Assembly: GCA_003225465.1 (NCBI GenBank)
Contig: QIAH01000353.1
Location: 285-59,221 of the forward strand
Source of the DNA: Acidobacteriota bacterium
Lineage (GTDB): Bacteria; Acidobacteriota; Terriglobia; Terriglobales; Acidobacteriaceae
DNA: 58,937 bases
Direction: 5' to 3'
The position numbers and the translations under genes are program-made. Under the pieces are notes generated by a model. That model saw only the letters and a list, made by a program, of their open reading frames with translations, did no database searches and was not told the DNA's origin. How positions within the stretch are numbered: position 1 is the stretch's first letter; each line of letters starts with the position of its first letter. Of this stretch, positions 1 to 58,937 are shown one piece after another.

Positions 1-279
1 CAGCGCCCGGTCACGGTAATAAGGATAGAACCAGTCGTACGCTGGCCTGAGGCAGAGGGCGGCAGCGACGCCGATGGCTTCATGCCCGGCCCCGGAAATC
101 TGGAAGAAAATCTTCTGCTGGCGCTTGAGCAGGATCTCGCGATCGTCCACCCGTCGCGAGGTATACATAATCCGGTAAGCATCAATGAGTTGCTCGCGTG
201 TAAGCCCCTCGTAGGTCTTCGTCTTCCGCTCTTCAGTCGAGAGCGCGCTCAGCTTCGGGTCGGTCTTCGCAGTCGCCAT
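1..279 (-). CDS. 2-oxoacid dehydrogenase E1 component, alpha region (partial)
   Basis: Reading leftward from an ATG at 279, 93 codons stay open to the window edge, so the 3' part is missing. The N-terminus contains the stretches [21 protein letters not shown] and [16 protein letters not shown], typical of the thiamine-diphosphate-dependent E1 alpha subunit of branched-chain or pyruvate dehydrogenase complexes. These decarboxylate a 2-oxoacid and pass the acyl group to the E2 lipoyl domain in the cytoplasm. Whether this is a separate alpha subunit or an alpha-beta fusion cannot be told here. The gene is divergent from the phosphatase gene at 541. The substrate is not predictable from this fragment. 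Confidence 0.8.
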
Positions 280-407
280 TCAGTACCCTGTCGGCTGGGG
301 GATGTGCAGGTTGCATTGTAACTGTAGAGGGGAAGTTGGGGAATACAGCATTGGCGAAGAGCGACCGGTCGGTAGGGAACATCAGCACTCGCCATTCAGC
401 GGGTGCT

Positions 408-444
408 CCATCCTAAGCTCGCGTTCTTTGCGAGCTTAGGATGG
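408..444. repeat. Perfect 15-bp hairpin in a divergent intergenic region
   Basis: Arms at 408-422 (CCATCCTAAGCTCGC) and 430-444 are perfectly complementary around a 7-base loop. The hairpin lies between two divergently transcribed genes, so it is at the 3' end of neither and has no T-run. It could be an operator, an extended palindromic repeat or an untranslated-leader structure. Confidence 0.8.
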
Positions 445-540
445 GGATTTTTCCAAGATCAACACTCGCCAACAATCCCAGGGATCTCCGGTTCTGAAAG
501 GGTTAGCGCCCCACCCATCATTTATCCTGAGATCGCATAG

Positions 541-1230
541 ATGATCCGCACCAATCGCCAATTCGATCCCGCCTCAATCAAACTCGTGATCTTCGATCTC
601 GATGGCACGCTGATCGATTCCCGGCTGGACTTGATTCATACGGTGAATGCGATGCTGCGCCAACTGGGACGGCCGCAGTTGCCCGGCGATGTGATCGCCA
701 CCTACGTCGGAGACGGCGCACCCATGCTGGTCCGGCGCGCGCTCGGTGATCCCGAAGACGAAGGCCTGGTTCGCGAGGCTCTGAATTTCTTTCTCACCTA
801 CTACCGCGAGCACAAGCTCGACCACACGCACGTGTACCCCGGTATACCCCAGGCCCTGGCGACGATCCGCCAGTCGAACAACGGGCAGCCGCGCACCATG
901 GCCGTGCTCTCGAACAAGCCAGTGAACCCTTCGCGCGCCATTGTCGAAGCGTTGCAACTCGCGGAATTTTTCTCGCAGGTGTATGGCGGGAACAGCTTTA
1001 CGACCAAGAAACCGGACCCGCTGGGCGCCAAGACGTTGTTGACGGAGAACCAGTGCCGCCCAAGATCCGCCGTCATCGTGGGCGACTCGTCCAATGATGT
1101 GCTGACCGGACGCAACGCCGGCCTGTGGACCGTGGGAGTAACCTACGGCTTCGCTCCGCAGACTCTCGATTTGACTCCGCCGGATGTCCTGGTCGACACG
1201 CCGCAAGAACTGGCGGAGCTTTTTCGCTGA
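541..1230 (+). CDS. HAD-superfamily phosphatase, phosphoglycolate phosphatase-like
   Basis: The 229-residue protein carries the complete HAD signature. Motif I is VIFDLDGTLIDS with nucleophile Asp19 and acid/base Asp21, motif II is the Ser of VLSNKP, motif III is the Lys of TKKPDP, and motif IV is VGDSSNDV. A helical cap lies between motifs I and II, as in the Gph/PGP subgroup, and length is normal. Such enzymes hydrolyse phosphoglycolate or similar small phosphomonoesters in the cytoplasm, but specificity within this subgroup cannot be read from motifs. It stands alone: an unrelated gene is divergent upstream and 480 noncoding bases follow. Confidence 0.88.
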   Translation: MIRTNRQFDPASIKLVIFDLDGTLIDSRLDLIHTVNAMLRQLGRPQLPGDVIATYVGDGAPMLVRRALGDPEDEGLVREALNFFLTYYREHKLDHTHVYPGIPQALATIRQSNNGQPRTMAVLSNKPVNPSRAIVEALQLAEFFSQVYGGNSFTTKKPDPLGAKTLLTENQCRPRSAVIVGDSSNDVLTGRNAGLWTVGVTYGFAPQTLDLTPPDVLVDTPQELAELFR

Positions 1231-1252
1231 TCGCGTAAGTGCAACATTCCGA

Positions 1253-1283
1253 TGGAGCGGCGGGCGAGACGCCCGTCGCTCCA
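1253..1283. repeat. Dispersed palindrome, GGAGCGACGGGCG family
   Basis: A 14-bp inverted repeat with one mismatch, TGGAGCGGCGGGCG and its near complement, surrounds the loop AGA 22 bases after the HAD gene. Relatives lie at 2369-2394, 4205-4230 and 16979-17028. It may act as a mRNA 3'-end stabiliser, but it lacks a T-run. Confidence 0.75.
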
Positions 1284-1510
1284 CAACCAGTCTGTCTACT
1301 TTTCGCATTCCGGCGATATTAGCTTCTAGATACATTTTCTCACAGAATGCGTTCAGGCGTGCTTGCGCCTCTCGGATGACCCTTAGGCCATCCCGAGGTT
1401 CAACTTTGCGCCCTGGGGCTTCTAAACGCTATTAACAGGCATTCTAGGGAACAATGCCAATACGTTTTTCGGGGGTGCAACGCAAAATGTGTAGTAGTTT
1501 TACATTATCT

Positions 1511-1552
1511 ATAAGATATCTTATTGACGAAGCACGGACTTGGTAAAGAATC
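1511..1552 (+). promoter_or_regulatory. Possible promoter with overlapping 14-bp palindrome
   Basis: ATAAGATATCTTAT at 1511-1524 is a perfect palindrome. Its last base begins TTGACG (1524-1529), a good -35 match, followed after 16 bases by AAGAAT (1546-1551), a weaker -10. An operator abutting a -35 box would be a plausible repressor site for the gene at 1711, although the 5' leader would then be about 150 bases. Low certainty. Confidence 0.3.
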
Positions 1553-1710
1553 GGCGAAAATAACCGCGAAGCGCATTGGAATGACATCCAAAGCGTAAGC
1601 CAAAACGAGACGCCGCCAGGTCGAGAGCTAGCTAGAGACTGAAGCCCTCGAGCCGGACCTATTACGCCAATCCAAGTGCGATCGTTACTAGGCTACACTC
1701 GGCATAGCCA

Positions 1711-2337
1711 ATGAACCGCGACCACCTCGGCTTAACCCCAAGAGAATTGCGCAAGCTGCGCAGCCTGAAAGATCCCTATGGCATTCAAAAACATCTGGAT
1801 GCCATGCCCTATCACCTCGCCGACACGGCGTGGTCGCCACGCCGGGTGTTGGCGGAAAACACTTCGCACTGCCTGGAGGCTGCGATCTTTGCAGCAGCGG
1901 CCTTGCGAGCCAATGGTTATCCTCCGCTGATTATGGATCTGGAAGCAACGCGCGACACCGATCACGTGCTGGCGGTTTATCGCGTGGATGGGAATTGGGG
2001 CGCGGTGGCGAAATCCAATTACAACGGTTTGCGTTATCGCGAACCTGTCTATCGCAGCCTGCGCGAACTTGCTCTCAGTTACTTCAACATGTATTTCAAC
2101 CTTCGCCGGGAACGAACTCTGCGCCGTTATTCTCGCCCAGTGAATCTGTCACGCTTTGATCACCTGGAGTGGATGACCACCGAAAAACCGCTCTGGTTCA
2201 TCGCCTACCATCTTTTCGATCTTCCCCATTACAGTTTGTTCGGCAAGCGCATCGCGCGCCGCTTGCACCGGGTGGAACAGCATCTTTATGAAGGAGAGAT
2301 TCTGGGCAAGGCGTACAAAAACACCGCAAAAGATTAG
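1711..2337 (+). CDS. Transglutaminase-like (papain-fold) protein of unknown role
   Basis: 208 residues with no signal peptide or membrane segment. The order Cys54 (in ENTSHCLEAA), His85 (DTDHVLAVY) and a following DGNWGAVAKSN segment matches the Cys-His-Asp/Asn core of transglutaminase-like proteins. The region around Cys54 is helical and Ala-rich, as expected for the nucleophile helix. The C-terminal third (about 110-208) is basic, rich in Tyr, His and Arg, and matches nothing I recognise. Substrate and reaction are unknown; a peptidase or amidase is possible. No Shine-Dalgarno is evident before this ATG. A tandem TAGTCCGGTAATGAA repeat starts at its stop codon. Confidence 0.65.
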   Translation: MNRDHLGLTPRELRKLRSLKDPYGIQKHLDAMPYHLADTAWSPRRVLAENTSHCLEAAIFAAAALRANGYPPLIMDLEATRDTDHVLAVYRVDGNWGAVAKSNYNGLRYREPVYRSLRELALSYFNMYFNLRRERTLRRYSRPVNLSRFDHLEWMTTEKPLWFIAYHLFDLPHYSLFGKRIARRLHRVEQHLYEGEILGKAYKNTAKD

Positions 2338-2367
2338 TCCGGTAATGAAGACTAGTCCGGTAATGAA
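2335..2367. repeat. Two-copy 15-bp direct repeat over a stop codon
   Basis: TAGTCCGGTAATGAA occurs at 2335-2349 and 2353-2367 with an 18-bp period. The first copy supplies the TAG stop of the preceding gene. This looks like recent local slippage. Confidence 0.7.
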
Positions 2368-2368
2368 A

Positions 2369-2394
2369 TGGAGCGACGGGCGTCCCCGCCCGTC
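2369..2394. repeat. Dispersed palindrome, GGAGCGACGGGCG family
   Basis: GACGGGCG at 2375-2382 pairs with CGCCCGTC at 2387-2394 across a 4-base loop, preceded by TGGAGC. It belongs to the same family as the copies at 1253 and 4205. Confidence 0.75.
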
Positions 2395-2541
2395 AAGCCT
2401 GATCGTTGCTGAGCCCCCAAGCAAAATTCACCGTCCCGTTAGTCTGCTGAAAAACTCTTTGCTACGTCCGGAATTTCCCGCAACTGCTGAAAGCCGAGCG
2501 CTTTCAAAGCGCAATCCCACTGCGAGTCTCTCAGCAACGCG

Positions 2542-2943
2542 CTAGGCAGCGATGAACTGCGACTTGCGGATCTTCGACATTGGACCCTCGCCGAGCAGCA
2601 AAAGCAGAAGAGCCAATGCGATTTCGTGATTCGTTGAAGGTCCGGAAGAAATCACTTGAGGATTCCGGCACAACATTGACGTGCGGGGCGCGCCCGAATG
2701 AACGAGAATCGGCAGTGCAGGGTGCGATTCTGCCAGGCAATTCCACACTTCCGGCCGTGAGGATGCCGACAAATGGTCGATAGCGACCACATCGAAGTGC
2801 AATCCGGAAACCAGGCAAACAGCATCGCTGGCACCGCGTGCCGTCCACACTTCGAAGCCCGCTCGTTCCAGAGCATCCGTCAACTCTCTCAGTCGCCGTG
2901 GCGAACTATCCACGCACAGGATCCGGGTAGTCGAGCGATTCAT
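2542..2943 (-). CDS. Degenerate CheY-like receiver domain protein
   Basis: A single-domain receiver of 133 residues. The ATG at 2943 is chosen because it is preceded by AGGAAGGAG. An upstream in-frame ATG would add 23 residues with no receiver similarity. The fold pattern is recognisable: RILCVDSSPRRLRELTDALERAGFEVWTA, a putative phospho-acceptor Asp56 in VVAIDH, and Ser83 in ILVHSG. The acidic pair is reduced to one Asp (VDSS), and the conserved Lys after beta-5 appears to be replaced (QVISSGP). The C-terminus adds a Leu run and a basic tail. It may signal weakly or without phosphorylation. No kinase is adjacent. Confidence 0.65.
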   Translation of the reverse strand: MNRSTTRILCVDSSPRRLRELTDALERAGFEVWTARGASDAVCLVSGLHFDVVAIDHLSASSRPEVWNCLAESHPALPILVHSGAPRTSMLCRNPQVISSGPSTNHEIALALLLLLLGEGPMSKIRKSQFIAA

Positions 2944-3200
2944 GAAGACACTCCTTCCTGCTGTGTGGGGGGCACATGCGGGGAAATCCACAATAGACCA
3001 AATCGATCGCAAAAGTGTTAAAACCTTGTAAAGAAGTGTGCAGTTACGTGCATGCCGGTAAAATGTTTGAGCCCCGATTTATTCTCAAGAACAGGTGGAT
3101 GCTTTGAGAAGTCCGCTCCACGATCGCTGCTTCCGTGACCTGTCCACAACCTTTCCCGGAACCTCGTGTTCTCTCGCTCCGTAGTTAATTAAATAGACAA

Positions 3201-4133
3201 ATGCAGCGCTCACTCATCTGTTTCGTTCTCTCATTCCTGGTCGTCTCGCGGACACCTGCATTCGGGCAAGCAGAGTCTTCGCCGCCAACTTCGGGCGCCA
3301 CTCCGTCTATCGCTGCAGATGGCGGGCTGTCCCCCGCTCCCGTAACGCTTTCCCGGGAGCAGATCCAGGACCTGATCCGGCAGGTAGCGGAGAAGGACGA
3401 TGAGAATGACAAGCGGCAACGCGACTACACCTACGTGGAGCGGGTCGAAGAGCACAAGCTGAACGGGAAAGGCGAGGTGGCCTCGACCGAGGTGCGCACC
3501 TACGATGTCATGCAGATTTACCGCGAGCAATGCCGCCGCCTGACGTCGAAGAATGATAAGCCGCTCTCGCCAAAAGATGCCGCAAAAGAAGACGAGAAAA
3601 TCCAGAAAATCATCGACAAGCGAAAAAATGAGAGCGAGGCGCAGCGCGAAAAACGTCTGAAACAGGAAGAGAAAGAGCGCGAAGAGGACCGCCAGTTCGT
3701 GAAGGAAGTCGCCGACGCCTACAATTTCACGCTCGAAGGAGTCGAACAGTTAGACGGCCGGGAAACTTACGTGATCGATGCCGAGCCCCGTCCCGGTTTC
3801 GAGCCGAAGCGCAAAGAAGCGAAAGTTCTGCCCAAGTTTCGTTTTCGAGTCTGGATCGATCGCGCCGAAAATCAGTGGGTGAAACTGGATGCGCAATGCA
3901 TCGACACCGTCTCGTTCGGCTTATTTCTGGCGCGCATCCACAAGGGGTCGAGGATCATCATCGATACCACGCGCGTCAACGATGAAGTCTGGCTGCCGCG
4001 GCACGTTGCGGTACACGTCGACGTACGATTCGCGCTCGTGAAGAACTTCAACGTAGACGAGGACGTCACCTACAAGGATTACAGAAAGTTCCACACAGCC
4101 TCGAAGATTGTGAGCATGGAAGAGGTAAAGTAG
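3201..4133 (+). CDS. Secreted LolA-like protein of unknown function
   Basis: 310 residues starting with a signal peptide (about 1-23, hydrophobic FVLSFLVVS, likely cleavage after AFGQA). Residues 60-150 form a highly charged region rich in Lys and Glu (for example KQEEKEREEDRQFVKE), which may be coiled coil. The C-terminal half has the beta-strand cadence of outer-membrane lipoprotein-sorting-like proteins (RETYVIDAEPRPGFEP, FRFRVWIDRAENQWVKLDAQ, ITTRVNDEVWLPRHVAVHVDVRF-like strands). I infer a periplasmic protein with a LolA/LppX-like beta fold. No Shine-Dalgarno is visible before the ATG. It is monocistronic as far as seen. Confidence 0.65.
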   Translation: MQRSLICFVLSFLVVSRTPAFGQAESSPPTSGATPSIAADGGLSPAPVTLSREQIQDLIRQVAEKDDENDKRQRDYTYVERVEEHKLNGKGEVASTEVRTYDVMQIYREQCRRLTSKNDKPLSPKDAAKEDEKIQKIIDKRKNESEAQREKRLKQEEKEREEDRQFVKEVADAYNFTLEGVEQLDGRETYVIDAEPRPGFEPKRKEAKVLPKFRFRVWIDRAENQWVKLDAQCIDTVSFGLFLARIHKGSRIIIDTTRVNDEVWLPRHVAVHVDVRFALVKNFNVDEDVTYKDYRKFHTASKIVSMEEVK

Positions 4134-4136
4134 CGC

Positions 4137-4206
4137 GCTGATGGCTGCTGGTCGTTGGCTGATGGCTTGTGGCTGATGGCTTGTGGCTGATGGCTGATGG
4201 CTGATG
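4137..4206. repeat. Ten degenerate heptanucleotide repeats (GCTGATG type)
   Basis: Strict 7-base period: GCTGATG alternates with variants GCTGCTG, GTCGTTG and GCTTGTG over exactly ten units. Belongs to the heptad-phased repeat family seen at several other intergenic sites in the window. Confidence 0.85.
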
Positions 4207-4230
4207 GAGCGACGGGCGTGCTCGCCCGTC
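4205..4230. repeat. Dispersed palindrome, GGAGCGACGGGCG family
   Basis: GACGGGCG (4211-4218) pairs with CGCCCGTC (4223-4230) across TGCT, directly abutting the heptad array. Confidence 0.75.
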
Positions 4231-4315
4231 GTCTTTCGAATCTTGCGAAATCCGCAACGCCAGAGCACAGTTCCTGATGACTCACGGATTGCTAATCCAA
4301 CAGGCGTCCGCTCTG

Positions 4316-4335
4316 GGCGGGCGGGGCCGCCCGCC
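4316..4335. repeat. GC-rich 9-bp palindrome
   Basis: GGCGGGCGG pairs with CCGCCCGCC across two bases. It lies within a CTCT-flanked GC block reminiscent of the other palindromic repeats. Confidence 0.6.
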
Positions 4336-4447
4336 TCTCCATGGTTGGCCGCGATATAATAAAAAGATTCTCTATGGCCAAAATCGCGCTCTGTAGACCT
4401 GCTGATCATTTTCGAATGGGCAGCGCGGGTTGCGAGGCGGGCGTTTG

Positions 4448-4482
4448 GCTAAGAGCTAACGACTAAGAGCTACCAGCTGCTT
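4448..4482. repeat. Five heptad repeats at the uvrB 5' end
   Basis: GCTAAGA, GCTAACG, ACTAAGA, GCTACCA, GCTGCTT run in 7-base phase and occupy the place where a ribosome binding site for uvrB would be expected. Confidence 0.75.
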
Positions 4483-4488
4483 CTCTAT

Positions 4489-6480
<1,992 letters not shown>

Positions 6481-6489
6481 TAGCAAAGA

Positions 6490-6613
6490 CCTTTTCACCA
6501 CAGAAACACAGAGGCACGGAGGAAGGCAAAAAACAACCACGAAGGGCACAAAGGTTGCACGAAGGAATTTGGGGGAAAGAGCCTTCGTGATTCCTTCGTG
6601 TCCTTCGTGGTTG
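6490..6613. repeat. CACAGAG / CACGAAGG repeat block, partly self-complementary
   Basis: Between convergent uvrB and the FMN dehydrogenase. A TTCACCACAGAAACACAGAGG-type segment is followed by a CCACGAAGGGCAC half (from 6537) and its near inverse GTGTCCTTCGTGG (to 6611). The two halves can fold on each other. Similar blocks occur at 33402, 33603, 34208 and 48617. Confidence 0.75.
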
Positions 6614-6628
6614 CTTTTGGTTTTGTTC

Positions 6629-7816
6629 TTACGCCGCCCAGCTCGCTGGAACCTCAACGTACGAACGATCCAACGCGCCCACGGACGCGCAGCCCAGAAG
6701 CCGCACGGTGCGTTCCACATCTTCACGCAGGATGTTGAGCGCGCGGGTGACCCCGGCTTCTCCAGCCGCGGACAACGCATAGGCGTAGGCCCGGCCGCAC
6801 AGCACGATGCGGGCGCCGAGGCAGAGCGCTTTCACGATGTCGGACCCGCGACGCACGCCGCCGTCCATCCAAACCTCCGCCTGGCCGTTCACGGCTTTCA
6901 CAACTTCGGGGAGAGCGCGGATCGACGGGCGCACATCGTCGAGCTGGCGGCCTCCATGGTTTGAGACGCTCACGGCCGCGGCCCCTTCGTCCACGGCGCG
7001 GCGCGCATCTTCTCCGGTCAGCACTCCTTTTACGATGATGGGACCAGTCCAGAGCTCGCGGATCCAGCGGAAGTCGTCCCAAGTAACCGCGGAGGCGGCC
7101 AGTGCAGCGGCGACATCGGTCATTCCCATAGGGCCCTCGCCGGGAACCACGACGTTGGCGAGTTTGGGCACGCGGCCATCTCGCAGAAATCCCAAAAGCC
7201 AGCCCGGGCGCGAGAGCACATCGGGTAGAAAAGGAATCATGTCCAGGGGATTCGATCCCATGAGTTCCTTCACGCCATTGCGAAAATCGCGTTCGCGCAT
7301 GCCGGCCACAGGCGTGTCGATCGTCACCACCAGCCCCGTGCAGTTCACCGCCTTGGCGCGTTCGATGATGGCCTCCGCTGCCGCGCGACCGCCCATGAGA
7401 TAGAGCTGGTAGAAAACGGGACCTTGCGATGCGCCCCGTACTTTCTCCAAAGGGTGTCCGGAGAGGGTCGAGAGAATATAGCCCGTTCCGGCTTTGCCGG
7501 CGGCGCGCGACGCCGCGACCTCGCCTTCGGGATGCATCAGACGGAGGTAGCCCACCGGCGCGAGCATTGCGGGAAACGACAGCTCGTGACCGAGCACGGT
7601 CGTTTTCAGACCGCAGCCCGCAAACGCCACGGCGCAGCGGGGACGGAAAGTGACGTCGTCGAAGGCGCGGCAGTTTTCGCGCAGCGTCTTCTCACCTTCG
7701 GCGCCGCCGTCAAGATAATCAAAAACCGCGCGGGGCAGGCGCTTGCGGGCAAGTGGACGGAAATCAGCGATGCTGACGACGCGGGGCGGAGCAACGGAGC
7801 GAGCGGTGGCTGGCAC
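6629..7816 (-). CDS. FMN-dependent alpha-hydroxy-acid dehydrogenase/oxidase
   Basis: 395 residues of the lactate dehydrogenase/glycolate oxidase (FMN_dh) family. The start of the barrel (FDYLDGGAEGEKTLREN) and the FMN/substrate residues Lys263 (IIVKGVLTGEDA), His287 and Arg290 (SVSNHGGRQLDD) are present. The C-terminal FMN phosphate site DGGVRRGSDIVKALCLGA is also present. It oxidises an L-2-hydroxy acid such as lactate to the 2-oxo acid; the electron acceptor is not predictable. Length is normal. Residues 185-240 are an unusual Pro-rich loop 4 region. Monocistronic, convergent with uvrB. Confidence 0.9.
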   Translation of the reverse strand: MPATARSVAPPRVVSIADFRPLARKRLPRAVFDYLDGGAEGEKTLRENCRAFDDVTFRPRCAVAFAGCGLKTTVLGHELSFPAMLAPVGYLRLMHPEGEVAASRAAGKAGTGYILSTLSGHPLEKVRGASQGPVFYQLYLMGGRAAAEAIIERAKAVNCTGLVVTIDTPVAGMRERDFRNGVKELMGSNPLDMIPFLPDVLSRPGWLLGFLRDGRVPKLANVVVPGEGPMGMTDVAAALAASAVTWDDFRWIRELWTGPIIVKGVLTGEDARRAVDEGAAAVSVSNHGGRQLDDVRPSIRALPEVVKAVNGQAEVWMDGGVRRGSDIVKALCLGARIVLCGRAYAYALSAAGEAGVTRALNILREDVERTVRLLGCASVGALDRSYVEVPASWAA

Positions 7817-7921
7817 GAGTGTTTCCTATCCTGTGAAGTTGGTGGTTCGTGAAGAAAACGACCGAGCCCTCAAACCACGGAAAAGACTACACCAAAGCGT
7901 CAAGAAAAACGCGGGCTTCGC

Positions 7922-8266
7922 TTAGCGGCGCGGTTCGGGGGCAGGTCCCGGCGGCAGGATCTCGGGCTCGCCCGTCCTAACTTGCTGGCGGGTCACGAAG
8001 AAGACGGCAGCGGTCCAGGTGGGAAACAGGTCGAAGCCGGGCATGAGCTCGGCTGCAAATGTGGGCAGAAAAGCCCAATGCCAGCCCAGCAAGCGGATCA
8101 GCAACGCGCCAACGACAACATCGAGGACGACGTCAGCAGGCGAGATCCCACCCTCCGCGAACAGCGGCGCCACCGCGATTTGGAGAGCATCGGCCGCAAT
8201 CGCCACCACCCACGCCAGCCGGTGCTCGGGCGTCTTCAGGCTTTTCCAGATATCGGCCATGCTCAT
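7922..8266 (-). CDS. Small integral membrane protein, unknown
   Basis: 114 residues; the ATG at 8266 follows GGAGGGGG with about 7 bases spacing, supporting translation. Three hydrophobic stretches are visible: WVVAIAADALQIAVAPLF, ADVVLDVVVGALLIRLLGWHWAFLPTFAAEL and the shorter WTAAVFFVT. The C-terminal tail is Pro-rich and polar. No catalytic motif. Topology suggests 2-3 transmembrane helices in the inner membrane. No functional hint from neighbours. Confidence 0.65.
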   Translation of the reverse strand: MSMADIWKSLKTPEHRLAWVVAIAADALQIAVAPLFAEGGISPADVVLDVVVGALLIRLLGWHWAFLPTFAAELMPGFDLFPTWTAAVFFVTRQQVRTGEPEILPPGPAPEPRR

Positions 8267-8285
8267 TTGAGGACCCCCTCCATTT

Positions 8286-8319
8286 TGTCATTCCGACACC
8301 GAACGCGGCGGAGGAATCT
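8286..8319 (+). repeat. ATTCCGACGCCG-type dispersed element
   Basis: Element of about 32 bp that is itself an imperfect palindrome: 12-base arms (ATTCCGACGCCG versus ATTCCTCCGCCG) around an AACG-type loop. Other copies occur at 8447, 31289, 31575 (three), 47222, 51628 and 51765. Confidence 0.8.
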
Positions 8320-8446
8320 TTTTCGCCACGGCTGCGTGCTGTGTCTGAACACGTCCAACACTCAGACGCTCGACTAAGAAGGACCGCACCCGCACATACT
8401 TGCCACGAGGTAGAGCTGATCCCTTCTCACTGCACCGGGTGTCGCA

Positions 8447-8477
8447 GATTCCTCCGCCGTTCGGCGTCGGAATGACA
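8447..8477 (-). repeat. ATTCCGACGCCG-type dispersed element, inverted copy
   Basis: Same element in opposite orientation to the copy at 8286, giving an inverted pair with about 130 bases between. Confidence 0.8.
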
Positions 8478-8583
8478 AGCTCTGGTGCCGTAGTCAGGCT
8501 TTGAGCCGCGTTCGGCATCGGAATGACAAAATCCTCCGCTTATTAGCTTCAGGATAGCGCGGGAGGACGCCTGAGAAAAGCCA

Positions 8584-8651
8584 GTAGCGCCGGCGTCTCG
8601 CCGGCTTTCGACGGGCTTTCTCGCGTTGGGCCGGCAAGATGCCGGCGCTAC
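8584..8651. repeat. Composite palindromic element with GTAGCGCCGGC ends
   Basis: Terminal arms GTAGCGCCGGC (8584-8594) and GCCGGCGCTAC (8641-8651) are perfect inverted repeats. Each arm is followed inward by a second GCCGGC forming a small hairpin. A longer relative is at 37658-37751. Confidence 0.8.
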
Positions 8652-8902
8652 CTTCCCGATTTGGGAAATTGAAATTCAGCACAAAGGTCACGAAGAAACA
8701 CGAAGGGGCCTTGTCTTCCTTTGTGTAGTTTGTGTTCTTTGCGGTGGATTTTGAATCGCAGCTCCGCCGCGGCGCCACTGCTGTTGTACTTCACAACTTG
8801 GCATCTTGAATCGAAAGTGCATCGCGATTTTTTTCCTTTGTTCCCGCCCCCGATGTGCGATATCGTTCGCGTCAATTACCGTTCGGACCATTGGGGTGGT
8901 TC

Positions 8903-9844
8903 ATGCGCGTGCTCGGCTTTCTCGTTCTCTGCCTGGTCTTGGGTCTTCCTTGTTTCGCTTCACCAGCCTGCAAAGTAGAAGTTGTTTTTCAGCGGCCTCC
9001 CAAGGCTGCCGGTCATCTGGTCGAAATTCTGCGCAAAGCGGAAGCGGGCGACCGCACGGCCCAGTTTCAGGCTGGCCTGGCGTTTGAAACCGGTGCGGGC
9101 GCGGAGCAGGACTATCCTGAAGCCGTGAAGTGGTACCGGAAAGCCGCGAACCTGGGCTATCCTCCTGCGCAAAACAATCTCGGCGGAATGTATCTGCGGG
9201 GCCTGGGAGTGGCGCAGGATGACAGCGAAGCCCTGCGCTGGTATCTACGAGCAGCCGGGGAAGGTTATCTGGCCGCGGAGAATAATGTGGGCTTCATGAA
9301 TGCGGCCGGTCGTGGCGCGCCCGCCAACGACCAGGAGGCCGTGCACTGGTATCAACGAGCGGCCGATAAGGGCTACGCTCCCGCGCAGTCGAACCTGGGT
9401 TTCATGTACGCGCAGGGCCGAGGCGTGCCTGTCGATGCCAATCAGGCGGTCGAGTGGTATCGCAAAGCGGTCGCGCAAAACTACGCTCCGGCGGAGTACA
9501 AGCTGGGCTTGCTCTATTTTGAAGGCACCATCGTTCAGCAGGACTTTCCGGAAGCTCTGCGATGGCTGCACAAAGCCGCGACTCATGGATCCGCGTCCGC
9601 GGAAAATGAGATTGCCTACGCGTATGAACACGGGAAGGGCGTAGGACAGAATTATCTTGAGGCCGAGAAGTGGTATCGCCTGGCAGCCGAGCATGGACTT
9701 CCCGAAGCGCGCAAAAATCTGGAGATCCTGGCTGCCCGCGACAGCAACTCCTCCCCGAGGAGGACATCCGATGCCTCGTCGCAGTCTGTGGGAGATTCTG
9801 TGCCGGCGGGCGTGGGATTCGTAGGAGGGCGGGGTCCGCAGTAA
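8903..9844 (+). CDS. Secreted Sel1-repeat (SLR) protein
   Basis: 313 residues from the ATG at 8903; the upstream in-frame ATG at 8855 is less likely because the signal peptide MRVLGFLVLCLVLGLPCFASPA begins at 8903 after a GGGGTGG. The mature part has about six or seven Sel1-like repeats of 36 residues, recognisable by LGxMYxxGxGVxQDxxEAxxWYRKAAxxGYxxAQxNL. It ends in a Ser- and Gly-rich tail. SLR proteins form superhelical scaffolds for protein-protein contacts, usually periplasmic. No partner is indicated by neighbours. Confidence 0.85.
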   Translation: MRVLGFLVLCLVLGLPCFASPACKVEVVFQRPPKAAGHLVEILRKAEAGDRTAQFQAGLAFETGAGAEQDYPEAVKWYRKAANLGYPPAQNNLGGMYLRGLGVAQDDSEALRWYLRAAGEGYLAAENNVGFMNAAGRGAPANDQEAVHWYQRAADKGYAPAQSNLGFMYAQGRGVPVDANQAVEWYRKAVAQNYAPAEYKLGLLYFEGTIVQQDFPEALRWLHKAATHGSASAENEIAYAYEHGKGVGQNYLEAEKWYRLAAEHGLPEARKNLEILAARDSNSSPRRTSDASSQSVGDSVPAGVGFVGGRGPQ

Positions 9845-9850
9845 GGGTGG

Positions 9851-9969
9851 GGCAATCAACAGTTGGTAATCAGCAGTTGGTAATCAGCACTCGCCAATCA
9901 GCACTCAGCACTTGGCATTTAGCATTCGGTGCTTAGTACTTGGGACTTGGTACTCGGTACTCAGCAGCC
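9851..9969. repeat. Seventeen degenerate heptad repeats (AGCACTC/GGTACTC type)
   Basis: An uninterrupted 7-base phase over 119 bp: examples are GGTAATC, AGCAGTT, AGCACTC, AGCATTC, GGTGCTT, AGTACTT, GGGACTT and GGTACTC. Most units fit a purine-G-pyrimidine-A-N-T-pyrimidine pattern. It fills the space between the Sel1 gene and the terminator of the receptor gene. Confidence 0.9.
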
Positions 9970-9978
9970 TATTCAAAT

Positions 9979-10004
9979 AAAAAAGGGGAGCCTCGGAGCT
10001 CCCC
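9979..10004 (-). terminator. Rho-independent terminator of the TonB-dependent receptor gene
   Basis: On the minus strand GGGGAGC and GCTCCCC (9985-9991 with 9998-10004) form a 7-bp GC stem with a 6-base loop, followed by six T residues (9979-9984). It sits 20 bases after the receptor stop codon. Confidence 0.85.
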
Positions 10005-10023
10005 TCATTGCTTTCGGTCAGAA

Positions 10024-13000
10024 TTAGAACGAATACTTGGCCCAGAGCGTCACGGTGCGACCGCCCGATGCAGTGAGTGGCTGGTTCAGGAAGTTCGCGC
10101 TGTTGATGTCGCCGTTCAGATTGTTCACGCCCAGATTGGCATGATTGAAGGCATTGAACATGTCCATGCGGAGCTCGATCAGGTGACCTTCCTTGTAGGG
10201 CATCATGAATCGCTTCCCCAGCGAGAGGTTCCAGTCCTGTCGTCCCGGATACGTGAAGTTGTTGCGCGACACGTTGCCATTGACGAACTTGGTGCCCCCG
10301 TAGACTGGATTCAGTGTCACGATATAGCGGAACTGACTCAGGTTTCCGGGAGCCCCGGTATTCCAGTCCACTAACTGCCCGCTGCCATCGTCCTGCCCGA
10401 TTCCCGTAATGCATCCCGATCCCCAGGAGTTGCAGGCGGAACTGTAGTTGAGTGGCGCTTTAGGATTTCCCCAGTTGGGACGATCGTTGTACGCCTCGCC
10501 GTCGCCATTCTGGTCGTAGCCGCCAACATAGATGGTTTCGGGCGTGCCCGATTGGAAGGAGATGACGCCCGAGGTAAACCAGCCGTCGGCAATGTATTTC
10601 AAGAGGCCATTGTTCTTGAAGGGAACCTCGTAGGTATAGCTGATGACCGCCCGGTGCGTGCGATTAAAAGCGGAGGGACCACGATCGCTGCGCGGGTCGA
10701 AGACGTTCTGCCAACGCGACGCGCCGCCTGAGGTGACGAACACGTCGGAGCCATTGTCGATTGCCTTGGAGTAGGTGTAACTACCCCGGATGGCAAAATT
10801 GCCAACCTGACGTGTGACTGAGGTTTGCAGGCCATGATAAATGGAGTCTGCTCGATTACCACGAATCACCAGCGAGCCGCGATTGGTATAAATTCGCGCG
10901 TCGCCCTCGACTCGCGGGTTCAGTTGTTCATTTACCCACAGGCGCTCTCCACGTGTACCGACGTAGGCAACTTCGGCCTTGAGCCGGGCGGGGAGTTCGC
11001 GTTGTACGTTCAGGTTCCACTGGTGGATCAGCGGATTGCGCAGGTTCCTGTCCACGCTCGTGACCGTGGTAAAAGGACTCGGAGTAGCGGTGGCAGTGGC
11101 AATCTCAGTCAGCGGATCGAAGAGGCCACGTCCGGGAGTTGAACCCGCGGTGATGCTTTTCCCGGTCGCATTCGGTGAATTACCCGCCGTGTTGTCGCTG
11201 ATGTTCGTGAAGAACGCGTCATAGAACATGCCCCAACCACCGCGGATGACGGTCTTGTCTTGCCCGAACACGCTGGTCCAGAATTTCGGCGTGTAGGCAA
11301 AGCCCAGACGCGGCCCGAAATTGTTGCGATCCGATTGGACTAGGGTCCGGAGCGGAAATACTGCACTGCCTATATTCTGGCGGCTGAGCGCCGGATAGGC
11401 GAGCACGTTTGAGGCGTCGGGTGGCTGGTACTCGTATCGCACCCCAAAGTCCAGAGTCAGGTTGGAATGGAATTTCCAGCTGTCCTGGAAGTAATACGCT
11501 TGCTGGTTGGTGGGAACCGACTGGCGCGGGTTGCCGAAGGAGCGCGATGCCGTTCCACCGGTGCCGAGATAGTTGTCGAGGTAGTTCTCGAGCGCGCTGC
11601 AAGTATAGGTCGTCTCTGTCCCGCAGGTTCCACCCGCACCGAAGAAAATCAAGCCATCCGAGTTGAAGGGGAATTGATCTTGGACCAGCAGGACCGCAAG
11701 ATCGGCGCCCAGCTTCATAGTATGCGTGCCGCGCGTCCAGGAAACCGCATCCTGGAATTGGAAGTTCTTGTGACCGCGTCCTTGCGGGAAAGATCCCTGC
11801 TCATAGCCGCCCCAATTGAAATCCAGCGTACCGCTATCCAGGTAGAGGGTGGGCAAGTGGGCCATGGGATTGGCTTCGGTGGCGGCAGTAGGCCCGAAGG
11901 TGAAATCAATCTGCTGGGCCGAGAAGCGCAACTCGTTCAACACGGTTGGGCTGAACGTGTGCGCCCACATCAGCCCGAAAATGCGAGAAGGTCCGCTCTG
12001 TTGCGTGTCGGCATAAGGCAACGCGTTGGGATTCGCAAACAGATCCGGACTGCTCGAGTTATAGCTGTCGGTGTAGCGGACGAACACGGAGTCGTTGGTG
12101 AGGTTGTAATCTGCTCGCGCCGTCCATTCGCGGCTCAGATTCTTGCCGATGTCGTTGCGGCGGAAGTACCCCCAGTCGACCTGGCACTGTCCACTCACCG
12201 GGTCAACGGCGGTGGCAGGACAAGCCGTCCGAGCGCCGATCGGGATCGTGCCTTGGGAACTGGGCGCTTGGATGTTGCCCAAAGCCCCCAGCATCAGGTT
12301 GCCGTTTGTGTTGTTCAAAGCCTGCAAGGTCGCAAAGCCGGCGGCCGTAGGAAGGCTCAGTGTGGGTACGGTGGGCACGCCGTGAAAGTGATCCCACTGG
12401 GAAGTCGCAAAGAAGAACAGTTTGTTCTTGATCACCGGTCCGCCGAAACGAAAACCAAAAATGTTTTCCACGAACTGGGCCGGCGTCTTAAGTTCGCCCA
12501 GACGATCCTCAGCAGAAAGCGCGTTGAGGCTCGCGCCTTTGTACTGTTCCCAGGCCGCGCCATGGAACGCATTGCTGCCGCTGCGGAAAGTAAGATTTGA
12601 GACCGAGGCGCCGCCCCGGCCGAACTCCGCTGCGTAGGCGTTCGTGAGGAACGTGACTTCCTGCACGGCCTCGGTGTTCTGCGGCTGATAGGCTTGCCCC
12701 ATAATGCCGTTGTCGTTGTTGTCGAAACCGTCGATCAGGAAGTTGTTGGCACGCGGCCGCAGGCCGTTTACCGTGAACGAGGTACCATTTGTGGAGTCGT
12801 CCCGGGAAGCGACCGTAGACACACCGGGCAGGGTCACCGCCAACTGGTATGGATTCAGAGAGGAATAAGGCAGATCCTTCACATCCACTTGCGGGATGGT
12901 CTTCGACAATTCGCCTGATTCGGTCTGAATCGTCTCGGCTCCCGCCTCGACCGTCACGGTTTCAATGCCGCCCGCGATCTTCAATTCCACATTGGTTGCG

Positions 13001-13314
13001 GTGATCAGCGATGCATTGACCACCACATCCCGCACCACAGTCTCGGCAAAGCCGCTGGCCTTGACCGCAAGGGTGTACTTGCCAAGTGTGAGGGCTTCGA
13101 TGCGGTACTCGCCCTGGGCTCCGGTTGTGGTCGAGCGCGCCTCGCCCAATTCGATGGCGGATGCAGTCACGCTCGCTCCTGGCACCACCAGTCCTTGAGC
13201 ATCCGTTACCACGCCTGCGATAGTTCCTTTAGTAGTTTGCGCACAGAGTGTTCCTGCAAGAGCCAGCAGCGATAGCACCAACCCCGTGAGTATGATTTTT
13301 GAATGATGCCGCAT
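10024..13314 (-). CDS. TonB-dependent outer-membrane receptor with CarboxypepD_reg domain
   Basis: 1096 residues from the ATG at 13314, which follows GGAGGAAAG; an upstream in-frame ATG would add 40 residues ahead of the signal peptide MRHHSKIILTGLVLSLLALA. Next comes a carboxypeptidase-regulatory-like Ig domain (about 28-110: GTIAGVVTDAQGLVVPGASV). A plug domain follows (YSSLNPYQLAVTLPG, NGLRPRANNFLIDGFDNND), then a long beta-barrel ending in an aromatic residue (AKYSF), as outer-membrane proteins do. This Oar-like architecture is common in Acidobacteriota and usually assigned to import of complex carbohydrates or peptides; the ligand here is unknown. Monocistronic, with its own terminator at 9979. 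Confidence 0.93.
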   Translation of the reverse strand: MRHHSKIILTGLVLSLLALAGTLCAQTTKGTIAGVVTDAQGLVVPGASVTASAIELGEARSTTTGAQGEYRIEALTLGKYTLAVKASGFAETVVRDVVVNASLITATNVELKIAGGIETVTVEAGAETIQTESGELSKTIPQVDVKDLPYSSLNPYQLAVTLPGVSTVASRDDSTNGTSFTVNGLRPRANNFLIDGFDNNDNGIMGQAYQPQNTEAVQEVTFLTNAYAAEFGRGGASVSNLTFRSGSNAFHGAAWEQYKGASLNALSAEDRLGELKTPAQFVENIFGFRFGGPVIKNKLFFFATSQWDHFHGVPTVPTLSLPTAAGFATLQALNNTNGNLMLGALGNIQAPSSQGTIPIGARTACPATAVDPVSGQCQVDWGYFRRNDIGKNLSREWTARADYNLTNDSVFVRYTDSYNSSSPDLFANPNALPYADTQQSGPSRIFGLMWAHTFSPTVLNELRFSAQQIDFTFGPTAATEANPMAHLPTLYLDSGTLDFNWGGYEQGSFPQGRGHKNFQFQDAVSWTRGTHTMKLGADLAVLLVQDQFPFNSDGLIFFGAGGTCGTETTYTCSALENYLDNYLGTGGTASRSFGNPRQSVPTNQQAYYFQDSWKFHSNLTLDFGVRYEYQPPDASNVLAYPALSRQNIGSAVFPLRTLVQSDRNNFGPRLGFAYTPKFWTSVFGQDKTVIRGGWGMFYDAFFTNISDNTAGNSPNATGKSITAGSTPGRGLFDPLTEIATATATPSPFTTVTSVDRNLRNPLIHQWNLNVQRELPARLKAEVAYVGTRGERLWVNEQLNPRVEGDARIYTNRGSLVIRGNRADSIYHGLQTSVTRQVGNFAIRGSYTYSKAIDNGSDVFVTSGGASRWQNVFDPRSDRGPSAFNRTHRAVISYTYEVPFKNNGLLKYIADGWFTSGVISFQSGTPETIYVGGYDQNGDGEAYNDRPNWGNPKAPLNYSSACNSWGSGCITGIGQDDGSGQLVDWNTGAPGNLSQFRYIVTLNPVYGGTKFVNGNVSRNNFTYPGRQDWNLSLGKRFMMPYKEGHLIELRMDMFNAFNHANLGVNNLNGDINSANFLNQPLTASGGRTVTLWAKYSF

Positions 13315-13794
13315 TACGCTTTCCTCCCATCCCCGCGTGGGGAATGATGAAATGTCAACATGAATGTCATCAGCTGAGGGAGCAGTCCAACTCCGGGCGG
13401 TGAACGCCACGGATCTAGCTCGAGCAGCTGTCACCGGGTGGGGCGGTCAGCAGAATCGCGTGGCGCGCCAGCGCAGACCGAGTCGCGGTGAGTGCTTAGC
13501 GCTAACAGCATGGACGGTGCGCACGCTGCCAAACTGTGACGGTACGCACAAATGGGACAAAATTTCAGGGTGCTTCCTGATATAGGAATGAAGGAACGGC
13601 GGCACGCTACGCCACATCAGCTTGCTCTATCGTTCGGCGGCGGCAAGCAGGCTCTCCAGCGAGTGCTCTCGAACCTGAAGGAATACGAACAAGGGAAGGG
13701 TGCGTCGAAGGTTGAAGCTAGCAGCTAGAAGCCAAGAGCCAGGAGCCAAAAGCTGGAGCCTGGCCAACCAACGACCAAGTACCAACGACCGCTC
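13315..13794. other. 480-bp region upstream of the receptor gene
   Basis: Should contain the receptor promoter, but no strong -35/-10 pair stands out on the minus strand. The left end holds a heptad repeat array (13714-13797) and a possible 46-codon ORF (13588-13728). Confidence 0.5.
13588..13728 (+). CDS. Possible small protein (46 aa)
   Basis: ATG at 13588, 46 codons, stop TAG inside the heptad repeat. The peptide has a central basic-amphipathic stretch (LALSFGGGKQALQRVLSNLK) that looks more protein-like than random translation. The ribosome binding site is poor and the end runs into repeat DNA, so it may be spurious or a remnant of a longer gene. Confidence 0.25.
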   Translation: MKERRHATPHQLALSFGGGKQALQRVLSNLKEYEQGKGASKVEASS

Positions 13795-13797
13795 TTA
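13714..13797. repeat. Twelve degenerate heptad repeats (GAAGCCA/AACGACC type)
   Basis: Units such as GAAGCTA, GCAGCTA, GAAGCCA, AGAGCCA, GGAGCCA, GCCAACC, AACGACC and AAGTACC keep a 7-base phase up to the stop codon of the cheR-like gene on the other strand. Confidence 0.85.
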
Positions 13798-14688
13798 GAA
13801 TTTTGCGGCCCGCGCGGCGGCTGCGAAGGGCTTGCGGTACAAGGTGAAACTCTGGTGGGATTCGGATTGGAAGGTCACATCCGCGGCCGGCAGTTTCTCG
13901 CCGTCGCCCAGCAGCAGATAGCCGCCGGGTTCCAGATAAAGATGCAAACGTTGAGCCAGAGCCACTCGCTGAGCGCTGGAGAAATGGGGGAGGACGTCCA
14001 TGCAGAAGATGCAATCGAAACGCCCCAGATAGGCGGGACGCACCAGGTTCATCTGCGTGAAGGTGATGAGATTGCGCAGGCGCGGCTTGGCGAGAAAGTG
14101 CTGATCGAGCTTGGCAAAATAGTTTTGCACCAAGGGGCGCGGGAGGGCTGCCAAAGCCGCGTGCGGATAAAGGCCGCGCTCGGCGAATGTGAGAGCATCC
14201 TGGCGAACATCACTCGCCAGAATATGGATAGTCCAACTGCCCGCGGCCTCTTTCATCGCCTCACACACCGCGAGCCCGATAGAATAAGCTTCTTCGCCCG
14301 TGGAGCAGCCCGCGCTCAGGATGCGCAGACTCTGCGTTCCTTCGCCGGCCTTGCGCACGCGCAGTTCGGGCAGTATTTCTTTCTCGAATACTTCGAAGGC
14401 CACAGGATGACGGAAGAAACCCGTTTCTCCGTCCAGAATCTGTTCGAGCAGCCGTTCGCACTCCGCATCCGATGTCTGCAGGCGGCCAATGAGGTCCGCA
14501 ACCGAGCTCAGGCGGCGGGATTGAAGATATGCGCTGACTTTAGCCCCAAACACCTCCTGCGGGCAGTTCAGCAGGACTCCAGCTTGACGCTCCATGAGCA
14601 AGCGCAACTCGGACAGCTCATGTTCAAGCACCAGGTGGAGGGTCTTCTGCCCCTTGCCCGTCCGGCCGAGATTGAATCCTGCATTCAT
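13795..14688 (-). CDS. CheR-type SAM-dependent methyltransferase, divergent
   Basis: 297 residues with the CheR layout: N-terminal helical domain (about 20-105) containing ILDGETGFFRHPVAFEVF, then the Rossmann domain with SAM site RILSAGCSTGEEAYSIG (about 120-140) and the acidic LASDVRQDALTFAERGLY loop. The usual CRNVLIYF motif reads CMDVLPHF here, so Arg and Asn are lost. That sets it apart from the standard CheR at 25952. It is last in a leftward set with 14798 and 15507. CheR enzymes methylate receptor glutamates; this one may act on another protein or be impaired. Confidence 0.85.
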   Translation of the reverse strand: MNAGFNLGRTGKGQKTLHLVLEHELSELRLLMERQAGVLLNCPQEVFGAKVSAYLQSRRLSSVADLIGRLQTSDAECERLLEQILDGETGFFRHPVAFEVFEKEILPELRVRKAGEGTQSLRILSAGCSTGEEAYSIGLAVCEAMKEAAGSWTIHILASDVRQDALTFAERGLYPHAALAALPRPLVQNYFAKLDQHFLAKPRLRNLITFTQMNLVRPAYLGRFDCIFCMDVLPHFSSAQRVALAQRLHLYLEPGGYLLLGDGEKLPAADVTFQSESHQSFTLYRKPFAAAARAAKF

Positions 14689-14797
14689 TGCGGTCTAACT
14701 GTCTGCCGAAAATTCGTCTGTCCTTTCCCAACTCCGATGTCCACTTCCAGGCGTTTGCCGGAACAAGAGCGGCGCGCGAACCTTCCAGACGTGTGAT

Positions 14798-15475
14798 CTA
14801 CTGTCCGACCACCGCCGCCTGAGCTCTCTGCTCCTTCACCGACTGCTGCCCGGCGAACGTCAGTTCCTTTTCGAGCGACGAGAATCGCTGCAGCACTTCG
14901 TGCATGCGCAACGCCATGTTGCGAATCGTATCGATCTGCGAGAGCACTCCCGCCGAAAATGCACCGGGCTCCAGCAACAACAACTCCGCGTTGCCCAGCA
15001 CCGACGTGAGGGCGTTGTTGAGCGTGTGCCGCATCTCAATCATGTATTGACCCAAAGTCGCGTGACACTTCATCAGGGCACTGACCTGCTCCGCCCGCTC
15101 GGCACGATTCACAGCCTCCACCCGGCGCAGGACCTCGATCGCCAGCAGCACCACCGTATCCGTCCAGCCACCGTATCGATGCACGGCCACGGCCCGGGGA
15201 AATTCGCGGCGCATCGCCGGTATAAGGTGCGCCTCATCCGCAACCACGATGACCGGGTTGCCACCGGCCTCCAGCGCCTGCAAGGCCGGGCGCATAGCAT
15301 CGCCGCGCCCGGCACCGATGATCGCCAAATCGAACGTCATGGCATCGAGGCCGTGGCCCAGCCCACTTCCCAATAACATGAAGGCGGGCACGTTTCGTTC
15401 GCTCTGCCAGCGCGCGGAGATCTGGCGAGGGAATTCCGCGTCGTCGGAAACAATGAGTACAGTGCGCTTCTCCAC
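14798..15475 (-). CDS. Asp-less receiver fused to a DHp-like helix, no ATPase domain
   Basis: 225 residues from a GTG at 15475 preceded by GGAGAG; the longer open frame would overlap the upstream gene. Residues 4-120 follow a receiver fold (VLIVSDDAEFPRQI, VIVVADEAH), but the phospho-acceptor position reads IIGAG, with Gly54 instead of Asp. Residues 140-205 resemble a histidine-kinase DHp helix pair, with MRHTLNNALTSVLGNAELLL placing His150 like a phosphorylatable His. The HATPase domain is absent. It could be a histidine phosphotransfer or dimerisation adaptor. It sits 31 bases downstream of the unknown gene at 15507 and 109 bases before the cheR-like gene. Confidence 0.7.
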   Translation of the reverse strand: MEKRTVLIVSDDAEFPRQISARWQSERNVPAFMLLGSGLGHGLDAMTFDLAIIGAGRGDAMRPALQALEAGGNPVIVVADEAHLIPAMRREFPRAVAVHRYGGWTDTVVLLAIEVLRRVEAVNRAERAEQVSALMKCHATLGQYMIEMRHTLNNALTSVLGNAELLLLEPGAFSAGVLSQIDTIRNMALRMHEVLQRFSSLEKELTFAGQQSVKEQRAQAAVVGQ

Positions 15476-15506
15476 GATCGATCTCTCCGAACCTGCGGTT
15501 GCACTC

Positions 15507-16580
15507 CTAGTTGCCGCTCGACCCGTCTGGATTCCACTCGTTGCCCGATACTTCAAATTCCGGAACCGCGTCCGCCAATTTTGTGGCGGGCGCTGAGGGG
15601 GCCGCGCCGGCGCGGGCAGCCATCGTGGATGCAGGCTTCGCGGCGGGCACGGCCGGGGTGGCGGCTGCTTTTTTCACGGCGGCGGGCTTGGCGGCGCGGG
15701 CATTCTGTGCGACCCCGCGGCCGAGAGCATCATCAATGGCCGCGCGCAGATCCACCAGCATGCGCAAGGGTTGTCCAGAGGAATACTCGGCCTGGAACAT
15801 CACCTTCCAGGACTGGCAAATCATGCGCAGGCGCAGGATGGGTTCTTCGGCGGAGAATTGCGCGCGCCGGCAATCAATCGTGTTCACACCGCGCTGCTCA
15901 AGTTCGCGCAACCCGTCGAAGATGGCGTTCAGGTCCTGATGCATCAAGCGGAAGAACGACCGCCGCACCAGAAAGCTGAAGCGCGCGAAGGCAATCATCG
16001 CTGTCGGCTGGAAGTAGTTTTCCCCGCTCTGTACCTTGATCTTTCGCCCCTGCTCGAGGATTCCGCCATGCAGAAGCTCGTTCAGGGTGCGCGCCTTTTG
16101 TGCCAATTGCAGGACATTCTCGAGAGGCGCAAGCCAGGCGGGCATGGTGGTATCGACCGGGCCCAACACCGGCGCGAGGGTCTTGGCTACGTAGTCGAGC
16201 GTGACCGAGTTGTCTTCCAGACGAGACGGCGCCGCCAGCGAGAAAAGCTGGACCAGGAGGAAGTCGATCTTGTCACGGTCGGAAGGCGACTTCTCTTCCT
16301 TATGCAGATGGTGCAGGAGCAGTGTCTGCAGCAGTTGCGGCGTCACCAGCGTGGTGGTCTGCAGGAATTGGCGCAGCTGGTGAATCTGAATACGCTCGTC
16401 CATGTCCTGCAACCACTGGCGAGCTTGCTCGACCGACTCCTTCGGCGGTTGCTCGACGCCTGTCTCCAGATCGATGCAGGGCGTCAGGTCAATGACGAAC
16501 TCGCGCGCTAGCGCGGAGTAGGTCGGGTACAGGATGCGAGCGGCACTCCACTCGGCGGTTAATTGATTCAGTTCAGGCAT
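15507..16580 (-). CDS. Unknown helical protein with Ala/Pro linker and acidic tail
   Basis: 357 residues, not recognised. About residues 1-280 are predicted helical and rich in Leu, Gln and Arg (for example RQFLQTTTLVTPQLLQTLLLHHLHKEE). Residues 285-340 are an Ala/Pro/Lys-rich flexible linker, and the C-terminus is a short acidic-aromatic tail (AVPEFEVSGNEWNPDG), a layout that would suit a tethered binding peptide. No signal peptide or membrane segment. It heads a leftward operon with the receiver/DHp protein and a CheR-like methyltransferase, so a role in chemosensory-type signalling is inferred only from context. Confidence 0.6.
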   Translation of the reverse strand: MPELNQLTAEWSAARILYPTYSALAREFVIDLTPCIDLETGVEQPPKESVEQARQWLQDMDERIQIHQLRQFLQTTTLVTPQLLQTLLLHHLHKEEKSPSDRDKIDFLLVQLFSLAAPSRLEDNSVTLDYVAKTLAPVLGPVDTTMPAWLAPLENVLQLAQKARTLNELLHGGILEQGRKIKVQSGENYFQPTAMIAFARFSFLVRRSFFRLMHQDLNAIFDGLRELEQRGVNTIDCRRAQFSAEEPILRLRMICQSWKVMFQAEYSSGQPLRMLVDLRAAIDDALGRGVAQNARAAKPAAVKKAAATPAVPAAKPASTMAARAGAAPSAPATKLADAVPEFEVSGNEWNPDGSSGN

Positions 16581-16907
16581 ATTTCATGATCCCGTCCGGA
16601 TATCTCGAACCAGGCAAGAAAGCTGCGCTCGAGCAGACCGCAGTCGGTCTGCAATAGTCCGGCAAATTGAAAGGGGGAGGGCGGAAGCGGGGAGAGCCTT
16701 CAACGTGAGCCTCAAGGGCGGTCAAGGGCTCCCCTCTTCCCGGTTAGAAAGACTATGTTGGGGAGCCGTCGGGTCCGCGTTTACACGATTTCCCATGCAC
16801 GGCAGAAACCAAAGCAAGAACCGGAAGTACGTGCGCGTAAGTAGTGGGAAACAAACGAGAGTGGGGTTTCAGACGAGACGGAGCATTGCTTCGTCTCGCA
16901 GCTTGCA

Positions 16908-16920
16908 TCTCACAATGAGA
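16908..16920. promoter_or_regulatory. Candidate operator TCTCA-N3-TGAGA
   Basis: A perfect inverted repeat identical in arms and spacing to the one at 22770-22782 in the chemosensory promoter region. It is about 330 bases upstream of the leftward gene at 16580. Confidence 0.4.
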
Positions 16921-16978
16921 CGAAATCTCACGTTTCTCTAATCAGCGGGGTTGCTTCCGGCCATTGGAACAACGCTGG

Positions 16979-17028
16979 TGGAGGGACGGGCTTCTCGCCC
17001 GTCCAGCGGGCGGGGACGCCCCGCTCCA
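16979..17028. repeat. Composite palindrome, GGAGGGACGGGC family
   Basis: Outer TGGAG/CTCCA ends enclose one clear hairpin (GGACGGGC with GCCCGTCC) and a GC-rich second half, a cloverleaf-like layout just after the NtrC-type gene. Confidence 0.7.
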
Positions 17029-17034
17029 TTTAGG

Positions 17035-18441
17035 TCATTGCAGAGCCTGGCTCGAGACCGCATGCATGCGGCCACCGATGTTGTACCGCTTTAGTTTGCG
17101 ATACAAGGTCGCGCGGCTGATGCCGAGCATCTTTCCAGCCAGCGCTTTGTCTCCTTTGACCTGCTGGAAGACGCGCTCGATGGTCGTGCGCTCAATATCC
17201 TCTAAATCGGTCGTCGACAGCTCCTCGGTCGAACCAGCCGGCGCGCCGTCGGTGGCCTGAGATACCGATGCGATGGCGGGCGGCAGATCATCCAGGTCAA
17301 GGACCTGATGGTCTGCCAACGCGACCGCCCGTTCCATGCAATTCTCCAGCTCGCGGACGTTTCCCGGCCAGTCGTATTGCAGCAGAGATTTCATGGCAGC
17401 GTTGGTCACCTGCACGCTGCGGCCAGGCGCGCACCGCTCCAGAAACCAATGGGCCAGCGTGGGAATATCGGAACGACGCTCTTTTAACGGCGGAACGTGG
17501 ACGGTAACTACATTCAAACGGAAGTAGAGGTCCTTGCGAAAAGTGCCGGCGCGGTATTCCTGTTCGAGATCGCGATTGGTGGCGGCAATCACGCGCACGT
17601 CGACCTTGGCGCGCTGATTGCTGCCCACGGGGCGCACTTCTTTTTCCTGCAACACGCGCAGCAGCTTGGCCTGCATTTCGAGGGGCAGCTCGCCGATCTC
17701 ATCGAGGAAAATGGTTCCGCCGTCGGCGGATTGAAATAGACCGGTTCTGGCCTTGAGGGCTCCGGTGAAAGCTCCCTTCTCGTAACCAAATAATTCGCTT
17801 TCAATCAGAGTAGGCACGAGCGAGCCGCAGTCGACCGCGACGAATGGCCGATTGGCAAACGAACCGCGGAAGTGGATCGCGCGCGCCACCAATTCCTTTC
17901 CGGTGCCGCTTTCGCCGGTAATCAGCACGGGGGTGCGCGTATCTTTCAGGCGGGAGACCATGCGCAAGACGTCCTGAATTTTGGCGGAGGAGCCGACGAT
18001 GCCGTGTAGTTGGGTCTCGGTGTCCATGCGATCGCGCAGGAACTGATTTTCCTCGACCAGGCGGACTTTCTCGGCCATACGCCGGAGAAACAGGCGCAAT
18101 TCTTCCAACGGCGAGAAGGGTTTGGCAATGTAGTCGTAGGCGCCGAGCTTCATGGCTTGCACGGCGGTTTCGACCGAGCCGTGGCCCGTCATCACCGCGA
18201 CCTCGGTACGGGGCAGCATCTTCTTTACTTTTTCCAGAAACTCCAGCCCCGACATGTTGGGCATGACCATGTCGGTGAGAATCATATGCGCGGGCTGCTC
18301 CTCGAGCAGGGCGATGGCGGTTTCGCCACTGGCCGCCTCCAGGCATACGAACCCCAAAGCTTCTCCTACGGTGACGCACAGGCGGCGAATGCTCTGTTCG
18401 TCATCGACAATCAGCAAGCGAATGCGAAGGTCTTCACTCAC
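17035..18441 (-). CDS. NtrC-family sigma-54-dependent response regulator
   Basis: 468 residues; GTG start overlapping the stop of the receiver gene (GTGA). Receiver with acidic pair, Asp57 (MILTDMVMPNMSG) and conserved Lys (IAKPFSPLEE). The AAA+ domain (about 145-380) has Walker A GESGTGKE and the sigma-54 contact loop GAFTGA, followed by the Walker B of GGTIFLDEIGELP. A Fis-type helix-turn-helix follows (KALAGKMLGISRATLYRKLKRY, about 430-452). It should activate transcription by RpoN holoenzyme from distant upstream sites when phosphorylated by the kinase encoded in the same operon. The obvious nearby target is the sigma-54 promoter at 22919. Confidence 0.95.
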   Translation of the reverse strand: MSEDLRIRLLIVDDEQSIRRLCVTVGEALGFVCLEAASGETAIALLEEQPAHMILTDMVMPNMSGLEFLEKVKKMLPRTEVAVMTGHGSVETAVQAMKLGAYDYIAKPFSPLEELRLFLRRMAEKVRLVEENQFLRDRMDTETQLHGIVGSSAKIQDVLRMVSRLKDTRTPVLITGESGTGKELVARAIHFRGSFANRPFVAVDCGSLVPTLIESELFGYEKGAFTGALKARTGLFQSADGGTIFLDEIGELPLEMQAKLLRVLQEKEVRPVGSNQRAKVDVRVIAATNRDLEQEYRAGTFRKDLYFRLNVVTVHVPPLKERRSDIPTLAHWFLERCAPGRSVQVTNAAMKSLLQYDWPGNVRELENCMERAVALADHQVLDLDDLPPAIASVSQATDGAPAGSTEELSTTDLEDIERTTIERVFQQVKGDKALAGKMLGISRATLYRKLKRYNIGGRMHAVSSQALQ

Positions 18442-18839
18442 AGCACTTTCCCCATGGTCTTTTCGACGACCGAAATGAATTGCTGCACCCGGAAGGGCTT
18501 CTCCACGCAGGGAGCGCCGGTACGGCGCAGCGTTTCGACGGTTTGTTCGTTAGCAATGTCGCCGGTGATGAACACCAGCCGGGAGGTCAACTCGGGGCGG
18601 TGTGTGGCAATCCAGGCGTGCACGTCAGCCCCGTTCACGCCGCCGGGAGTCACCATGTCAGAAACGACGCCCAGAAAATTTCCCGAGCCGAGCAGTTGCA
18701 AGCCTTCGGCGCCAGACTTCGCGCACACGACCTGGTAGCCGCTGCGTTCGAGCGTGGCACATACGTAAGCCATAACACCGGGCTCGTCTTCGATCAGCAG
18801 GATGGGCAGAGGTTCGGGTTTTATGGCGGGCATACTCAT
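18438..18839 (-). CDS. Single-domain response regulator
   Basis: 133 residues from the ATG at 18839, which overlaps the kinase stop as ATGA. A complete receiver: acidic residues in LLIEDEPGVMAYV, phospho-acceptor Asp in VVSDMVTPGGVNG, Thr in VFITGD, Lys in VEKPFRV. No output domain. Position between kinase and NtrC-type regulator, with overlaps on both sides, suggests a translationally coupled three-gene unit in which this protein is a phosphate sink or relay. Confidence 0.9.
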   Translation of the reverse strand: MSMPAIKPEPLPILLIEDEPGVMAYVCATLERSGYQVVCAKSGAEGLQLLGSGNFLGVVSDMVTPGGVNGADVHAWIATHRPELTSRLVFITGDIANEQTVETLRRTGAPCVEKPFRVQQFISVVEKTMGKVL

Positions 18840-20059
18840 CGTTGCACGACTCCTGCGGCGACTCCGATCGAGGCTGACTCGGAAACGGAGGGCAGGCGAA
18901 CAATGAAAGTCGCCCCCTGAGCGCCGGTGTTGTTGTGGCACAAGATCTCGCCTCCGTGCTCGCGCACAATGCCATAGCAGATGCTCAAGCCAAGGCCGGT
19001 TCCCTTCCCGACTTCCTTGGTGGTGAAGAAGGGATCGAAGATGCGGTCGGGCTGGCCGATGCCAGTTCCGTTGTCGCGGAAAGAAACCTCGACGTAGGTG
19101 CCGAGGCTGGCAGTCATGATCTCAATGCGGGCGGGACGACCGGTCTCGCGCACGGCATCGTAGGCGTTGTTCATGATGTTAAGGAACACCTGCTGCAACT
19201 GGTGGGAATCGCCGACTACTGGCGGCAGGCTCTCATCAAGGTGCTCCACGATCTCGACCCCGTGGCTGTTGAAGTCATAGGCGCGCAACTGGATAGTGCG
19301 GCGCAGGATGCCGTTCAGTTGCACGGGCTTGCGCTGGGGCGGCATCTGGCGGGCAAAGCTGAGCAGGTTCTGCACGATCTGCTTGGTGCGCTGCGCTTCC
19401 TGCAGGATGACGCGAAGGTCTTTGCGGGCCGCTTCCGGCACGTCGGCGTTTTCCATCAGCAGGTCGGCAAAGCCGAGAATGGCCGTCAACGGATTGTTTA
19501 CCTCGTGTGCGACCCCTGAGACCAACTGGCCGACGGCCGCCATCTTCTCGGCGTGGATGAGCTTCGACTGCAGCATGGCGGAATCAGTGATGTCGGTCAT
19601 CACCACCACGATGCTGGTCACAATTCCCTGCTCATCGCGCATGGGACTCAGATTCACCGAGAACTGGCCGACCCGGCCATCTCCGCGCAGGATCTGCAAG
19701 TCAAGATTGTCGACCGGATGGCCGGACAGGGTGGAGTTCAGGGCTTCCATTAATACCGGGCGCCGGATCGGCGAGACAAGGTCCGACAGCGGGCAGCCGA
19801 CCAGTTGCCGCTGCTCGTAGCCAGCGTCATACCAGCGGCGGTTGGCGTAGCTGATCAAGCCGGCGGTGTCGACCACCAGAATCAAGCTTTGGGTGTTGTT
19901 GAGAATCTTCTCGGAAAAGTCGCGCGCATGCTGCAACTCGGCCTGATAGGTCTTCAGGCCGGTGATGTCGAGCATCAGGCCGCGATATTGCAGGACCTGG
20001 CCGTGGGCATCGTACTTCCTCATGGTTGCGCAGAACGCCATGCTGCTGCATGACTTCAT
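18836..20059 (-). CDS. Histidine kinase, C-terminal fragment (after a frameshift)
   Basis: Frame that continues the kinase begun at 22622. The true coding sense starts at about 20020 with KYDAHGQVLQYRGLMLDITG, the end of a PAS domain. A further PAS domain (ILNNTQSLILVVDTAGLISYAN), a HisKA dimerisation helix with phospho-acceptor His in VAHEVNNPLTAILGF, and a HATPase_c domain (N box NIMNNAYDAV, G boxes RDNGTGIG and GTGLGLSI) follow. The first dozen residues of this open frame are out of frame with the PAS and probably not translated natively. Catalytic residues are intact, so function would be lost only through the frameshift. Its stop overlaps the receiver start. Confidence 0.85.
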   Translation of the reverse strand: MKSCSSMAFCATMRKYDAHGQVLQYRGLMLDITGLKTYQAELQHARDFSEKILNNTQSLILVVDTAGLISYANRRWYDAGYEQRQLVGCPLSDLVSPIRRPVLMEALNSTLSGHPVDNLDLQILRGDGRVGQFSVNLSPMRDEQGIVTSIVVVMTDITDSAMLQSKLIHAEKMAAVGQLVSGVAHEVNNPLTAILGFADLLMENADVPEAARKDLRVILQEAQRTKQIVQNLLSFARQMPPQRKPVQLNGILRRTIQLRAYDFNSHGVEIVEHLDESLPPVVGDSHQLQQVFLNIMNNAYDAVRETGRPARIEIMTASLGTYVEVSFRDNGTGIGQPDRIFDPFFTTKEVGKGTGLGLSICYGIVREHGGEILCHNNTGAQGATFIVRLPSVSESASIGVAAGVVQR

Positions 20060-22622
20060 TCAGACGACGCAGGCGCTCCGGGGATGAATACAGCTGGGTG
20101 GGAATGTCGATCTTCAGCAGCTCGTCACGGTCGTTATAGCCGAGCATCCGGACCAGCGCGTCGTTGACCTCAATAAAATGCCCGGAAGGAACCGCGAAGA
20201 AGAGCCCTTCCTGAATGTTGTCGAAGAGTTCCCGGTAACGGCGCTCGGCTTCGCGGCGGTCGGTGATGTCCTTGAGAACATGAATGGTATGTTGCCGTTC
20301 GCTGGAGGAAGCGTGGATGCGCGAGGTGGACACCAGGTACATCCGTTCCAGCACCTGGTGGACGTACTCATCGGGGCCATCGCTGGAGGTCCGGCAAAAG
20401 GGGCAGCCGTACGCGGGAGACTCGTGGGACAGCGCGACCAGAGCGCGCATGTTTACGCCGATAAGGCTGCTGGGCGGAACCCCAATGAACTCCGCCAAGC
20501 TGCCATTCACGCGCAAAACATTCTGGCTCTCGTCATGCACCACGATGAAGTCGGTGATGGCATCGAAGATCTCCATCCAATGGCGATTGGCCTTGCCCAT
20601 GCGCGCAAAGAGTCGGGCATTTTCGAGCGCGACTGAGGCATGACTGGCAATGGCGTGGAGCAGTTGTTCGTCCGCGGTGGTAGGAGATTTCGCGCGATTG
20701 GCCAGGCATAAGACGCCCACCAGGTCGTCGGCCGCACCCTTCAAGCGCAGGAGGATACAGTCGTTCCAGCCCAAAGCAGCAGCGAGCGCGGAGCCGATCA
20801 GATCTGGCGCCGCTCCGCTGTAGAGCCGGTCCGGGTGCTGGGCGAAGAATTCCGAGAGCGCATGGCTGAGTCGCCTTTGCAGGCTGCGATCCGGACCACT
20901 GCCCGAGCCATTCTCGAGGACCACGGTCTCAAGAACCGAGTCCTGGAAGAGAGCGAGGGCGGCCGCACCTGCTCCGGAAAGCTCGGCCGCCCGAGTGACA
21001 AATCGCTGGTTGAATTCCGGAAGGTGTACCAGGCTGCTGAGCTCGAAGGCCAATCCCATCAGCGCTTCCGCGCGTTTCCGGTGCTGATCGGAGAGATGCA
21101 GGTTGCGCATGACCTCAAGCGCAACCGCGACCTGCGCGGCTAATGCACGGGCACGGCGGATGTCCTCGGGCGAGACGCCTGCATGGTCGAGACGGTCGAG
21201 CACCCCAAACATGCCCATCACGTTGCCGTCGGAGCCCAGCATGGGAACGGCAAGGAGTTGTTTGATTTCGAACTTCGCGATGGCTTCGAGATTCGCGCCG
21301 GGGAGTTGGGCGACGTCGTCGCTCCAGAAGACCTCTTTCGCGATCAGCGCCTTGGTTCCGATACCCTCGGGGAAAGTCAGATCGACCCGGCGCGCGGCGC
21401 CTTTTTCGGCGCCCAGCCGGACCCGGAAGGCGCCGTCTTCGAGGAGCCCGATAAAGCAGCGTCCGAATCCGAGAAAATCGGCAGCGCGCACCACGAAAGC
21501 TTCCAGAAATTTATCCAGGTTTCCAATGGAGCTGAGCTCGGAGGAAATCTCCAGCAACTGGTGCAGTTCGTGCGCCTGGCTGCGGGCGGTCGAATAGAGT
21601 TCGGCATTGGCCACGGCCACGGCGCCAAATCCGGCGACTGCCGAAACCAGGGATCTCTCGTCCACCGTAAAGATGCCGTCCTGGCGCGGATAGACGAGGA
21701 TTGCTCCCTGCGTTCGCGATGTGCGGAAGGGTGCTGCCAGAAGCATGCCCGAGGGGACCAGGTCCCCCAGTGAATGGGAAGCAGCGTCGATCGAGACCGT
21801 AACCGGCTCTCCGGCCGTCACGGCGCGGGCAGCCAGATCGGCGGCAAAGCGCAGGGCCGTGCGGTCGTAGCGGGCACGGGCGGACTTGTTCAGCTGGGGA
21901 GTATCAGCCGAAACGCCCCGTAATTCAAACGGGCCCTCCTGGCGCAGGAAAACGCAGACCAGGCGGGCCCGCAGGAGGACGCGAATGCGGTCCGCGAGCG
22001 CCTCAATCACGGCTGCCACATCCGGATTCCCATGCAGCGCGTGAGCAACCTCGGCCAGGATCTCTGCCCGGCGGTGGTCTTCTCGAGAAGCTTCGGTCAG
22101 GCGACGGGCTTCGAGCAGGCTGCCCAATTGTCCGGCCACGATGGTCGCTTTTGCCGCCAGGTCGTCATTGAAGAAGCCGGGCTTGGAGTCGTGCAGGAAG
22201 GCAACCGCTCCCAATACTTCATTGGACACGACCAGCGGCGCGGCCATCATGGCGCGGGCGTTGAACTCGGCGGCGCGGGCGTAGCGGGAGGAGTCGAGAA
22301 AATTCACAAAAATCGTGCGCCGCTTGCGGACCGCCTCCCCGGTCACGGCGCTTTCGGATGCCTTCATATGAAGGCCGCGGAAATGCTCCGCCATGATTCC
22401 GTCCGCCTCGGCACCGACCATCTCGTCGGGAGAGAGACACTGCCAGAAGTAAACTCCGCTCGTCTGAAAGAACTCGCGTGTCTCACGGCAGAACAGACGG
22501 ATCAACGATGCGACGTCGGTTCCCTGCGCAGCGGCGGCGGAAAAGCGCAAGAGCAACTGCTGGAAGGCTTCGTCGGAGCGAGGATTGGAACCCTCGACGA
22601 GCGTCGTGTCTCCCGCGTGCAT
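19827..22622 (-). CDS. Multi-GAF/PAS sensor kinase, N-terminal part (frameshifted)
   Basis: 931-codon open frame, in-frame with the family up to about 20020; its last 60 or so residues are missense. Four GAF-like domains lie at about 30-170, 200-345, 360-510 and 530-690, followed by PAS domains at about 700-810 (with a CPFC pair) and from 825 on (RYRELFDNIQEGLFFAV). The kinase core is in the next frame (18836-20059). The intact protein would be about 1,260 residues: a cytoplasmic sensor with no membrane segment. One extra base, or a number of missing bases equal to 2 modulo 3, would explain the shift. Whether this is natural or a sequencing error is open. Confidence 0.85.
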   Translation of the reverse strand: MHAGDTTLVEGSNPRSDEAFQQLLLRFSAAAAQGTDVASLIRLFCRETREFFQTSGVYFWQCLSPDEMVGAEADGIMAEHFRGLHMKASESAVTGEAVRKRRTIFVNFLDSSRYARAAEFNARAMMAAPLVVSNEVLGAVAFLHDSKPGFFNDDLAAKATIVAGQLGSLLEARRLTEASREDHRRAEILAEVAHALHGNPDVAAVIEALADRIRVLLRARLVCVFLRQEGPFELRGVSADTPQLNKSARARYDRTALRFAADLAARAVTAGEPVTVSIDAASHSLGDLVPSGMLLAAPFRTSRTQGAILVYPRQDGIFTVDERSLVSAVAGFGAVAVANAELYSTARSQAHELHQLLEISSELSSIGNLDKFLEAFVVRAADFLGFGRCFIGLLEDGAFRVRLGAEKGAARRVDLTFPEGIGTKALIAKEVFWSDDVAQLPGANLEAIAKFEIKQLLAVPMLGSDGNVMGMFGVLDRLDHAGVSPEDIRRARALAAQVAVALEVMRNLHLSDQHRKRAEALMGLAFELSSLVHLPEFNQRFVTRAAELSGAGAAALALFQDSVLETVVLENGSGSGPDRSLQRRLSHALSEFFAQHPDRLYSGAAPDLIGSALAAALGWNDCILLRLKGAADDLVGVLCLANRAKSPTTADEQLLHAIASHASVALENARLFARMGKANRHWMEIFDAITDFIVVHDESQNVLRVNGSLAEFIGVPPSSLIGVNMRALVALSHESPAYGCPFCRTSSDGPDEYVHQVLERMYLVSTSRIHASSSERQHTIHVLKDITDRREAERRYRELFDNIQEGLFFAVPSGHFIEVNDALVRMLGYNDRDELLKIDIPTQLYSSPERLRRLNEVMQQHGVLRNHEEVRCPRPGPAISRPDARHHRPEDLSGRVAACARLFREDSQQHPKLDSGGRHRRLDQLRQPPLV

Positions 22623-22769
22623 GGTGTGAAAAGCACCGCCTGCCCTGATGGGCTAATCGTGCAAGTATTTGAATATAAGGGGAAAGTACCGTGGCATCTC
22701 ATTTTGAGTCAAGTGAATTAGATTCGAGGTGTCGAAGTGTGAATCCCCAGAATTCAGGAGGGCGCGTTG

Positions 22770-22782
22770 TCTCAGAATGAGA
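22770..22782. promoter_or_regulatory. Candidate activator site TCTCA-N3-TGAGA
   Basis: Perfect 5-bp inverted repeat centred about 150 bases upstream of the -24 element, the usual distance for an enhancer-binding protein site. The same motif recurs at 16908-16920, and a 4-bp version at 22698-22708. Confidence 0.5.
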
Positions 22783-22918
22783 ATCAGTCGACTGGAAACC
22801 TCGTTCCTGAGATATCTCTCACCCCGCACCTCAAGACCTGCTGTTAGCAACAGCCTTCATTCTGTTCTGCGACAGCTACTTATCCGCGGTCACCAAAGTA
22901 ATGTTCCCAACGATAAAG

Positions 22919-22935
22919 CTGGCACGGGCTTTGCA
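22919..22935 (+). promoter_or_regulatory. Sigma-54 (-24/-12) promoter of the chemosensory operon
   Basis: CTGGCACG-N4-TTGCA matches the sigma-54 consensus at every conserved base, with exactly ten bases between the GG (22921-22922) and GC (22933-22934) doublets. The start of transcription would fall near 22946, 29 bases before the GTG of the first gene. Confidence 0.85.
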
Positions 22936-22974
22936 CTTGCCGGGGTAGGATTTTTTTTGTGTACGGGAGGGGCC

Positions 22975-23334
22975 GTGTCTCGAGCAATGAAACGTTGGTT
23001 CGGTGAAGCGTTCTTAGCGGCTGCGGTGGGGTTCGTCCTTCTGCATCCTTTGTCGAGCCATGCCCAGCAGGATCAAATCACCCGCAAGGTCAAAACCAGG
23101 GTGTCGCCCGCCTACCCGGAACTGGCCCGGCGGATGAGCATCGCGGGCGTGGTGAAAGTGCAGGTAGTTGTAGCTCCGAATGGCACGGTGAAGAACACCA
23201 AGGTGGTGGGCGGTCATCCCCTGCTGGTGAATGCGGCGGTCGATGCCATCAAGAAATGGCGCTTCGAACCGGCCGCAGATGAGACTACGGGCGTGGTTGA
23301 GTTCAAGTTTGACCCGAGCGTCGCCACGCAATAG
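22975..23334 (+). CDS. Secreted protein with TonB C-terminal domain
   Basis: 119 residues from GTG at 22975, chosen because GGGAGGGG lies directly upstream; the in-frame ATG four codons later is too far from it. Signal peptide about 1-31 (FLAAAVGFVLLHPLSSHAQ), then a TonB_C fold: TRVSPAYPELARRMSIAGVVKVQVVVAPNGTVKNTKVVGGHPLL, ending AIKKWRFEPA. There is no separate N-terminal anchor or Pro-rich spanning region, so it is a free periplasmic TonB-C domain (or signal-anchored), not a full energy transducer. It is the first gene behind the sigma-54 promoter and 60 bases before the chemoreceptor gene. Confidence 0.8.
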   Translation: MSRAMKRWFGEAFLAAAVGFVLLHPLSSHAQQDQITRKVKTRVSPAYPELARRMSIAGVVKVQVVVAPNGTVKNTKVVGGHPLLVNAAVDAIKKWRFEPAADETTGVVEFKFDPSVATQ

Positions 23335-23394
23335 CGAGCGTTCGAGGCCGGCATTTCGCGCGAGATGGTCGGTTTTTTGAGTGGAGGAACAGCG

Positions 23395-25386
23395 ATGACG
23401 CTGCGCAACAGGCTTTACATGAACTTCGGAGCCGTCCTTGTGATGGTCCTGGTCATGTTCTTAGTCAATTGGAGAGCCGTGAATCGCGAGCATGAGGCGA
23501 AGAAGGCGGCGGACTCATCGCAGGAACTGTCGGACGCGACCGATAAGGTCAAGTTCCAGATGATGCAGAACCGGCTCTATCTGAGCAACTACCTGCTCAG
23601 CGGCGATACCCGCGAAGTGGACCGCATGAATGAGGGCGTGCGCTCGCTGAACGACAAGCTGGAAAAGACCAAGGAGTTGGCTGCCTCAGAGCAGGAGAAA
23701 ACCGCTCTCGAAAAGGTGCAGCAACTGGAACAGAACTGGGCTAAGGAATTTGCGCAACCGCTGGTCGAGAAGCGTAAGGACGTGGACAGCGGCAATGCCA
23801 CGGTCGCGGAACTGCAGATTTTCTATCTCCAGAAAGACGCCTCGTCCTGGGTAAAGAACACAACCGAGTATCTGGACGCGGCCGACAAGGAAAACAAGAA
23901 AATCGTCGATGAGCGGCACAAATCAGATGACACGGCCGCCAACTGGACGATCCTGGTTTCGTTCGTGAGCATGCTGCTGGCGCTGGGCGTCGGCATCGGG
24001 ATCGCGTATCGCACCGCAGCCTCCATTACCGAACCACTTGCAAAACTGATGACGGTGGCGCACAAGATCGGCAACACCGGCGATCTGGACCACAATGTCG
24101 AAGTAGATCTCACGCGGCAGGATGAGATCGGGGAGTTGGCGCGCACTTTTGCCAACATGGTCACCTACCTGAAGGAGATGGCGGCAGTCTCGGAAGCCAT
24201 CGCGAACGGCAACTTGATGGTCCAGGTCGAGCCGCGCTCAAAGCAGGACACCTTGGGCCATGCCTTCCAGCAGATGGTGGAGAGCTTGCGCGCGCTGGTG
24301 CGCAGCGTTCGGGACCTGGCCTCGCAGGTGGCGAGCGCATCCAGCCAGGTGGCGGGCGCCTCCGACGAATCGGCCAAGATCAGCCTGCAGGGTTCTTCCG
24401 CGATTGACGAAGTCACCAGCACGATGCACGAGATGAGCGTGAACGTGCAGAACATGGTGAAGAGCACGCAGACCCAGGCCTCCAGCGTGAGCGAGACCTC
24501 CGCCTCGATTGACCAGATGGTGGCTTCGATCCAGCGCGTGGCCGATACCGCCAAGGTGCTGCTCGATATTTCCAACCGCTCGCGCGAAGAAGTCCATAGC
24601 GGCATCACCACCATGGACAAGGCGACCGAGGGCTTAACGAAGATCAACAACACCATTCGTTCGTCGGGGGCCATCATCGACGCGCTTGGGCAACGAGCGG
24701 ACGATATCGGCAAGATCATCGAAGTGATCGACGACCTGGCCGAACAGACCAACCTGCTCGCGCTCAACGCCGCGATTGAAGCGGCGCGCGCCGGGGAACA
24801 TGGCCTCGGCTTCGCGGTGGTGGCAGACGAAGTTCGGAAGCTGGCGGAGAAGTCGGCGCAATCCACGAAGGAAATTTCCGAACTTATCCAGAGTATTCAG
24901 AAGGAAGCCCGCAAGGCCGTCGAGAACATGGACGAGAGCACGACCATCGTCAACGAAGGCCTGGAACTGGGTGGCGAGTTGAACGGGGCGCTGCGCAAGA
25001 TCTCGAACGTGGTCACCGAGGTCTACAAGTTCGCCCAGGAGATCGGCGCGGCCACCAACGAGCAATCGCATGGATCTTCGCAGATTGCGCGGGCCACCAC
25101 GCGGCTGAACGAAATCACGCACGAAATCAATTCGGCGGTGGAGGAGCAGGCATCGGGCGCGCAAGCCGTCGTGAAAGCCATGGAACGCATGCGCGAACTG
25201 ATCCAGCAGAGCACCTCGGGGTCAACCGAACTGGCCGCTTCCGCCGAGCAAATGTCGAAGATGTCGCGCGAACTGCTGGATGCGCTGGAGCGCGTAGCCG
25301 GGCGGACGGGCGAAGTCGACGAGCATACGCGCAGAGCCGACCGGGTTCCGGCGAAGGGTGCGCGTCACGCCAGCGCAGGGGCATAG
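23395..25386 (+). CDS. Methyl-accepting chemotaxis protein
   Basis: 663 residues from the ATG at 23395 behind GGAGGAACAGCG. One transmembrane helix at about 10-26 and one at about 184-205 bracket an all-helical periplasmic domain resembling CHASE3 or four-helix-bundle sensors. A HAMP domain (about 206-260: [20 protein letters not shown]) and the long cytoplasmic coiled-coil signalling domain follow. The hairpin tip is conserved ([40 protein letters not shown], from about residue 445). No CheR-tethering pentapeptide is visible at the C-terminus (ARHASAGA). It should control the CheA encoded downstream through the CheW in between. Confidence 0.96.
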
Positions 25387-25389
25387 AGG

Positions 25390-25929
25390 ATGAGCATGGA
25401 GCGGCACACGAGTCCTGCGCAAAACCGCGAACTGCAGATCGTCGGCTTCCGGGTGGGCAACGAAACCTATGGAGTGCCCATCACGGCGCTGCACGAGATC
25501 GTGCGCGTGCCCGATATCACGGCGGTGCCCGACGCGCCCGAGTACATGGAAGGCGTGATCAATCTTCGCGGCAAGATCGTGTCGGTAATCGACCTGCGGA
25601 AACGCTTTGGGATCAAAGAGGCCGCCGCCAGCCGCCGCAACCGCATTCTGGTGGTGGAGCACAACGGGCGGCTTAACGGTCTGATTGTGGACTCCGCCTC
25701 CGAAGTGCTCAAGATTGCCGCCGCGGACATCGAACCGCCACCCGCCGTGCTGCAGGAAGGCGGTCTCAATTGCGTGACGGGACTGGGCAAGTACCGGGGG
25801 CGGCTCATCATGTTGCTGGACACAAGCAAGCTCCTGGAGTTTGGCAGTCTGCGCACTCCAAAAGCTGCGGGAGAAACCAAGCCGGCAGCCAGCTCGAAGA
25901 CGGAGGTTCGCGGCGCGGCTGCACGTTGA
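25390..25929 (+). CDS. cheW: CheW coupling protein
   Basis: 179 residues with the CheW SH3-like fold: LQIVGFRVGNETYGVPITALHEIVRVPDITAVPDAPEYMEGVINLRGKIVSVIDLRKRFG. The final 30 residues are a polar Ala/Lys tail beyond the domain. It links the chemoreceptor to CheA in the signalling array. It starts four bases after the MCP stop, with GAGG just upstream, so the two are certainly cotranscribed. Confidence 0.95.
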   Translation: MSMERHTSPAQNRELQIVGFRVGNETYGVPITALHEIVRVPDITAVPDAPEYMEGVINLRGKIVSVIDLRKRFGIKEAAASRRNRILVVEHNGRLNGLIVDSASEVLKIAAADIEPPPAVLQEGGLNCVTGLGKYRGRLIMLLDTSKLLEFGSLRTPKAAGETKPAASSKTEVRGAAAR

Positions 25930-25951
25930 GCAGAACTGCACCGGATCAACC

Positions 25952-26863
25952 ATGGCCACACCAGGAGCAGCACCAGCGCCGGCGCTCACGGAAGCGGAAC
26001 TGAAACTGTTGCAGGCTCTCGTTTACCAGGAATGCGGCATGCATTTCGACGAGCGGCGCACGCATTTTCTGCAGGACCGTCTGCAGCGCCGGCTGCGCGA
26101 GTGCCAGCTCGACTCCTTTTATAGCTACTATCGGCTTCTGATCAGCGATGCCGGCAAAGCGGAACTGGCTCAGCTGCTGGAGAATCTCACCGTCAACGAA
26201 ACCAGCTTCTTCCGCAACCGCGCACAGCTAGAGCTCTTTCACAAATACGTTCTGGAAGACCTGCTGCGCCGCAAGCAGGAGCGGCGCGATTTCTCACTGC
26301 GCTTCTGGAGCGCGGGCTGCTCGACCGGGCAAGAGGCCTACACCATGGCCATGCAGGTGGCCGATGCGCTTGCCTATTACTACATGCGCAATCCGCTGCC
26401 GGTGGAGGCGCCGACGCCCAAGCCGCTGATTCCCGCGCCCTGGAAGGTGGAGATTCTCGCCAGCGACATCAGCTACTCGGTTTTGCGCGCGGGGCAGGAC
26501 GGCATGTACAGCGAGAATCAAATGTCGGCCGTCGACTACAGCTACCGGCTGCGCTATTTCGACAAAATCGGCGAACGGTATGCGGTCAAGAAGGCTCTGA
26601 AGGAAGTCGTCCACTTCGACTTTCATAACCTGAAGACGGAGTACTTGCCGCAGCGCAACGATGTGATCTTCTGCCGCAACGTCATGATGTATTTCGACGA
26701 GGCCGAGCAGAAGCGGCTGATCAACAAATTCTATCGGTGTTTGAATCCGGACGGCTATCTGTTCGTCGGACACGCCGAAAGCCTGCTGGGCCTGACGGAA
26801 AAATTTCAGATGGTGCACCGCAACAATGGGACCGCCTATCAACGCGTCGAGGTGAAGCTGTGA
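25952..26863 (+). CDS. cheR: Chemotaxis protein methyltransferase CheR
   Basis: 303 residues from the ATG at 25952. CheR N-terminal domain (LTEAELKLLQALVYQECGMHFDERR, ENLTVNETSFFRNRAQLELF) and SAM-binding domain (SLRFWSAGCSTGQEAYTMAMQVADAL, about 110-135), and the intact IFCRNVMMYFDEAEQKRL motif near the end. It methylates glutamates of the adjacent chemoreceptor, opposed by CheB. Its stop overlaps the cheA GTG start. Confidence 0.95.
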   Translation: MATPGAAPAPALTEAELKLLQALVYQECGMHFDERRTHFLQDRLQRRLRECQLDSFYSYYRLLISDAGKAELAQLLENLTVNETSFFRNRAQLELFHKYVLEDLLRRKQERRDFSLRFWSAGCSTGQEAYTMAMQVADALAYYYMRNPLPVEAPTPKPLIPAPWKVEILASDISYSVLRAGQDGMYSENQMSAVDYSYRLRYFDKIGERYAVKKALKEVVHFDFHNLKTEYLPQRNDVIFCRNVMMYFDEAEQKRLINKFYRCLNPDGYLFVGHAESLLGLTEKFQMVHRNNGTAYQRVEVKL

Positions 26864-29037
26864 GCCAGTCGGACGATCGCATGGCGGAACTGCGCGAGCT
26901 CTTTTTTGAGAGCGCGCAGGAACTTCTCCAGGCGCTGAACGACGAAGCGCTCAAGCTGGAGAAGCATCCCGGCGATTCCGAGATTGTGCGGACGCTGCGC
27001 CGGATCGTGCACACCCTGAAAGGCGATGCCGCCGCCTGCGGCTACCGCGAACTCAGCGAAGTGGCGCACGAACTGGAAGACGCGCTGGCGCTCGAGTCGG
27101 CGGCTGCGCACGCGAGCCTTGCTGAAGTTGCCTTCACCGCCGCAGATCTGTTTTCCGCGATGCTGGCGGCCTACCGCAAACGCGCCAAGCTGCCTTCCCG
27201 CGATCCACTCCGCAAGATGGTGAAGAAGCTCGCCCAGGAACCGGGCGCGAAGCAATCGGGACGCAGGAAAGCCGCGGTCACGGCCAAGACGCTGGGCTGG
27301 ACAGAATACGAAAAACTGGCGGTCCAGAAAGCGCAGGAGGGCGGCAATTTCGTCTACCATGTGCAGGCGCAGATTGATCCGCATTGCGCCATGCCCATCG
27401 CCGCGCGGCAACTGGTGCAGAACGCGCTGGCCGGAATGGGAGAAGTGCTGGCGGCACGTCCGGAAGCAGGCTCTTCCGCGCCGACGAAATCGGCGGAGTT
27501 CCTGCTGGCGACCGATAAGAGTTGCGAGGAAGTTTCCGGCAAGTGCCAGATTCCCACCATCGTTGCCAGCGTGAAGGCGGAGTTGCTGCCCGGCGGAGTT
27601 GCGACGGCCCCGAAGCGTGCCGCCAGGAAAACTGTGAAAGCTGCCGAAGCAGAAATCGCTTCTCCGGCGCCCGAAATTCCGGCAGTTGAGGAACCGGCCC
27701 CAGCGCCGGTTGCGGAAGAAACCGTCAGTGAGAACACCGCCCAACCGCACACGACGCTGGCGGAAAACATTTTGCGCGTGGATGCGGAACGAATCGATTC
27801 CGTGCTCAACCTCGTCGGCGAACTCATCATCGGCAAATCGATGCTGCAGCAGGCGCTCAATGAATTCTCGAAGGTCTATCCCAAAGAAGCTCTGCGGGGG
27901 AAATTCGCCGATGCCATGGCCTTCCAGGCGCGCGTACTGAATGATTTGCAGCGCTCGGTGATGAAGATTCGCATGGTGCCAGTCGAGCAACTGTTCCGGC
28001 GCTTCCCGCGCATGGTGCGGGATGTCGCGCGGCAGTGCGGCAAAGATGTCGAACTGGTGCTGACCGGCCAGGACACCGACCTCGATAAGAGCATTCTCGA
28101 CGCCATTGCCGAGCCGCTCACCCACCTGGTCCGCAATGCCATCGGCCACGGCCTGGAGTCAGCGGGAGAACGCCAAAAGGCGGGCAAGTCAACCCGAGGC
28201 ACGCTGCGGTTGGGCGCGTATCACCAGGGGAATCAAGTCATCGTGGAAGTCAGCGACGATGGGCGCGGCATGGACGTCAACCGGATCAAGGCAAAGGCGA
28301 TCCAGCTAGGGATGGTCACCGCCGAGGATGTAGCGCGGCTTAGCGAGGCGGAAATTCTGGATTTTGTGTTCCGGCCGGGCTTCAGCACGGCGGAGGAAGT
28401 CACCGAGGTCTCCGGGCGCGGCGTAGGCATGGATGTGGTGCAGAGCGTGATGCATCGCCTCAAGGGTACGGTGCATATCGACATGCATGCCGGGCAAGGC
28501 ACGACCTTCCGGCTGAAGCTGCCGCTCACGCTCGCCATCATCAAGGCGCTCCTGTTCCAGGTGCAGCAGCGGCTGTATGCGATCCCGCTGAACGCGGTGG
28601 TGGAGATTGCGCGCACGCATGAGTCGGAAGTCCACCAGGTCGATCACTATGAAGTTCTGCAGCTTCGCAACCAGGTGCTGCCCCTGGTGCGGCTGGGACG
28701 TCCGCGCAGTAACGACCCCGAGCGCGGAGCGAACAAGCTTTTTGTGCTGGTAACCAGCGTGGGGGAGAGGAAGTTCGGGCTCATTGTGGATGGGCTGGAA
28801 GGTGAGGAAGAGTTGGTCATCAAGGCGTTGGACGACCATGCAGTCTCGACTGACCTGGTCAGCGGAGCGTCCATTCTGGGAGATGGGCGCGTTGTTCTCA
28901 TACTGAATTTATCTACGGTGGTGGAGCATTTTGCCCGCTCGCGTCCTGAGGAAGCGGGAGCGGTGAATTTTGGCATGTTGCTTTCGCAGGCCGATCGCGC
29001 GCAGTTGAGCCGGAATGCGGCGGGAGGTGTGTCGTGA
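26860..29037 (+). CDS. cheA: Chemotaxis histidine kinase CheA
   Basis: 725 residues from GTG at 26860, overlapping the cheR stop as GTGA and preceded by GAGGTGA. P1 Hpt domain with phospho-acceptor His51 (IVHTLKGDAAACGY). A roughly 200-residue middle region contains a partly basic, Ala/Pro/Glu-rich linker rather than a standard P2. P3 dimerisation (ILRVDAERIDSVLNLVGELIIGKSM), P4 ATPase with N box HLVRNAIGHGLE near 422 (the usual Asp is Gly) and G box DDGRGMD near 466, then P5 CheW-like regulatory domain from about 562. It phosphorylates CheY and CheB encoded downstream. Confidence 0.96.
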   Translation: MSQSDDRMAELRELFFESAQELLQALNDEALKLEKHPGDSEIVRTLRRIVHTLKGDAAACGYRELSEVAHELEDALALESAAAHASLAEVAFTAADLFSAMLAAYRKRAKLPSRDPLRKMVKKLAQEPGAKQSGRRKAAVTAKTLGWTEYEKLAVQKAQEGGNFVYHVQAQIDPHCAMPIAARQLVQNALAGMGEVLAARPEAGSSAPTKSAEFLLATDKSCEEVSGKCQIPTIVASVKAELLPGGVATAPKRAARKTVKAAEAEIASPAPEIPAVEEPAPAPVAEETVSENTAQPHTTLAENILRVDAERIDSVLNLVGELIIGKSMLQQALNEFSKVYPKEALRGKFADAMAFQARVLNDLQRSVMKIRMVPVEQLFRRFPRMVRDVARQCGKDVELVLTGQDTDLDKSILDAIAEPLTHLVRNAIGHGLESAGERQKAGKSTRGTLRLGAYHQGNQVIVEVSDDGRGMDVNRIKAKAIQLGMVTAEDVARLSEAEILDFVFRPGFSTAEEVTEVSGRGVGMDVVQSVMHRLKGTVHIDMHAGQGTTFRLKLPLTLAIIKALLFQVQQRLYAIPLNAVVEIARTHESEVHQVDHYEVLQLRNQVLPLVRLGRPRSNDPERGANKLFVLVTSVGERKFGLIVDGLEGEEELVIKALDDHAVSTDLVSGASILGDGRVVLILNLSTVVEHFARSRPEEAGAVNFGMLLSQADRAQLSRNAAGGVS

Positions 29038-30149
29038 AGCCTTCCCGGGTGCGAGTTCTGGTGGTCGACGATTCGGCGCTCATGCGCAAGCTGATTCCGC
29101 AAATCCTGGAAGCGGACGATTCCATTGAGGTCGTCGGCACGGCGATGGACGGCAATTTTGGGCTGAAGAAGATCGAGGAACTGAAGCCGCAGGTGGTGAC
29201 GCTCGATCTCGAAATGCCGGGCATGAACGGCATCGACATGCTGCGCCAGGTGATGCGGAAGCTATATCCGGTGCCGGTGATTGTGGTCAGCTCGCACAGC
29301 ACCGAGGGAGCTTCGATCACCCTCAAGGCGCTGGGCTTCGGCGCGTTCGACTTTGTGGCGAAACCACGCGACGTTTCGACCCGCATGCCGGAAATAGCCG
29401 CCGAGCTGATCACGAAGATTAAAGCAGCCGCCAACAGCAAGAGCATCGCGGTCAAGCCGCTGGCCAGCACGATGCAGTATGGCAAGGCGCCCGTTGCTTC
29501 CACCCAGGCGCCGACAAGAATCGTGACCATCGGCGTTTCGACCGGCGGCCCGCACGCGCTGCAATACGTGTTTTCGCAACTGCCGGCGGATTTTCCGGGC
29601 AGCATCCTGGTGGTGCAGCACATGCCGGAAAACTTTACCGAGATGTTTGCGCGGCGTCTGGATGAGACCAGCGCGTTGCGCGTGAAGGAAGCGCAGTCCG
29701 GCGATCTGCTGATGCCGGGACGGGCGCTGATCTGCCCGGGCAGCCGTCATTTGAAAGTCAAGAAATTGCCTCTGGGCAATGTGGCGCTGCTGAGCGATGA
29801 ACCGCGCATTCGCGGCCATCGTCCCTCGGCGGACATACTTTTCCGCAGTGCCGCGGAAGAATTCGGCCCGCAGACGGTCGCTGTGATCATGACCGGCATG
29901 GGAGACGACGGAGCTGAAGGCCTAGGTACGGTCAAGGCGGCTGGAGGCATGACGATCGCGCAGAGCGAAGAGTCGTGCGTGGTCTACGGCATGCCGAAAG
30001 CGGCGGTGGACCGCGGGTACGCGATCCGGGTCGTGAGTCTGGAAGCCATGGCGAGCACGTTGATGGCACAGTGCGCGCCCGAAAGCGGGCGTGGCGAGAA
30101 GTCTGGGCACGGTGGGAGCGGCAAGGGCGCGAGCGCCGGGCAAAACTAG
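29034..30149 (+). CDS. cheB: Chemotaxis protein-glutamate methylesterase CheB
   Basis: 371 residues; GTG start overlapping the cheA stop (GTGA) with GGGAGG upstream. Receiver with Asp58 (VTLDLEMPGMNG), interdomain linker about 125-160, and esterase domain with the catalytic triad Ser169 (GVSTGGPHA), His196 (VVQHMPENF) and Asp292 (MTGMGDDGAEG). It removes methyl groups, and may deamidate glutamine, on the chemoreceptor when phosphorylated by CheA. The C-terminus has a Gly/Ser/Lys tail beyond the domain. Confidence 0.96.
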   Translation: MKPSRVRVLVVDDSALMRKLIPQILEADDSIEVVGTAMDGNFGLKKIEELKPQVVTLDLEMPGMNGIDMLRQVMRKLYPVPVIVVSSHSTEGASITLKALGFGAFDFVAKPRDVSTRMPEIAAELITKIKAAANSKSIAVKPLASTMQYGKAPVASTQAPTRIVTIGVSTGGPHALQYVFSQLPADFPGSILVVQHMPENFTEMFARRLDETSALRVKEAQSGDLLMPGRALICPGSRHLKVKKLPLGNVALLSDEPRIRGHRPSADILFRSAAEEFGPQTVAVIMTGMGDDGAEGLGTVKAAGGMTIAQSEESCVVYGMPKAAVDRGYAIRVVSLEAMASTLMAQCAPESGRGEKSGHGGSGKGASAGQN

Positions 30150-30207
30150 GGTTATCTAGCCGGCGATAGCGCCGTGTGGTACCGATTGAGAGCAACAGGA
30201 GGTTGTT

Positions 30208-30648
30208 ATGGAGCAGTTTGCGCCAGTAAAACGCAGCAAAGACGGGCAGCCGGTCCGCTATCTGATCGTGGACGACTCCGTTTTCGCGCGCAAGAACCTG
30301 GCCCGCATGGTCGAGTCCTTCGGTGGACATCTGGCCGGCGAGGCAGGGGATGGCCTGACCGCCATCACCGAATATGACCGCACGCATCCCGACATCGTGC
30401 TCATGGACATCACCATGCCGCAGATGGAAGGTATCGAAGCCGCCGAGCGGATCGTGCAATCCCATCCCGATGCGCGCATCGTGATGGTGTCTTCGGTGGG
30501 CTATCAGGAAAACATCGTGGCCGCATTACAGCGCGGAGCACGGCATTTCGTGCAGAAGCCGGTGAAGCCGGAAGTGCTGTACGAGGTGATCAAGTACGTG
30601 CTGGGCGACGATGGCGCCGTGGCGACCGCAGCCGGCGCGGGAGTCTGA
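30208..30648 (+). CDS. cheY: CheY-like response regulator
   Basis: 146 residues preceded by AGGAGG. Receiver with Asp22-Asp23 (LIVDDSVFARKN), phospho-acceptor Asp67 (IVLMDITMPQMEG), Ser in VMVSSVGYQ and Lys in FVQKPVKPE. A 15-residue N-terminal extension and an Ala/Gly tail flank the domain. As the single-domain receiver of the chemosensory operon it should carry the CheA output. The target is not obvious because no flagellar or pilus gene is in the window. Confidence 0.93.
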   Translation: MEQFAPVKRSKDGQPVRYLIVDDSVFARKNLARMVESFGGHLAGEAGDGLTAITEYDRTHPDIVLMDITMPQMEGIEAAERIVQSHPDARIVMVSSVGYQENIVAALQRGARHFVQKPVKPEVLYEVIKYVLGDDGAVATAAGAGV

Positions 30649-30652
30649 TCTC

Positions 30653-31150
30653 ATGAAGATGGATGTGATCCAGCCGTTCATCAACTCGGCGGACGCAGTG
30701 TTGGCGCAAGGCCTCGAATGCAGCACTGCGATCGGCAGCCTCAGCATGGAAGAGGAAGCTTATCGCCGGAAAGGTGTGGCGGCCATGGTATGGCTCACCG
30801 GGGACATCGAGGGACGGATCATCATCGACCTCGATCCGGAAACGGCGGTGCGCGTGGCCAGCAAGATGGCTGGAGCGGAACTGCCCGAATCGGACTCGCT
30901 GGTGCGGGAAACTGCCTGCGAACTCGCCAACCAGATCATCGGCAACGCCATCACCGCGCTCAATGATCAGGGCTTCCATTTTCGCGTTCACCCGCCGGTC
31001 ATGCACATGTCGGAAGAAGGCATCAAGAGCAGCGAGGATACCGAGGCTCTGGTGATGTGCTTCGAGACGCCCATCGGCAGCGTATTCATGAACATTGCCC
31101 TGCGGTATAACCGGAAACGCCACGCCGACGCGGCGAGCGCCGGACACTAA
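30653..31150 (+). CDS. cheX: CheX-like CheY phosphatase
   Basis: 165 residues from the ATG at 30653, five bases after cheY. The fold is CheX/CheC-like: an N-terminal VIQPFINSADAVLAQ helix, a central beta sheet (GRIIIDLDPETAVRVASKMAG) and the phosphatase signature E-x2-N in RETACELANQIIGNAITAL. It should dephosphorylate CheY-P, replacing CheZ. It is the last gene of the chemosensory operon; repeat-rich DNA follows. Confidence 0.88.
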   Translation: MKMDVIQPFINSADAVLAQGLECSTAIGSLSMEEEAYRRKGVAAMVWLTGDIEGRIIIDLDPETAVRVASKMAGAELPESDSLVRETACELANQIIGNAITALNDQGFHFRVHPPVMHMSEEGIKSSEDTEALVMCFETPIGSVFMNIALRYNRKRHADAASAGH

Positions 31151-31319
31151 AAGCTAGTCGCATGCGTGCCCATTCGCACGCGGGCGCCGTACCTGCATCC
31201 CCCAAGCGTGGCTTCCCTTCTCCGATCGTGCACCTGCTGATGCTTGCCATGATTTAGATGTGAAGGCGCTTCTCGCGCGCCGTGGTGTCGCAGATTCCTC
31301 CGCCGTTCGGCGTCGGAAT

Positions 31320-31511
31320 GACAAGAACGATAGAGCAGAGACGAGGTGACGTTCCGTTCGGCTTCGGAATGACAAGAACGATAGAGCAGAGACGAGATGG
31401 CGTTCCGTTCGGCTTCGGAATGACAAGAACGATAGAGCAGAGACGAGGCGGCGTTCCGTTCGGCTTCGGAATGACAAGAACGATAGAGCAGAGACAAGAT
31501 GGCGTTCCGTG
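31320..31511. repeat. Four tandem 51-bp repeats
   Basis: Units start at 31320, 31371, 31422 and 31473. Each begins GACAAGAACGATAGAGCAGA and ends in a half ATTCCGACGCCG-type element (GTTCGGCTTCGGAAT). The last unit decays after about 39 bases. The unit therefore consists of a half element plus a 30-bp spacer. Confidence 0.9.
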
Positions 31512-31574
31512 CCGACAGTCACAAGCTGGTAGGTCAGTTGAACGTCGACGGATCACAGTTCATTGCCCACGTAA

Positions 31575-31706
31575 TCCTCAAGTCTTGTCATTCCGACGTC
31601 GAGCGCGGCGGAGGAATCTCCTCAAGTCTTGTCATTCCGACGCCGAACGCGGCGGAGGAATCTCCTCAAGTCTTGTCATTCCGACGCCGAACGCGGCGGA
31701 GGAATC
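31575..31706. repeat. Three tandem 44-bp repeats
   Basis: Units start at 31575, 31619 and 31663; each is TCCTCAAGTCTTG followed by a full ATTCCGACGCCG-type element in the opposite orientation to the copy at 31289. Units two and three are identical; unit one differs at two sites. Confidence 0.9.
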
Positions 31707-31770
31707 TCGTTCGGATCGCAGCTCAGGCGCGTTCTGTGATCGAAACGTGCCGGTGCGCTTGATGTTCTTT

Positions 31771-32961
31771 TCATTGTGCGAGCCGATTGTATTTTTTCAA
31801 CACCTCGCGCAAGCGGTCATGAGGAAGCGCGATCACCTCGAAATCGTTGATGCCTTTCATCGTCTCGGCGGCGACCATCGCGTTGATGACGGCCTCCTCG
31901 GTCGCCTGCACAGTCGCAAGAAACAGCGGATTCATCTGCTCGTTGGGAAGCATCGTGATCTGGCGCATGCTTTTCGAATTGGCCGCGCCCGGGTTCGCGG
32001 TTGAGAAGGCCACGAAGATGTCTCCCGAACCATCGCCCGAGTAGCTTCCGTCACGTCCTAATCCCAGCGACACACGCCGGGCGAGCCGCTTCAACTGGGT
32101 TGGGATCATGGGCGCATCGGTCGCGACCACCACGATGATCGAGCCCACGTCGTTATCCCGGACTTTGTGATCCGTAATCTCGCGGCCTACGGGCACGCCG
32201 GCGATTCGCAATTGACTTCGCCATCCGTAATTGCATTGCACCAGCACCCCCACTGTATAGCCGCCGTACTTGGCATCGAGCACGCGTGACGACGTGCCGA
32301 TGCCTCCTTTGAATTCGTTGCAGATCATGCCGGTGCCACCGCCGACGTTACCTTCCTCGACCGCTCCCCCGTGAGCAGTATCGAGCGCGTGCCAGGCGTG
32401 CTCGGGCTTCACGTGAAAGCCGTTGATGTCGTTGAGGTCGCCATCGTAGGTTTCAGCGACAACCGGCAATGACCATTCATAGCCGGCCTGATCGGACGGA
32501 GCTTTCTTCACGCGCCAGGCAATCACCGCGTCGCGCACGACGCCTACACTATGCGTGTTGGTGATCATGACAGGGCCGTCGAGGAAGCCGGAGTCCTCGA
32601 GCCAGGTGGTGCCGGTCATTTCGCCATTTCCGTTCAGGGTGAACCACGCGCCGAAGACGGGGTCGAGTGAGTCCTTGCCGCGCGGAAGCACGGCGGTGAC
32701 TCCGGTGCGCACCGGTCCTTCCCCAACTTTCAACTTTCCCGAGCCGGAGATCAGCGTGGTGTGGCCGACCTCGACGCCTTTGACATCGGTAATGGCATTG
32801 TAGAGACCGGGCGTTCCGTCGAAGGGAACGCCGAGATCACGGGCACGAGGCTTGGCTTGGGCTAAAGATCGGACAGGTAACGCAAGTAAGGCCATGAAGA
32901 GAGCAGAAAGCACCAAGGTCGGGATCGTAAAAGGTTTTTCCATTTGGAGGTGAGAAAGCAT
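31771..32961 (-). CDS. P1 family peptidase (DmpA-like aminopeptidase), secreted
   Basis: 396 residues. The first ATG (32961) has GGAG at a good distance; a second is six codons on. Signal peptide about 8-35 (IPTLVLSALFMALLALPVRSLAQA). The DmpA/BapA fold follows: GVEVGHTTL, the TNTHSVGVV segment, and the autoprocessing/nucleophile region GGIGTSSRVLDA (Ser224/Ser225 around residue 224). These N-terminal-nucleophile hydrolases self-cleave into two chains and remove N-terminal residues, including D-amino acids or beta-peptides. Export suggests peptide scavenging in the periplasm. Monocistronic, after the repeat spacer. Confidence 0.9.
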   Translation of the reverse strand: MLSHLQMEKPFTIPTLVLSALFMALLALPVRSLAQAKPRARDLGVPFDGTPGLYNAITDVKGVEVGHTTLISGSGKLKVGEGPVRTGVTAVLPRGKDSLDPVFGAWFTLNGNGEMTGTTWLEDSGFLDGPVMITNTHSVGVVRDAVIAWRVKKAPSDQAGYEWSLPVVAETYDGDLNDINGFHVKPEHAWHALDTAHGGAVEEGNVGGGTGMICNEFKGGIGTSSRVLDAKYGGYTVGVLVQCNYGWRSQLRIAGVPVGREITDHKVRDNDVGSIIVVVATDAPMIPTQLKRLARRVSLGLGRDGSYSGDGSGDIFVAFSTANPGAANSKSMRQITMLPNEQMNPLFLATVQATEEAVINAMVAAETMKGINDFEVIALPHDRLREVLKKYNRLAQ

Positions 32962-33079
32962 CCAATGTCTCCGTGGTCATAGTGGTGGACCGTTCTCTGC
33001 AGAACGATCGTGCAAGACGGCCCGCGCAGTATAAAGCAGAGCAGCTAGCGTAAGTTAAAATCGATTGCAGGGGGACTTC

Positions 33080-33358
33080 ATGGACGCGTGGAAAAAAGCA
33101 GTGGTGGCGGGAGCGGCTGGGGGCGCGGCCGTTCTCTTGGCGAAGAAGAGATGGCCTGCGGGCGTGCTTACGGCTGGGGTGGCGCTCGCAGTCCTGGCTT
33201 CCGAGTATCCGGAGAAGTTTGAAGACCTACAGGATAGTTTGCCGCAGTATTTCGATCGCGGAATGCGGGTGATGGAGATGATTTCCCGCGCGGGGCAGAA
33301 GATTGCAAAACTCGCGGAGCAAAGCGGGTACGAAGTTTGGGACGAGATCAGGTCCTAG
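33080..33358 (+). CDS. Small protein with Gly/Ala-rich hydrophobic segment
   Basis: 92 residues from the ATG at 33080, preceded by GGGGG; the frame opens five codons earlier. Residues 8-24 (AVVAGAAGGAAVLLAKK) and 28-42 (AGVLTAGVALAVLASEY) are two short hydrophobic stretches, followed by an amphipathic acidic helix. Possibly a membrane hairpin protein. Unrecognised, and no partner is suggested by position. Confidence 0.6.
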   Translation: MDAWKKAVVAGAAGGAAVLLAKKRWPAGVLTAGVALAVLASEYPEKFEDLQDSLPQYFDRGMRVMEMISRAGQKIAKLAEQSGYEVWDEIRS

Positions 33359-33760
33359 AGGGCACTCCCTAAACTTGACCTCGCTTTATCTGTGGATATT
33401 TTCACCACAGAGGCACCGAGAAAATCAAAAAGCTTGAACCACGAAGGACACAAAGGCTGCACGAAGGCTCTTGGAGAAGCTTTGTGAATCCTTCGTGGCC
33501 TTAGTGGTTGCTTTTGATTTACTCGATGGCGAGTTGCTTGCGGCGTCGGCGCTGAGTAGTGGGCACTCTCTAAACTTGACCTCGCTTTATCTGTCGATAT
33601 TTTCACCACAGAGGCACCGAGAAAATCAAAAAGCCTGGACCACGAAGGGCGCAAAGGCTGCACGAAGGCTCTCGGGGAAACTTTGTGAATCCTTCGTGGC
33701 CTTAGTGGTTGCTTTTGATTTACTCGATACCGAGTTGCTTGCGGGCGTCGGCGCTCAGGC
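33359..33760. repeat. 201-bp tandem duplication covering the 3' end of the MIP18-type gene
   Basis: The block starting GGGCACTC at 33360 is repeated at 33561 with about 90 percent identity by eye. Each copy holds a CACAGAGG segment, a CACGAAGG fold-back and the last dozen codons of the gene on the minus strand. The outer copy has lost one base in that coding part, so only the inner copy serves as the gene end. Confidence 0.85.
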
Positions 33761-34037
33761 GCTCGGGAGTCCACGCCGGGGTCCAAACAATATTCACGCT
33801 TGCCGTACGGACGCCGGGCAGTTGCTCCAGGCGGGCGCGAACTTGGTCGCTGATCTGCACGTGCGCGGGGCAGCCCTGCGCGGTCAGAGTCATGTCTACT
33901 GTGACATCCTGCTTGTCCTCTGGAGCGGGAGCAAAGCGAACCTCGTAGATCAAACCCAGATCCACGATGTTGACCGGGATTTCCGGGTCATAGCATTGCT
34001 TCAGCGCACTCAGAACTTCGTCTTGCGTAACGGGCAT
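33720..34037 (-). CDS. MIP18/DUF59 Fe-S cluster assembly factor (SufT/PaaD-like)
   Basis: 105 residues: VTQDEVLSALKQCYDPEIPVNIVDLGLIYEVRF is the family signature, followed by VTVDMTLTAQGCPAHVQISDQVRARLEQLPGV with the conserved Cys, and an aromatic WTPAWTPERLSADARKQLG end. These small proteins help mature or repair Fe-S clusters. The last codons lie in a duplicated block whose second copy is downstream. Confidence 0.9.
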   Translation of the reverse strand: MPVTQDEVLSALKQCYDPEIPVNIVDLGLIYEVRFAPAPEDKQDVTVDMTLTAQGCPAHVQISDQVRARLEQLPGVRTASVNIVWTPAWTPERLSADARKQLGIE

Positions 34038-34381
34038 CCACTCTCCTGTGGGGGCCTTCTATGGAACGAAGGGTTGGCAGCTATTCTATCGCAGTTAGCT
34101 GAATGGGGTAGAGAAGGCGGGGTTCGGCGCCGCTATCATGCGTCATAGCGCGCGTTGTGAGTCACCCATTCACTTTGAAGTTCAATTTCTATTTCGGTCG
34201 AGTCCGAGACATAGAGACGCAGAGGCGTGAAGAAAGAAAAGCTGAAACCACGAAGGACACGAAGGTTGCACGAAGGCTTTTCCCGCGAATACTTCGTGTT
34301 GCCTTGTGGAAATGCGGTGAATCGCGAAGCCATACCACGTGGATGAGGAGTTGGGAACGGCACTTTTGGTAAGTTAATGCA
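34038..34381. other. 344-bp intergenic region with CACGAAGG-type repeat
   Basis: Divergent region. A GACATAGAGACGCAGAGG segment and an ACCACGAAGGACACGAAGG block with imperfect fold-back occupy 34208-34312. No promoter was recognised. Confidence 0.55.
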
Positions 34382-35116
34382 ATGGAATTCAATCCGGAAG
34401 TGAAGCAGAAGATCCAGCTTGCGCTGGCACTGGCGATTGCGGTTGCTGCGATCCGCACGGGTTATGTCCTCTACGAGCGGCATGCCTCGAACAGGAAGGA
34501 GACGCAGACGCAGGCGCAGGCCGCTCCGCCGCTGAATCCGGATTACTACGTCACCCCGAAGAAGCTGCATCCCTACGATTTGAAATCGGCGCGCGAACTC
34601 ACCGAGCAGCCCGTCTGGGTGAAGGAGGGCTATCGTTATCTGTACTATCCTTACAGTCGGGCAACGAAGCGCACGGACTTCGAACACGACGCCGGCATGC
34701 TGTTGCCCATTCAGCGGCTCCAGATCAAGGACGTGGTCACCGACACCGCACCCAACTCAGACGGCCAAAAGCAAGTGATGGCGCTGTTCGAGCAGGACGG
34801 CAAAACCTACGCGTTCCAGATTGGCCTGATCAAAGACGGCGATTCCAAGATCTACTCGGACGAGATGCTTTTCGTCGAGGACCCGCACGAGTTGTACAAG
34901 CACTGGCCGCAGGACGTCTGGTCTTCCGTGGAGAAACACGAAGTGAAGCCTGGGATGAATGAGCTGCAAGCCGACTTTGCAATCGGCGTGGGGCGGCCGG
35001 AGAGGCAGGACGATCCAGCATGGAAGACAGTGCACTATCCGAATGGCGGGAAGCCCGTCACGATCACATATCACGAAGGCAAGGCCACGGAGATTAAGGC
35101 GGACAATGCGTCGTAA
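34382..35116 (+). CDS. Membrane-anchored protein of unknown function
   Basis: 244 residues. One membrane-anchor helix at about 12-30 (LALALAIAVAAIRTGYVLY), then a Gln/Ala/Pro-rich stalk and a soluble domain rich in Tyr and charged residues (YYVTPKKLHPYDLKSAREL, DGKTYAFQIGLIKDGDSKIYSDEMLFVEDPHELYKHW). The cytoplasmic tail is short, so the domain should face the periplasm. No known motif; not recognised. The convergent downstream region carries a heptad repeat and a 27-bp inverted repeat. Confidence 0.65.
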   Translation: MEFNPEVKQKIQLALALAIAVAAIRTGYVLYERHASNRKETQTQAQAAPPLNPDYYVTPKKLHPYDLKSARELTEQPVWVKEGYRYLYYPYSRATKRTDFEHDAGMLLPIQRLQIKDVVTDTAPNSDGQKQVMALFEQDGKTYAFQIGLIKDGDSKIYSDEMLFVEDPHELYKHWPQDVWSSVEKHEVKPGMNELQADFAIGVGRPERQDDPAWKTVHYPNGGKPVTITYHEGKATEIKADNAS

Positions 35117-35120
35117 GGCA

Positions 35121-35217
35121 GGGTTTAGGGTTTAGGCTCTAGGCTCTAGCGATCAGGCTCTAGCCCTAGCTTTCAGGCTTTGTTTTTCAGGCTCTAGTCT
35201 TCAGGCTCAAGTCGTCC
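35121..35217. repeat. Heptad repeat array (GGCTCTA type)
   Basis: GGGTTTA, GGCTCTA, GCGATCA, GGCTTTG, GTCTTCA and GGCTCAA units follow in 7-base phase, with one 6-base slip at about 35163-35168. A mirror array occupies 35290-35324. Confidence 0.85.
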
Positions 35218-35322
35218 GATTTTAAGCTCGCCTTCGAAGTCCGGATTGCCGCTTCTTTAGCGGCTCGGAAAATTTGCAATTGGGCTTGCTAGAGCCTAGA
35301 GCCTGATCGCTAGAGCCTAGAG
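35137..35322. repeat. 27-bp perfect inverted repeat between convergent genes
   Basis: The arm at 35137-35163 (centre GCTCTAGCGATCAGG) is the exact reverse complement of 35296-35322, with 132 bases between. Both arms are built of heptads, and the right arm ends two bases before the stop codon of the leftward gene. Confidence 0.9.
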
Positions 35323-35324
35323 TC

Positions 35325-35801
35325 TTACTTCACCTTGGGTGAGCTCGCGTCCGCGGCCTTCGTTTCATCGGCGTGAATTACGCCATCCTCGTCCGCGTAG
35401 AACGAACGGTGTTCGGCGTCCACGTTCTTCGGGGTCATGGTTAAAACATAGTTGTCCTTCTTGCCTTTAAACCCCACCGTATAGTCGCCGCGCTCGGTGG
35501 TCTTGGCCATGCGGCGCGTGAAGGAGCCGGTGTTCACAAGATCCATGAGCGAAGTCGCGTACTGGTCGTGCTTCTTCTGGTAGAGCTTTTGCGCCCGGAT
35601 CACCACGCGCATGTAGCCGAGGGCGCCGGCTTCCGCATCGGAGCGAGCCGGATCTCCGGGAAACTTAGGCTGATACGAGCCTTGGGCTGCGGCGGGCGCC
35701 TGAGCAGCGGGTTCTGTCTGTAGGCTAGGCTGGGCGATGACCGGAGCGGCTCCCGCAACCGGAAGTGTCGACAAAAGTAGGGCCAAATTCCGAATTTTCA
35801 T
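35325..35801 (-). CDS. Secreted pseudopilin-like small protein
   Basis: 158 residues with signal peptide (about 1-23: LALLLSTLPVAGAAPVIAQ). After an Ala/Gln/Pro stretch, residues 55-145 read like the globular part of a type II secretion pseudopilin or pilin-like protein (GALGYMRVVIRAQKLYQKKHDQYATSLMDL, GDYTVGFKGKKDNYVLTMTPKN, RSFYADEDGVIHAD), without the N-terminal prepilin cleavage motif. Likely periplasmic. Function unknown. Confidence 0.65.
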   Translation of the reverse strand: MKIRNLALLLSTLPVAGAAPVIAQPSLQTEPAAQAPAAAQGSYQPKFPGDPARSDAEAGALGYMRVVIRAQKLYQKKHDQYATSLMDLVNTGSFTRRMAKTTERGDYTVGFKGKKDNYVLTMTPKNVDAEHRSFYADEDGVIHADETKAADASSPKVK

Positions 35802-35927
35802 GCTTTCCGACCGTCTTTCTGGGGTGTACCAATGTTACTCCCGTAATTTCACTTTTGTTACTCACCCTTTGCAGCGTGCTTCATTGCGGCTATGCTGATG
35901 GCAGTTTCATCCTAACAAGGACCTGCT

Positions 35928-36584
35928 ATGAAAGCTGCAATGGCGAAAAAGCCTCTCATCCGAATTGCCGTAGTCGAGAGCGACCCTCTGCGGTTCGTGG
36001 GCTTCCGGGCCCTGTTTGATTCCGAGTCGGACTTTGAGCTCGTGTCCGCCACGTTGCCCGACATCAGCGCGCTCCAGGGGATCGATCTGGTCCTGCTGGG
36101 CAGCCGTGCCGGCCAGAACTTGTTCGACGTCATGGCCAGCCTGAAAGCGGCTCGGCCAGACCTGCGTATTATCGTGACCGGTTCGGGGATCGATGAAGAG
36201 ACCATCCTGAAAGCGATCGCTTCGGGCGCCAAGGGCTATGTGGATGAGGCGGCTACCCCCGCCGAGTTCGTGCAGGCCATCCGCATCGTAAACCAGGGCT
36301 CAGTCTGGGCTCCCCGCCGCGTACTGTCGATGTTCATTGAGCGGGTCAGTTCCTCGCCAGGACGCATCTTTCCGGCGGGCCGGGTGACCTTCACGGACCG
36401 CGAGAAAGAAGTGCTGGAGATGCTGGTCGCGGGCCGCTCCAACAAGGAGATTGGGGCCGCGCTGGGCATTGAAGAACGCACGGTGAAGGCCCACGTGGCC
36501 AAGCTGATGCGCAAAGTGGGCGTGCAGAACCGCATTGCGCTATCGGTTCATGCCATCACGCATTCGCTGGTGACTGCGAAGTAA
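35928..36584 (+). CDS. LuxR/NarL-type regulator with Asp-less receiver
   Basis: 218 residues from the ATG at 35928 behind AAGGA. The receiver-like domain (10-125) lacks the phospho-acceptor: the site reads DLVLLGSRAG, with Gly58 where NarL has Asp. The conserved Lys is also lost (KGYVDEAATPAEF). The C-terminal LuxR-type HTH is intact (TFTDREKEVLEMLVAGRSNKEIGAALGIEERTVKAHVAKLMRKVGVQNR, about 150-200). It probably binds DNA independently of phosphorylation or responds to a different ligand. No kinase is adjacent. A GGGGACA palindrome follows its stop. Confidence 0.88.
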   Translation: MKAAMAKKPLIRIAVVESDPLRFVGFRALFDSESDFELVSATLPDISALQGIDLVLLGSRAGQNLFDVMASLKAARPDLRIIVTGSGIDEETILKAIASGAKGYVDEAATPAEFVQAIRIVNQGSVWAPRRVLSMFIERVSSSPGRIFPAGRVTFTDREKEVLEMLVAGRSNKEIGAALGIEERTVKAHVAKLMRKVGVQNRIALSVHAITHSLVTAK

Positions 36585-36602
36585 GCGGACAAAATCGATG
36601 GT

Positions 36603-36626
36603 TACCTGGGGACAGTGTCCCCGGTA
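36603..36626. repeat. GGGGACAGTGTCCCC palindrome
   Basis: GGGGACA and TGTCCCC (36608-36622) pair across one base; flanking TTACC and GGTAA extend the stem past a single bulged T. It lies 20 bases after the LuxR-type gene and may act as a 3'-end hairpin, but has no T-run. Confidence 0.7.
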
Positions 36627-36869
36627 ATCTTGTAGGTCGAATGGATCTACCGCATACTCCGTTCACCTACCACAGAACCTGGGAGACGGGGTTGGGAGTG
36701 GAGATTAGGGTCGCCACTGTCAGCCCCGATTTTTCTTGCCCTCCAATTTCCCTGTTAACTCCTTGAGCACGTTCTATTTTTCCGCGGCCCGGGACAGCGT
36801 TTCGGATGCGCGCGGCATCGATATCCTTTAGAATCAGCCGTTCACCAATTTTCCGAAAAAAGCTGAGGG

Positions 36870-37646
36870 ATGATGAAAAAGACGGTCGTGTTTCTGCTTG
36901 CATTCACGCTTTCCACACTGGCTTTCGGCGAAGACCAAAAGAAAGACACCAGCAAGGCGGAAGACCGGATCCAGGCTTCGGCCATGGTGCTGAACGAGAT
37001 CGAGTCGGCTCCGGACACGGGCATTCCGGAAGAAGTGCTGGGTTCGGCAGAATGCGTCGCGGTCGTTCCCTCGCTGCTGAAGGGCGGATTCATCGTGGCG
37101 GCCAACTATGGCCGCGGCGTGGCCAGTTGCCGGACTGATAAAGGTTGGAGCGCACCCGCGTTTCTGTTCACCAGCGGGGGAAGCGTCGGCTTCCAGATCG
37201 GCGGGCAGGCTATCGATTTGGTCATGCTGATCATGAACAAGGACGGCGCCGAAAAACTTCTGTCGAGCAAGTTCAAGTTGGGGGCGGACGCATCCGTGGC
37301 CGCGGGGCCCGTCGGTCGCCATGCGGCGGCGGATACGGACTGGAAGATGCGAGCGCAGGTTTTGACGTATTCGCGCGCTCGCGGCGTATTCGCGGGCATC
37401 AGTCTGGCGGGCGCCGTCATCAAGCAGGACAAGGACGCCACGCGCGAGTTCTACGGCCGGATGGTGCCCTTTCGGACATCGCTGACCGGCAAGGTTGAGG
37501 CGCCGCACGGAGCATATCCATTCCTCGATACTCTGGCAAAGTGGGCGAAAAAAGCTGCTGACAAGGACAAGCCGGCAGAAAGCCCGAAACCGGCTGAGCC
37601 CGCGAAGCCCAGCGAGCCCGGCAAATCAGGGGAGACGACCCACTGA
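36870..37646 (+). CDS. SYLF-domain (Ysc84-like) lipid-binding protein, secreted
   Basis: 258 residues. Signal peptide about 1-20 (VVFLLAFTLSTLAFG), then the SYLF domain: ASAMVLNEI, VPSLLKGGFIVAANYGRGVASCR, WSAPAFLFTSGGSVGFQIGGQAIDLVMLIMNKDGAEKLLSSKFKLGADASVAAGPVGR, SYSRARGVFAGISLAGAVIKQD-like region. SYLF proteins bind phosphoinositides or other lipids. The C-terminal 30 residues are Pro/Glu/Lys-rich repeats. GAGGG lies ahead of the ATG. No functional partner nearby beyond the envelope genes downstream. Confidence 0.88.
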   Translation: MMKKTVVFLLAFTLSTLAFGEDQKKDTSKAEDRIQASAMVLNEIESAPDTGIPEEVLGSAECVAVVPSLLKGGFIVAANYGRGVASCRTDKGWSAPAFLFTSGGSVGFQIGGQAIDLVMLIMNKDGAEKLLSSKFKLGADASVAAGPVGRHAAADTDWKMRAQVLTYSRARGVFAGISLAGAVIKQDKDATREFYGRMVPFRTSLTGKVEAPHGAYPFLDTLAKWAKKAADKDKPAESPKPAEPAKPSEPGKSGETTH

Positions 37647-37657
37647 ACTGGCCGAAA

Positions 37658-37751
37658 GTAGCGCCGGCATCTTGCCGGCAGTCGCGAGCGCGTCCCGCGC
37701 TCGCCGGTGGACGAGACGCCCACCGGACAGCCGCCGGGACGGCGGCGCTAC
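37658..37751. repeat. Composite palindromic element with GTAGCGCC ends
   Basis: Ends GTAGCGCC (37658-37665) and GGCGCTAC (37744-37751) are inverted repeats. Inside are successive hairpins: GCCGGC, GCGAGCGCG/CGCGCTCGC, CCGGTGG/CCACCGG and CCGCC/GGCGG. It fills the 119-bp gap before the acyltransferase gene and relates to 8584-8651. Confidence 0.85.
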
Positions 37752-37765
37752 ACCGCTTCGCCCCG

Positions 37766-38665
37766 ATGCGTTTTCGCCTCGAGTACGCGCTGGCGTGGTT
37801 GGTGGTGAAAGCGGTCGGCATTCTTCCGCGCCCACTGGCGCGGACATTCGGCATCGCCATCGGAAGGCTCGTCTATCTTCTCCACGGCAAGCTGCGCCGA
37901 GTCGGCCTGCGCAACCTGGAGATGGCGTTTCCGGAGAAAAGCGCGAGCGCGCGGCGCAAGATCGTGCGCGGCGTTTTCACTTCCCTGGGGCGGCAATTCG
38001 CGGAGATCTGCCTGTTTCCCCGTTATACCCGCGAGAACGTCAGCAAAATCGTCACCTACGATGGCTTTGAGAACTTCGACCGCGCCTCAGAACGAGGAAA
38101 AGGCGTTCTATTCCTGACTGGACACGTGGGCGGGTGGGAGCTTTCAGCTTTCTCTCATTCGCTGTACGGGCATCCTCTGCACTTCGTCATGCGGCCGCTG
38201 GACAATCCTTACCTGGATGCCTTGGTGCGGCGCTATCGAACCATGCACGACAATATCCCTATTCTGAAGCACGACCCCGTGCGCGAATTGCTGCGCGCCA
38301 TGAAGGCGGGCGCGACCGTGGGAATTCTCATGGATACGAATATGACCCCGCCGGAAGGAGTGTTTGTGGAGTTCTTCGGAATTCCGGCATGTACAGCGAG
38401 TGGCCTGGCACGGATCGCCCTGCGCACCGATGCGGCCGTGGTTCCGGGCTTCACTATCTGGGATCCGGTGCTTCGCAAATACCGTTTACGATTTGATCCC
38501 GCGGTAAAGCTGATTCGCACCGGAAACAACGAGGCCGACATTGTGGCGAATACTCAGCTATTTACGAATGTTATCGAGGATGTCGTGCGGCGCTATCCCG
38601 AGCAGTGGTTATGGGTGCATCGCCGCTGGAAGACGCGCCCGCCCGGCCAGCCTTCATTGTATTGA
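37766..38665 (+). CDS. LpxL/HtrB-family lysophospholipid acyltransferase
   Basis: 299 residues with an N-terminal hydrophobic segment (about 8-22) anchoring to the inner membrane. The acyltransferase H-x4-E motif is GHVGGWE, His120 to Glu125; the fourth-block GVFVEFFGIPACTASGLARIA follows. LpxL-type enzymes add secondary acyl chains to Kdo2-lipid A, using acyl-ACP. Position near lpxD and lnt supports an envelope-lipid role, but which acyl position is modified is unclear. No Shine-Dalgarno is evident. Confidence 0.88.
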   Translation: MRFRLEYALAWLVVKAVGILPRPLARTFGIAIGRLVYLLHGKLRRVGLRNLEMAFPEKSASARRKIVRGVFTSLGRQFAEICLFPRYTRENVSKIVTYDGFENFDRASERGKGVLFLTGHVGGWELSAFSHSLYGHPLHFVMRPLDNPYLDALVRRYRTMHDNIPILKHDPVRELLRAMKAGATVGILMDTNMTPPEGVFVEFFGIPACTASGLARIALRTDAAVVPGFTIWDPVLRKYRLRFDPAVKLIRTGNNEADIVANTQLFTNVIEDVVRRYPEQWLWVHRRWKTRPPGQPSLY

Positions 38666-38680
38666 AGCAACGCGCTTCTA

Positions 38681-38821
38681 CTAGAACCAGTCGCTGCGAT
38701 AGGCCACCCACCAGGCGATCCACGCGATCGGAACAATCGCGAAAACCTGATACCAGAACGGCAGCCAGAAGGCAGCCAGTTCCAGGACCACAACCACCAG
38801 CCAGAAGATCTTTCGCTGCAT
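38681..38821 (-). CDS. Small membrane protein (46 aa)
   Basis: ATG at 38821 followed by 46 codons: two closely spaced hydrophobic helices (FWLVVVVLELAAFWLPFWYQ and VFAIVPIAWIAWWVAYR) rich in Trp, and a charged end. The longer open frame that extends upstream is not protein-like. Its hydrophobic pattern is hard to explain by chance, but there is no good ribosome binding site. Antisense to its neighbours' direction, between the acyltransferase and lpxD. Confidence 0.5.
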   Translation of the reverse strand: MQRKIFWLVVVVLELAAFWLPFWYQVFAIVPIAWIAWWVAYRSDWF

Positions 38822-38893
38822 GCACGGATTGTATGGATGTGTGGCCGGGTTGGGAAACTTTCCTTCCTTCCCGGCGGCTGCTATACAAGAGCC

Positions 38894-39898
38894 ATGCAGC
38901 GCGCACTGAAAGAGGTCGCTGAGTTCCTCGGTGCTTCTCTGAAAGGAGACGGGCACGCCATGGTGAGCAGCGTCGCGAGCCTGCAATCCGCCAGGGCAGG
39001 CGACCTGGTTTTCGTGGAGGAGGCGAAGAACCTGCAATCAGCCCTTGCGTCGCAAGCGAGCGCGATAATCGCTGGAGAATTTGCTGCCAACGGCAATCAT
39101 GCGAAGCCGGTGTTAATCGCCGCCCAGCCGAGGCTCGCCTTTGCGCGTGCCGCTGCCTGGCTTCGCTCGGAGAGCAACGGCGTTCCAGGCATTCCTCCGA
39201 GCGCGGTCGTACACAAGGCCGCGAAACTGGGAAAAGATGTAGTGGTCGAGGAACGGGTTGTTATCGGCGAAGATGTGAAGATCGGCGAACGAACCAGAGT
39301 CGGAGCAGGTTCCGTTGTCGGCCAGCAAGTGAAGATTGGACGCGATTGTCGCATCTATCCCAACGTCACCATCTATCCGGGCTCCGAACTTGGCAACCGG
39401 GTTGTGATTCACGCTGGAACCGTGCTTGGAAGCGACGGCTTCGGCTATGTCCAAGACGCGAAAACCGGCCACTACGAAAAGTTCCCGCAAATCGGACGGC
39501 TTATCATCGAAGATGACGTGGAGATTGGCGCGAATTCCACCGTCGATCGCGGCGCGCTCGATGTCACCCGCATTCGCCGCGGCACAAAAATCGATAACCT
39601 GGTGCATGTGGGACACAACGTCGATATCGGCGAGGACGTTGTGATCGCGGCGCAAACAGGTCTCTCCGGCAGCGCAGTGGTAGAGAATAATGTCATCATT
39701 GGCGGGCAGGTCGGAATCGCGGACCACGTGCGCATCGAGGATGGAACCATTCTTGGAGCGCAGAGCGGGATTCCCAGTAAGAAAGTAATTCGTGGAAAGG
39801 GCGTAGTGTTCTGGGGAACGCCCGCAAGACCGATCAAGGAGTATCTGAAAGAGCTGGCGGTCCTCGCCAGATTGGCGAAAAAGGATCCGTCGGAGTAA
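38894..39898 (+). CDS. lpxD: UDP-3-O-(3-hydroxyacyl)glucosamine N-acyltransferase
   Basis: 334 residues from the ATG at 38894; the frame opens upstream, but residues before this ATG are not LpxD-like. N-terminal uridine-binding domain (AEFLGASLKGDGHAMVSSVASLQSARAGDLVFVEE), then a left-handed beta helix of hexapeptide repeats (VVIGEDVKIGERTRVGAGSVVG...). The catalytic His lies in LVHVGHNVDIGEDV. It N-acylates UDP-3-acyl-glucosamine in lipid A synthesis. LpxA, LpxB and FabZ are not in the window. Confidence 0.94.
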   Translation: MQRALKEVAEFLGASLKGDGHAMVSSVASLQSARAGDLVFVEEAKNLQSALASQASAIIAGEFAANGNHAKPVLIAAQPRLAFARAAAWLRSESNGVPGIPPSAVVHKAAKLGKDVVVEERVVIGEDVKIGERTRVGAGSVVGQQVKIGRDCRIYPNVTIYPGSELGNRVVIHAGTVLGSDGFGYVQDAKTGHYEKFPQIGRLIIEDDVEIGANSTVDRGALDVTRIRRGTKIDNLVHVGHNVDIGEDVVIAAQTGLSGSAVVENNVIIGGQVGIADHVRIEDGTILGAQSGIPSKKVIRGKGVVFWGTPARPIKEYLKELAVLARLAKKDPSE

Positions 39899-39962
39899 GG
39901 GTGCTTGGCCGACGACCGCACTTGGCTTGCCCCGAGCGGCGCGAAAAGCCGACGATCCGTTG

Positions 39963-39997
39963 CCAACGACCATCAGCTAATAGCTACCAGCCAACCA
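39963..39997. repeat. Heptad repeats ending at a start codon
   Basis: CCAACGA, CCATCAG, CTAATAG, CTACCAG, CCAACCA are in 7-base phase and run into the ATG at 39997. Confidence 0.7.
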
Positions 39998-40623
39998 TGG
40001 CCATCATCGTCATCGGCGGACACTCCCGGAGCGTGGGCAAGACCAGCGTGGTCGCTGGCCTGATCGCGGCGTTGCCGGAATTTCATTGGACCGCCCTGAA
40101 GATCACGCAATACGGCCACGGCATCTGCTCGGCCGATGGGCAGGCTTGCGACTGCGCCACCGGCGATCATTCCTGGGCAATTACCGAGGAGAAGAATCGC
40201 GCCGGAGATTCCGACACGTCGCGCTTTCTGGCGGCTGGAGCGGCACGAGTGTGGTGGGTTCGAACTGAGCAGGGACGTCTTGCTGAGGCGATGCCGGTGG
40301 TTCGCGAAAAGCTGGCGCAAGCGGAAAACGTGATCCTGGAATCGAACAGCATTCTGAAATTCGTTCGCCCCGATGTTTATCTGACCGTGCTCGATCCTTC
40401 GACTCCGGACTTCAAAGTTTCCGCTCGCGAGTTCCTTGATCGCGCGACCGCCGTCATTCTGCACCGAGCTGACGACGGCAGCCCGGCATGGAAGGATGTT
40501 TCTCTGAAACCAGTCGTCGACAAGCCCATCTTCCGCATCACTCCGCCCCCTTACGTTACGCCCGAAATCGTCGCGTTTGTTCGCGAGAGCATAGTTCGGG
40601 CTCGGGCCGACAAAAGCATTTAA
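39997..40623 (+). CDS. MobB-like P-loop protein with Cys cluster
   Basis: 208 residues from the ATG at 39997. Walker A GGHSRSVGKTSV (7-18) begins the protein as in MobB and related SIMIBI-class GTPases. A short Cys cluster follows at Cys44, Cys51 and Cys53 (ICSADGQACDCATGDHSW). VILESNS (about 115) and LTVLDPSTPDF resemble Walker B and later motifs. The C-terminal part is unremarkable. MobB itself assists molybdopterin dinucleotide synthesis; the Cys cluster is not a MobB hallmark, so the call is tentative. It sits between lpxD and lnt. Confidence 0.6.
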   Translation: MAIIVIGGHSRSVGKTSVVAGLIAALPEFHWTALKITQYGHGICSADGQACDCATGDHSWAITEEKNRAGDSDTSRFLAAGAARVWWVRTEQGRLAEAMPVVREKLAQAENVILESNSILKFVRPDVYLTVLDPSTPDFKVSAREFLDRATAVILHRADDGSPAWKDVSLKPVVDKPIFRITPPPYVTPEIVAFVRESIVRARADKSI

Positions 40624-40670
40624 CCGCAAAGTTCGCAAAGGAATCGCAAAGCACGCGAAGAGGGCTTCTG

Positions 40671-40747
40671 GCAACTCGCAACTAGGTACTCGGTACTAGA
40701 TACTCGCGACTGCCCACCAGCAATCGGCCATCAGCCACCAGCCATTT
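40671..40747. repeat. Eleven heptad repeats (GGTACTC/GCCACCA type)
   Basis: GCAACTC, GCAACTA, GGTACTC, GGTACTA, GATACTC, GCGACTG, CCCACCA, GCAATCG, GCCATCA, GCCACCA, GCCATTT: 7-base phase throughout, ending 14 bases before the lnt GTG. Confidence 0.85.
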
Positions 40748-40761
40748 GCTATCCTTCCAGC

Positions 40762-42336
40762 GTGCGACAGATTCGCAAGAAGGCCTGGCTGCTGGTGCTG
40801 TTCTCCGCAGCGCTGCAGATTCTGAGCTTTCCGCTTCCGGGCCTGTACTTTCTGTCCTGGATTGCCCTTACGCCCCTGCTGGTCGCGATTTTGCACGCCC
40901 GGTATCCAGATACCATTCAGCTGGACGAGTCGCAGAAGTTGATCCCGGCCACGCCCTGGCAGGGATTTCTCCTTGGGTATGCCTGCGGCGTGCTGTGGTA
41001 TCTGGGCACCTGCTACTGGGTGTACGACACCATGCACCAGTACGGCGGGCTGAGCGTGCCGGTTGCTCTTCTAGTGCTCCTGCTGTTCGCGCTATATCTC
41101 GGGCTTTATCACGGACTCTTTGGTCTGCTGGTAAGCGTGCTGGCGCGGCGGGATTCTTTCAGCCGAATGGCCTTGGTTTGCGCGCCGTGCTTGTGGGTTG
41201 CAGTGGAGTTAGCGCGCACCCGTGTCAGCGGCTTTCCATGGGATCTGCTGGGGATCACGCAGATCGACAACGTGCCGTTGACCCGGATCGCCACCGTCAC
41301 GGGGGTCTACGGATTATCTTTCGAAATCCTGCTGGTGAACGTGGCCTTTGCGGCTGCATTCGTGCTGCATCGCAGCCGGCGGAAAACGCTATTTCGCGCA
41401 TCGTTAGCCGCCGTTTTGCTTCTGCAGGCAGGTCGCTGGGTCACCCTGCCTCCCATAGCCGCGGATAGAATTGCAGTCCTCTTGCAGCAGAATCTTCCTG
41501 AGGCGGACGAGGCTTGGACTGACGCTCACACGCAAGCCATGCTGCAGGAATTTTCCACGCTCAGCCTGAATGCGGCCGCAAATTCCAGGCCACACCCGGA
41601 TCTGATCATCTGGCCGGAATCGCCTGCGCCCTTTCAGACCAACGATCCCGCCTTTCGCGAGCCGATCAGTAACCTGGCCCGGCAATCGCAAGCGTGGCTG
41701 GTGATCGGATCGATCGGCGTGGACAATCCGCAAACCTACTTCAACTCGGCATCTCTCGTAAGCCCGACAGGCGACTGGGACGGCCGCTACAGCAAGATTC
41801 ACCTCGTGCCCTTCGGCGAGTATGTGCCCTTCCCTTCCGTGTTCTCATTCGCCGGCGGCCTCACGCAGGCAGTTGGAAATTTCACGCGCGGAACATCGCG
41901 CGCGCCTCTCCAGGCAGGCGACCAGAGACTTGGGATTTTCATCTGCTATGAATCGATCTTCCCCAACGAGATTCGTCAACTGGTGAACCAGGGGGCAGAC
42001 GTGCTGGTCAACATCTCGAACGACGGATGGTACGGCGACTCGGGCGCGTGGTCGCAGCATCTGAATCAGGCACGCATGCGGGCGGTCGAAAATAATCGCT
42101 GGCTGTTGCGCGATACCAATACCGGCTTGACCGCCTCGATCGACCCTTACGGGCGAGTGGTCGGTCGCCTGGAACGCAAGACACGCGCGGCTTTGGCCGC
42201 CCCATATGCGCTCACCAAGGTAACTACGTTTTATTCAGAACACGGGGACTGGTTCGCCTACCTGTGTGCGATAATTTCAATAGGCGCGCTGGTCGCGCGC
42301 TTCACACTCCAGCGAAAGACAGAGTCCAATGGTTGA
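40762..42336 (+). CDS. lnt: Apolipoprotein N-acyltransferase
   Basis: 524 residues with GTG start. Several transmembrane helices in the first 210 residues and one near the C-terminus flank a periplasmic nitrilase-like domain. The Glu-Lys-Cys triad is in place: Glu286 (WPESPAPF), Lys345 (YSKIHLVPFGEYVPF), Cys395 (FICYESIFP). It N-acylates the lipid-modified Cys of lipoproteins using phospholipids, completing their maturation in the inner membrane. Its last codons overlap the start of prfB by 8 bases, implying translational coupling. Confidence 0.95.
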   Translation: MRQIRKKAWLLVLFSAALQILSFPLPGLYFLSWIALTPLLVAILHARYPDTIQLDESQKLIPATPWQGFLLGYACGVLWYLGTCYWVYDTMHQYGGLSVPVALLVLLLFALYLGLYHGLFGLLVSVLARRDSFSRMALVCAPCLWVAVELARTRVSGFPWDLLGITQIDNVPLTRIATVTGVYGLSFEILLVNVAFAAAFVLHRSRRKTLFRASLAAVLLLQAGRWVTLPPIAADRIAVLLQQNLPEADEAWTDAHTQAMLQEFSTLSLNAAANSRPHPDLIIWPESPAPFQTNDPAFREPISNLARQSQAWLVIGSIGVDNPQTYFNSASLVSPTGDWDGRYSKIHLVPFGEYVPFPSVFSFAGGLTQAVGNFTRGTSRAPLQAGDQRLGIFICYESIFPNEIRQLVNQGADVLVNISNDGWYGDSGAWSQHLNQARMRAVENNRWLLRDTNTGLTASIDPYGRVVGRLERKTRAALAAPYALTKVTTFYSEHGDWFAYLCAIISIGALVARFTLQRKTESNG

Positions 42337-43430
42337 AGAACTCGAACAGCAGTACACTGCGCTGAAAGATAAAGTCCGTACCCTCCAGGAGTACCTTTGA
42401 CGCGGACAAACTTCGCCAACAGCTGACGGAAATTGATAAGCAGGCTTCCGACCCGAATCTTTGGTCCAATCCAGAGCGGTCGCAGCAGGTCATGCGTGAG
42501 AAAAAGCGCGTGGAGGATGCGATCGCAACTGATGCGGAGCTGGTTCGCCGCAATGCCGACATCGCCGCTTACTTCGAGCTCGCGCACGAGGGCGAGCATG
42601 TCGACAGCGACCTCGAGCGCGAGATCGATGCCCTGCAGCAGCTCGTAGACCGCCTGGAAACCGAGACGCTTCTTTCCGGCGAAAACGACGCCCGGAATGC
42701 AATTGTCACGATTCACGCGGGCGCGGGCGGAGTCGACTCGCAGGACTGGGCTGACATGCTGCTGCGCATGTACCTGCGCTGGGCCGAGCGGCAGGGCTTC
42801 CAGACCGTGCTGTACGACTACCAGCCAGCCGAAGAGGCCGGCATAAAGTCCGCGACCTTCGGCGTCAATGGGAAGTATGCGTTCGGTCTCCTCACCAGCG
42901 AGATTGGCGTGCATCGGCTGGTGCGAATTTCTCCCTTCGATCAGGCCAAGCGGCGGCATACCTCGTTCGCGAGCGTCTTCGTTTCTCCGGAGATCGACGA
43001 AAGCATTGAAGTCGTGATCAAGCCCGAGGACCTGCGGGTCGATACTTATCGCTCCAGCGGCAAAGGTGGACAGCACGTCAACACCACCGATTCGGCGGTG
43101 CGCATCACCCACATTCCTACCGGGCTGGTCTCAAGTTGCCAGAATGAGCGTTCGCAGCATAAGAACCGGGACCGTGCCATGAGCATGCTGCGATCAAAGC
43201 TTTACGAGCTGGAGTTGGAGAAGAAGCGGGAGGCAACGAAGAAGATTGAGGACTCGAAGCTCGACATCGATTTCGGATCGCAGATCCGGTCCTACGTGCT
43301 GCAGCCCTACCGCATGGTGAAGGATCACCGGACCAAGGAAGAAGTCGGCGATGTGGATCGCGTACTCGATGGCGATCTGCAGCCCTTCATTCGTTCGTAC
43401 CTGACGATGCGTCGGGCGGAGAAAGTATGA
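42329..43430 (+). CDS. prfB: Peptide chain release factor 2 (programmed +1 frameshift)
   Basis: Encoded as 42329-42397 joined to 42399-43430, 366 residues. The ATG starts MVEELEQQYTALKDKVRTLQEYL and meets an in-frame TGA at 42398-42400. AGGAG three bases before CTTTGAC is the classical RF2 frameshift site; the +1 frame continues DADKLRQQL without a gap. RF2 features follow: SPF tripeptide (RISPFDQAKRRH) and GGQ at about 246-248 (SSGKGGQHVNTTDS). It releases peptides at UGA and UAA. The stop overlaps the next gene's ATG. Confidence 0.97.
42387..42401 (+). promoter_or_regulatory. prfB programmed frameshift signal
   Basis: Internal Shine-Dalgarno AGGAG (42387-42391), three bases, then CTTTGAC (42395-42401). 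The slow UGA stop lets the ribosome slip from CUU to UUU, so RF2 level controls its own synthesis. Spacing equals that of the E. coli site. Confidence 0.95.
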
Positions 43431-44044
43431 GTATGCCGCAACCATCCTCGAAATTAGGCGCGCGCTTCAATGAAGCGTTTCTGTTTGCTGCCGAAAAGCA
43501 TGCCTCGCAGACCCGCAAGAAGACGGATGTGCCGTATATCTCGCACCTGATGAGCGTGGCCAGCCTGGTGCTGGAAGCAGGCGGTGGCGAAGACGAAGGC
43601 GTGGCGGCCCTCCTGCATGATGTGGTCGAGGACTGCGGAGGACACCCGGTGCTGGAAGAAATCCGGGAGCGTTTCGGAGATCGAGTGGCCAACATCGTTG
43701 AGGGCTGCACGGACGCTTACACGATTCCCAAGCCGCCCTGGAAGCAGCGCAAGCTCGATTATCTCGAGGTGCTGCGCCGCGCGGATGAGGATGTCCGGCT
43801 GGTGAGCGCGGCCGACAAGTTGCACAATGTCCGCAGCATTCTCGCCGATTATCGCCGGGAAGGCGATTCGGTGTGGGAGCGCTTCAGCGGCCGGCGCGAC
43901 GGGACCCTCTGGTATTACCGCGCCGTGCTCGATGTGCTTCGCCAGGGCCAAGCAAACCGCCTGGTAGACGAGTTGGAGCGTGTAGTTACTGAGCTGGAAA
44001 CCCTGGCAAGGAAGGGCAGCGCGCGCTCCGCTTCGTTGTCATAA
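43427..44044 (+). CDS. HD-domain phosphohydrolase, SpoT/MESH1-like
   Basis: 205 residues overlapping prfB by ATGA. The metal-binding pattern fits a ppGpp-hydrolase-type HD domain: His in YISHLMSVASLV, LLHDVVED, and ADKLHNVRSIL. No synthetase or TGS domain, so a small stand-alone hydrolase. The family acts on ppGpp, NADPH or other nucleotides; substrate is not predictable. Coupling to prfB suggests shared expression. Last 50 residues are helical and charged. Confidence 0.85.
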   Translation: MSMPQPSSKLGARFNEAFLFAAEKHASQTRKKTDVPYISHLMSVASLVLEAGGGEDEGVAALLHDVVEDCGGHPVLEEIRERFGDRVANIVEGCTDAYTIPKPPWKQRKLDYLEVLRRADEDVRLVSAADKLHNVRSILADYRREGDSVWERFSGRRDGTLWYYRAVLDVLRQGQANRLVDELERVVTELETLARKGSARSASLS

Positions 44045-44053
44045 TCAGGATTC

Positions 44054-45280
44054 ATGGCTATGTCGCGCATGATCGAACTGATTCGTTCGTCCTCAGTGCC
44101 CGCCACCCTGATGCAGGCAGCGGCGCGCGGAGCCCTGTCGGTCCCGCCGGCCGAGATGATCGAGATCCTTGTTCATCTCGCGAATCACAACAAAATCTTC
44201 GGCCAACAGGCGCGCATGACGCTGGCGGCCTGGGAAGAAAAGTCTTCGCTTGAAGCCGCCGCAAATCCCGATACTCCGCAGGAAGTTCTCGACTACCTGA
44301 TCGCCCACGAGAATTTGCGCCCGCGGCTGCTTCCTGCTTTGCTGGAAAACCCCGCCATCAGCGATGCCACACTCGTCGCCCTTGCCGCGAGTGGATCGCG
44401 CGAAGTAGTCGTGGCTATGCAGCAGAGCCTGCGCGTACAAAAATCGCCCGCCATCCTGCAGGCATTGGCGGAGAATGCGAATTCGGCGGAACCGGAGAGT
44501 TCCCAGATGCTGGAGCAAGTGGCGCAGGTCGAGGCCTCCCTGGCTCATGGCGAGAGCGACTCGCCTTCCTCTCCGGAAGAGGACGCAGCCGTTGACGCCT
44601 TTCTCGTCGAGCACTCCAAAGAACTCGTCATGGAAGGGGAGAAACCCTTTCAGCCGATGGGTGGCATTCATGAATTCGAATTCCATTCTGCCGAAGCGGC
44701 GACAGCGCCTGCGGAAATGTCTGCTGCTCCGGCAGAAAACCATAGCGAAGAACCTTCCGCGGTCACCGCGGCGGCGCCAGATTCCACGCATTCGGCGGCC
44801 ACTGCCACCCGCAAGGCGCCGGCCGCGAAGAAGCCTCATCCCAACCCGGAAGCGGAGCGAGGCAGTGCGCTGCAGAAAATCTCCAAGCTTGACATTAAGG
44901 GACGGATTCAACTGGCGATGAAAGGAACCAAAGAAGAACGTTCGATCCTGATCCGCGACAGCACCAAGCTGGTCGCGCTGGGCGTGCTGGAATCAGGCAA
45001 GATCACTGACGGTGAAGTGGAAAAATTCGCCAGCCAGAAGAATGTGCTGGAGGCCGTGCTGCGCCAGATCCCCATGAAGCGCCGCTATGCCAAGAACTAC
45101 AATGTAGTGCGCAACCTGGTAGCAAATCCGCGCACCCCGCTCGACGTATCCCTTGCGTTGATGAAGAACCTGCTGGTCTCTGACCTCCGCAACCTGTCGT
45201 CCAATAAAGAAGTATCGGACACGATTCGCAAACTCGCGCTCAAGATGTTCAAGACCAAGAGCGATCCGACCAAGAAATAA
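44054..45280 (+). CDS. Helical-repeat protein, unknown
   Basis: 408 residues, unrecognised, AGGA ahead of the ATG. Residues 1-160 are Ala/Leu-rich helical repeats similar to HEAT or variant leucine-rich repeats (SLEAAANPDTPQEVLDYLIAHENLRPRLLPALLENPAISD). Residues 160-280 are a low-complexity acidic then Ala/Pro/Thr-rich linker. Residues 285-408 form a second, basic helical domain (RIQLAMKGTKEERSILIRDSTKLVALGVLESGKITDGEVEKFASQKNVLEAVLRQI), ending in a Lys-rich tail. It looks like a cytoplasmic scaffold; no partner is certain. Confidence 0.65.
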   Translation: MAMSRMIELIRSSSVPATLMQAAARGALSVPPAEMIEILVHLANHNKIFGQQARMTLAAWEEKSSLEAAANPDTPQEVLDYLIAHENLRPRLLPALLENPAISDATLVALAASGSREVVVAMQQSLRVQKSPAILQALAENANSAEPESSQMLEQVAQVEASLAHGESDSPSSPEEDAAVDAFLVEHSKELVMEGEKPFQPMGGIHEFEFHSAEAATAPAEMSAAPAENHSEEPSAVTAAAPDSTHSAATATRKAPAAKKPHPNPEAERGSALQKISKLDIKGRIQLAMKGTKEERSILIRDSTKLVALGVLESGKITDGEVEKFASQKNVLEAVLRQIPMKRRYAKNYNVVRNLVANPRTPLDVSLALMKNLLVSDLRNLSSNKEVSDTIRKLALKMFKTKSDPTKK

Positions 45281-45346
45281 CACTAGGGCGACAGTGCATT
45301 AGAATGGAGATAAGCCGAATCCCAGGCGAAGTGGGAGACAGCTCCA

Positions 45347-45775
45347 TTGAAAGATTCCCCTATGACCTCCGCAGTCGCTACTGACCCGATTACCGAGATC
45401 CTGAAGCGAGCGAAGACCATTGCCGTGGTGGGGTTATCGGACAGCCCCTTGCGTCCGAGCCACGGAGTTGCCGCCTACCTTCAAACGCAGGGGTATCGCA
45501 TCATACCGGTCAATCCTCAGATTCAGACTTCACTGGGAGAGAAGGCGTATCCGTCCTTGCTCGATGTGCCGGAAAAGATTGACATCGTGGATATCTTTCG
45601 CCGCCCGGAATTTGTAGAGGAAGTGGTGGACCAGGCGATCCAGTTGAAGATTCCAACTGTTTGGATGCAGGAAGAAATCGTTCATGAAAACGCCGCGCAG
45701 AAGGCGCGGCAGGCTGGAATTTTCGTGGTGATGGATCGCTGTATTCTGCTGGAACACCGCGCCCGCTTCCGCTGA
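45347..45775 (+). CDS. CoA-binding protein, YccU-like
   Basis: 142 residues. TTG at 45347 has GGGAG nine bases upstream; the first ATG (45362) has no ribosome binding site, so TTG is preferred. The CoA-binding Rossmann fold (AKTIAVVGLSDSPLRPSHGVAAYLQTQGYRIIPVNP, EKIDIVDIFRRPEFVEEVVDQAI, IPTVWMQEEIVHENAAQKARQAGIFVVMDRCILLEH) spans most of it. Family members bind CoA or a nucleotide; their biological role is not well defined. It ends three bases before the convergent phosphatase gene. Confidence 0.85.
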   Translation: MKDSPMTSAVATDPITEILKRAKTIAVVGLSDSPLRPSHGVAAYLQTQGYRIIPVNPQIQTSLGEKAYPSLLDVPEKIDIVDIFRRPEFVEEVVDQAIQLKIPTVWMQEEIVHENAAQKARQAGIFVVMDRCILLEHRARFR

Positions 45776-45778
45776 GCA

Positions 45779-47053
45779 TTAGCGGCGCAGCATGATCACG
45801 GTTGCGTCGTCCCGCAGGCCGGCTCCATTCGCAAACTTCCGCACATCTTCCAGCAAGGTTTCGGGACAAGCGTCCGGGCGCTGTACGTACGCGGCCAGAC
45901 GGGCCGGGCCATATTCTTCGTCGTCCGGTCCAGTCGCTTCTGTGATTCCGTCGCTGTAGAGAGCGATCCGGAATTGCTCCGGTAACTCCACGGTGGTCTC
46001 GGAAAACGAACCGTGGCGAATGCCTAAAGGCAACCCCATCTCGGTCTGCAGAAACGTCGGGCCCGCGCCGTCGACCAGCAGCGGCGGCAGGTGACCGGCA
46101 TTCGCATAGGTCAGCGTGCCTCGCGCCGGATCAAGCACGGCATATACCATGGTGACGAAGCGTCCTGATGGGAAGTCCTCCACCAGCAGCTTGTTTAATT
46201 TCGTGAGCACTTCCGAAGGAGTGCAGGAGTTCTCTGCCAGCGAGCGCAACATCGCGCGGGTCGCCGACATCAGAAGCGCGGCCGCTGTGCCCTTTCCCGA
46301 AACATCCGCCAGCACTAATCCCCAGCGGCCATCTTTCAGGTCGATGAAGTCGTACCAGTCGCCGCCAATGGCGCCTGCCGGAATGGACAGTCCCGTAACC
46401 GCAAACCCCGGGATAAAGGGAGAACTCTTGGGAAGCAGGGCCTGCTGAATGGAGCGTGCTTCCTGCGCTTCGCGGCTCATCTTCTCGCGCTCGCTCCGCT
46501 CCTGCTGGAAACGGCGCGCATTCTGGACGGCTACTCCGATGTGGCTGCACAAGCCCTGGAAGAGCCATAGCTGATCCGCATCGAACGCGTCTAAATCATG
46601 ATGCGACGCAGTGAATACACCGACCAACTCGCCTTCGACCGCCAGGGGAATGGCCACCTCCGAGCGCGTGTCGGCCTCACAAGCGATGTAATACGGGTCC
46701 ACGCTGACGTCCGGTGCGTAACGCATCTGGCCGGTTGCAGCGACGTAGCCGACGAGCCCCTCTTTGCCGACCTTGAGGCGATGCCCCTTATGGTGCAGGC
46801 TGCACCCGTGCACACCCGCCAGCACCATCTCGCACTGTTCCGGCTCGTGCAGGAACACATTGATCTCCGCGCATCCGAACGAGCAGGCGATGTCGTTGAC
46901 AATTTTGTCGATGAGCTGGTCGAGATCGAGAATCGAGCTGATCTTCTGGGCCGCTTTCTGCAGCTTCAGCAATTCCTGCACACGGTCGCTGGGCAGCGTG
47001 CCGATCAGGTCCGCACCGGAATTCGCAAAAGTCGCACCGGGGCTGGTCGCCAT
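45779..47053 (-). CDS. GAF-SpoIIE (PP2C-type) serine phosphatase
   Basis: 424 residues; GGAGG precedes the ATG. A short coiled-coil leads into a GAF domain (about 40-175: SILDLDQLIDKIVNDIACSFGCAEINVFL) and then a PPM/SpoIIE phosphatase (about 200-424). Metal-binding acidic residues are in GGDWYDFIDLKDGRWGLVLADVSGKGTAAALLMS, and NAGHLPPLLVD, ALYSDGITEATGPDDEEYG and LRDDATVIML are also conserved. Such proteins act on anti-sigma-factor antagonists or similar phosphoproteins. No anti-sigma partner is nearby. Confidence 0.93.
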   Translation of the reverse strand: MATSPGATFANSGADLIGTLPSDRVQELLKLQKAAQKISSILDLDQLIDKIVNDIACSFGCAEINVFLHEPEQCEMVLAGVHGCSLHHKGHRLKVGKEGLVGYVAATGQMRYAPDVSVDPYYIACEADTRSEVAIPLAVEGELVGVFTASHHDLDAFDADQLWLFQGLCSHIGVAVQNARRFQQERSEREKMSREAQEARSIQQALLPKSSPFIPGFAVTGLSIPAGAIGGDWYDFIDLKDGRWGLVLADVSGKGTAAALLMSATRAMLRSLAENSCTPSEVLTKLNKLLVEDFPSGRFVTMVYAVLDPARGTLTYANAGHLPPLLVDGAGPTFLQTEMGLPLGIRHGSFSETTVELPEQFRIALYSDGITEATGPDDEEYGPARLAAYVQRPDACPETLLEDVRKFANGAGLRDDATVIMLRR

Positions 47054-47268
47054 GGTGTAAACCTCCGAAGCAAGGCAGGTAAGCCGTTGGAACAGAGTAG
47101 CTTATCGCTGGCTATGAGATGTCCGCAAGTACACTTAAGACTCTTTTTTCGACGCGCGTTTGGTGGCTCGGCGGCGCCGCGTGCACATGGCTGCGGATTG
47201 GGATCCGGTTCGGTTGCGCAGACAGATTCCTCCGCCGCGTTCGGCTTCGGAATGACAAGATTTGAGGA
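47054..47268. other. 215-bp intergenic region with one dispersed element
   Basis: Contains a minus-oriented ATTCCGACGCCG-type element at 47222-47261 followed by TTTGAGGATTAC, a tail also seen after the copy at 51628. Nothing else was recognised. Confidence 0.55.
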
Positions 47269-48606
47269 TTACCCGCGCCGCATCCGTTTGATCTCTTCCA
47301 GACGCTCGCGGATGCGCCGCTCTACGCCTTCGTTGGTGGGAGCGTAATATTCGCGATCCTTGAGGTTATCCGGCAAACATTGCATGTCGGCGACCTTGCT
47401 CTCGAGGTCGTGGGCGTACTGATAGCCCTGTCCGTAGCCGATGTTCTTCATCAACGACGTGGGCGCATTCCGCAGATGCAGCGGCACCGGCTGCGCGGCG
47501 GTTCGTTCGACATCCACCTGCACCGTGGAGTACGCGGTGTAGAGCGCGTTCGACTTGGGCGCCACCGACAAGTAAACGACCGCCTGTGCCAAAGCCAGAT
47601 TGCCTTCCGGCATGCCGATAAAATCCACGGCATCGCGAGCCGCCATGCAGAGCGCCAGGGCAGTCGGATCGGCCAGCCCGATGTCCTCCACCGACATCCG
47701 GACCACGCGTCGCGCGATGTAGAGTGGGTCTTCGCCCGCCTCGAGCATCCGTCCCAGCCAGTACAAAGCCGCGTCCGGATCGCTGTTGCGGACGGACTTG
47801 TGCAGCGCCGAAATCAGGTTGTAATGCTCTTCGCCCGCCTTGTCGTAGAGCAGGATTCTCTTTTGCAGAGCGTCCTGCACGATCTCGTTCGTGATTTCCG
47901 CGCCGGTTTCCGTGCCCGAGTTCTCCCTGGCAAGCGCAGCGGCGACTTCGAGCACGTTGTAGGCGCTTCGGGCATCGCCGCTGGAATAACTGGCAATTTT
48001 CTTGAGAACGTCGGCCGAAGCGCGCAGCTTCATCTTTCCCAGGCCGCGCTCTTCATCGGAGAGAGCGTTCTCGATCAGGAGCACAATTTGCTCTTCGGTA
48101 AGCGGCTTTAAGACATACACCCGGGTGCGCGACAGCAAGGCGGAATTGATCTCGAACGAGGGATTTTCGGTAGTCGCGCCGATCAGGCGGATGTTGCCCT
48201 TCTCGACGTGCGGAAGGAAGGCATCCTGCTGGGCTTTGTTGAAGCGATGAATTTCGTCGATGAAGACGATGGTGCGCGTGCCATACTGCCGCGCGCGTTC
48301 GGCATCCGCCATGACTTGCTTGATTTCCTTGATGCCGACCAGCACCGCGGAAAATTCGATGAAGTCCGCCTTGGTCATGCGGGCGATGATTTTGGCCAGC
48401 GTGGTCTTGCCCGTGCCGGGAGGCCCCCAGAAGATGAGCGAACCGGGATCGTCGCGGTCGATCTGCGTACGCAGGGGCTTGCCCGGACCAACCAGATGCT
48501 CTTGCCCCACGAACTCGTCCAAGGTGCGCGGACGCATGCGATCCGCCAATGGACGGCTGCCATCAGAGGGATTCACGCCGCCCGGAATTGTTTGGAACAA
48601 GCTCAT
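47269..48606 (-). CDS. rarA: Replication-associated recombination protein A (MgsA/RarA AAA+)
   Basis: 445 residues. N-terminal MRPRTLDEFVGQEHLVGPGKPLR, Walker A GPPGTGKTT (61-69), Walker B VFIDEIHRFNKAQQD, sensor TENPSFEINSALLSR, and the C-terminal tetramerisation domain (HKSVRNSDPDAALYWLGRMLEAGEDPLYIARRVVRM). RarA acts at stalled replication forks with RecA and SSB. It lies downstream of the trmH-family gene, with a CACAGAG fold-back repeat between. Confidence 0.95.
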   Translation of the reverse strand: MSLFQTIPGGVNPSDGSRPLADRMRPRTLDEFVGQEHLVGPGKPLRTQIDRDDPGSLIFWGPPGTGKTTLAKIIARMTKADFIEFSAVLVGIKEIKQVMADAERARQYGTRTIVFIDEIHRFNKAQQDAFLPHVEKGNIRLIGATTENPSFEINSALLSRTRVYVLKPLTEEQIVLLIENALSDEERGLGKMKLRASADVLKKIASYSSGDARSAYNVLEVAAALARENSGTETGAEITNEIVQDALQKRILLYDKAGEEHYNLISALHKSVRNSDPDAALYWLGRMLEAGEDPLYIARRVVRMSVEDIGLADPTALALCMAARDAVDFIGMPEGNLALAQAVVYLSVAPKSNALYTAYSTVQVDVERTAAQPVPLHLRNAPTSLMKNIGYGQGYQYAHDLESKVADMQCLPDNLKDREYYAPTNEGVERRIRERLEEIKRMRRG

Positions 48607-48615
48607 TCGCTGTTC

Positions 48616-48711
48616 ATTTTCACCACAGAGTCACAGAGACACAGAGGGAACTTTAAATACCTATTCTGGACTTGCCTCTTCTTTCTCTGTGCCTCTGTGT
48701 CTCTGTGGTGA
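48616..48711. repeat. CACAGAG fold-back repeat between two leftward genes
   Basis: Left arm 48620-48646 (TCACCACAGAGTCACAGAGA...) is nearly the reverse complement of 48684-48711 (...TGTGTCTCTGTGGTGA), with a 37-base AT-richer loop. It ends at the stop codon of the methyltransferase gene and could stall or end its transcript before rarA. Confidence 0.85.
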
Positions 48712-49557
48712 CTAGTCGTTATGCTTTTTTCTCGCAATTTCATAGAGCACAATACTTGCCGCCACCCCTGCATTCAGCGATTCAACTTGCGGCGCGTGCG
48801 GGATGGCGACGATCTCGTCGGCCTTTGACAGCAAATCTCGCGGCACGCCGCCGCCTTCGCCTCCCACTAAGATTGCAATGGGAGTGGCAAGGTTTGCCTC
48901 TGGCAGGGGCACGCCTTTGTGCGAAGAGGTGGCCACGACCCGCACCGATTTTTCCCGAAGCTGGGGAAGCACCTCCAGCAGCTTCACCCGAACTACGGGC
49001 AAACGAAAAATCGACCCGGCCGAACCGCGCACCACCTTCGAGTTAAACGGGCTCACCGTGCCTTCTCCCAACCATACTCCGGCAGCGCTGAAAGCTTCGG
49101 CCGAGCGCAGAATAGTTCCCAGGTTCCCCGGATCCTGCAATCCGGCTACGACCACTAAAGGGCCGATGGCAAGCTTCTCCAGAATTTCTGCCATGGAACC
49201 CTGACGGTATCGCACCAGCGCGGCCACGCCCTGAGGGCTGTCGCTGGGGACCATGCCGGCAAACAACTTATCCGGCAGAACTGCGGTTTCCACGTGTGCT
49301 CCCAACTGCGGCATCAACTTCTGCGCCTGATTTTCCGCAGATTCGCTGAAGAAAACGGCATCGAATCGCAGGCCGCTGCGGATCGCCTCCTCCACCATGC
49401 GGAGTCCCTCGATCGCGAAGCTCCCGCTCTCGGTCAGGTCAGCCCGGGAAAAGGCTCGCCGCATTTCCTTCACCAGCGAGTTATGACGGCCTTCCACCCG
49501 GCGCAGCCGTTCCGGGGTAGTTTTCGCGGGCCGAGTGGTGGGAGAGAGCTTGCTCAT
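48712..49557 (-). CDS. TrmH-family rRNA/tRNA 2'-O-methyltransferase
   Basis: 281 residues. An N-terminal RNA-binding domain (VEGRHNSLVKEMRRAFSRADLTESGSFAIEGLRMVEEA) precedes the SPOUT methyltransferase. Its three motifs are present: NLGTILRSAEAF (motif 1), ILVGGEGGGVPRDLL (motif 2) and VESLNAGVAASIVLYEIAR (motif 3), which together form the SAM-binding knot. The target is probably a ribose in 23S rRNA, as in RlmB; precise site unknown. ATG lacks a clear ribosome binding site. Confidence 0.9.
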   Translation of the reverse strand: MSKLSPTTRPAKTTPERLRRVEGRHNSLVKEMRRAFSRADLTESGSFAIEGLRMVEEAIRSGLRFDAVFFSESAENQAQKLMPQLGAHVETAVLPDKLFAGMVPSDSPQGVAALVRYRQGSMAEILEKLAIGPLVVVAGLQDPGNLGTILRSAEAFSAAGVWLGEGTVSPFNSKVVRGSAGSIFRLPVVRVKLLEVLPQLREKSVRVVATSSHKGVPLPEANLATPIAILVGGEGGGVPRDLLSKADEIVAIPHAPQVESLNAGVAASIVLYEIARKKHND

Positions 49558-49664
49558 GGGCGGCTACCCGAGCAGCATGATACCCGGTTTGTTCGGCTTG
49601 CAGGTGCGCTCCATGTTATGTTAGCTTTCGCCGTCTCAACTGGAAAAACTGGGAAGGAACCGCT

Positions 49665-50312
49665 GTGCTCGCGGAAATCATTAAGATTCATCACGAAACT
49701 CCGGAAGCGTCGCTGGTGAAGTACGCGGCCGAGCAAATCAAGGCGGGCCAGGTGCTGGGCATGCCAACCGACACGTTCTACGGTCTGGCCGCCGACCCGC
49801 TCAACCTGCGCGCGGTCGAGCGCGTCTACGAGATCAAGTCCAGGTCGCGGCACAAGCCGCTTTCGTTGCTCATCGAAAGTGTCGATCAGGCGGAAGACCT
49901 CGCGCGTCCCCTGCCCAAGGAATTTTATGACCTCGCCCGGCGCTTCTGGCCGGGACCGCTGACCATTATTGTGCGGGCTGCTTCGAAACTGCCGCTGAAA
50001 GTCACCGCGAACACCGGCAACGTCGCGCTCCGGATTCCGTCCGCCAAGATTCCCCTGGCCGTGATTCGGGCTGCCGGCATTCCGATCACGGCAACTTCCG
50101 CGAATCTGAGCGGCGCCTCCGAATGCACGACCGCGGAGCAGGTCCGTGATCAACTGCAGGACCGCATCGGCATCATCGTGGATGGAGGGATTTCCCCGCG
50201 CGAGGTGGCCTCCACCATCGTCGATCTTAGCAATGGTGACGTGCGCTGGCGGGTCATTCGCGAAGGAGCGATTCCCGCCAAGGAGATTTCTACGTTCTTC
50301 GCGCAGGGATGA
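49665..50312 (+). CDS. tsaC: L-threonylcarbamoyladenylate synthase (Sua5/TsaC)
   Basis: 215 residues; GTG start behind GGGAAGGA. Characteristic sequences: GQVLGMPTDTFYGLAADPLN, IYEIKSRSRHKPLSLLI-like RHKPLSLLI, WPGPLTIIVRA, LRIPSAKIPLAVI and PITATSANLSGASECTTAEQV. The YrdC-type domain makes threonylcarbamoyl-AMP for t6A37 of ANN-decoding tRNAs. No C-terminal Sua5 extension. Its stop overlaps the next gene's start by four bases (ATGA). Confidence 0.93.
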   Translation: MLAEIIKIHHETPEASLVKYAAEQIKAGQVLGMPTDTFYGLAADPLNLRAVERVYEIKSRSRHKPLSLLIESVDQAEDLARPLPKEFYDLARRFWPGPLTIIVRAASKLPLKVTANTGNVALRIPSAKIPLAVIRAAGIPITATSANLSGASECTTAEQVRDQLQDRIGIIVDGGISPREVASTIVDLSNGDVRWRVIREGAIPAKEISTFFAQG

Positions 50313-50923
50313 TGAAGGCGCTCGAAGCGTTACGCCGTTCTCGGCTGCTGCAAATCCTGGCGGCGGTCGCGCTCTTTCTGAGCCTTTTCCTGGTGATCAC
50401 CAGCCTGCGAATTGTTCGCGAAGCCGGCAAGCAGGAACTGCACCCCGCGGACGCAATCGTGGTATTCGGCGCGGCTGAGTATGCCGGACACCCTTCCCCT
50501 GTTCTGCGCGCCCGCCTCGACCATGCCTATGATCTTTTCAAAAGCGGCCTGGCGCCTGTAGTCATCACCACAGGTGGCGCCGCCGCCGATCCCAGTTTCA
50601 GCGAAGGGGGGGTGGGCCGCGATTACCTCATGCATCGCGGCATTCCTGAACGAAATCTGATTGCGGAAACGATGGGTACCGATACCGCCCACTCGGCAGA
50701 GCGTGTGGGAGTCATCTTGCGCGCGAACGGCATGCATAGCTGTCTTGCGGTCAGCGATGAGTATCACGTGTTCCGCATCAAGAAACTGCTGCAGCACGAA
50801 AAAATCCAGGTCTACGTCGCTCCCCGCGCCGGATCGCGCCCGCGCAGTCGCTGGCAGAGGATGATTGCTGTTCTGCGGGAAGCAGGGAGTTATCTGGCGT
50901 GGAAGATGAATGTACCGGCGTAG
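50309..50923 (+). CDS. YdcF-like (DUF218) membrane protein
   Basis: 204 residues overlapping tsaC by ATGA. A transmembrane helix at about 15-35 (LQILAAVALFLSLFLVITSLRIV) anchors a DUF218 domain: PADAIVVFGAAEYAGHPSPVLRARLDHAYDLFKSGLAPVVITTGG, YLMHRGIPERNLIAETMGTDTAHSAERVG and VSDEYHVFRIKKLLQ. This ElyC/SanA/YdcF family is linked to envelope integrity and vancomycin sensitivity in other bacteria. Exact reaction unknown. Confidence 0.9.
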   Translation: MMKALEALRRSRLLQILAAVALFLSLFLVITSLRIVREAGKQELHPADAIVVFGAAEYAGHPSPVLRARLDHAYDLFKSGLAPVVITTGGAAADPSFSEGGVGRDYLMHRGIPERNLIAETMGTDTAHSAERVGVILRANGMHSCLAVSDEYHVFRIKKLLQHEKIQVYVAPRAGSRPRSRWQRMIAVLREAGSYLAWKMNVPA

Positions 50924-50927
50924 GAAA

Positions 50928-51021
50928 GTTTCAGGTTTCAAGTTTCGAGTTCCAAGTGGGGTTCCGCGCAAATCCTTCTCATTTCAGACTGACTCGAAAC
51001 TTGAAGCCCGAATCTCGAAAC
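50928..51021. repeat. Heptad repeats in inverted halves
   Basis: GTTTCAG, GTTTCAA, GTTTCGA, GTTCCAA (50928-50955) and, on the other strand, TCGAAAC, TTGAAGC, CCGAATC, TCGAAAC (50994-51021) are in 7-base phase. A 14-base TTCAAGTTTCGAGT core is shared as an inverted repeat between convergent genes. Confidence 0.8.
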
Positions 51022-51028
51022 TGTTTTC

Positions 51029-51517
51029 CTACCACCCCATCCGCTCGCGCAGTGCCGTAACGTGGGCCACGTGATGGCGTCCATGCCACGCGTACAAAGC
51101 GAGATTTTTTTCCAGCGTCATTGGTCCGATTTCAGGATGGCGGAATGTGCGCTTCCATTCGGCTGGCTGGATCGCGCGCAACATCAAGATCCAACGCTTG
51201 TGCAGATCTTCAAGAAGAGACAGTGACAGCTCAATGGGCGCGGTTTTTGCCTCCGGCAACTCGGCCCAGCGATCCTCCATGTACGGGCGGATGGTGGGCT
51301 CCTCCTCGGTCAGAGCAAGTTTGAAATGGACGACCTGGCGCACCGTCCATCCGCCATCGCGATAGGGTGTATCGAGTTGCTGCGCGGTGAGACCCTTCAC
51401 TGCACCCTTCAGGCGAGCCGGGGCTTGCTCGATGTCTTCGAGAAACTCGATTCTTTGATCGTCTCGGAGTGGACCTTCAAAGGAAAATTTTCCGATGGGA
51501 TAGCGCGGGTCTGCCAT
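51029..51517 (-). CDS. DinB/YfiT-family metal-dependent protein with internal deletion
   Basis: 162 residues, SD GAGGAGG before ATG. Matches the YfiT family: YPIGKFSFEGPLRDDQR, LTAQQLDTPYRDGGWTVRQVVH, FKLALTEEEPTIRPY, WAELPEAKTAPIELSLSLLEDLHKRWI, NLALYAWHGRHHVAHVTALRER. In relatives about 12 residues (of the HLADSHMNSYIR type) lie between VVH and FKLAL; here they are missing in frame. That segment carries part of a helix near the first metal ligand, so activity may be affected. Family members transfer or hydrolyse thiol conjugates such as bacillithiol. Confidence 0.85.
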   Translation of the reverse strand: MADPRYPIGKFSFEGPLRDDQRIEFLEDIEQAPARLKGAVKGLTAQQLDTPYRDGGWTVRQVVHFKLALTEEEPTIRPYMEDRWAELPEAKTAPIELSLSLLEDLHKRWILMLRAIQPAEWKRTFRHPEIGPMTLEKNLALYAWHGRHHVAHVTALRERMGW

Positions 51518-51627
51518 GTCTTCCTCCTCGCAGCATTAGATCATCAGCGAGCAGATCGGATGCGAAAAGACAAGGCCACGCTTGTGAAGGGATCTGAGCG
51601 CGGAACGGGTAAACGGATTGGGGGCGG

Positions 51628-51664
51628 CGGCAGATTCCTCCGCCGTTCGGCGTCGGAATGACAA
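51628..51664 (-). repeat. ATTCCGACGCCG-type dispersed element
   Basis: Minus-oriented copy followed by ACTTGAGGATTACG, much like the tail after the copy at 47222. A plus-oriented copy lies 100 bases to the right, forming an inverted pair. Confidence 0.8.
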
Positions 51665-51764
51665 GACTTGAGGATTACGTTACGAGATTCGACGTTCGAC
51701 CGAGCTAGCAGGTGAATCCCGGCCATGGCCCGCCATCGTCCGCCCTATCCTATGGTTCTTGTGG

Positions 51765-51800
51765 TTCTTGTCATTCCGACGCCGCACGCGGCGGAGGAAT
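51765..51800 (+). repeat. ATTCCGACGCCG-type dispersed element
   Basis: Plus-oriented copy that pairs as an inverted repeat with 51628-51664. One internal change: CGCACGCGG for CGAACGCGG. Confidence 0.8.
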
Positions 51801-51859
51801 CTGCGACAGCAAGGCGCGCGGGAAGCGGTTGCGCGTCTACACTAGCGGATGCTCTTCGA

Positions 51860-54253
51860 CTATTGCACGGCGACGGAGACATTTGTGGTGTGAGTGGTCG
51901 TGCCATCGGTTGCGTTCACAGCTACCGTGTACGATCCCACCGGCGTGCCTGAGCCCGAACCCTTGGGGGTGGAACTGCTGCTGCCGCCGCATCCAACTGC
52001 CGCGACGATCAAGGCAACCGTCACGAGGGCCAAGGCCACGCCCCAACGCCGGCGGCGCGACGGGATCGCAATCAGGAACACTCCAGCCAGCAAGCCACCA
52101 CCGCTGGTGAACCAGAAAGGAATGCCCGCCGGCTCGAGCTCTGCGTGGGCCGTGTTGATTGTCAACGTGACCGTACCGCTAGTGGTTGAGCTGTTGAGTA
52201 CGACCGGGCTGCCGCTGATCGAGCAGCTGATGAATGCCGAAGCCGGAGCCGTGCAGGTGAAACTGACGGAACCGCTGTAACCGTTCATGGAAGTCACCCT
52301 AATTGGCGTAGCCGCCATTTGCCCCGGTGTAGCGATGGTCATGGGCGCGATCTTTGGAAGGACATAGTCTGCTGCGGTTACAAAACCAGAACTCGAACTT
52401 ATCAAGGTATTGCCGTCAGGAGTCCCGAGGCCAGTGACCAGATCGAAACCAGTCCCTGCTTTATAGCCGATCACGAGAGTTCCTGAAGTCGGACAGTTCG
52501 GAGATCCAGATGCACAGGGGACCTGGTTGTTGCCGGTAGTCACATCATGAAATGCGGAGCTGTGCGAATAGAGCAGCGGGTTGACGTTTCCCTGTCCGCC
52601 TGATGCGATAGCCTCGTTCCACACAGCAACAATCCCGGAGAATATCGGAGCTCCAAATGAAGTCCCACCGGCTACGTTCAGATTACTGCTTGCGTCCCGG
52701 AAACCGTTTACGCAACTTCCTCCAGAGCACAAGAGGTACCCGTCATGTTGGGGGGAAGCGTCGAGCGCAATGTCCGGGACATCGCGTTTGCCGTCGGCGG
52801 GTACTCCAGTCCCAGATTGCCAGGTGGGCTTGGCGAAAAGCGTGCTCACGCCTCCCCCGCCCGCTTGCAGCTTTGAAACCAGTGCAGTGTCATTCCATCC
52901 GGTCTCGGGAATATAAGAAAGTGCCGAACCACCATTGGCATTGTTGACGGGATTCCAATAGGTCGCGGGGCTGGAAACGTCTGCACTGAATTCGCTTCCG
53001 CCCACCGAAGTCACGCTTGGAAAGCCACCCGGCAGGTCTATTGCGAGCCCTTTGGTAGCCGGGATCGTGTCCGTCGTTTCGCAATCGGCTGCTCCAAAGT
53101 CACCGGAAGCAGCACTAATTGTTTGACCCTGCGTGTTGGCCTGCTGCGTTAACTGTTGCAGCATCTGAACGTTCGTGCTGGGGAATGCCTGTTCGCAGTT
53201 CCCGTAGCTCATGCTTATAACTGAACCCAGGTTGTTGTCGATCGCGTACTGAAAAGAATCGAAAACGCTGAAGTTGCTGTTGTTTCCCACGTACACAAAA
53301 ATCTCTGTAGCACCTCTGGCAACACCGGCTGACCACTCTAGATCCAAACTTGATTCATCAACATCGCCGGTTACCACCGTGGAAGTGCCGCTGTTGGGCA
53401 CGAGCACTTGGTTAAAATTGGCCGAAGTTCTGGCAGGAAGATTCGCAGCAGATCGAAAGGCATCAAGATCGGCAGTATTAATAGCAGACTGGCCGACTAC
53501 CACGAACTGTTGTCCATTGCCGTCGAACCCCTTCGTGTACAGTGTCTGCAAGTCGTAGATCGTAGCTATGTCGTCCGGAACAAGGTAGTGATTGCCCGAA
53601 ATACTAGAGGTGAAATTCGCCTTGACCTCTTCCGGTGAGACCTTCCGAACATGTGCCTTTGCCCTGGGTCGAAAATCGCTCAGGCCGTGAACTCCCAGCA
53701 CCACGTCGGCAAGCGCCGCCGGCGCCGCCAATTCAGTGCTATGGGCAAAGTGGTTTTCTCCATCCACGATGTAACGATGCATCTCGGTGCGGAACACAGT
53801 TTCGATTTGCGAAACCGATCCGGTGAACCAGACCTGCGTGCGCCCGCGCGCGACGCGGTTCACCGTGAAGCCTTCCGACTGCAGCCAGGAAACGACTTTG
53901 TTCAGGTCGGCGGTGCTCAAGCCGAAACGGTCCGCGTATTGTTCGGGCGTTAGCCACTTGTGATAGTTCGCCGATTTCGGATCCTGCTGCTCGGCGAGCA
54001 GCTTTTCGACCGCCGCTTCCTGGGCCGCTGTCCGCTTGAATGTCAGCGATACGCTCTCGAGTTGGATGCCGCCGTCCATGCGTCCCTGGTCAGTTGCGTG
54101 TTGCAAAAGCGGATGCACGGTTCCGCGCAGCGCAGCGGTCTCGCGATCGTCGATGGCTTCCGTGATGCGGTTCGAAACTTTGACTTGCGAAAACGCGCTC
54201 AAGGCAATACCCAGCGTCAAAAAAAAGGTGGCTGGTTTCAGAAGAGAGTGCAC
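51860..54253 (-). CDS. S53 (kumamolisin-like) secreted peptidase
   Basis: Start placed at GTG 54253, with GGAG ahead and a signal peptide immediately after (SLLKPATFFLTLGIALSAFS); an ATG at 54313 would add 20 basic residues. A pro-domain (about 30-190: VSLTFKRTAAQEAAVEKLLAEQQDPKSANYHKWLTPEQYADRFG) precedes the sedolisin catalytic part. Glu and Asp are in DESSLDLEWSAGVA, the oxyanion Asp region in the middle and the nucleophile Ser in GGTSFGAPIFSG. The Ca site DVTTGNN...GFDLVTGLGTP is also there. An Ig-like domain, a transmembrane segment and a CGGSSSS lipoprotein-like tail follow. Secreted acid peptidase, probably cell-bound. Confidence 0.92.
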   Translation of the reverse strand: MHSLLKPATFFLTLGIALSAFSQVKVSNRITEAIDDRETAALRGTVHPLLQHATDQGRMDGGIQLESVSLTFKRTAAQEAAVEKLLAEQQDPKSANYHKWLTPEQYADRFGLSTADLNKVVSWLQSEGFTVNRVARGRTQVWFTGSVSQIETVFRTEMHRYIVDGENHFAHSTELAAPAALADVVLGVHGLSDFRPRAKAHVRKVSPEEVKANFTSSISGNHYLVPDDIATIYDLQTLYTKGFDGNGQQFVVVGQSAINTADLDAFRSAANLPARTSANFNQVLVPNSGTSTVVTGDVDESSLDLEWSAGVARGATEIFVYVGNNSNFSVFDSFQYAIDNNLGSVISMSYGNCEQAFPSTNVQMLQQLTQQANTQGQTISAASGDFGAADCETTDTIPATKGLAIDLPGGFPSVTSVGGSEFSADVSSPATYWNPVNNANGGSALSYIPETGWNDTALVSKLQAGGGGVSTLFAKPTWQSGTGVPADGKRDVPDIALDASPQHDGYLLCSGGSCVNGFRDASSNLNVAGGTSFGAPIFSGIVAVWNEAIASGGQGNVNPLLYSHSSAFHDVTTGNNQVPCASGSPNCPTSGTLVIGYKAGTGFDLVTGLGTPDGNTLISSSSGFVTAADYVLPKIAPMTIATPGQMAATPIRVTSMNGYSGSVSFTCTAPASAFISCSISGSPVVLNSSTTSGTVTLTINTAHAELEPAGIPFWFTSGGGLLAGVFLIAIPSRRRRWGVALALVTVALIVAAVGCGGSSSSTPKGSGSGTPVGSYTVAVNATDGTTTHTTNVSVAVQ

Positions 54254-54415
54254 GAGTCGACTCCGATGGAAAGGGCTTGAAGTGAGTTTTTTGCTATCCC
54301 GTAATGGATTCATATTAAGGGACGAAGGATGCCTCAGAGACCTGCATTCGCTGGACTTGTTTGACTAATTTTATGTTAGACGCCGTGTTTTTTGCTGGGC
54401 CAGAGGGACATTACT

Positions 54416-55195
54416 TTAACGGCGCGTTAAGGCGAGGATGCGGACCGGCCCATCCACCTGACCCTCAAGCTTCATAGGAGCCACCACTACCACGGCGCCC
54501 GCATCGGGCACGCGTTCGAGATTTGCGACATTTTCCAGGTGGTAAACACTATGCGCCAGCGTGTACTGATGCACGGCCAGCGTACGAGACGATCCCGGAT
54601 CGACGCTCAGGGTATCAATTCCAAGCGCGAGGGCCAGGCGGGCTTCGACCAGAAACTTCGCCGCGTCCTCGGAATATCCGGGGAAATGCATGACGCCTTT
54701 TTTGTCGATATTGCGATAGTCCTTGGGCGAATCCCAGCGCGTTCCCCAACCGGTGCGGGCCACCACCACAGATCCGGGAGGAATCTCGCCGTGAATCTGT
54801 TCCCACTGCGCGATGTCTTCAACTGAAACTTCGTAATCGGGATTGCGACGAACTTGTGCGGTTACATCCAGCACTGAGAGCGGCGCGATCAGACGTTCAG
54901 GCGGAATCTGGTCCACCGTCCACATGCCTCGCACCAGGTGCGCGGGCGCATCAATATTGGTATTGGAGGAAGCTGCAGTTGAGGTACGGCGCAGTTCCAT
55001 CTTCTGCACGATCGCAGCGCTCCGGACCGGGGAAGCTGCGAGCTTGCCCGCTACGCCCTGATGCGAACTTAAGGGGTGCGTCAGGTCGACCACGCCAGTG
55101 AAACTGCCGGGCTGCGTGGCATCAGGACGGTGCTGCGCGAATAGCAGTAGAGCCAACGCCAGGGCGTATCCGATAACGACTGTCTTGATTCTCAT
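54416..55195 (-). CDS. Cyclase-family protein (kynurenine-formamidase-like), altered metal motif
   Basis: 259 residues with signal peptide or anchor (about 5-22: VVIGYALALALLLFAQ). Cyclase fold: GVVDLTHPLSSHQ, then the metal site where relatives have H-x-G-T-H-x-D-x-P-x-H reads S-S-N-T-N-I-D-A-P-A-H, so two of the usual His ligands are replaced while Asp and the last His remain. GSVVVARTGWGTRWDSPKDY, HFPGYSEDAAKFLVEARLALALGIDTLSVDPGSS and TLAHSVYHLENVANLERVPDAGAVVVVAP follow. Metal binding and activity are therefore uncertain. Exported, monocistronic. Confidence 0.8.
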   Translation of the reverse strand: MRIKTVVIGYALALALLLFAQHRPDATQPGSFTGVVDLTHPLSSHQGVAGKLAASPVRSAAIVQKMELRRTSTAASSNTNIDAPAHLVRGMWTVDQIPPERLIAPLSVLDVTAQVRRNPDYEVSVEDIAQWEQIHGEIPPGSVVVARTGWGTRWDSPKDYRNIDKKGVMHFPGYSEDAAKFLVEARLALALGIDTLSVDPGSSRTLAVHQYTLAHSVYHLENVANLERVPDAGAVVVVAPMKLEGQVDGPVRILALTRR

Positions 55196-55356
55196 TGCTT
55201 CCCTACAAAACGAACGCCGGACTCGCCGCGAACTTCAACAACGGTCTCGGGTCGGTAACCACCAGGGGAGGTACTAAGAAATTGTCGCTTGTAGTAACCA
55301 GACCCTCAAGGTACCGATGGACATGACCCAGTGAGGGAAAGGCTTTCTGGTTGAAA

Positions 55357-56178
55357 TCAGGAGACGAGGTCGGCGAAAGTTGCGGCGATCACTGCCGCGA
55401 ATGCGGTGCCAGTGAAGTTGACGGCATCGTTGCCCACCCAGCCGCGGCGTTCGCACAGAGCGCCGAGCAAACTGTCGATCAGCATGCCGAGCACGCCAGC
55501 CAGTGTCACAATCGATAACCGGCGGCTGGGAAGAATTCCGGCAATCACAGTCACAGTGGACACTAGCGTTGCCGCGACCGCTCCGGAAAGAGTTCCGGCG
55601 AGGGTGATTCCGCCGTCGGTGCCGGCGGGCACGCGCTCGAAAGTGGTAATCAGGCGCGCGTTTCCGCTAAGAGCCTGTCCACATTCACTGGAAACGGTAT
55701 CGGCCGCTGCTTCCGCGAGAGCGGCAACCATCGCCAAGAGCAGGACTGGGGCGTCGAGAGCGGCAAAAAAAACCGAGCAAGTGGCAGCCACCCCTATGTT
55801 GGCCAGAACCTGCGCGGCCGTCCGGCCTTCCCCTCTCTCGGCGGTTCCTAATCGCTGCTTACGGGAGAGGCCGAACCGGGTCGCCGCCCAGGTCAGTGCG
55901 AATACTGTCAAAAGCGCCGCAAATCCCCCCGGACCCGCCCCAGCAAACAAGGCGAAGCACACGATCGCACCCGCAACCGCTCCAGAGCGCGTGACCCCGC
56001 GCACAAGGTGTCCTAAGGCCGCAAATACGAGCGTAACGGCCAGAACAAGCCCAAAACGGCCCGCTGTGTGCGCCCACCACCCCTGCTCGATAGCCATTAA
56101 ACCCAGTGTCATGAGTCGCATACCAAAAGGAACAGTGTTTCTTCCGTGGCCGGAGGCAGGAATCAAGTTTATAACCAC
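55357..56178 (-). CDS. DUF92-family integral membrane protein
   Basis: 273 residues. GTG at 56178 is tentative; ATG at 56121 or 56094 would give a shorter N-terminus. About six transmembrane segments, with DUF92/VTE6-type motifs: VRGVTRSGAVAGAIVCFALFAGAGPGGFAALLTVFALTWAATRFG, VLANIGVAA, AALAEAAADTVSSECGQALSG, VPAGTDGGITLAGTLSGAVAA, GVLGMLIDSLLGALCERRGWVGNDAVNF. The family includes plant phytyl-phosphate kinase, suggesting isoprenoid-phosphate metabolism, but bacterial roles are not established. Confidence 0.85.
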   Translation of the reverse strand: MVINLIPASGHGRNTVPFGMRLMTLGLMAIEQGWWAHTAGRFGLVLAVTLVFAALGHLVRGVTRSGAVAGAIVCFALFAGAGPGGFAALLTVFALTWAATRFGLSRKQRLGTAERGEGRTAAQVLANIGVAATCSVFFAALDAPVLLLAMVAALAEAAADTVSSECGQALSGNARLITTFERVPAGTDGGITLAGTLSGAVAATLVSTVTVIAGILPSRRLSIVTLAGVLGMLIDSLLGALCERRGWVGNDAVNFTGTAFAAVIAATFADLVS

Positions 56179-56329
56179 CAGCCCTAGTGCCCGCTCTGCG
56201 ACAGACGCAGCGTGTCGTGCTTTTTCTCTGGATTACCCCTCAAGGTTGCTGCATCAAAAAAGCAATCGTGCGCTACACTCTCCACGCTGGGCGCGGCTCT
56301 GGCGCCTTTCTCAAGTCTGAGGTGAACTA

Positions 56330-57169
56330 ATGGCGGCCTCCGTTTGGTCTGGATACTTGACGTTTGGCTTGATTTCGATGCCGGTGCGCTTATTTTCAGG
56401 CGCCCGGAGTAGCGGCATCTCGTTCAATATGCTCCATCGACCTGACTTGCAGCGGGTCAAACAGCAATATTACTGCCCGGCCGACAATCGCGTGGTCGAG
56501 CGTAGCGAAATCGTAAAGGGTTACGAATTCCGCAAAGACGAGTACGTGGTGGTCGAACCGGAAGAGATCAAGAAGATCGAGCCGCGGACCGCGAAAACCA
56601 TGGAGATCCTCGAGTTCGTGAAGGCGAGCGAGGTCGACCCCGTCTACTTCGAATCCTCGTACTACATGATCCCCGACGAAGCCGGCCGCCGACCCTATGC
56701 TTTGTTGACTAAAGCGCTGGAGGAGAGCGACTACGTGGCCATCGCGAAGCTCACCATGCACAACCGCGAGTACACCGTTTTCCTGCGTCCCCATGAAGGC
56801 GGAATGATGCTGCACACGATGTATTACGCCGAGGAAGTGCGAGAGGTGGAAGGCTTCGGCGCGCCTGACGTCGAACTCAAAGACGCGGAAGTAAAAGTGG
56901 CGCACCAGTTGATCGAGGCCCTGGCCGCGGAATGGGATCCGGAGAAATACCACGACGACTTCCAGGAGAACCTGAAGAAACTCATTCAGACCAAGCTCGA
57001 GGGCGGCAAGGTAGTGGAGATCGACAAGCCAAAGAAGATGGCGCCAGTGGTCGATTTGATGGCCGCGCTGAAACAGAGCCTCGCCGAAATGGAAGGCAAG
57101 AAAAAGCCGGCGGCGAAGGCGCCGCCCGAGGCGGCGGTCGCCGGCGGAAAGTCGAGACGGGGCAGGTAG
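56330..57169 (+). CDS. ku: Ku protein (non-homologous end joining)
   Basis: 279 residues; GAGGTGA six bases ahead of the ATG. Bacterial Ku core: SVWSGYLTFGLISMPVRLFSG, NMLHRPDLQRVKQQYYCP, RSEIVKGYEFRKDEYVVVEPEEIKKIEPRTAKTMEILEFVKASEVDPVYFESSYYMIPDE. The C-terminus (about 245-279) is Lys/Ala-rich. It homodimerises, threads onto broken DNA ends and recruits LigD. No ligD is in the window. Confidence 0.95.
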   Translation: MAASVWSGYLTFGLISMPVRLFSGARSSGISFNMLHRPDLQRVKQQYYCPADNRVVERSEIVKGYEFRKDEYVVVEPEEIKKIEPRTAKTMEILEFVKASEVDPVYFESSYYMIPDEAGRRPYALLTKALEESDYVAIAKLTMHNREYTVFLRPHEGGMMLHTMYYAEEVREVEGFGAPDVELKDAEVKVAHQLIEALAAEWDPEKYHDDFQENLKKLIQTKLEGGKVVEIDKPKKMAPVVDLMAALKQSLAEMEGKKKPAAKAPPEAAVAGGKSRRGR

Positions 57170-57749
57170 TACGCGCCTGCTCGGCGTCTCACGCTGCCCC
57201 GATTTCACTACCGAGGCACAGAGTCACCGAGAAAATAAAACCGAAGCCCATTCCGATAGGTACGAGGGGGACTATCGTGTCGGTAGCACAACGATTGATC
57301 GAACCGTCACGACCCCAGCCGCGGAGCGGCGGCATTCATTAGCCCAGCACGTCAGTGCTGGGTGGCTAACAGGAATATGCTGAGCCCCGCGAGGGGCGAC
57401 ACGCACAGCCGAGGACGCACGTCCGACGGCGATTGGCTCAAAGAAAGACCCAGCCGTTTTTCACCACAGAGGCACAGAGTCACAGAGCCGACAAACCATT
57501 TAGGGATGACGGTGGTGGCGTCCAGCATCTTCGTGCCGCGGCAGGCAACCCGTACCCACTTGTCCAGCACTAACTGCAGGAAGCGAATTTCCCCTCGGAA
57601 CGAAAATTGAGACACCACTCAAAAATTGACAACTAACAACCGGCGGCAACAACAACCGGGGGCCAGTAGCCAGTGACTGCTGTTCCCGATTACAATGATG
57701 AATTCTTCGCAAAGCCTTGAAACTTCATGAATGTTCCGGCGGGGTGCCG
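57170..57749. other. 580-bp intergenic region with dispersed repeat sequence
   Basis: Contains CACAGAGTCAC-type repeats at 57209-57240 and 57459-57490, and a palindromic block including CCCAGCAC/GTGCTGGG (57343-57362) next to GCCGCGGAGCGGCGGC (57318-57333). TTGACA at 57626 has no -10 partner. No gene. Confidence 0.6.
57318..57362. repeat. Twin palindromes (CCGCGGAGCGG and CCCAGCAC/GTGCTGGG)
   Basis: Two GC-rich inverted repeats back to back: GCCGC/GCGGC around GGAGC-type loop and an 8-bp CCCAGCAC stem over GTCA. They have the look of a dispersed repeat rather than of a terminator. Confidence 0.55.
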
Positions 57750-58937
57750 ATGCGTTTAGTGTGTAATGGGCGATTCGCCGCCCTCCTGTTTTGTTTCCTG
57801 ATCTGCATTGCCTGTGGCGACGTTTACCGTCCCACCATCATTCCCAACCCCGTGCAGCCGCCTGATCCGAAGAATTTCCACACTATTTTCACCGTAAACC
57901 AGAACGGGGCCACGAATCCGGGTACCGGCATGCAAGTGGATGTTTCGGGGGATTCCAGCGATGGTGTGACACGCGTCGCGATGATGCCGGTGCACGCGGC
58001 CTTGCAGGGCGCGCATGTTTGGGTCGCAAATAATCTGTCCGACTCGGTCAGCGTCTTCACGACCGCACTGGGCTCCAGTATTCCCATCGGAGCGTCCACC
58101 AATGTCAATCTGCCGCCGGGGGCCCGGCCCGTATTTGTGCACAGCACCGAGACGAGCACGATGTATGTGGCCAATTCTGGCCGGTTCAGTGATACCAGCT
58201 TCACCCCACCCGAAAGCTACTACATAATCGACGCAATCAACACCACCTCCAACGTCATCAGTTCCGAGGTCCGTGTCACACAGGGTACTCCCACAGCGCT
58301 CGCAGAAACTCCTGATGGGCAGAAGCTTTACGTCATCAGTCGCGACGACCCCGGGGCGACGCCTGCGAAACAGGGGGGCGTGACCGTCATTAGCACAGTT
58401 GATAAGACAATTATCGATGCTTTGCCAGCAGGCCTGTCCCCTCGATGGGCTGTTGTCCGTAGCGATGGCGCTCGCGTATACGTCCTCAGTCACGATGATG
58501 GACTGGTCACCACCATCAACAGCGCTGTTATTCCGGACCAAGTGATCGGCACCACGGCAGTGGGAACGGGGGCCGATTTCCTTTATTACGATAGCCGCCA
58601 CAATCGCCTGTACATTCCCAACCCCACGACCAACAATGTCATCATCCTGGACGCGACGGTCGATCCACCGGCAAACCTCGCGACCATCGATCTGACTGCG
58701 CCGATTCCGGCTGGTGCTGGCGCACCCTGTCCGGCCAGCGGATGTTCGCCGGTCTCCGTGGCGGCGCTTCCGGATGGCACGCGCGCCTACATCGCCAGCT
58801 ATTACATCGATAGCACCTCGGCGAATTGCCAGCAGACCCCTTGCTTCCAGGCCCAGGTCACCGTGGTGGACGAGCTGACGAACCAGGTCACGAAGTCGAT
58901 ACCGTTGCCGCAAGTCTCGGTTTCGAGCATGGGAAAT
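57750..58937 (+). CDS. YVTN-type beta-propeller lipoprotein (partial)
   Basis: ATG at 57750, GGGG upstream; open for 396 codons to the window edge. The signal sequence ends in a lipobox-like LICIAC, so Cys21 is probably lipid-modified. The mature part has WD/YVTN-like repeats (AHVWVANNLSDSVSVFTTALGSSIPIG, TSTMYVANSGRF, GQKLYVISRDD, GARVYVLSHDDGLVTTINSAVIP, NRLYIPNPTTNNVIILDATVD, GTRAYIASYYID). Such proteins occur in surface or periplasmic contexts with unknown ligands. Its 3' end is missing. Confidence 0.85.
   Translation, partial: MRLVCNGRFAALLFCFLICIACGDVYRPTIIPNPVQPPDPKNFHTIFTVNQNGATNPGTGMQVDVSGDSSDGVTRVAMMPVHAALQGAHVWVANNLSDSVSVFTTALGSSIPIGASTNVNLPPGARPVFVHSTETSTMYVANSGRFSDTSFTPPESYYIIDAINTTSNVISSEVRVTQGTPTALAETPDGQKLYVISRDDPGATPAKQGGVTVISTVDKTIIDALPAGLSPRWAVVRSDGARVYVLSHDDGLVTTINSAVIPDQVIGTTAVGTGADFLYYDSRHNRLYIPNPTTNNVIILDATVDPPANLATIDLTAPIPAGAGAPCPASGCSPVSVAALPDGTRAYIASYYIDSTSANCQQTPCFQAQVTVVDELTNQVTKSIPLPQVSVSSMGN

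Follow-up and report, generated by a model that had tools for sequence, protein, structure and literature searches.

Degenerate heptanucleotide arrays, often in inverted pairs, at gene ends of Acidobacteriota genomes

The window, the whole 58,937-nt stretch of DNA analysed here (G000:C256:285-59221), belongs to the 6.15 Mb, 590-contig draft genome of an Acidobacteriota bacterium, hereafter G000. Its rarA protein is nearest to those of Terriglobia MAGs (gp1 Acidobacteria), within a wider group that includes Ca. Sulfotelmatobacter. A chemotaxis cluster is located at 23395-30149 (MCP, CheA-type kinase and CheB by Pfam), and cheR at 13795-14688. The gaps between genes contain arrays of 7-base units, nine ranges of which were listed in the first-pass annotation as keeping a constant period while their words vary. 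The arrays and their inverted arms are given below, each with the listed range, the fraction of matches at lag 7 and a per-site p value (a single-place binomial on that fraction) in brackets.

4137..4207, plus strand: GCTGATG array of 10 units, a 5' arm, 3 nt past the stop of the ORF at 3201-4133 (4137-4206: 0.76, p = 5e-17)
4448..4488, plus strand: inverted partner (GCTAAGAGCTAACG...) of the 4137 array, with which it pairs in the predicted fold; it extends to the uvrB start at 4489 (4448-4482: 0.61, p = 9e-5)
9851..9969, plus strand: single array of 17 units with RGYAYTY words, 6 nt past the stop of a Sel1-repeat ORF (9851-9969: 0.59, p = 8e-14)
13704..13794, minus strand: array past the cheR stop, with TTGGTCG units, TTGGCTN and TAGCTNC in turn on the gene strand (13714-13797: 0.57, p = 4e-9)
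35120..35217, plus strand: TAGGCTC/AGGGTTT array with slips, a 5' arm, 3 nt past the stop of the ORF at 34382-35116 (35121-35217: 0.48, p = 4e-6)
35289..35324, minus strand: inverted arm CTAGAGC, abutting the stop of the convergent ORF at 35325-35801 and pairing with the array at 35137-35170 (35290-35324: 0.61, p = 9e-5)
39963..39997, plus strand: weak, marginal array (CCAACGA...) directly 5' of a start codon (39963-39997: 0.57, p = 4e-4)
40663..40752, plus strand: array of GGTACTN, then GCCAYCA, 39 nt past a stop and directly before the next start (40671-40747: 0.66, p = 2e-12)
48620..48711, minus strand: period-8 hairpin with CACAGAGN arms and a 38-nt loop in the gap before rarA, with the architecture of the period-7 hairpins
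50926..50957, plus strand: CAAGTTT array, a 5' arm, 2 nt past the stop of a DUF218 gene
50991..51021, minus strand: inverted arm (CTCGAAACTTGAAG...), adjoining the stop of a convergent DinB gene and pairing with 50927-50950 (50928-51021, two arms and spacer: 0.49, p = 1e-6)

By the lag scan and the binomial p values, eight of the nine ranges are either clear themselves or pair with a clear one, whereas 39963-39997 is marginal and, for a scan of 59 kb, weak alone. An unsupervised scan at its threshold missed the three weaker short sites (4448-4482, 35290-35324 and 39963-39997); in the predicted fold, the former two pair as inverted arms with the strong arrays at 4137 and 35121. The 9851-9969 array has no separate inverted arm, and units such as AGTACT are palindromic themselves. 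Beside it lies a conventional stem with an A/T tract (about 9984-10004), which reads as the intrinsic terminator of the convergent, minus-strand TonB-type receptor gene. Further gap hairpins of period 8-10, of the CACAGAGN or CCTTCGTG type, were observed at 48620-48711, 57465-57487, 33356-33755 and 6529-6618, with partly the same architecture. No Rfam match above the gathering score was found at the arrays within the window, and membership of a known RNA family was rejected on this ground. The sole Rfam match in the window, an Acido-Lenti-1 RNA (RF01687; 57317-57362, minus strand, 60.5 bits), lies off the arrays.

Scanning lags 4-21 in the window for segments with at least 25 matches per 35 gave hits at lags 7, 14 and 21 only. 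The first-pass annotation had named the absence of a genome-wide period-7 excess, or identical patterns in shuffled intergenic sequence, as outcomes that would speak against its observation. In 245 kb of G000, consisting of the window and 20 contigs picked by number without regard to arrays, 28 lag-7 segments were found, compared to 3-9 at lags 5, 8, 10, 11, 13, 17, 19 and 20. Three of the 28 are runs of N, which score at all lags, leaving about 25 segments at lag 7 against about 0-6 at other lags once multiples of 3 and 7 are set aside. First-order Markov resampling (order-1 sampling, which differs from an exact dinucleotide shuffle) produced 3 lag-7 segments. The test therefore fails to refute the observation: the period is real, and its constant phase with changing words in intergenic DNA extends genome-wide. 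A lag-7 peak is present across all sampled gaps, those without strong arms having a match rate of 0.279 at lag 7, compared to about 0.255 at neighbouring lags. All G000 statistics refer to stretches of the genome rather than to the complete sequence, and part of the G000 sample was picked for holding arrays, its array-blind part giving the same trends with smaller numbers.

Three properties were missed in the first-pass annotation, namely adjacency to stop codons, frequent inverted pairing and a word skeleton shared genome-wide. The arrays typically begin 0-7 nt past stop codons. Within 7 nt of a gene edge lie 62% of the gap arrays, compared to a mean of 18% and a maximum of 29% under uniform placement, and the edges used are 50 stops and 13 starts, with similar numbers of each available. 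Across 87 stop-adjacent arrays, the lag-7 signal stays close to background over the last codons and has risen to about 0.8 by +4, the fifth base past the stop; these arrays were selected for a start within 6 nt, only their non-extension into the gene being informative. TGA stops are under-used beside arrays (21 of 87, compared to 405 of 990; Fisher p = 0.0009), and divergent gaps carry fewer arrays (11 of 93, compared to 103 of 505; p = 0.06). The purine fraction is 0.44 in stop-side arms, which are thus pyrimidine-rich, and 0.56 in the purine-rich start-side arms, although the arms of one hairpin complement each other and hence are not independent in this bias. Genes were called with a simple home-made codon-usage caller, and individual gene ends may therefore be off.

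The 78 arrays examined in G000 reduce to 38 consensus words when rotation and strand are disregarded, of which AACTGAG (11 arrays), ACGAGCT (6), AAGCTCG (6), AGAGCCT (5) and AAACTCG (5) are the commonest, and 76 of the arrays fall into one single-linkage network of one-letter steps. Mean word distance is 1.50 within a gap and 2.70 between sites, compared to 3.07 for letter-shuffled words. The proposal that period is selected and not sequence is too strong within G000, where the 78 arrays share a skeleton worth 3.65 bits in an alignment-free model, compared to a null maximum of 2.33, which in practice is YNRGYNY on one strand. Nor is period 7 alone involved: among 134 strong hairpins, 66 have tandem arms, 47 of them with period 7, 15 with period 8 and four with other periods. 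The shared skeleton and the strand bias suggest some constraint beyond mutation, though the arms are not independent.

Arrays that share a gap match as inverted arms in 40 of 57 pairs in eight genomes, compared to 149 of 654 pairs between gaps, and strong self-complementarity occurs in 11.5% of gaps, compared to 0.2% for mixed arms. Strong arm pairing was found in 12 of the 46 array gaps of G000, about a quarter, single arrays being common. Reverse-complementary array pairs are located at 35120-35324 and 50926-51021 in the window, and at 10899-10978, 11411-11561, 12192-12383 and 13419-13588 in locus L063 of the same genome. As RNA or single-stranded DNA, a gap with paired arrays would be able to form a long, imperfect hairpin whose loop is unique. 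Among 57 strong hairpins the loops show no relationship to one another (1 of 1596 pairs, 15 bp), and the arms recur by word. The order of units is not mirrored between arms (shift ratio 0.84 for own and 0.83 for cross arms, p = 0.53), and whole-arm inverted duplication, which predicts mirrored order, was rejected in this comparison. Base-by-base compensatory evolution was likewise rejected, being weak in the single alignable group, the AATTTGY hairpin, where compensatory change was seen in 3 of 40 pairs and many pairs are broken in some species. Since covariation is weak in this one word family, tight selection on each base pair is unsupported.

Comparison of orthologous gaps revealed that the words are replaced in place. 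The infA-rplQ region, whose gene names were read from small proteins and gene order, is syntenic in G000 (L063), G007 (L092) and G011 (reverse of L093) at 73-80% DNA identity. The rpsM-rpsK gap has TCAGTTC arms in G000 and TTAGCYN in G007, and in G011 is 39 bp long without a hairpin. The rpsD-rpoA gap contains CRAGTTT in G000 and GGTCGTT in G007, and the rpoA-rplQ gap CRRGTTT and GGTCAGT, respectively, with none in G011 in either case. The gap before rarA was compared in 80 genomes (80 loci from a rarA query); the DUF218 protein as query found no loci of relatives. Eight word families occur in this gap across the 80 genomes, the period-7 words including TTGATTG, TTAGCTY, AATTTGY, AAGTCAG and TCAGTTC; period 8 is represented by CACGGAGG and GATCACCC, and a period of about 9 by AACACGGAT. 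Mapped on a maximum-likelihood rarA tree, the word labels require at least 19 changes, compared to a minimum of 9 and a shuffled mean of 22.1, and close relatives differ in word family (L144 and L149; L139 and L151). In L166, CTCTGTGGTGAAA is kept beside an AATTTG hairpin and looks like the remnant of a period-8 arm. The earlier claim that the period stays while words change is thus borne out at orthologous gaps, which swap the word and retain arrays of period 7, sometimes 8 or 9.

Matches to the pattern (YNRGYNY)x5 were found in 20 of 41 close genomes and, across the phylum, in 141 of 396 sampled genomes, with patchy counts. The forward pattern far exceeds its backward control in some genomes (G156, 867 and 81; G336, 330 and 4; G314, 214 and 1), whereas others have mainly or only the backward one (G162, 0 and 247; G290, 7 and 319; G087, 559 and 1549), the arrays there following other skeletons. 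An array-blind sample of 520 kb from 38 genomes gave 16 segments at lag 7 and 13 at lag 8, compared to 0-5 at lags 4, 5, 10, 11, 13, 17, 19, 20, 22 and 23; counts are also raised at coding multiples of 3 and at lags 14 and 16. From these lag counts and the patchy pattern counts, the feature is therefore real phylum-wide, uneven, and inclusive of period 8. Most relatives are draft genomes from metagenomes; an artefact of fragmented assembly was rejected, as arrays also occur in the single-contig 7.48 Mb G156 and in many independent genomes. A plasmid search with a TCAGTTC array gave no match. It is possible, though we rather doubt it, that the architecture itself (a stop-anchored inverted pair of period-7, sometimes period-8, arrays) is conserved phylum-wide while words are replaced wholesale, both arms alike, on the time scale of genus divergence. 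If true, this would call for a mechanism that writes one word into both arms, or for strong selection on the hairpin alone.

Taken together, the best reading is 7-nt slippage within inverted repeats at gene ends, which as transcribed hairpins would be tolerated or useful; we give it just short of an even chance. What the sequences show directly is the period, the placement, more inverted pairing than between sites, words that turn over at orthologous gaps, and loops that are unique; slippage, folding in vivo and any benefit are what we infer. Short inverted repeats at gene ends would be lengthened by replication slippage, mostly in 7-nt steps, and because both arms share the period, a one-unit slip would leave them pairable. 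Further slippage would spread point changes along an arm, such that each site drifts to its own word, and a site may occasionally be overwritten by another word family. The border of the arrays at the stop codon would be set by purifying selection, as expansion into coding sequence is proposed to be selected against. The resulting 3'-end hairpin may be tolerated, or may help mildly as an mRNA spacer or 3'-end shield. A word shared by two arms whose units are not mirrored fits slippage acting separately in the two arms, as opposed to the copying of an entire arm in inverted orientation. Slippage is therefore favoured by the lack of whole-element copying, the unmirrored units, the weak covariation and the few U tracts. 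Its weak point is that word families recur at one gap in separate lineages; such recurrence is expected from copying or spreading but not from slippage that is purely local, and allows for some copying from site to site.

A rival explanation is that the hairpins are selected in transcripts for 3'-end protection, processing or cistron separation, with words drifting while the arms pair. The same gaps bear hairpins with different words, the hairpins lie past stops and within the infA-rplQ operon, expected to be co-transcribed, divergent gaps are poorer in arrays, and there is strand asymmetry relative to the genes. However, the few compensatory pairs in the AATTTGY hairpin and the patchy presence, with G011 operon gaps devoid of hairpins, make this explanation rather unlikely. 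The recurrence that is awkward for slippage speaks for a dispersed or mobile family, REP/BIME- or MITE-like, in which a transposase or ectopic conversion copies arms from site to site: a given word family turns up at many sites, and separate lineages repeatedly carry it at one orthologous gap, and the apparent period-8 remnant CTCTGTGGTGAAA persists beside the AATTTG hairpin of L166. Yet copies share no loops, there is no fixed consensus, and the copy number of Y1_Tnp (RAYT-type) is unrelated to that of arrays, as G001 (69% complete) has 164 pattern matches and no Y1_Tnp while G008 has 2 matches and 16 Y1_Tnp. A RAYT/REP origin and MITE-like copying of whole hairpins were rejected on the transposase counts and the unrelated loops, respectively; therefore whole elements are not copied, and a mobile family as such appears unlikely.

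Neutral period-7 slippage as in plain STRR-like SSRs, with inverted pairing as a by-product of quasi-palindromic words, would account for the single array in many gaps and for nearly palindromic words such as AGTACTN, and heptanucleotides form the commonest class of long SSRs in many genomes (Mrazek 2007, as cited in PMC4679880). Arms within a gap, however, match far better than arms across gaps of the same genome, so self-complementarity of the skeleton is insufficient, and adjacency to stop codons is unexpected for neutral arrays placed randomly in gaps; we consider this explanation improbable. Intrinsic, possibly bidirectional, terminators with unusual stems are hardly credible. They would suit a location past stops and in convergent gaps, and a T4 tract lies within 12 nt past the stem in 15% of period-7 hairpins, compared to about 2% expected from composition. 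But 85% have no such tract, where an intrinsic terminator combines a GC-rich stem with a U tract, several hairpins stand between ribosomal protein genes of one operon, and the 9851-9969 array is already adjoined by a conventional stem-plus-T terminator. With U tracts too few, canonical terminators were rejected; given also the hairpins inside the ribosomal protein operon, termination is therefore not a general role.

Intergenic heptamer repeats and degenerate heptamer hairpins are already known. Heptanucleotides were reported as the most abundant long repeat class, with a 7-nt polymerase contact suggested (Mrazek 2007, in the account of PMC4679880); a preference for this period had thus been proposed before. 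The head-to-tail 7-nt units described here, above chance and mostly non-coding, resemble cyanobacterial STRRs and the intergenic TAACTGA repeats of Beggiatoaceae; the latter lie just 5' of starts, where start-side arms here include GAACTGA, one letter off (PMC4679880). Those repeats, however, use one or a few fixed near-perfect words per genome, mostly as direct repeats, in contrast to the 38 words in 78 arrays and the inverted pairs observed here. In the P6b element of the Nostoc tRNA-Leu (trnL) intron, degenerate heptanucleotides pair into a hairpin (PMC3488679), and the first-pass remark that a drifting form is undescribed accordingly does not stand. As in P6b, degenerate 7-nt units are present on both strands of the stem and base-paired (here in predicted folds), words fall into classes and length varies by unit number. 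P6b is a single locus in a cyanobacterial self-splicing tRNA-Leu group I intron, unlike the hundreds of intergenic sites in one genome (extrapolated) with site-specific words, replaced at orthologous sites, described here.

GGGNATC heptamers of Xanthomonas and Nostoc are also intergenic and close to ORFs, lying up to 50 bp past the stop, or overlapping it, when on the coding strand and shortly 5' of the start when on the non-coding strand (PMC4692102), which in tandem genes amounts to inverted arms and is the placement of the arrays here. They are G-rich with one consensus and form G-quadruplexes, whereas the present arms pair as hairpins and most common words lack four-fold runs of G tracts. 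No GGG is found in AACTGAG, ACGAGCT, AAGCTCG or AAACTCG; the minority class TGGGCTC (reverse complement AGAGCCC) carries it in some units only, and no G-quadruplex signature was seen. REP/BIME elements (GTAG/CGTC-tagged, PMC3733652) and MITEs are likewise multi-copy intergenic inverted repeats, but the arms here are tandem heptamers with unique loops. They have neither a fixed consensus or tag nor a correlation with Y1 transposases, unlike REP/BIME, and their interiors are unrelated, unlike MITEs with shared terminal repeats and interior.

No acidobacterial heptamer repeats were found in open-licence papers, and that literature appears to contain no description of the form seen here, with many words and paired arms across a genome and words replaced in place. 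Earlier heptamer reports were piecemeal (cyanobacteria, Beggiatoaceae and Xanthomonas), each with a fixed word, whereas many words here share one architecture; stop-anchored, often paired arrays with words swapped between genera connect those reports with P6b of Nostoc. Two questions can now be tested: what makes 7 nt the slippage step that bacteria prefer, and whether inverted arms locked to one period drive slippage or survive it. Some seemingly unique intergenic DNA of Acidobacteriota would be fast-evolving repeat hairpins, with consequences for annotation, promoter and sRNA searches, and assembly.

Other repeats were observed in the window and elsewhere in G000. They include tandem repeats of 51 bp (four copies) and 44 bp (three copies) in which GTCATTCCGA/CGGAATGAC occurs, and also a dispersed inverted repeat. 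The 29-35 nt arms of the latter (TTGTCATTCCGACGCCGAACGCGGCGGAGGAATCT) show 91-100% identity from site to site, while its loops are unrelated. Small, near-identical or similar hairpins with arms such as CCCCACCCTCACCTCGC and a 7-nt loop are present at several gene ends of G000 and may represent a short dispersed palindrome family.

31303-31510, 31575-31708 and 51630-51804 in the window; L054:18728-18982, L062:852-1023 and L066:12096-12286: tandem 51-bp/44-bp and dispersed inverted repeats
L034:7602-7640, L046:3320-3360, L046:6675-6715, L055:5514-5554 and L066:10196-10236: small hairpins of the CCCCACCCTCACCTCGC type
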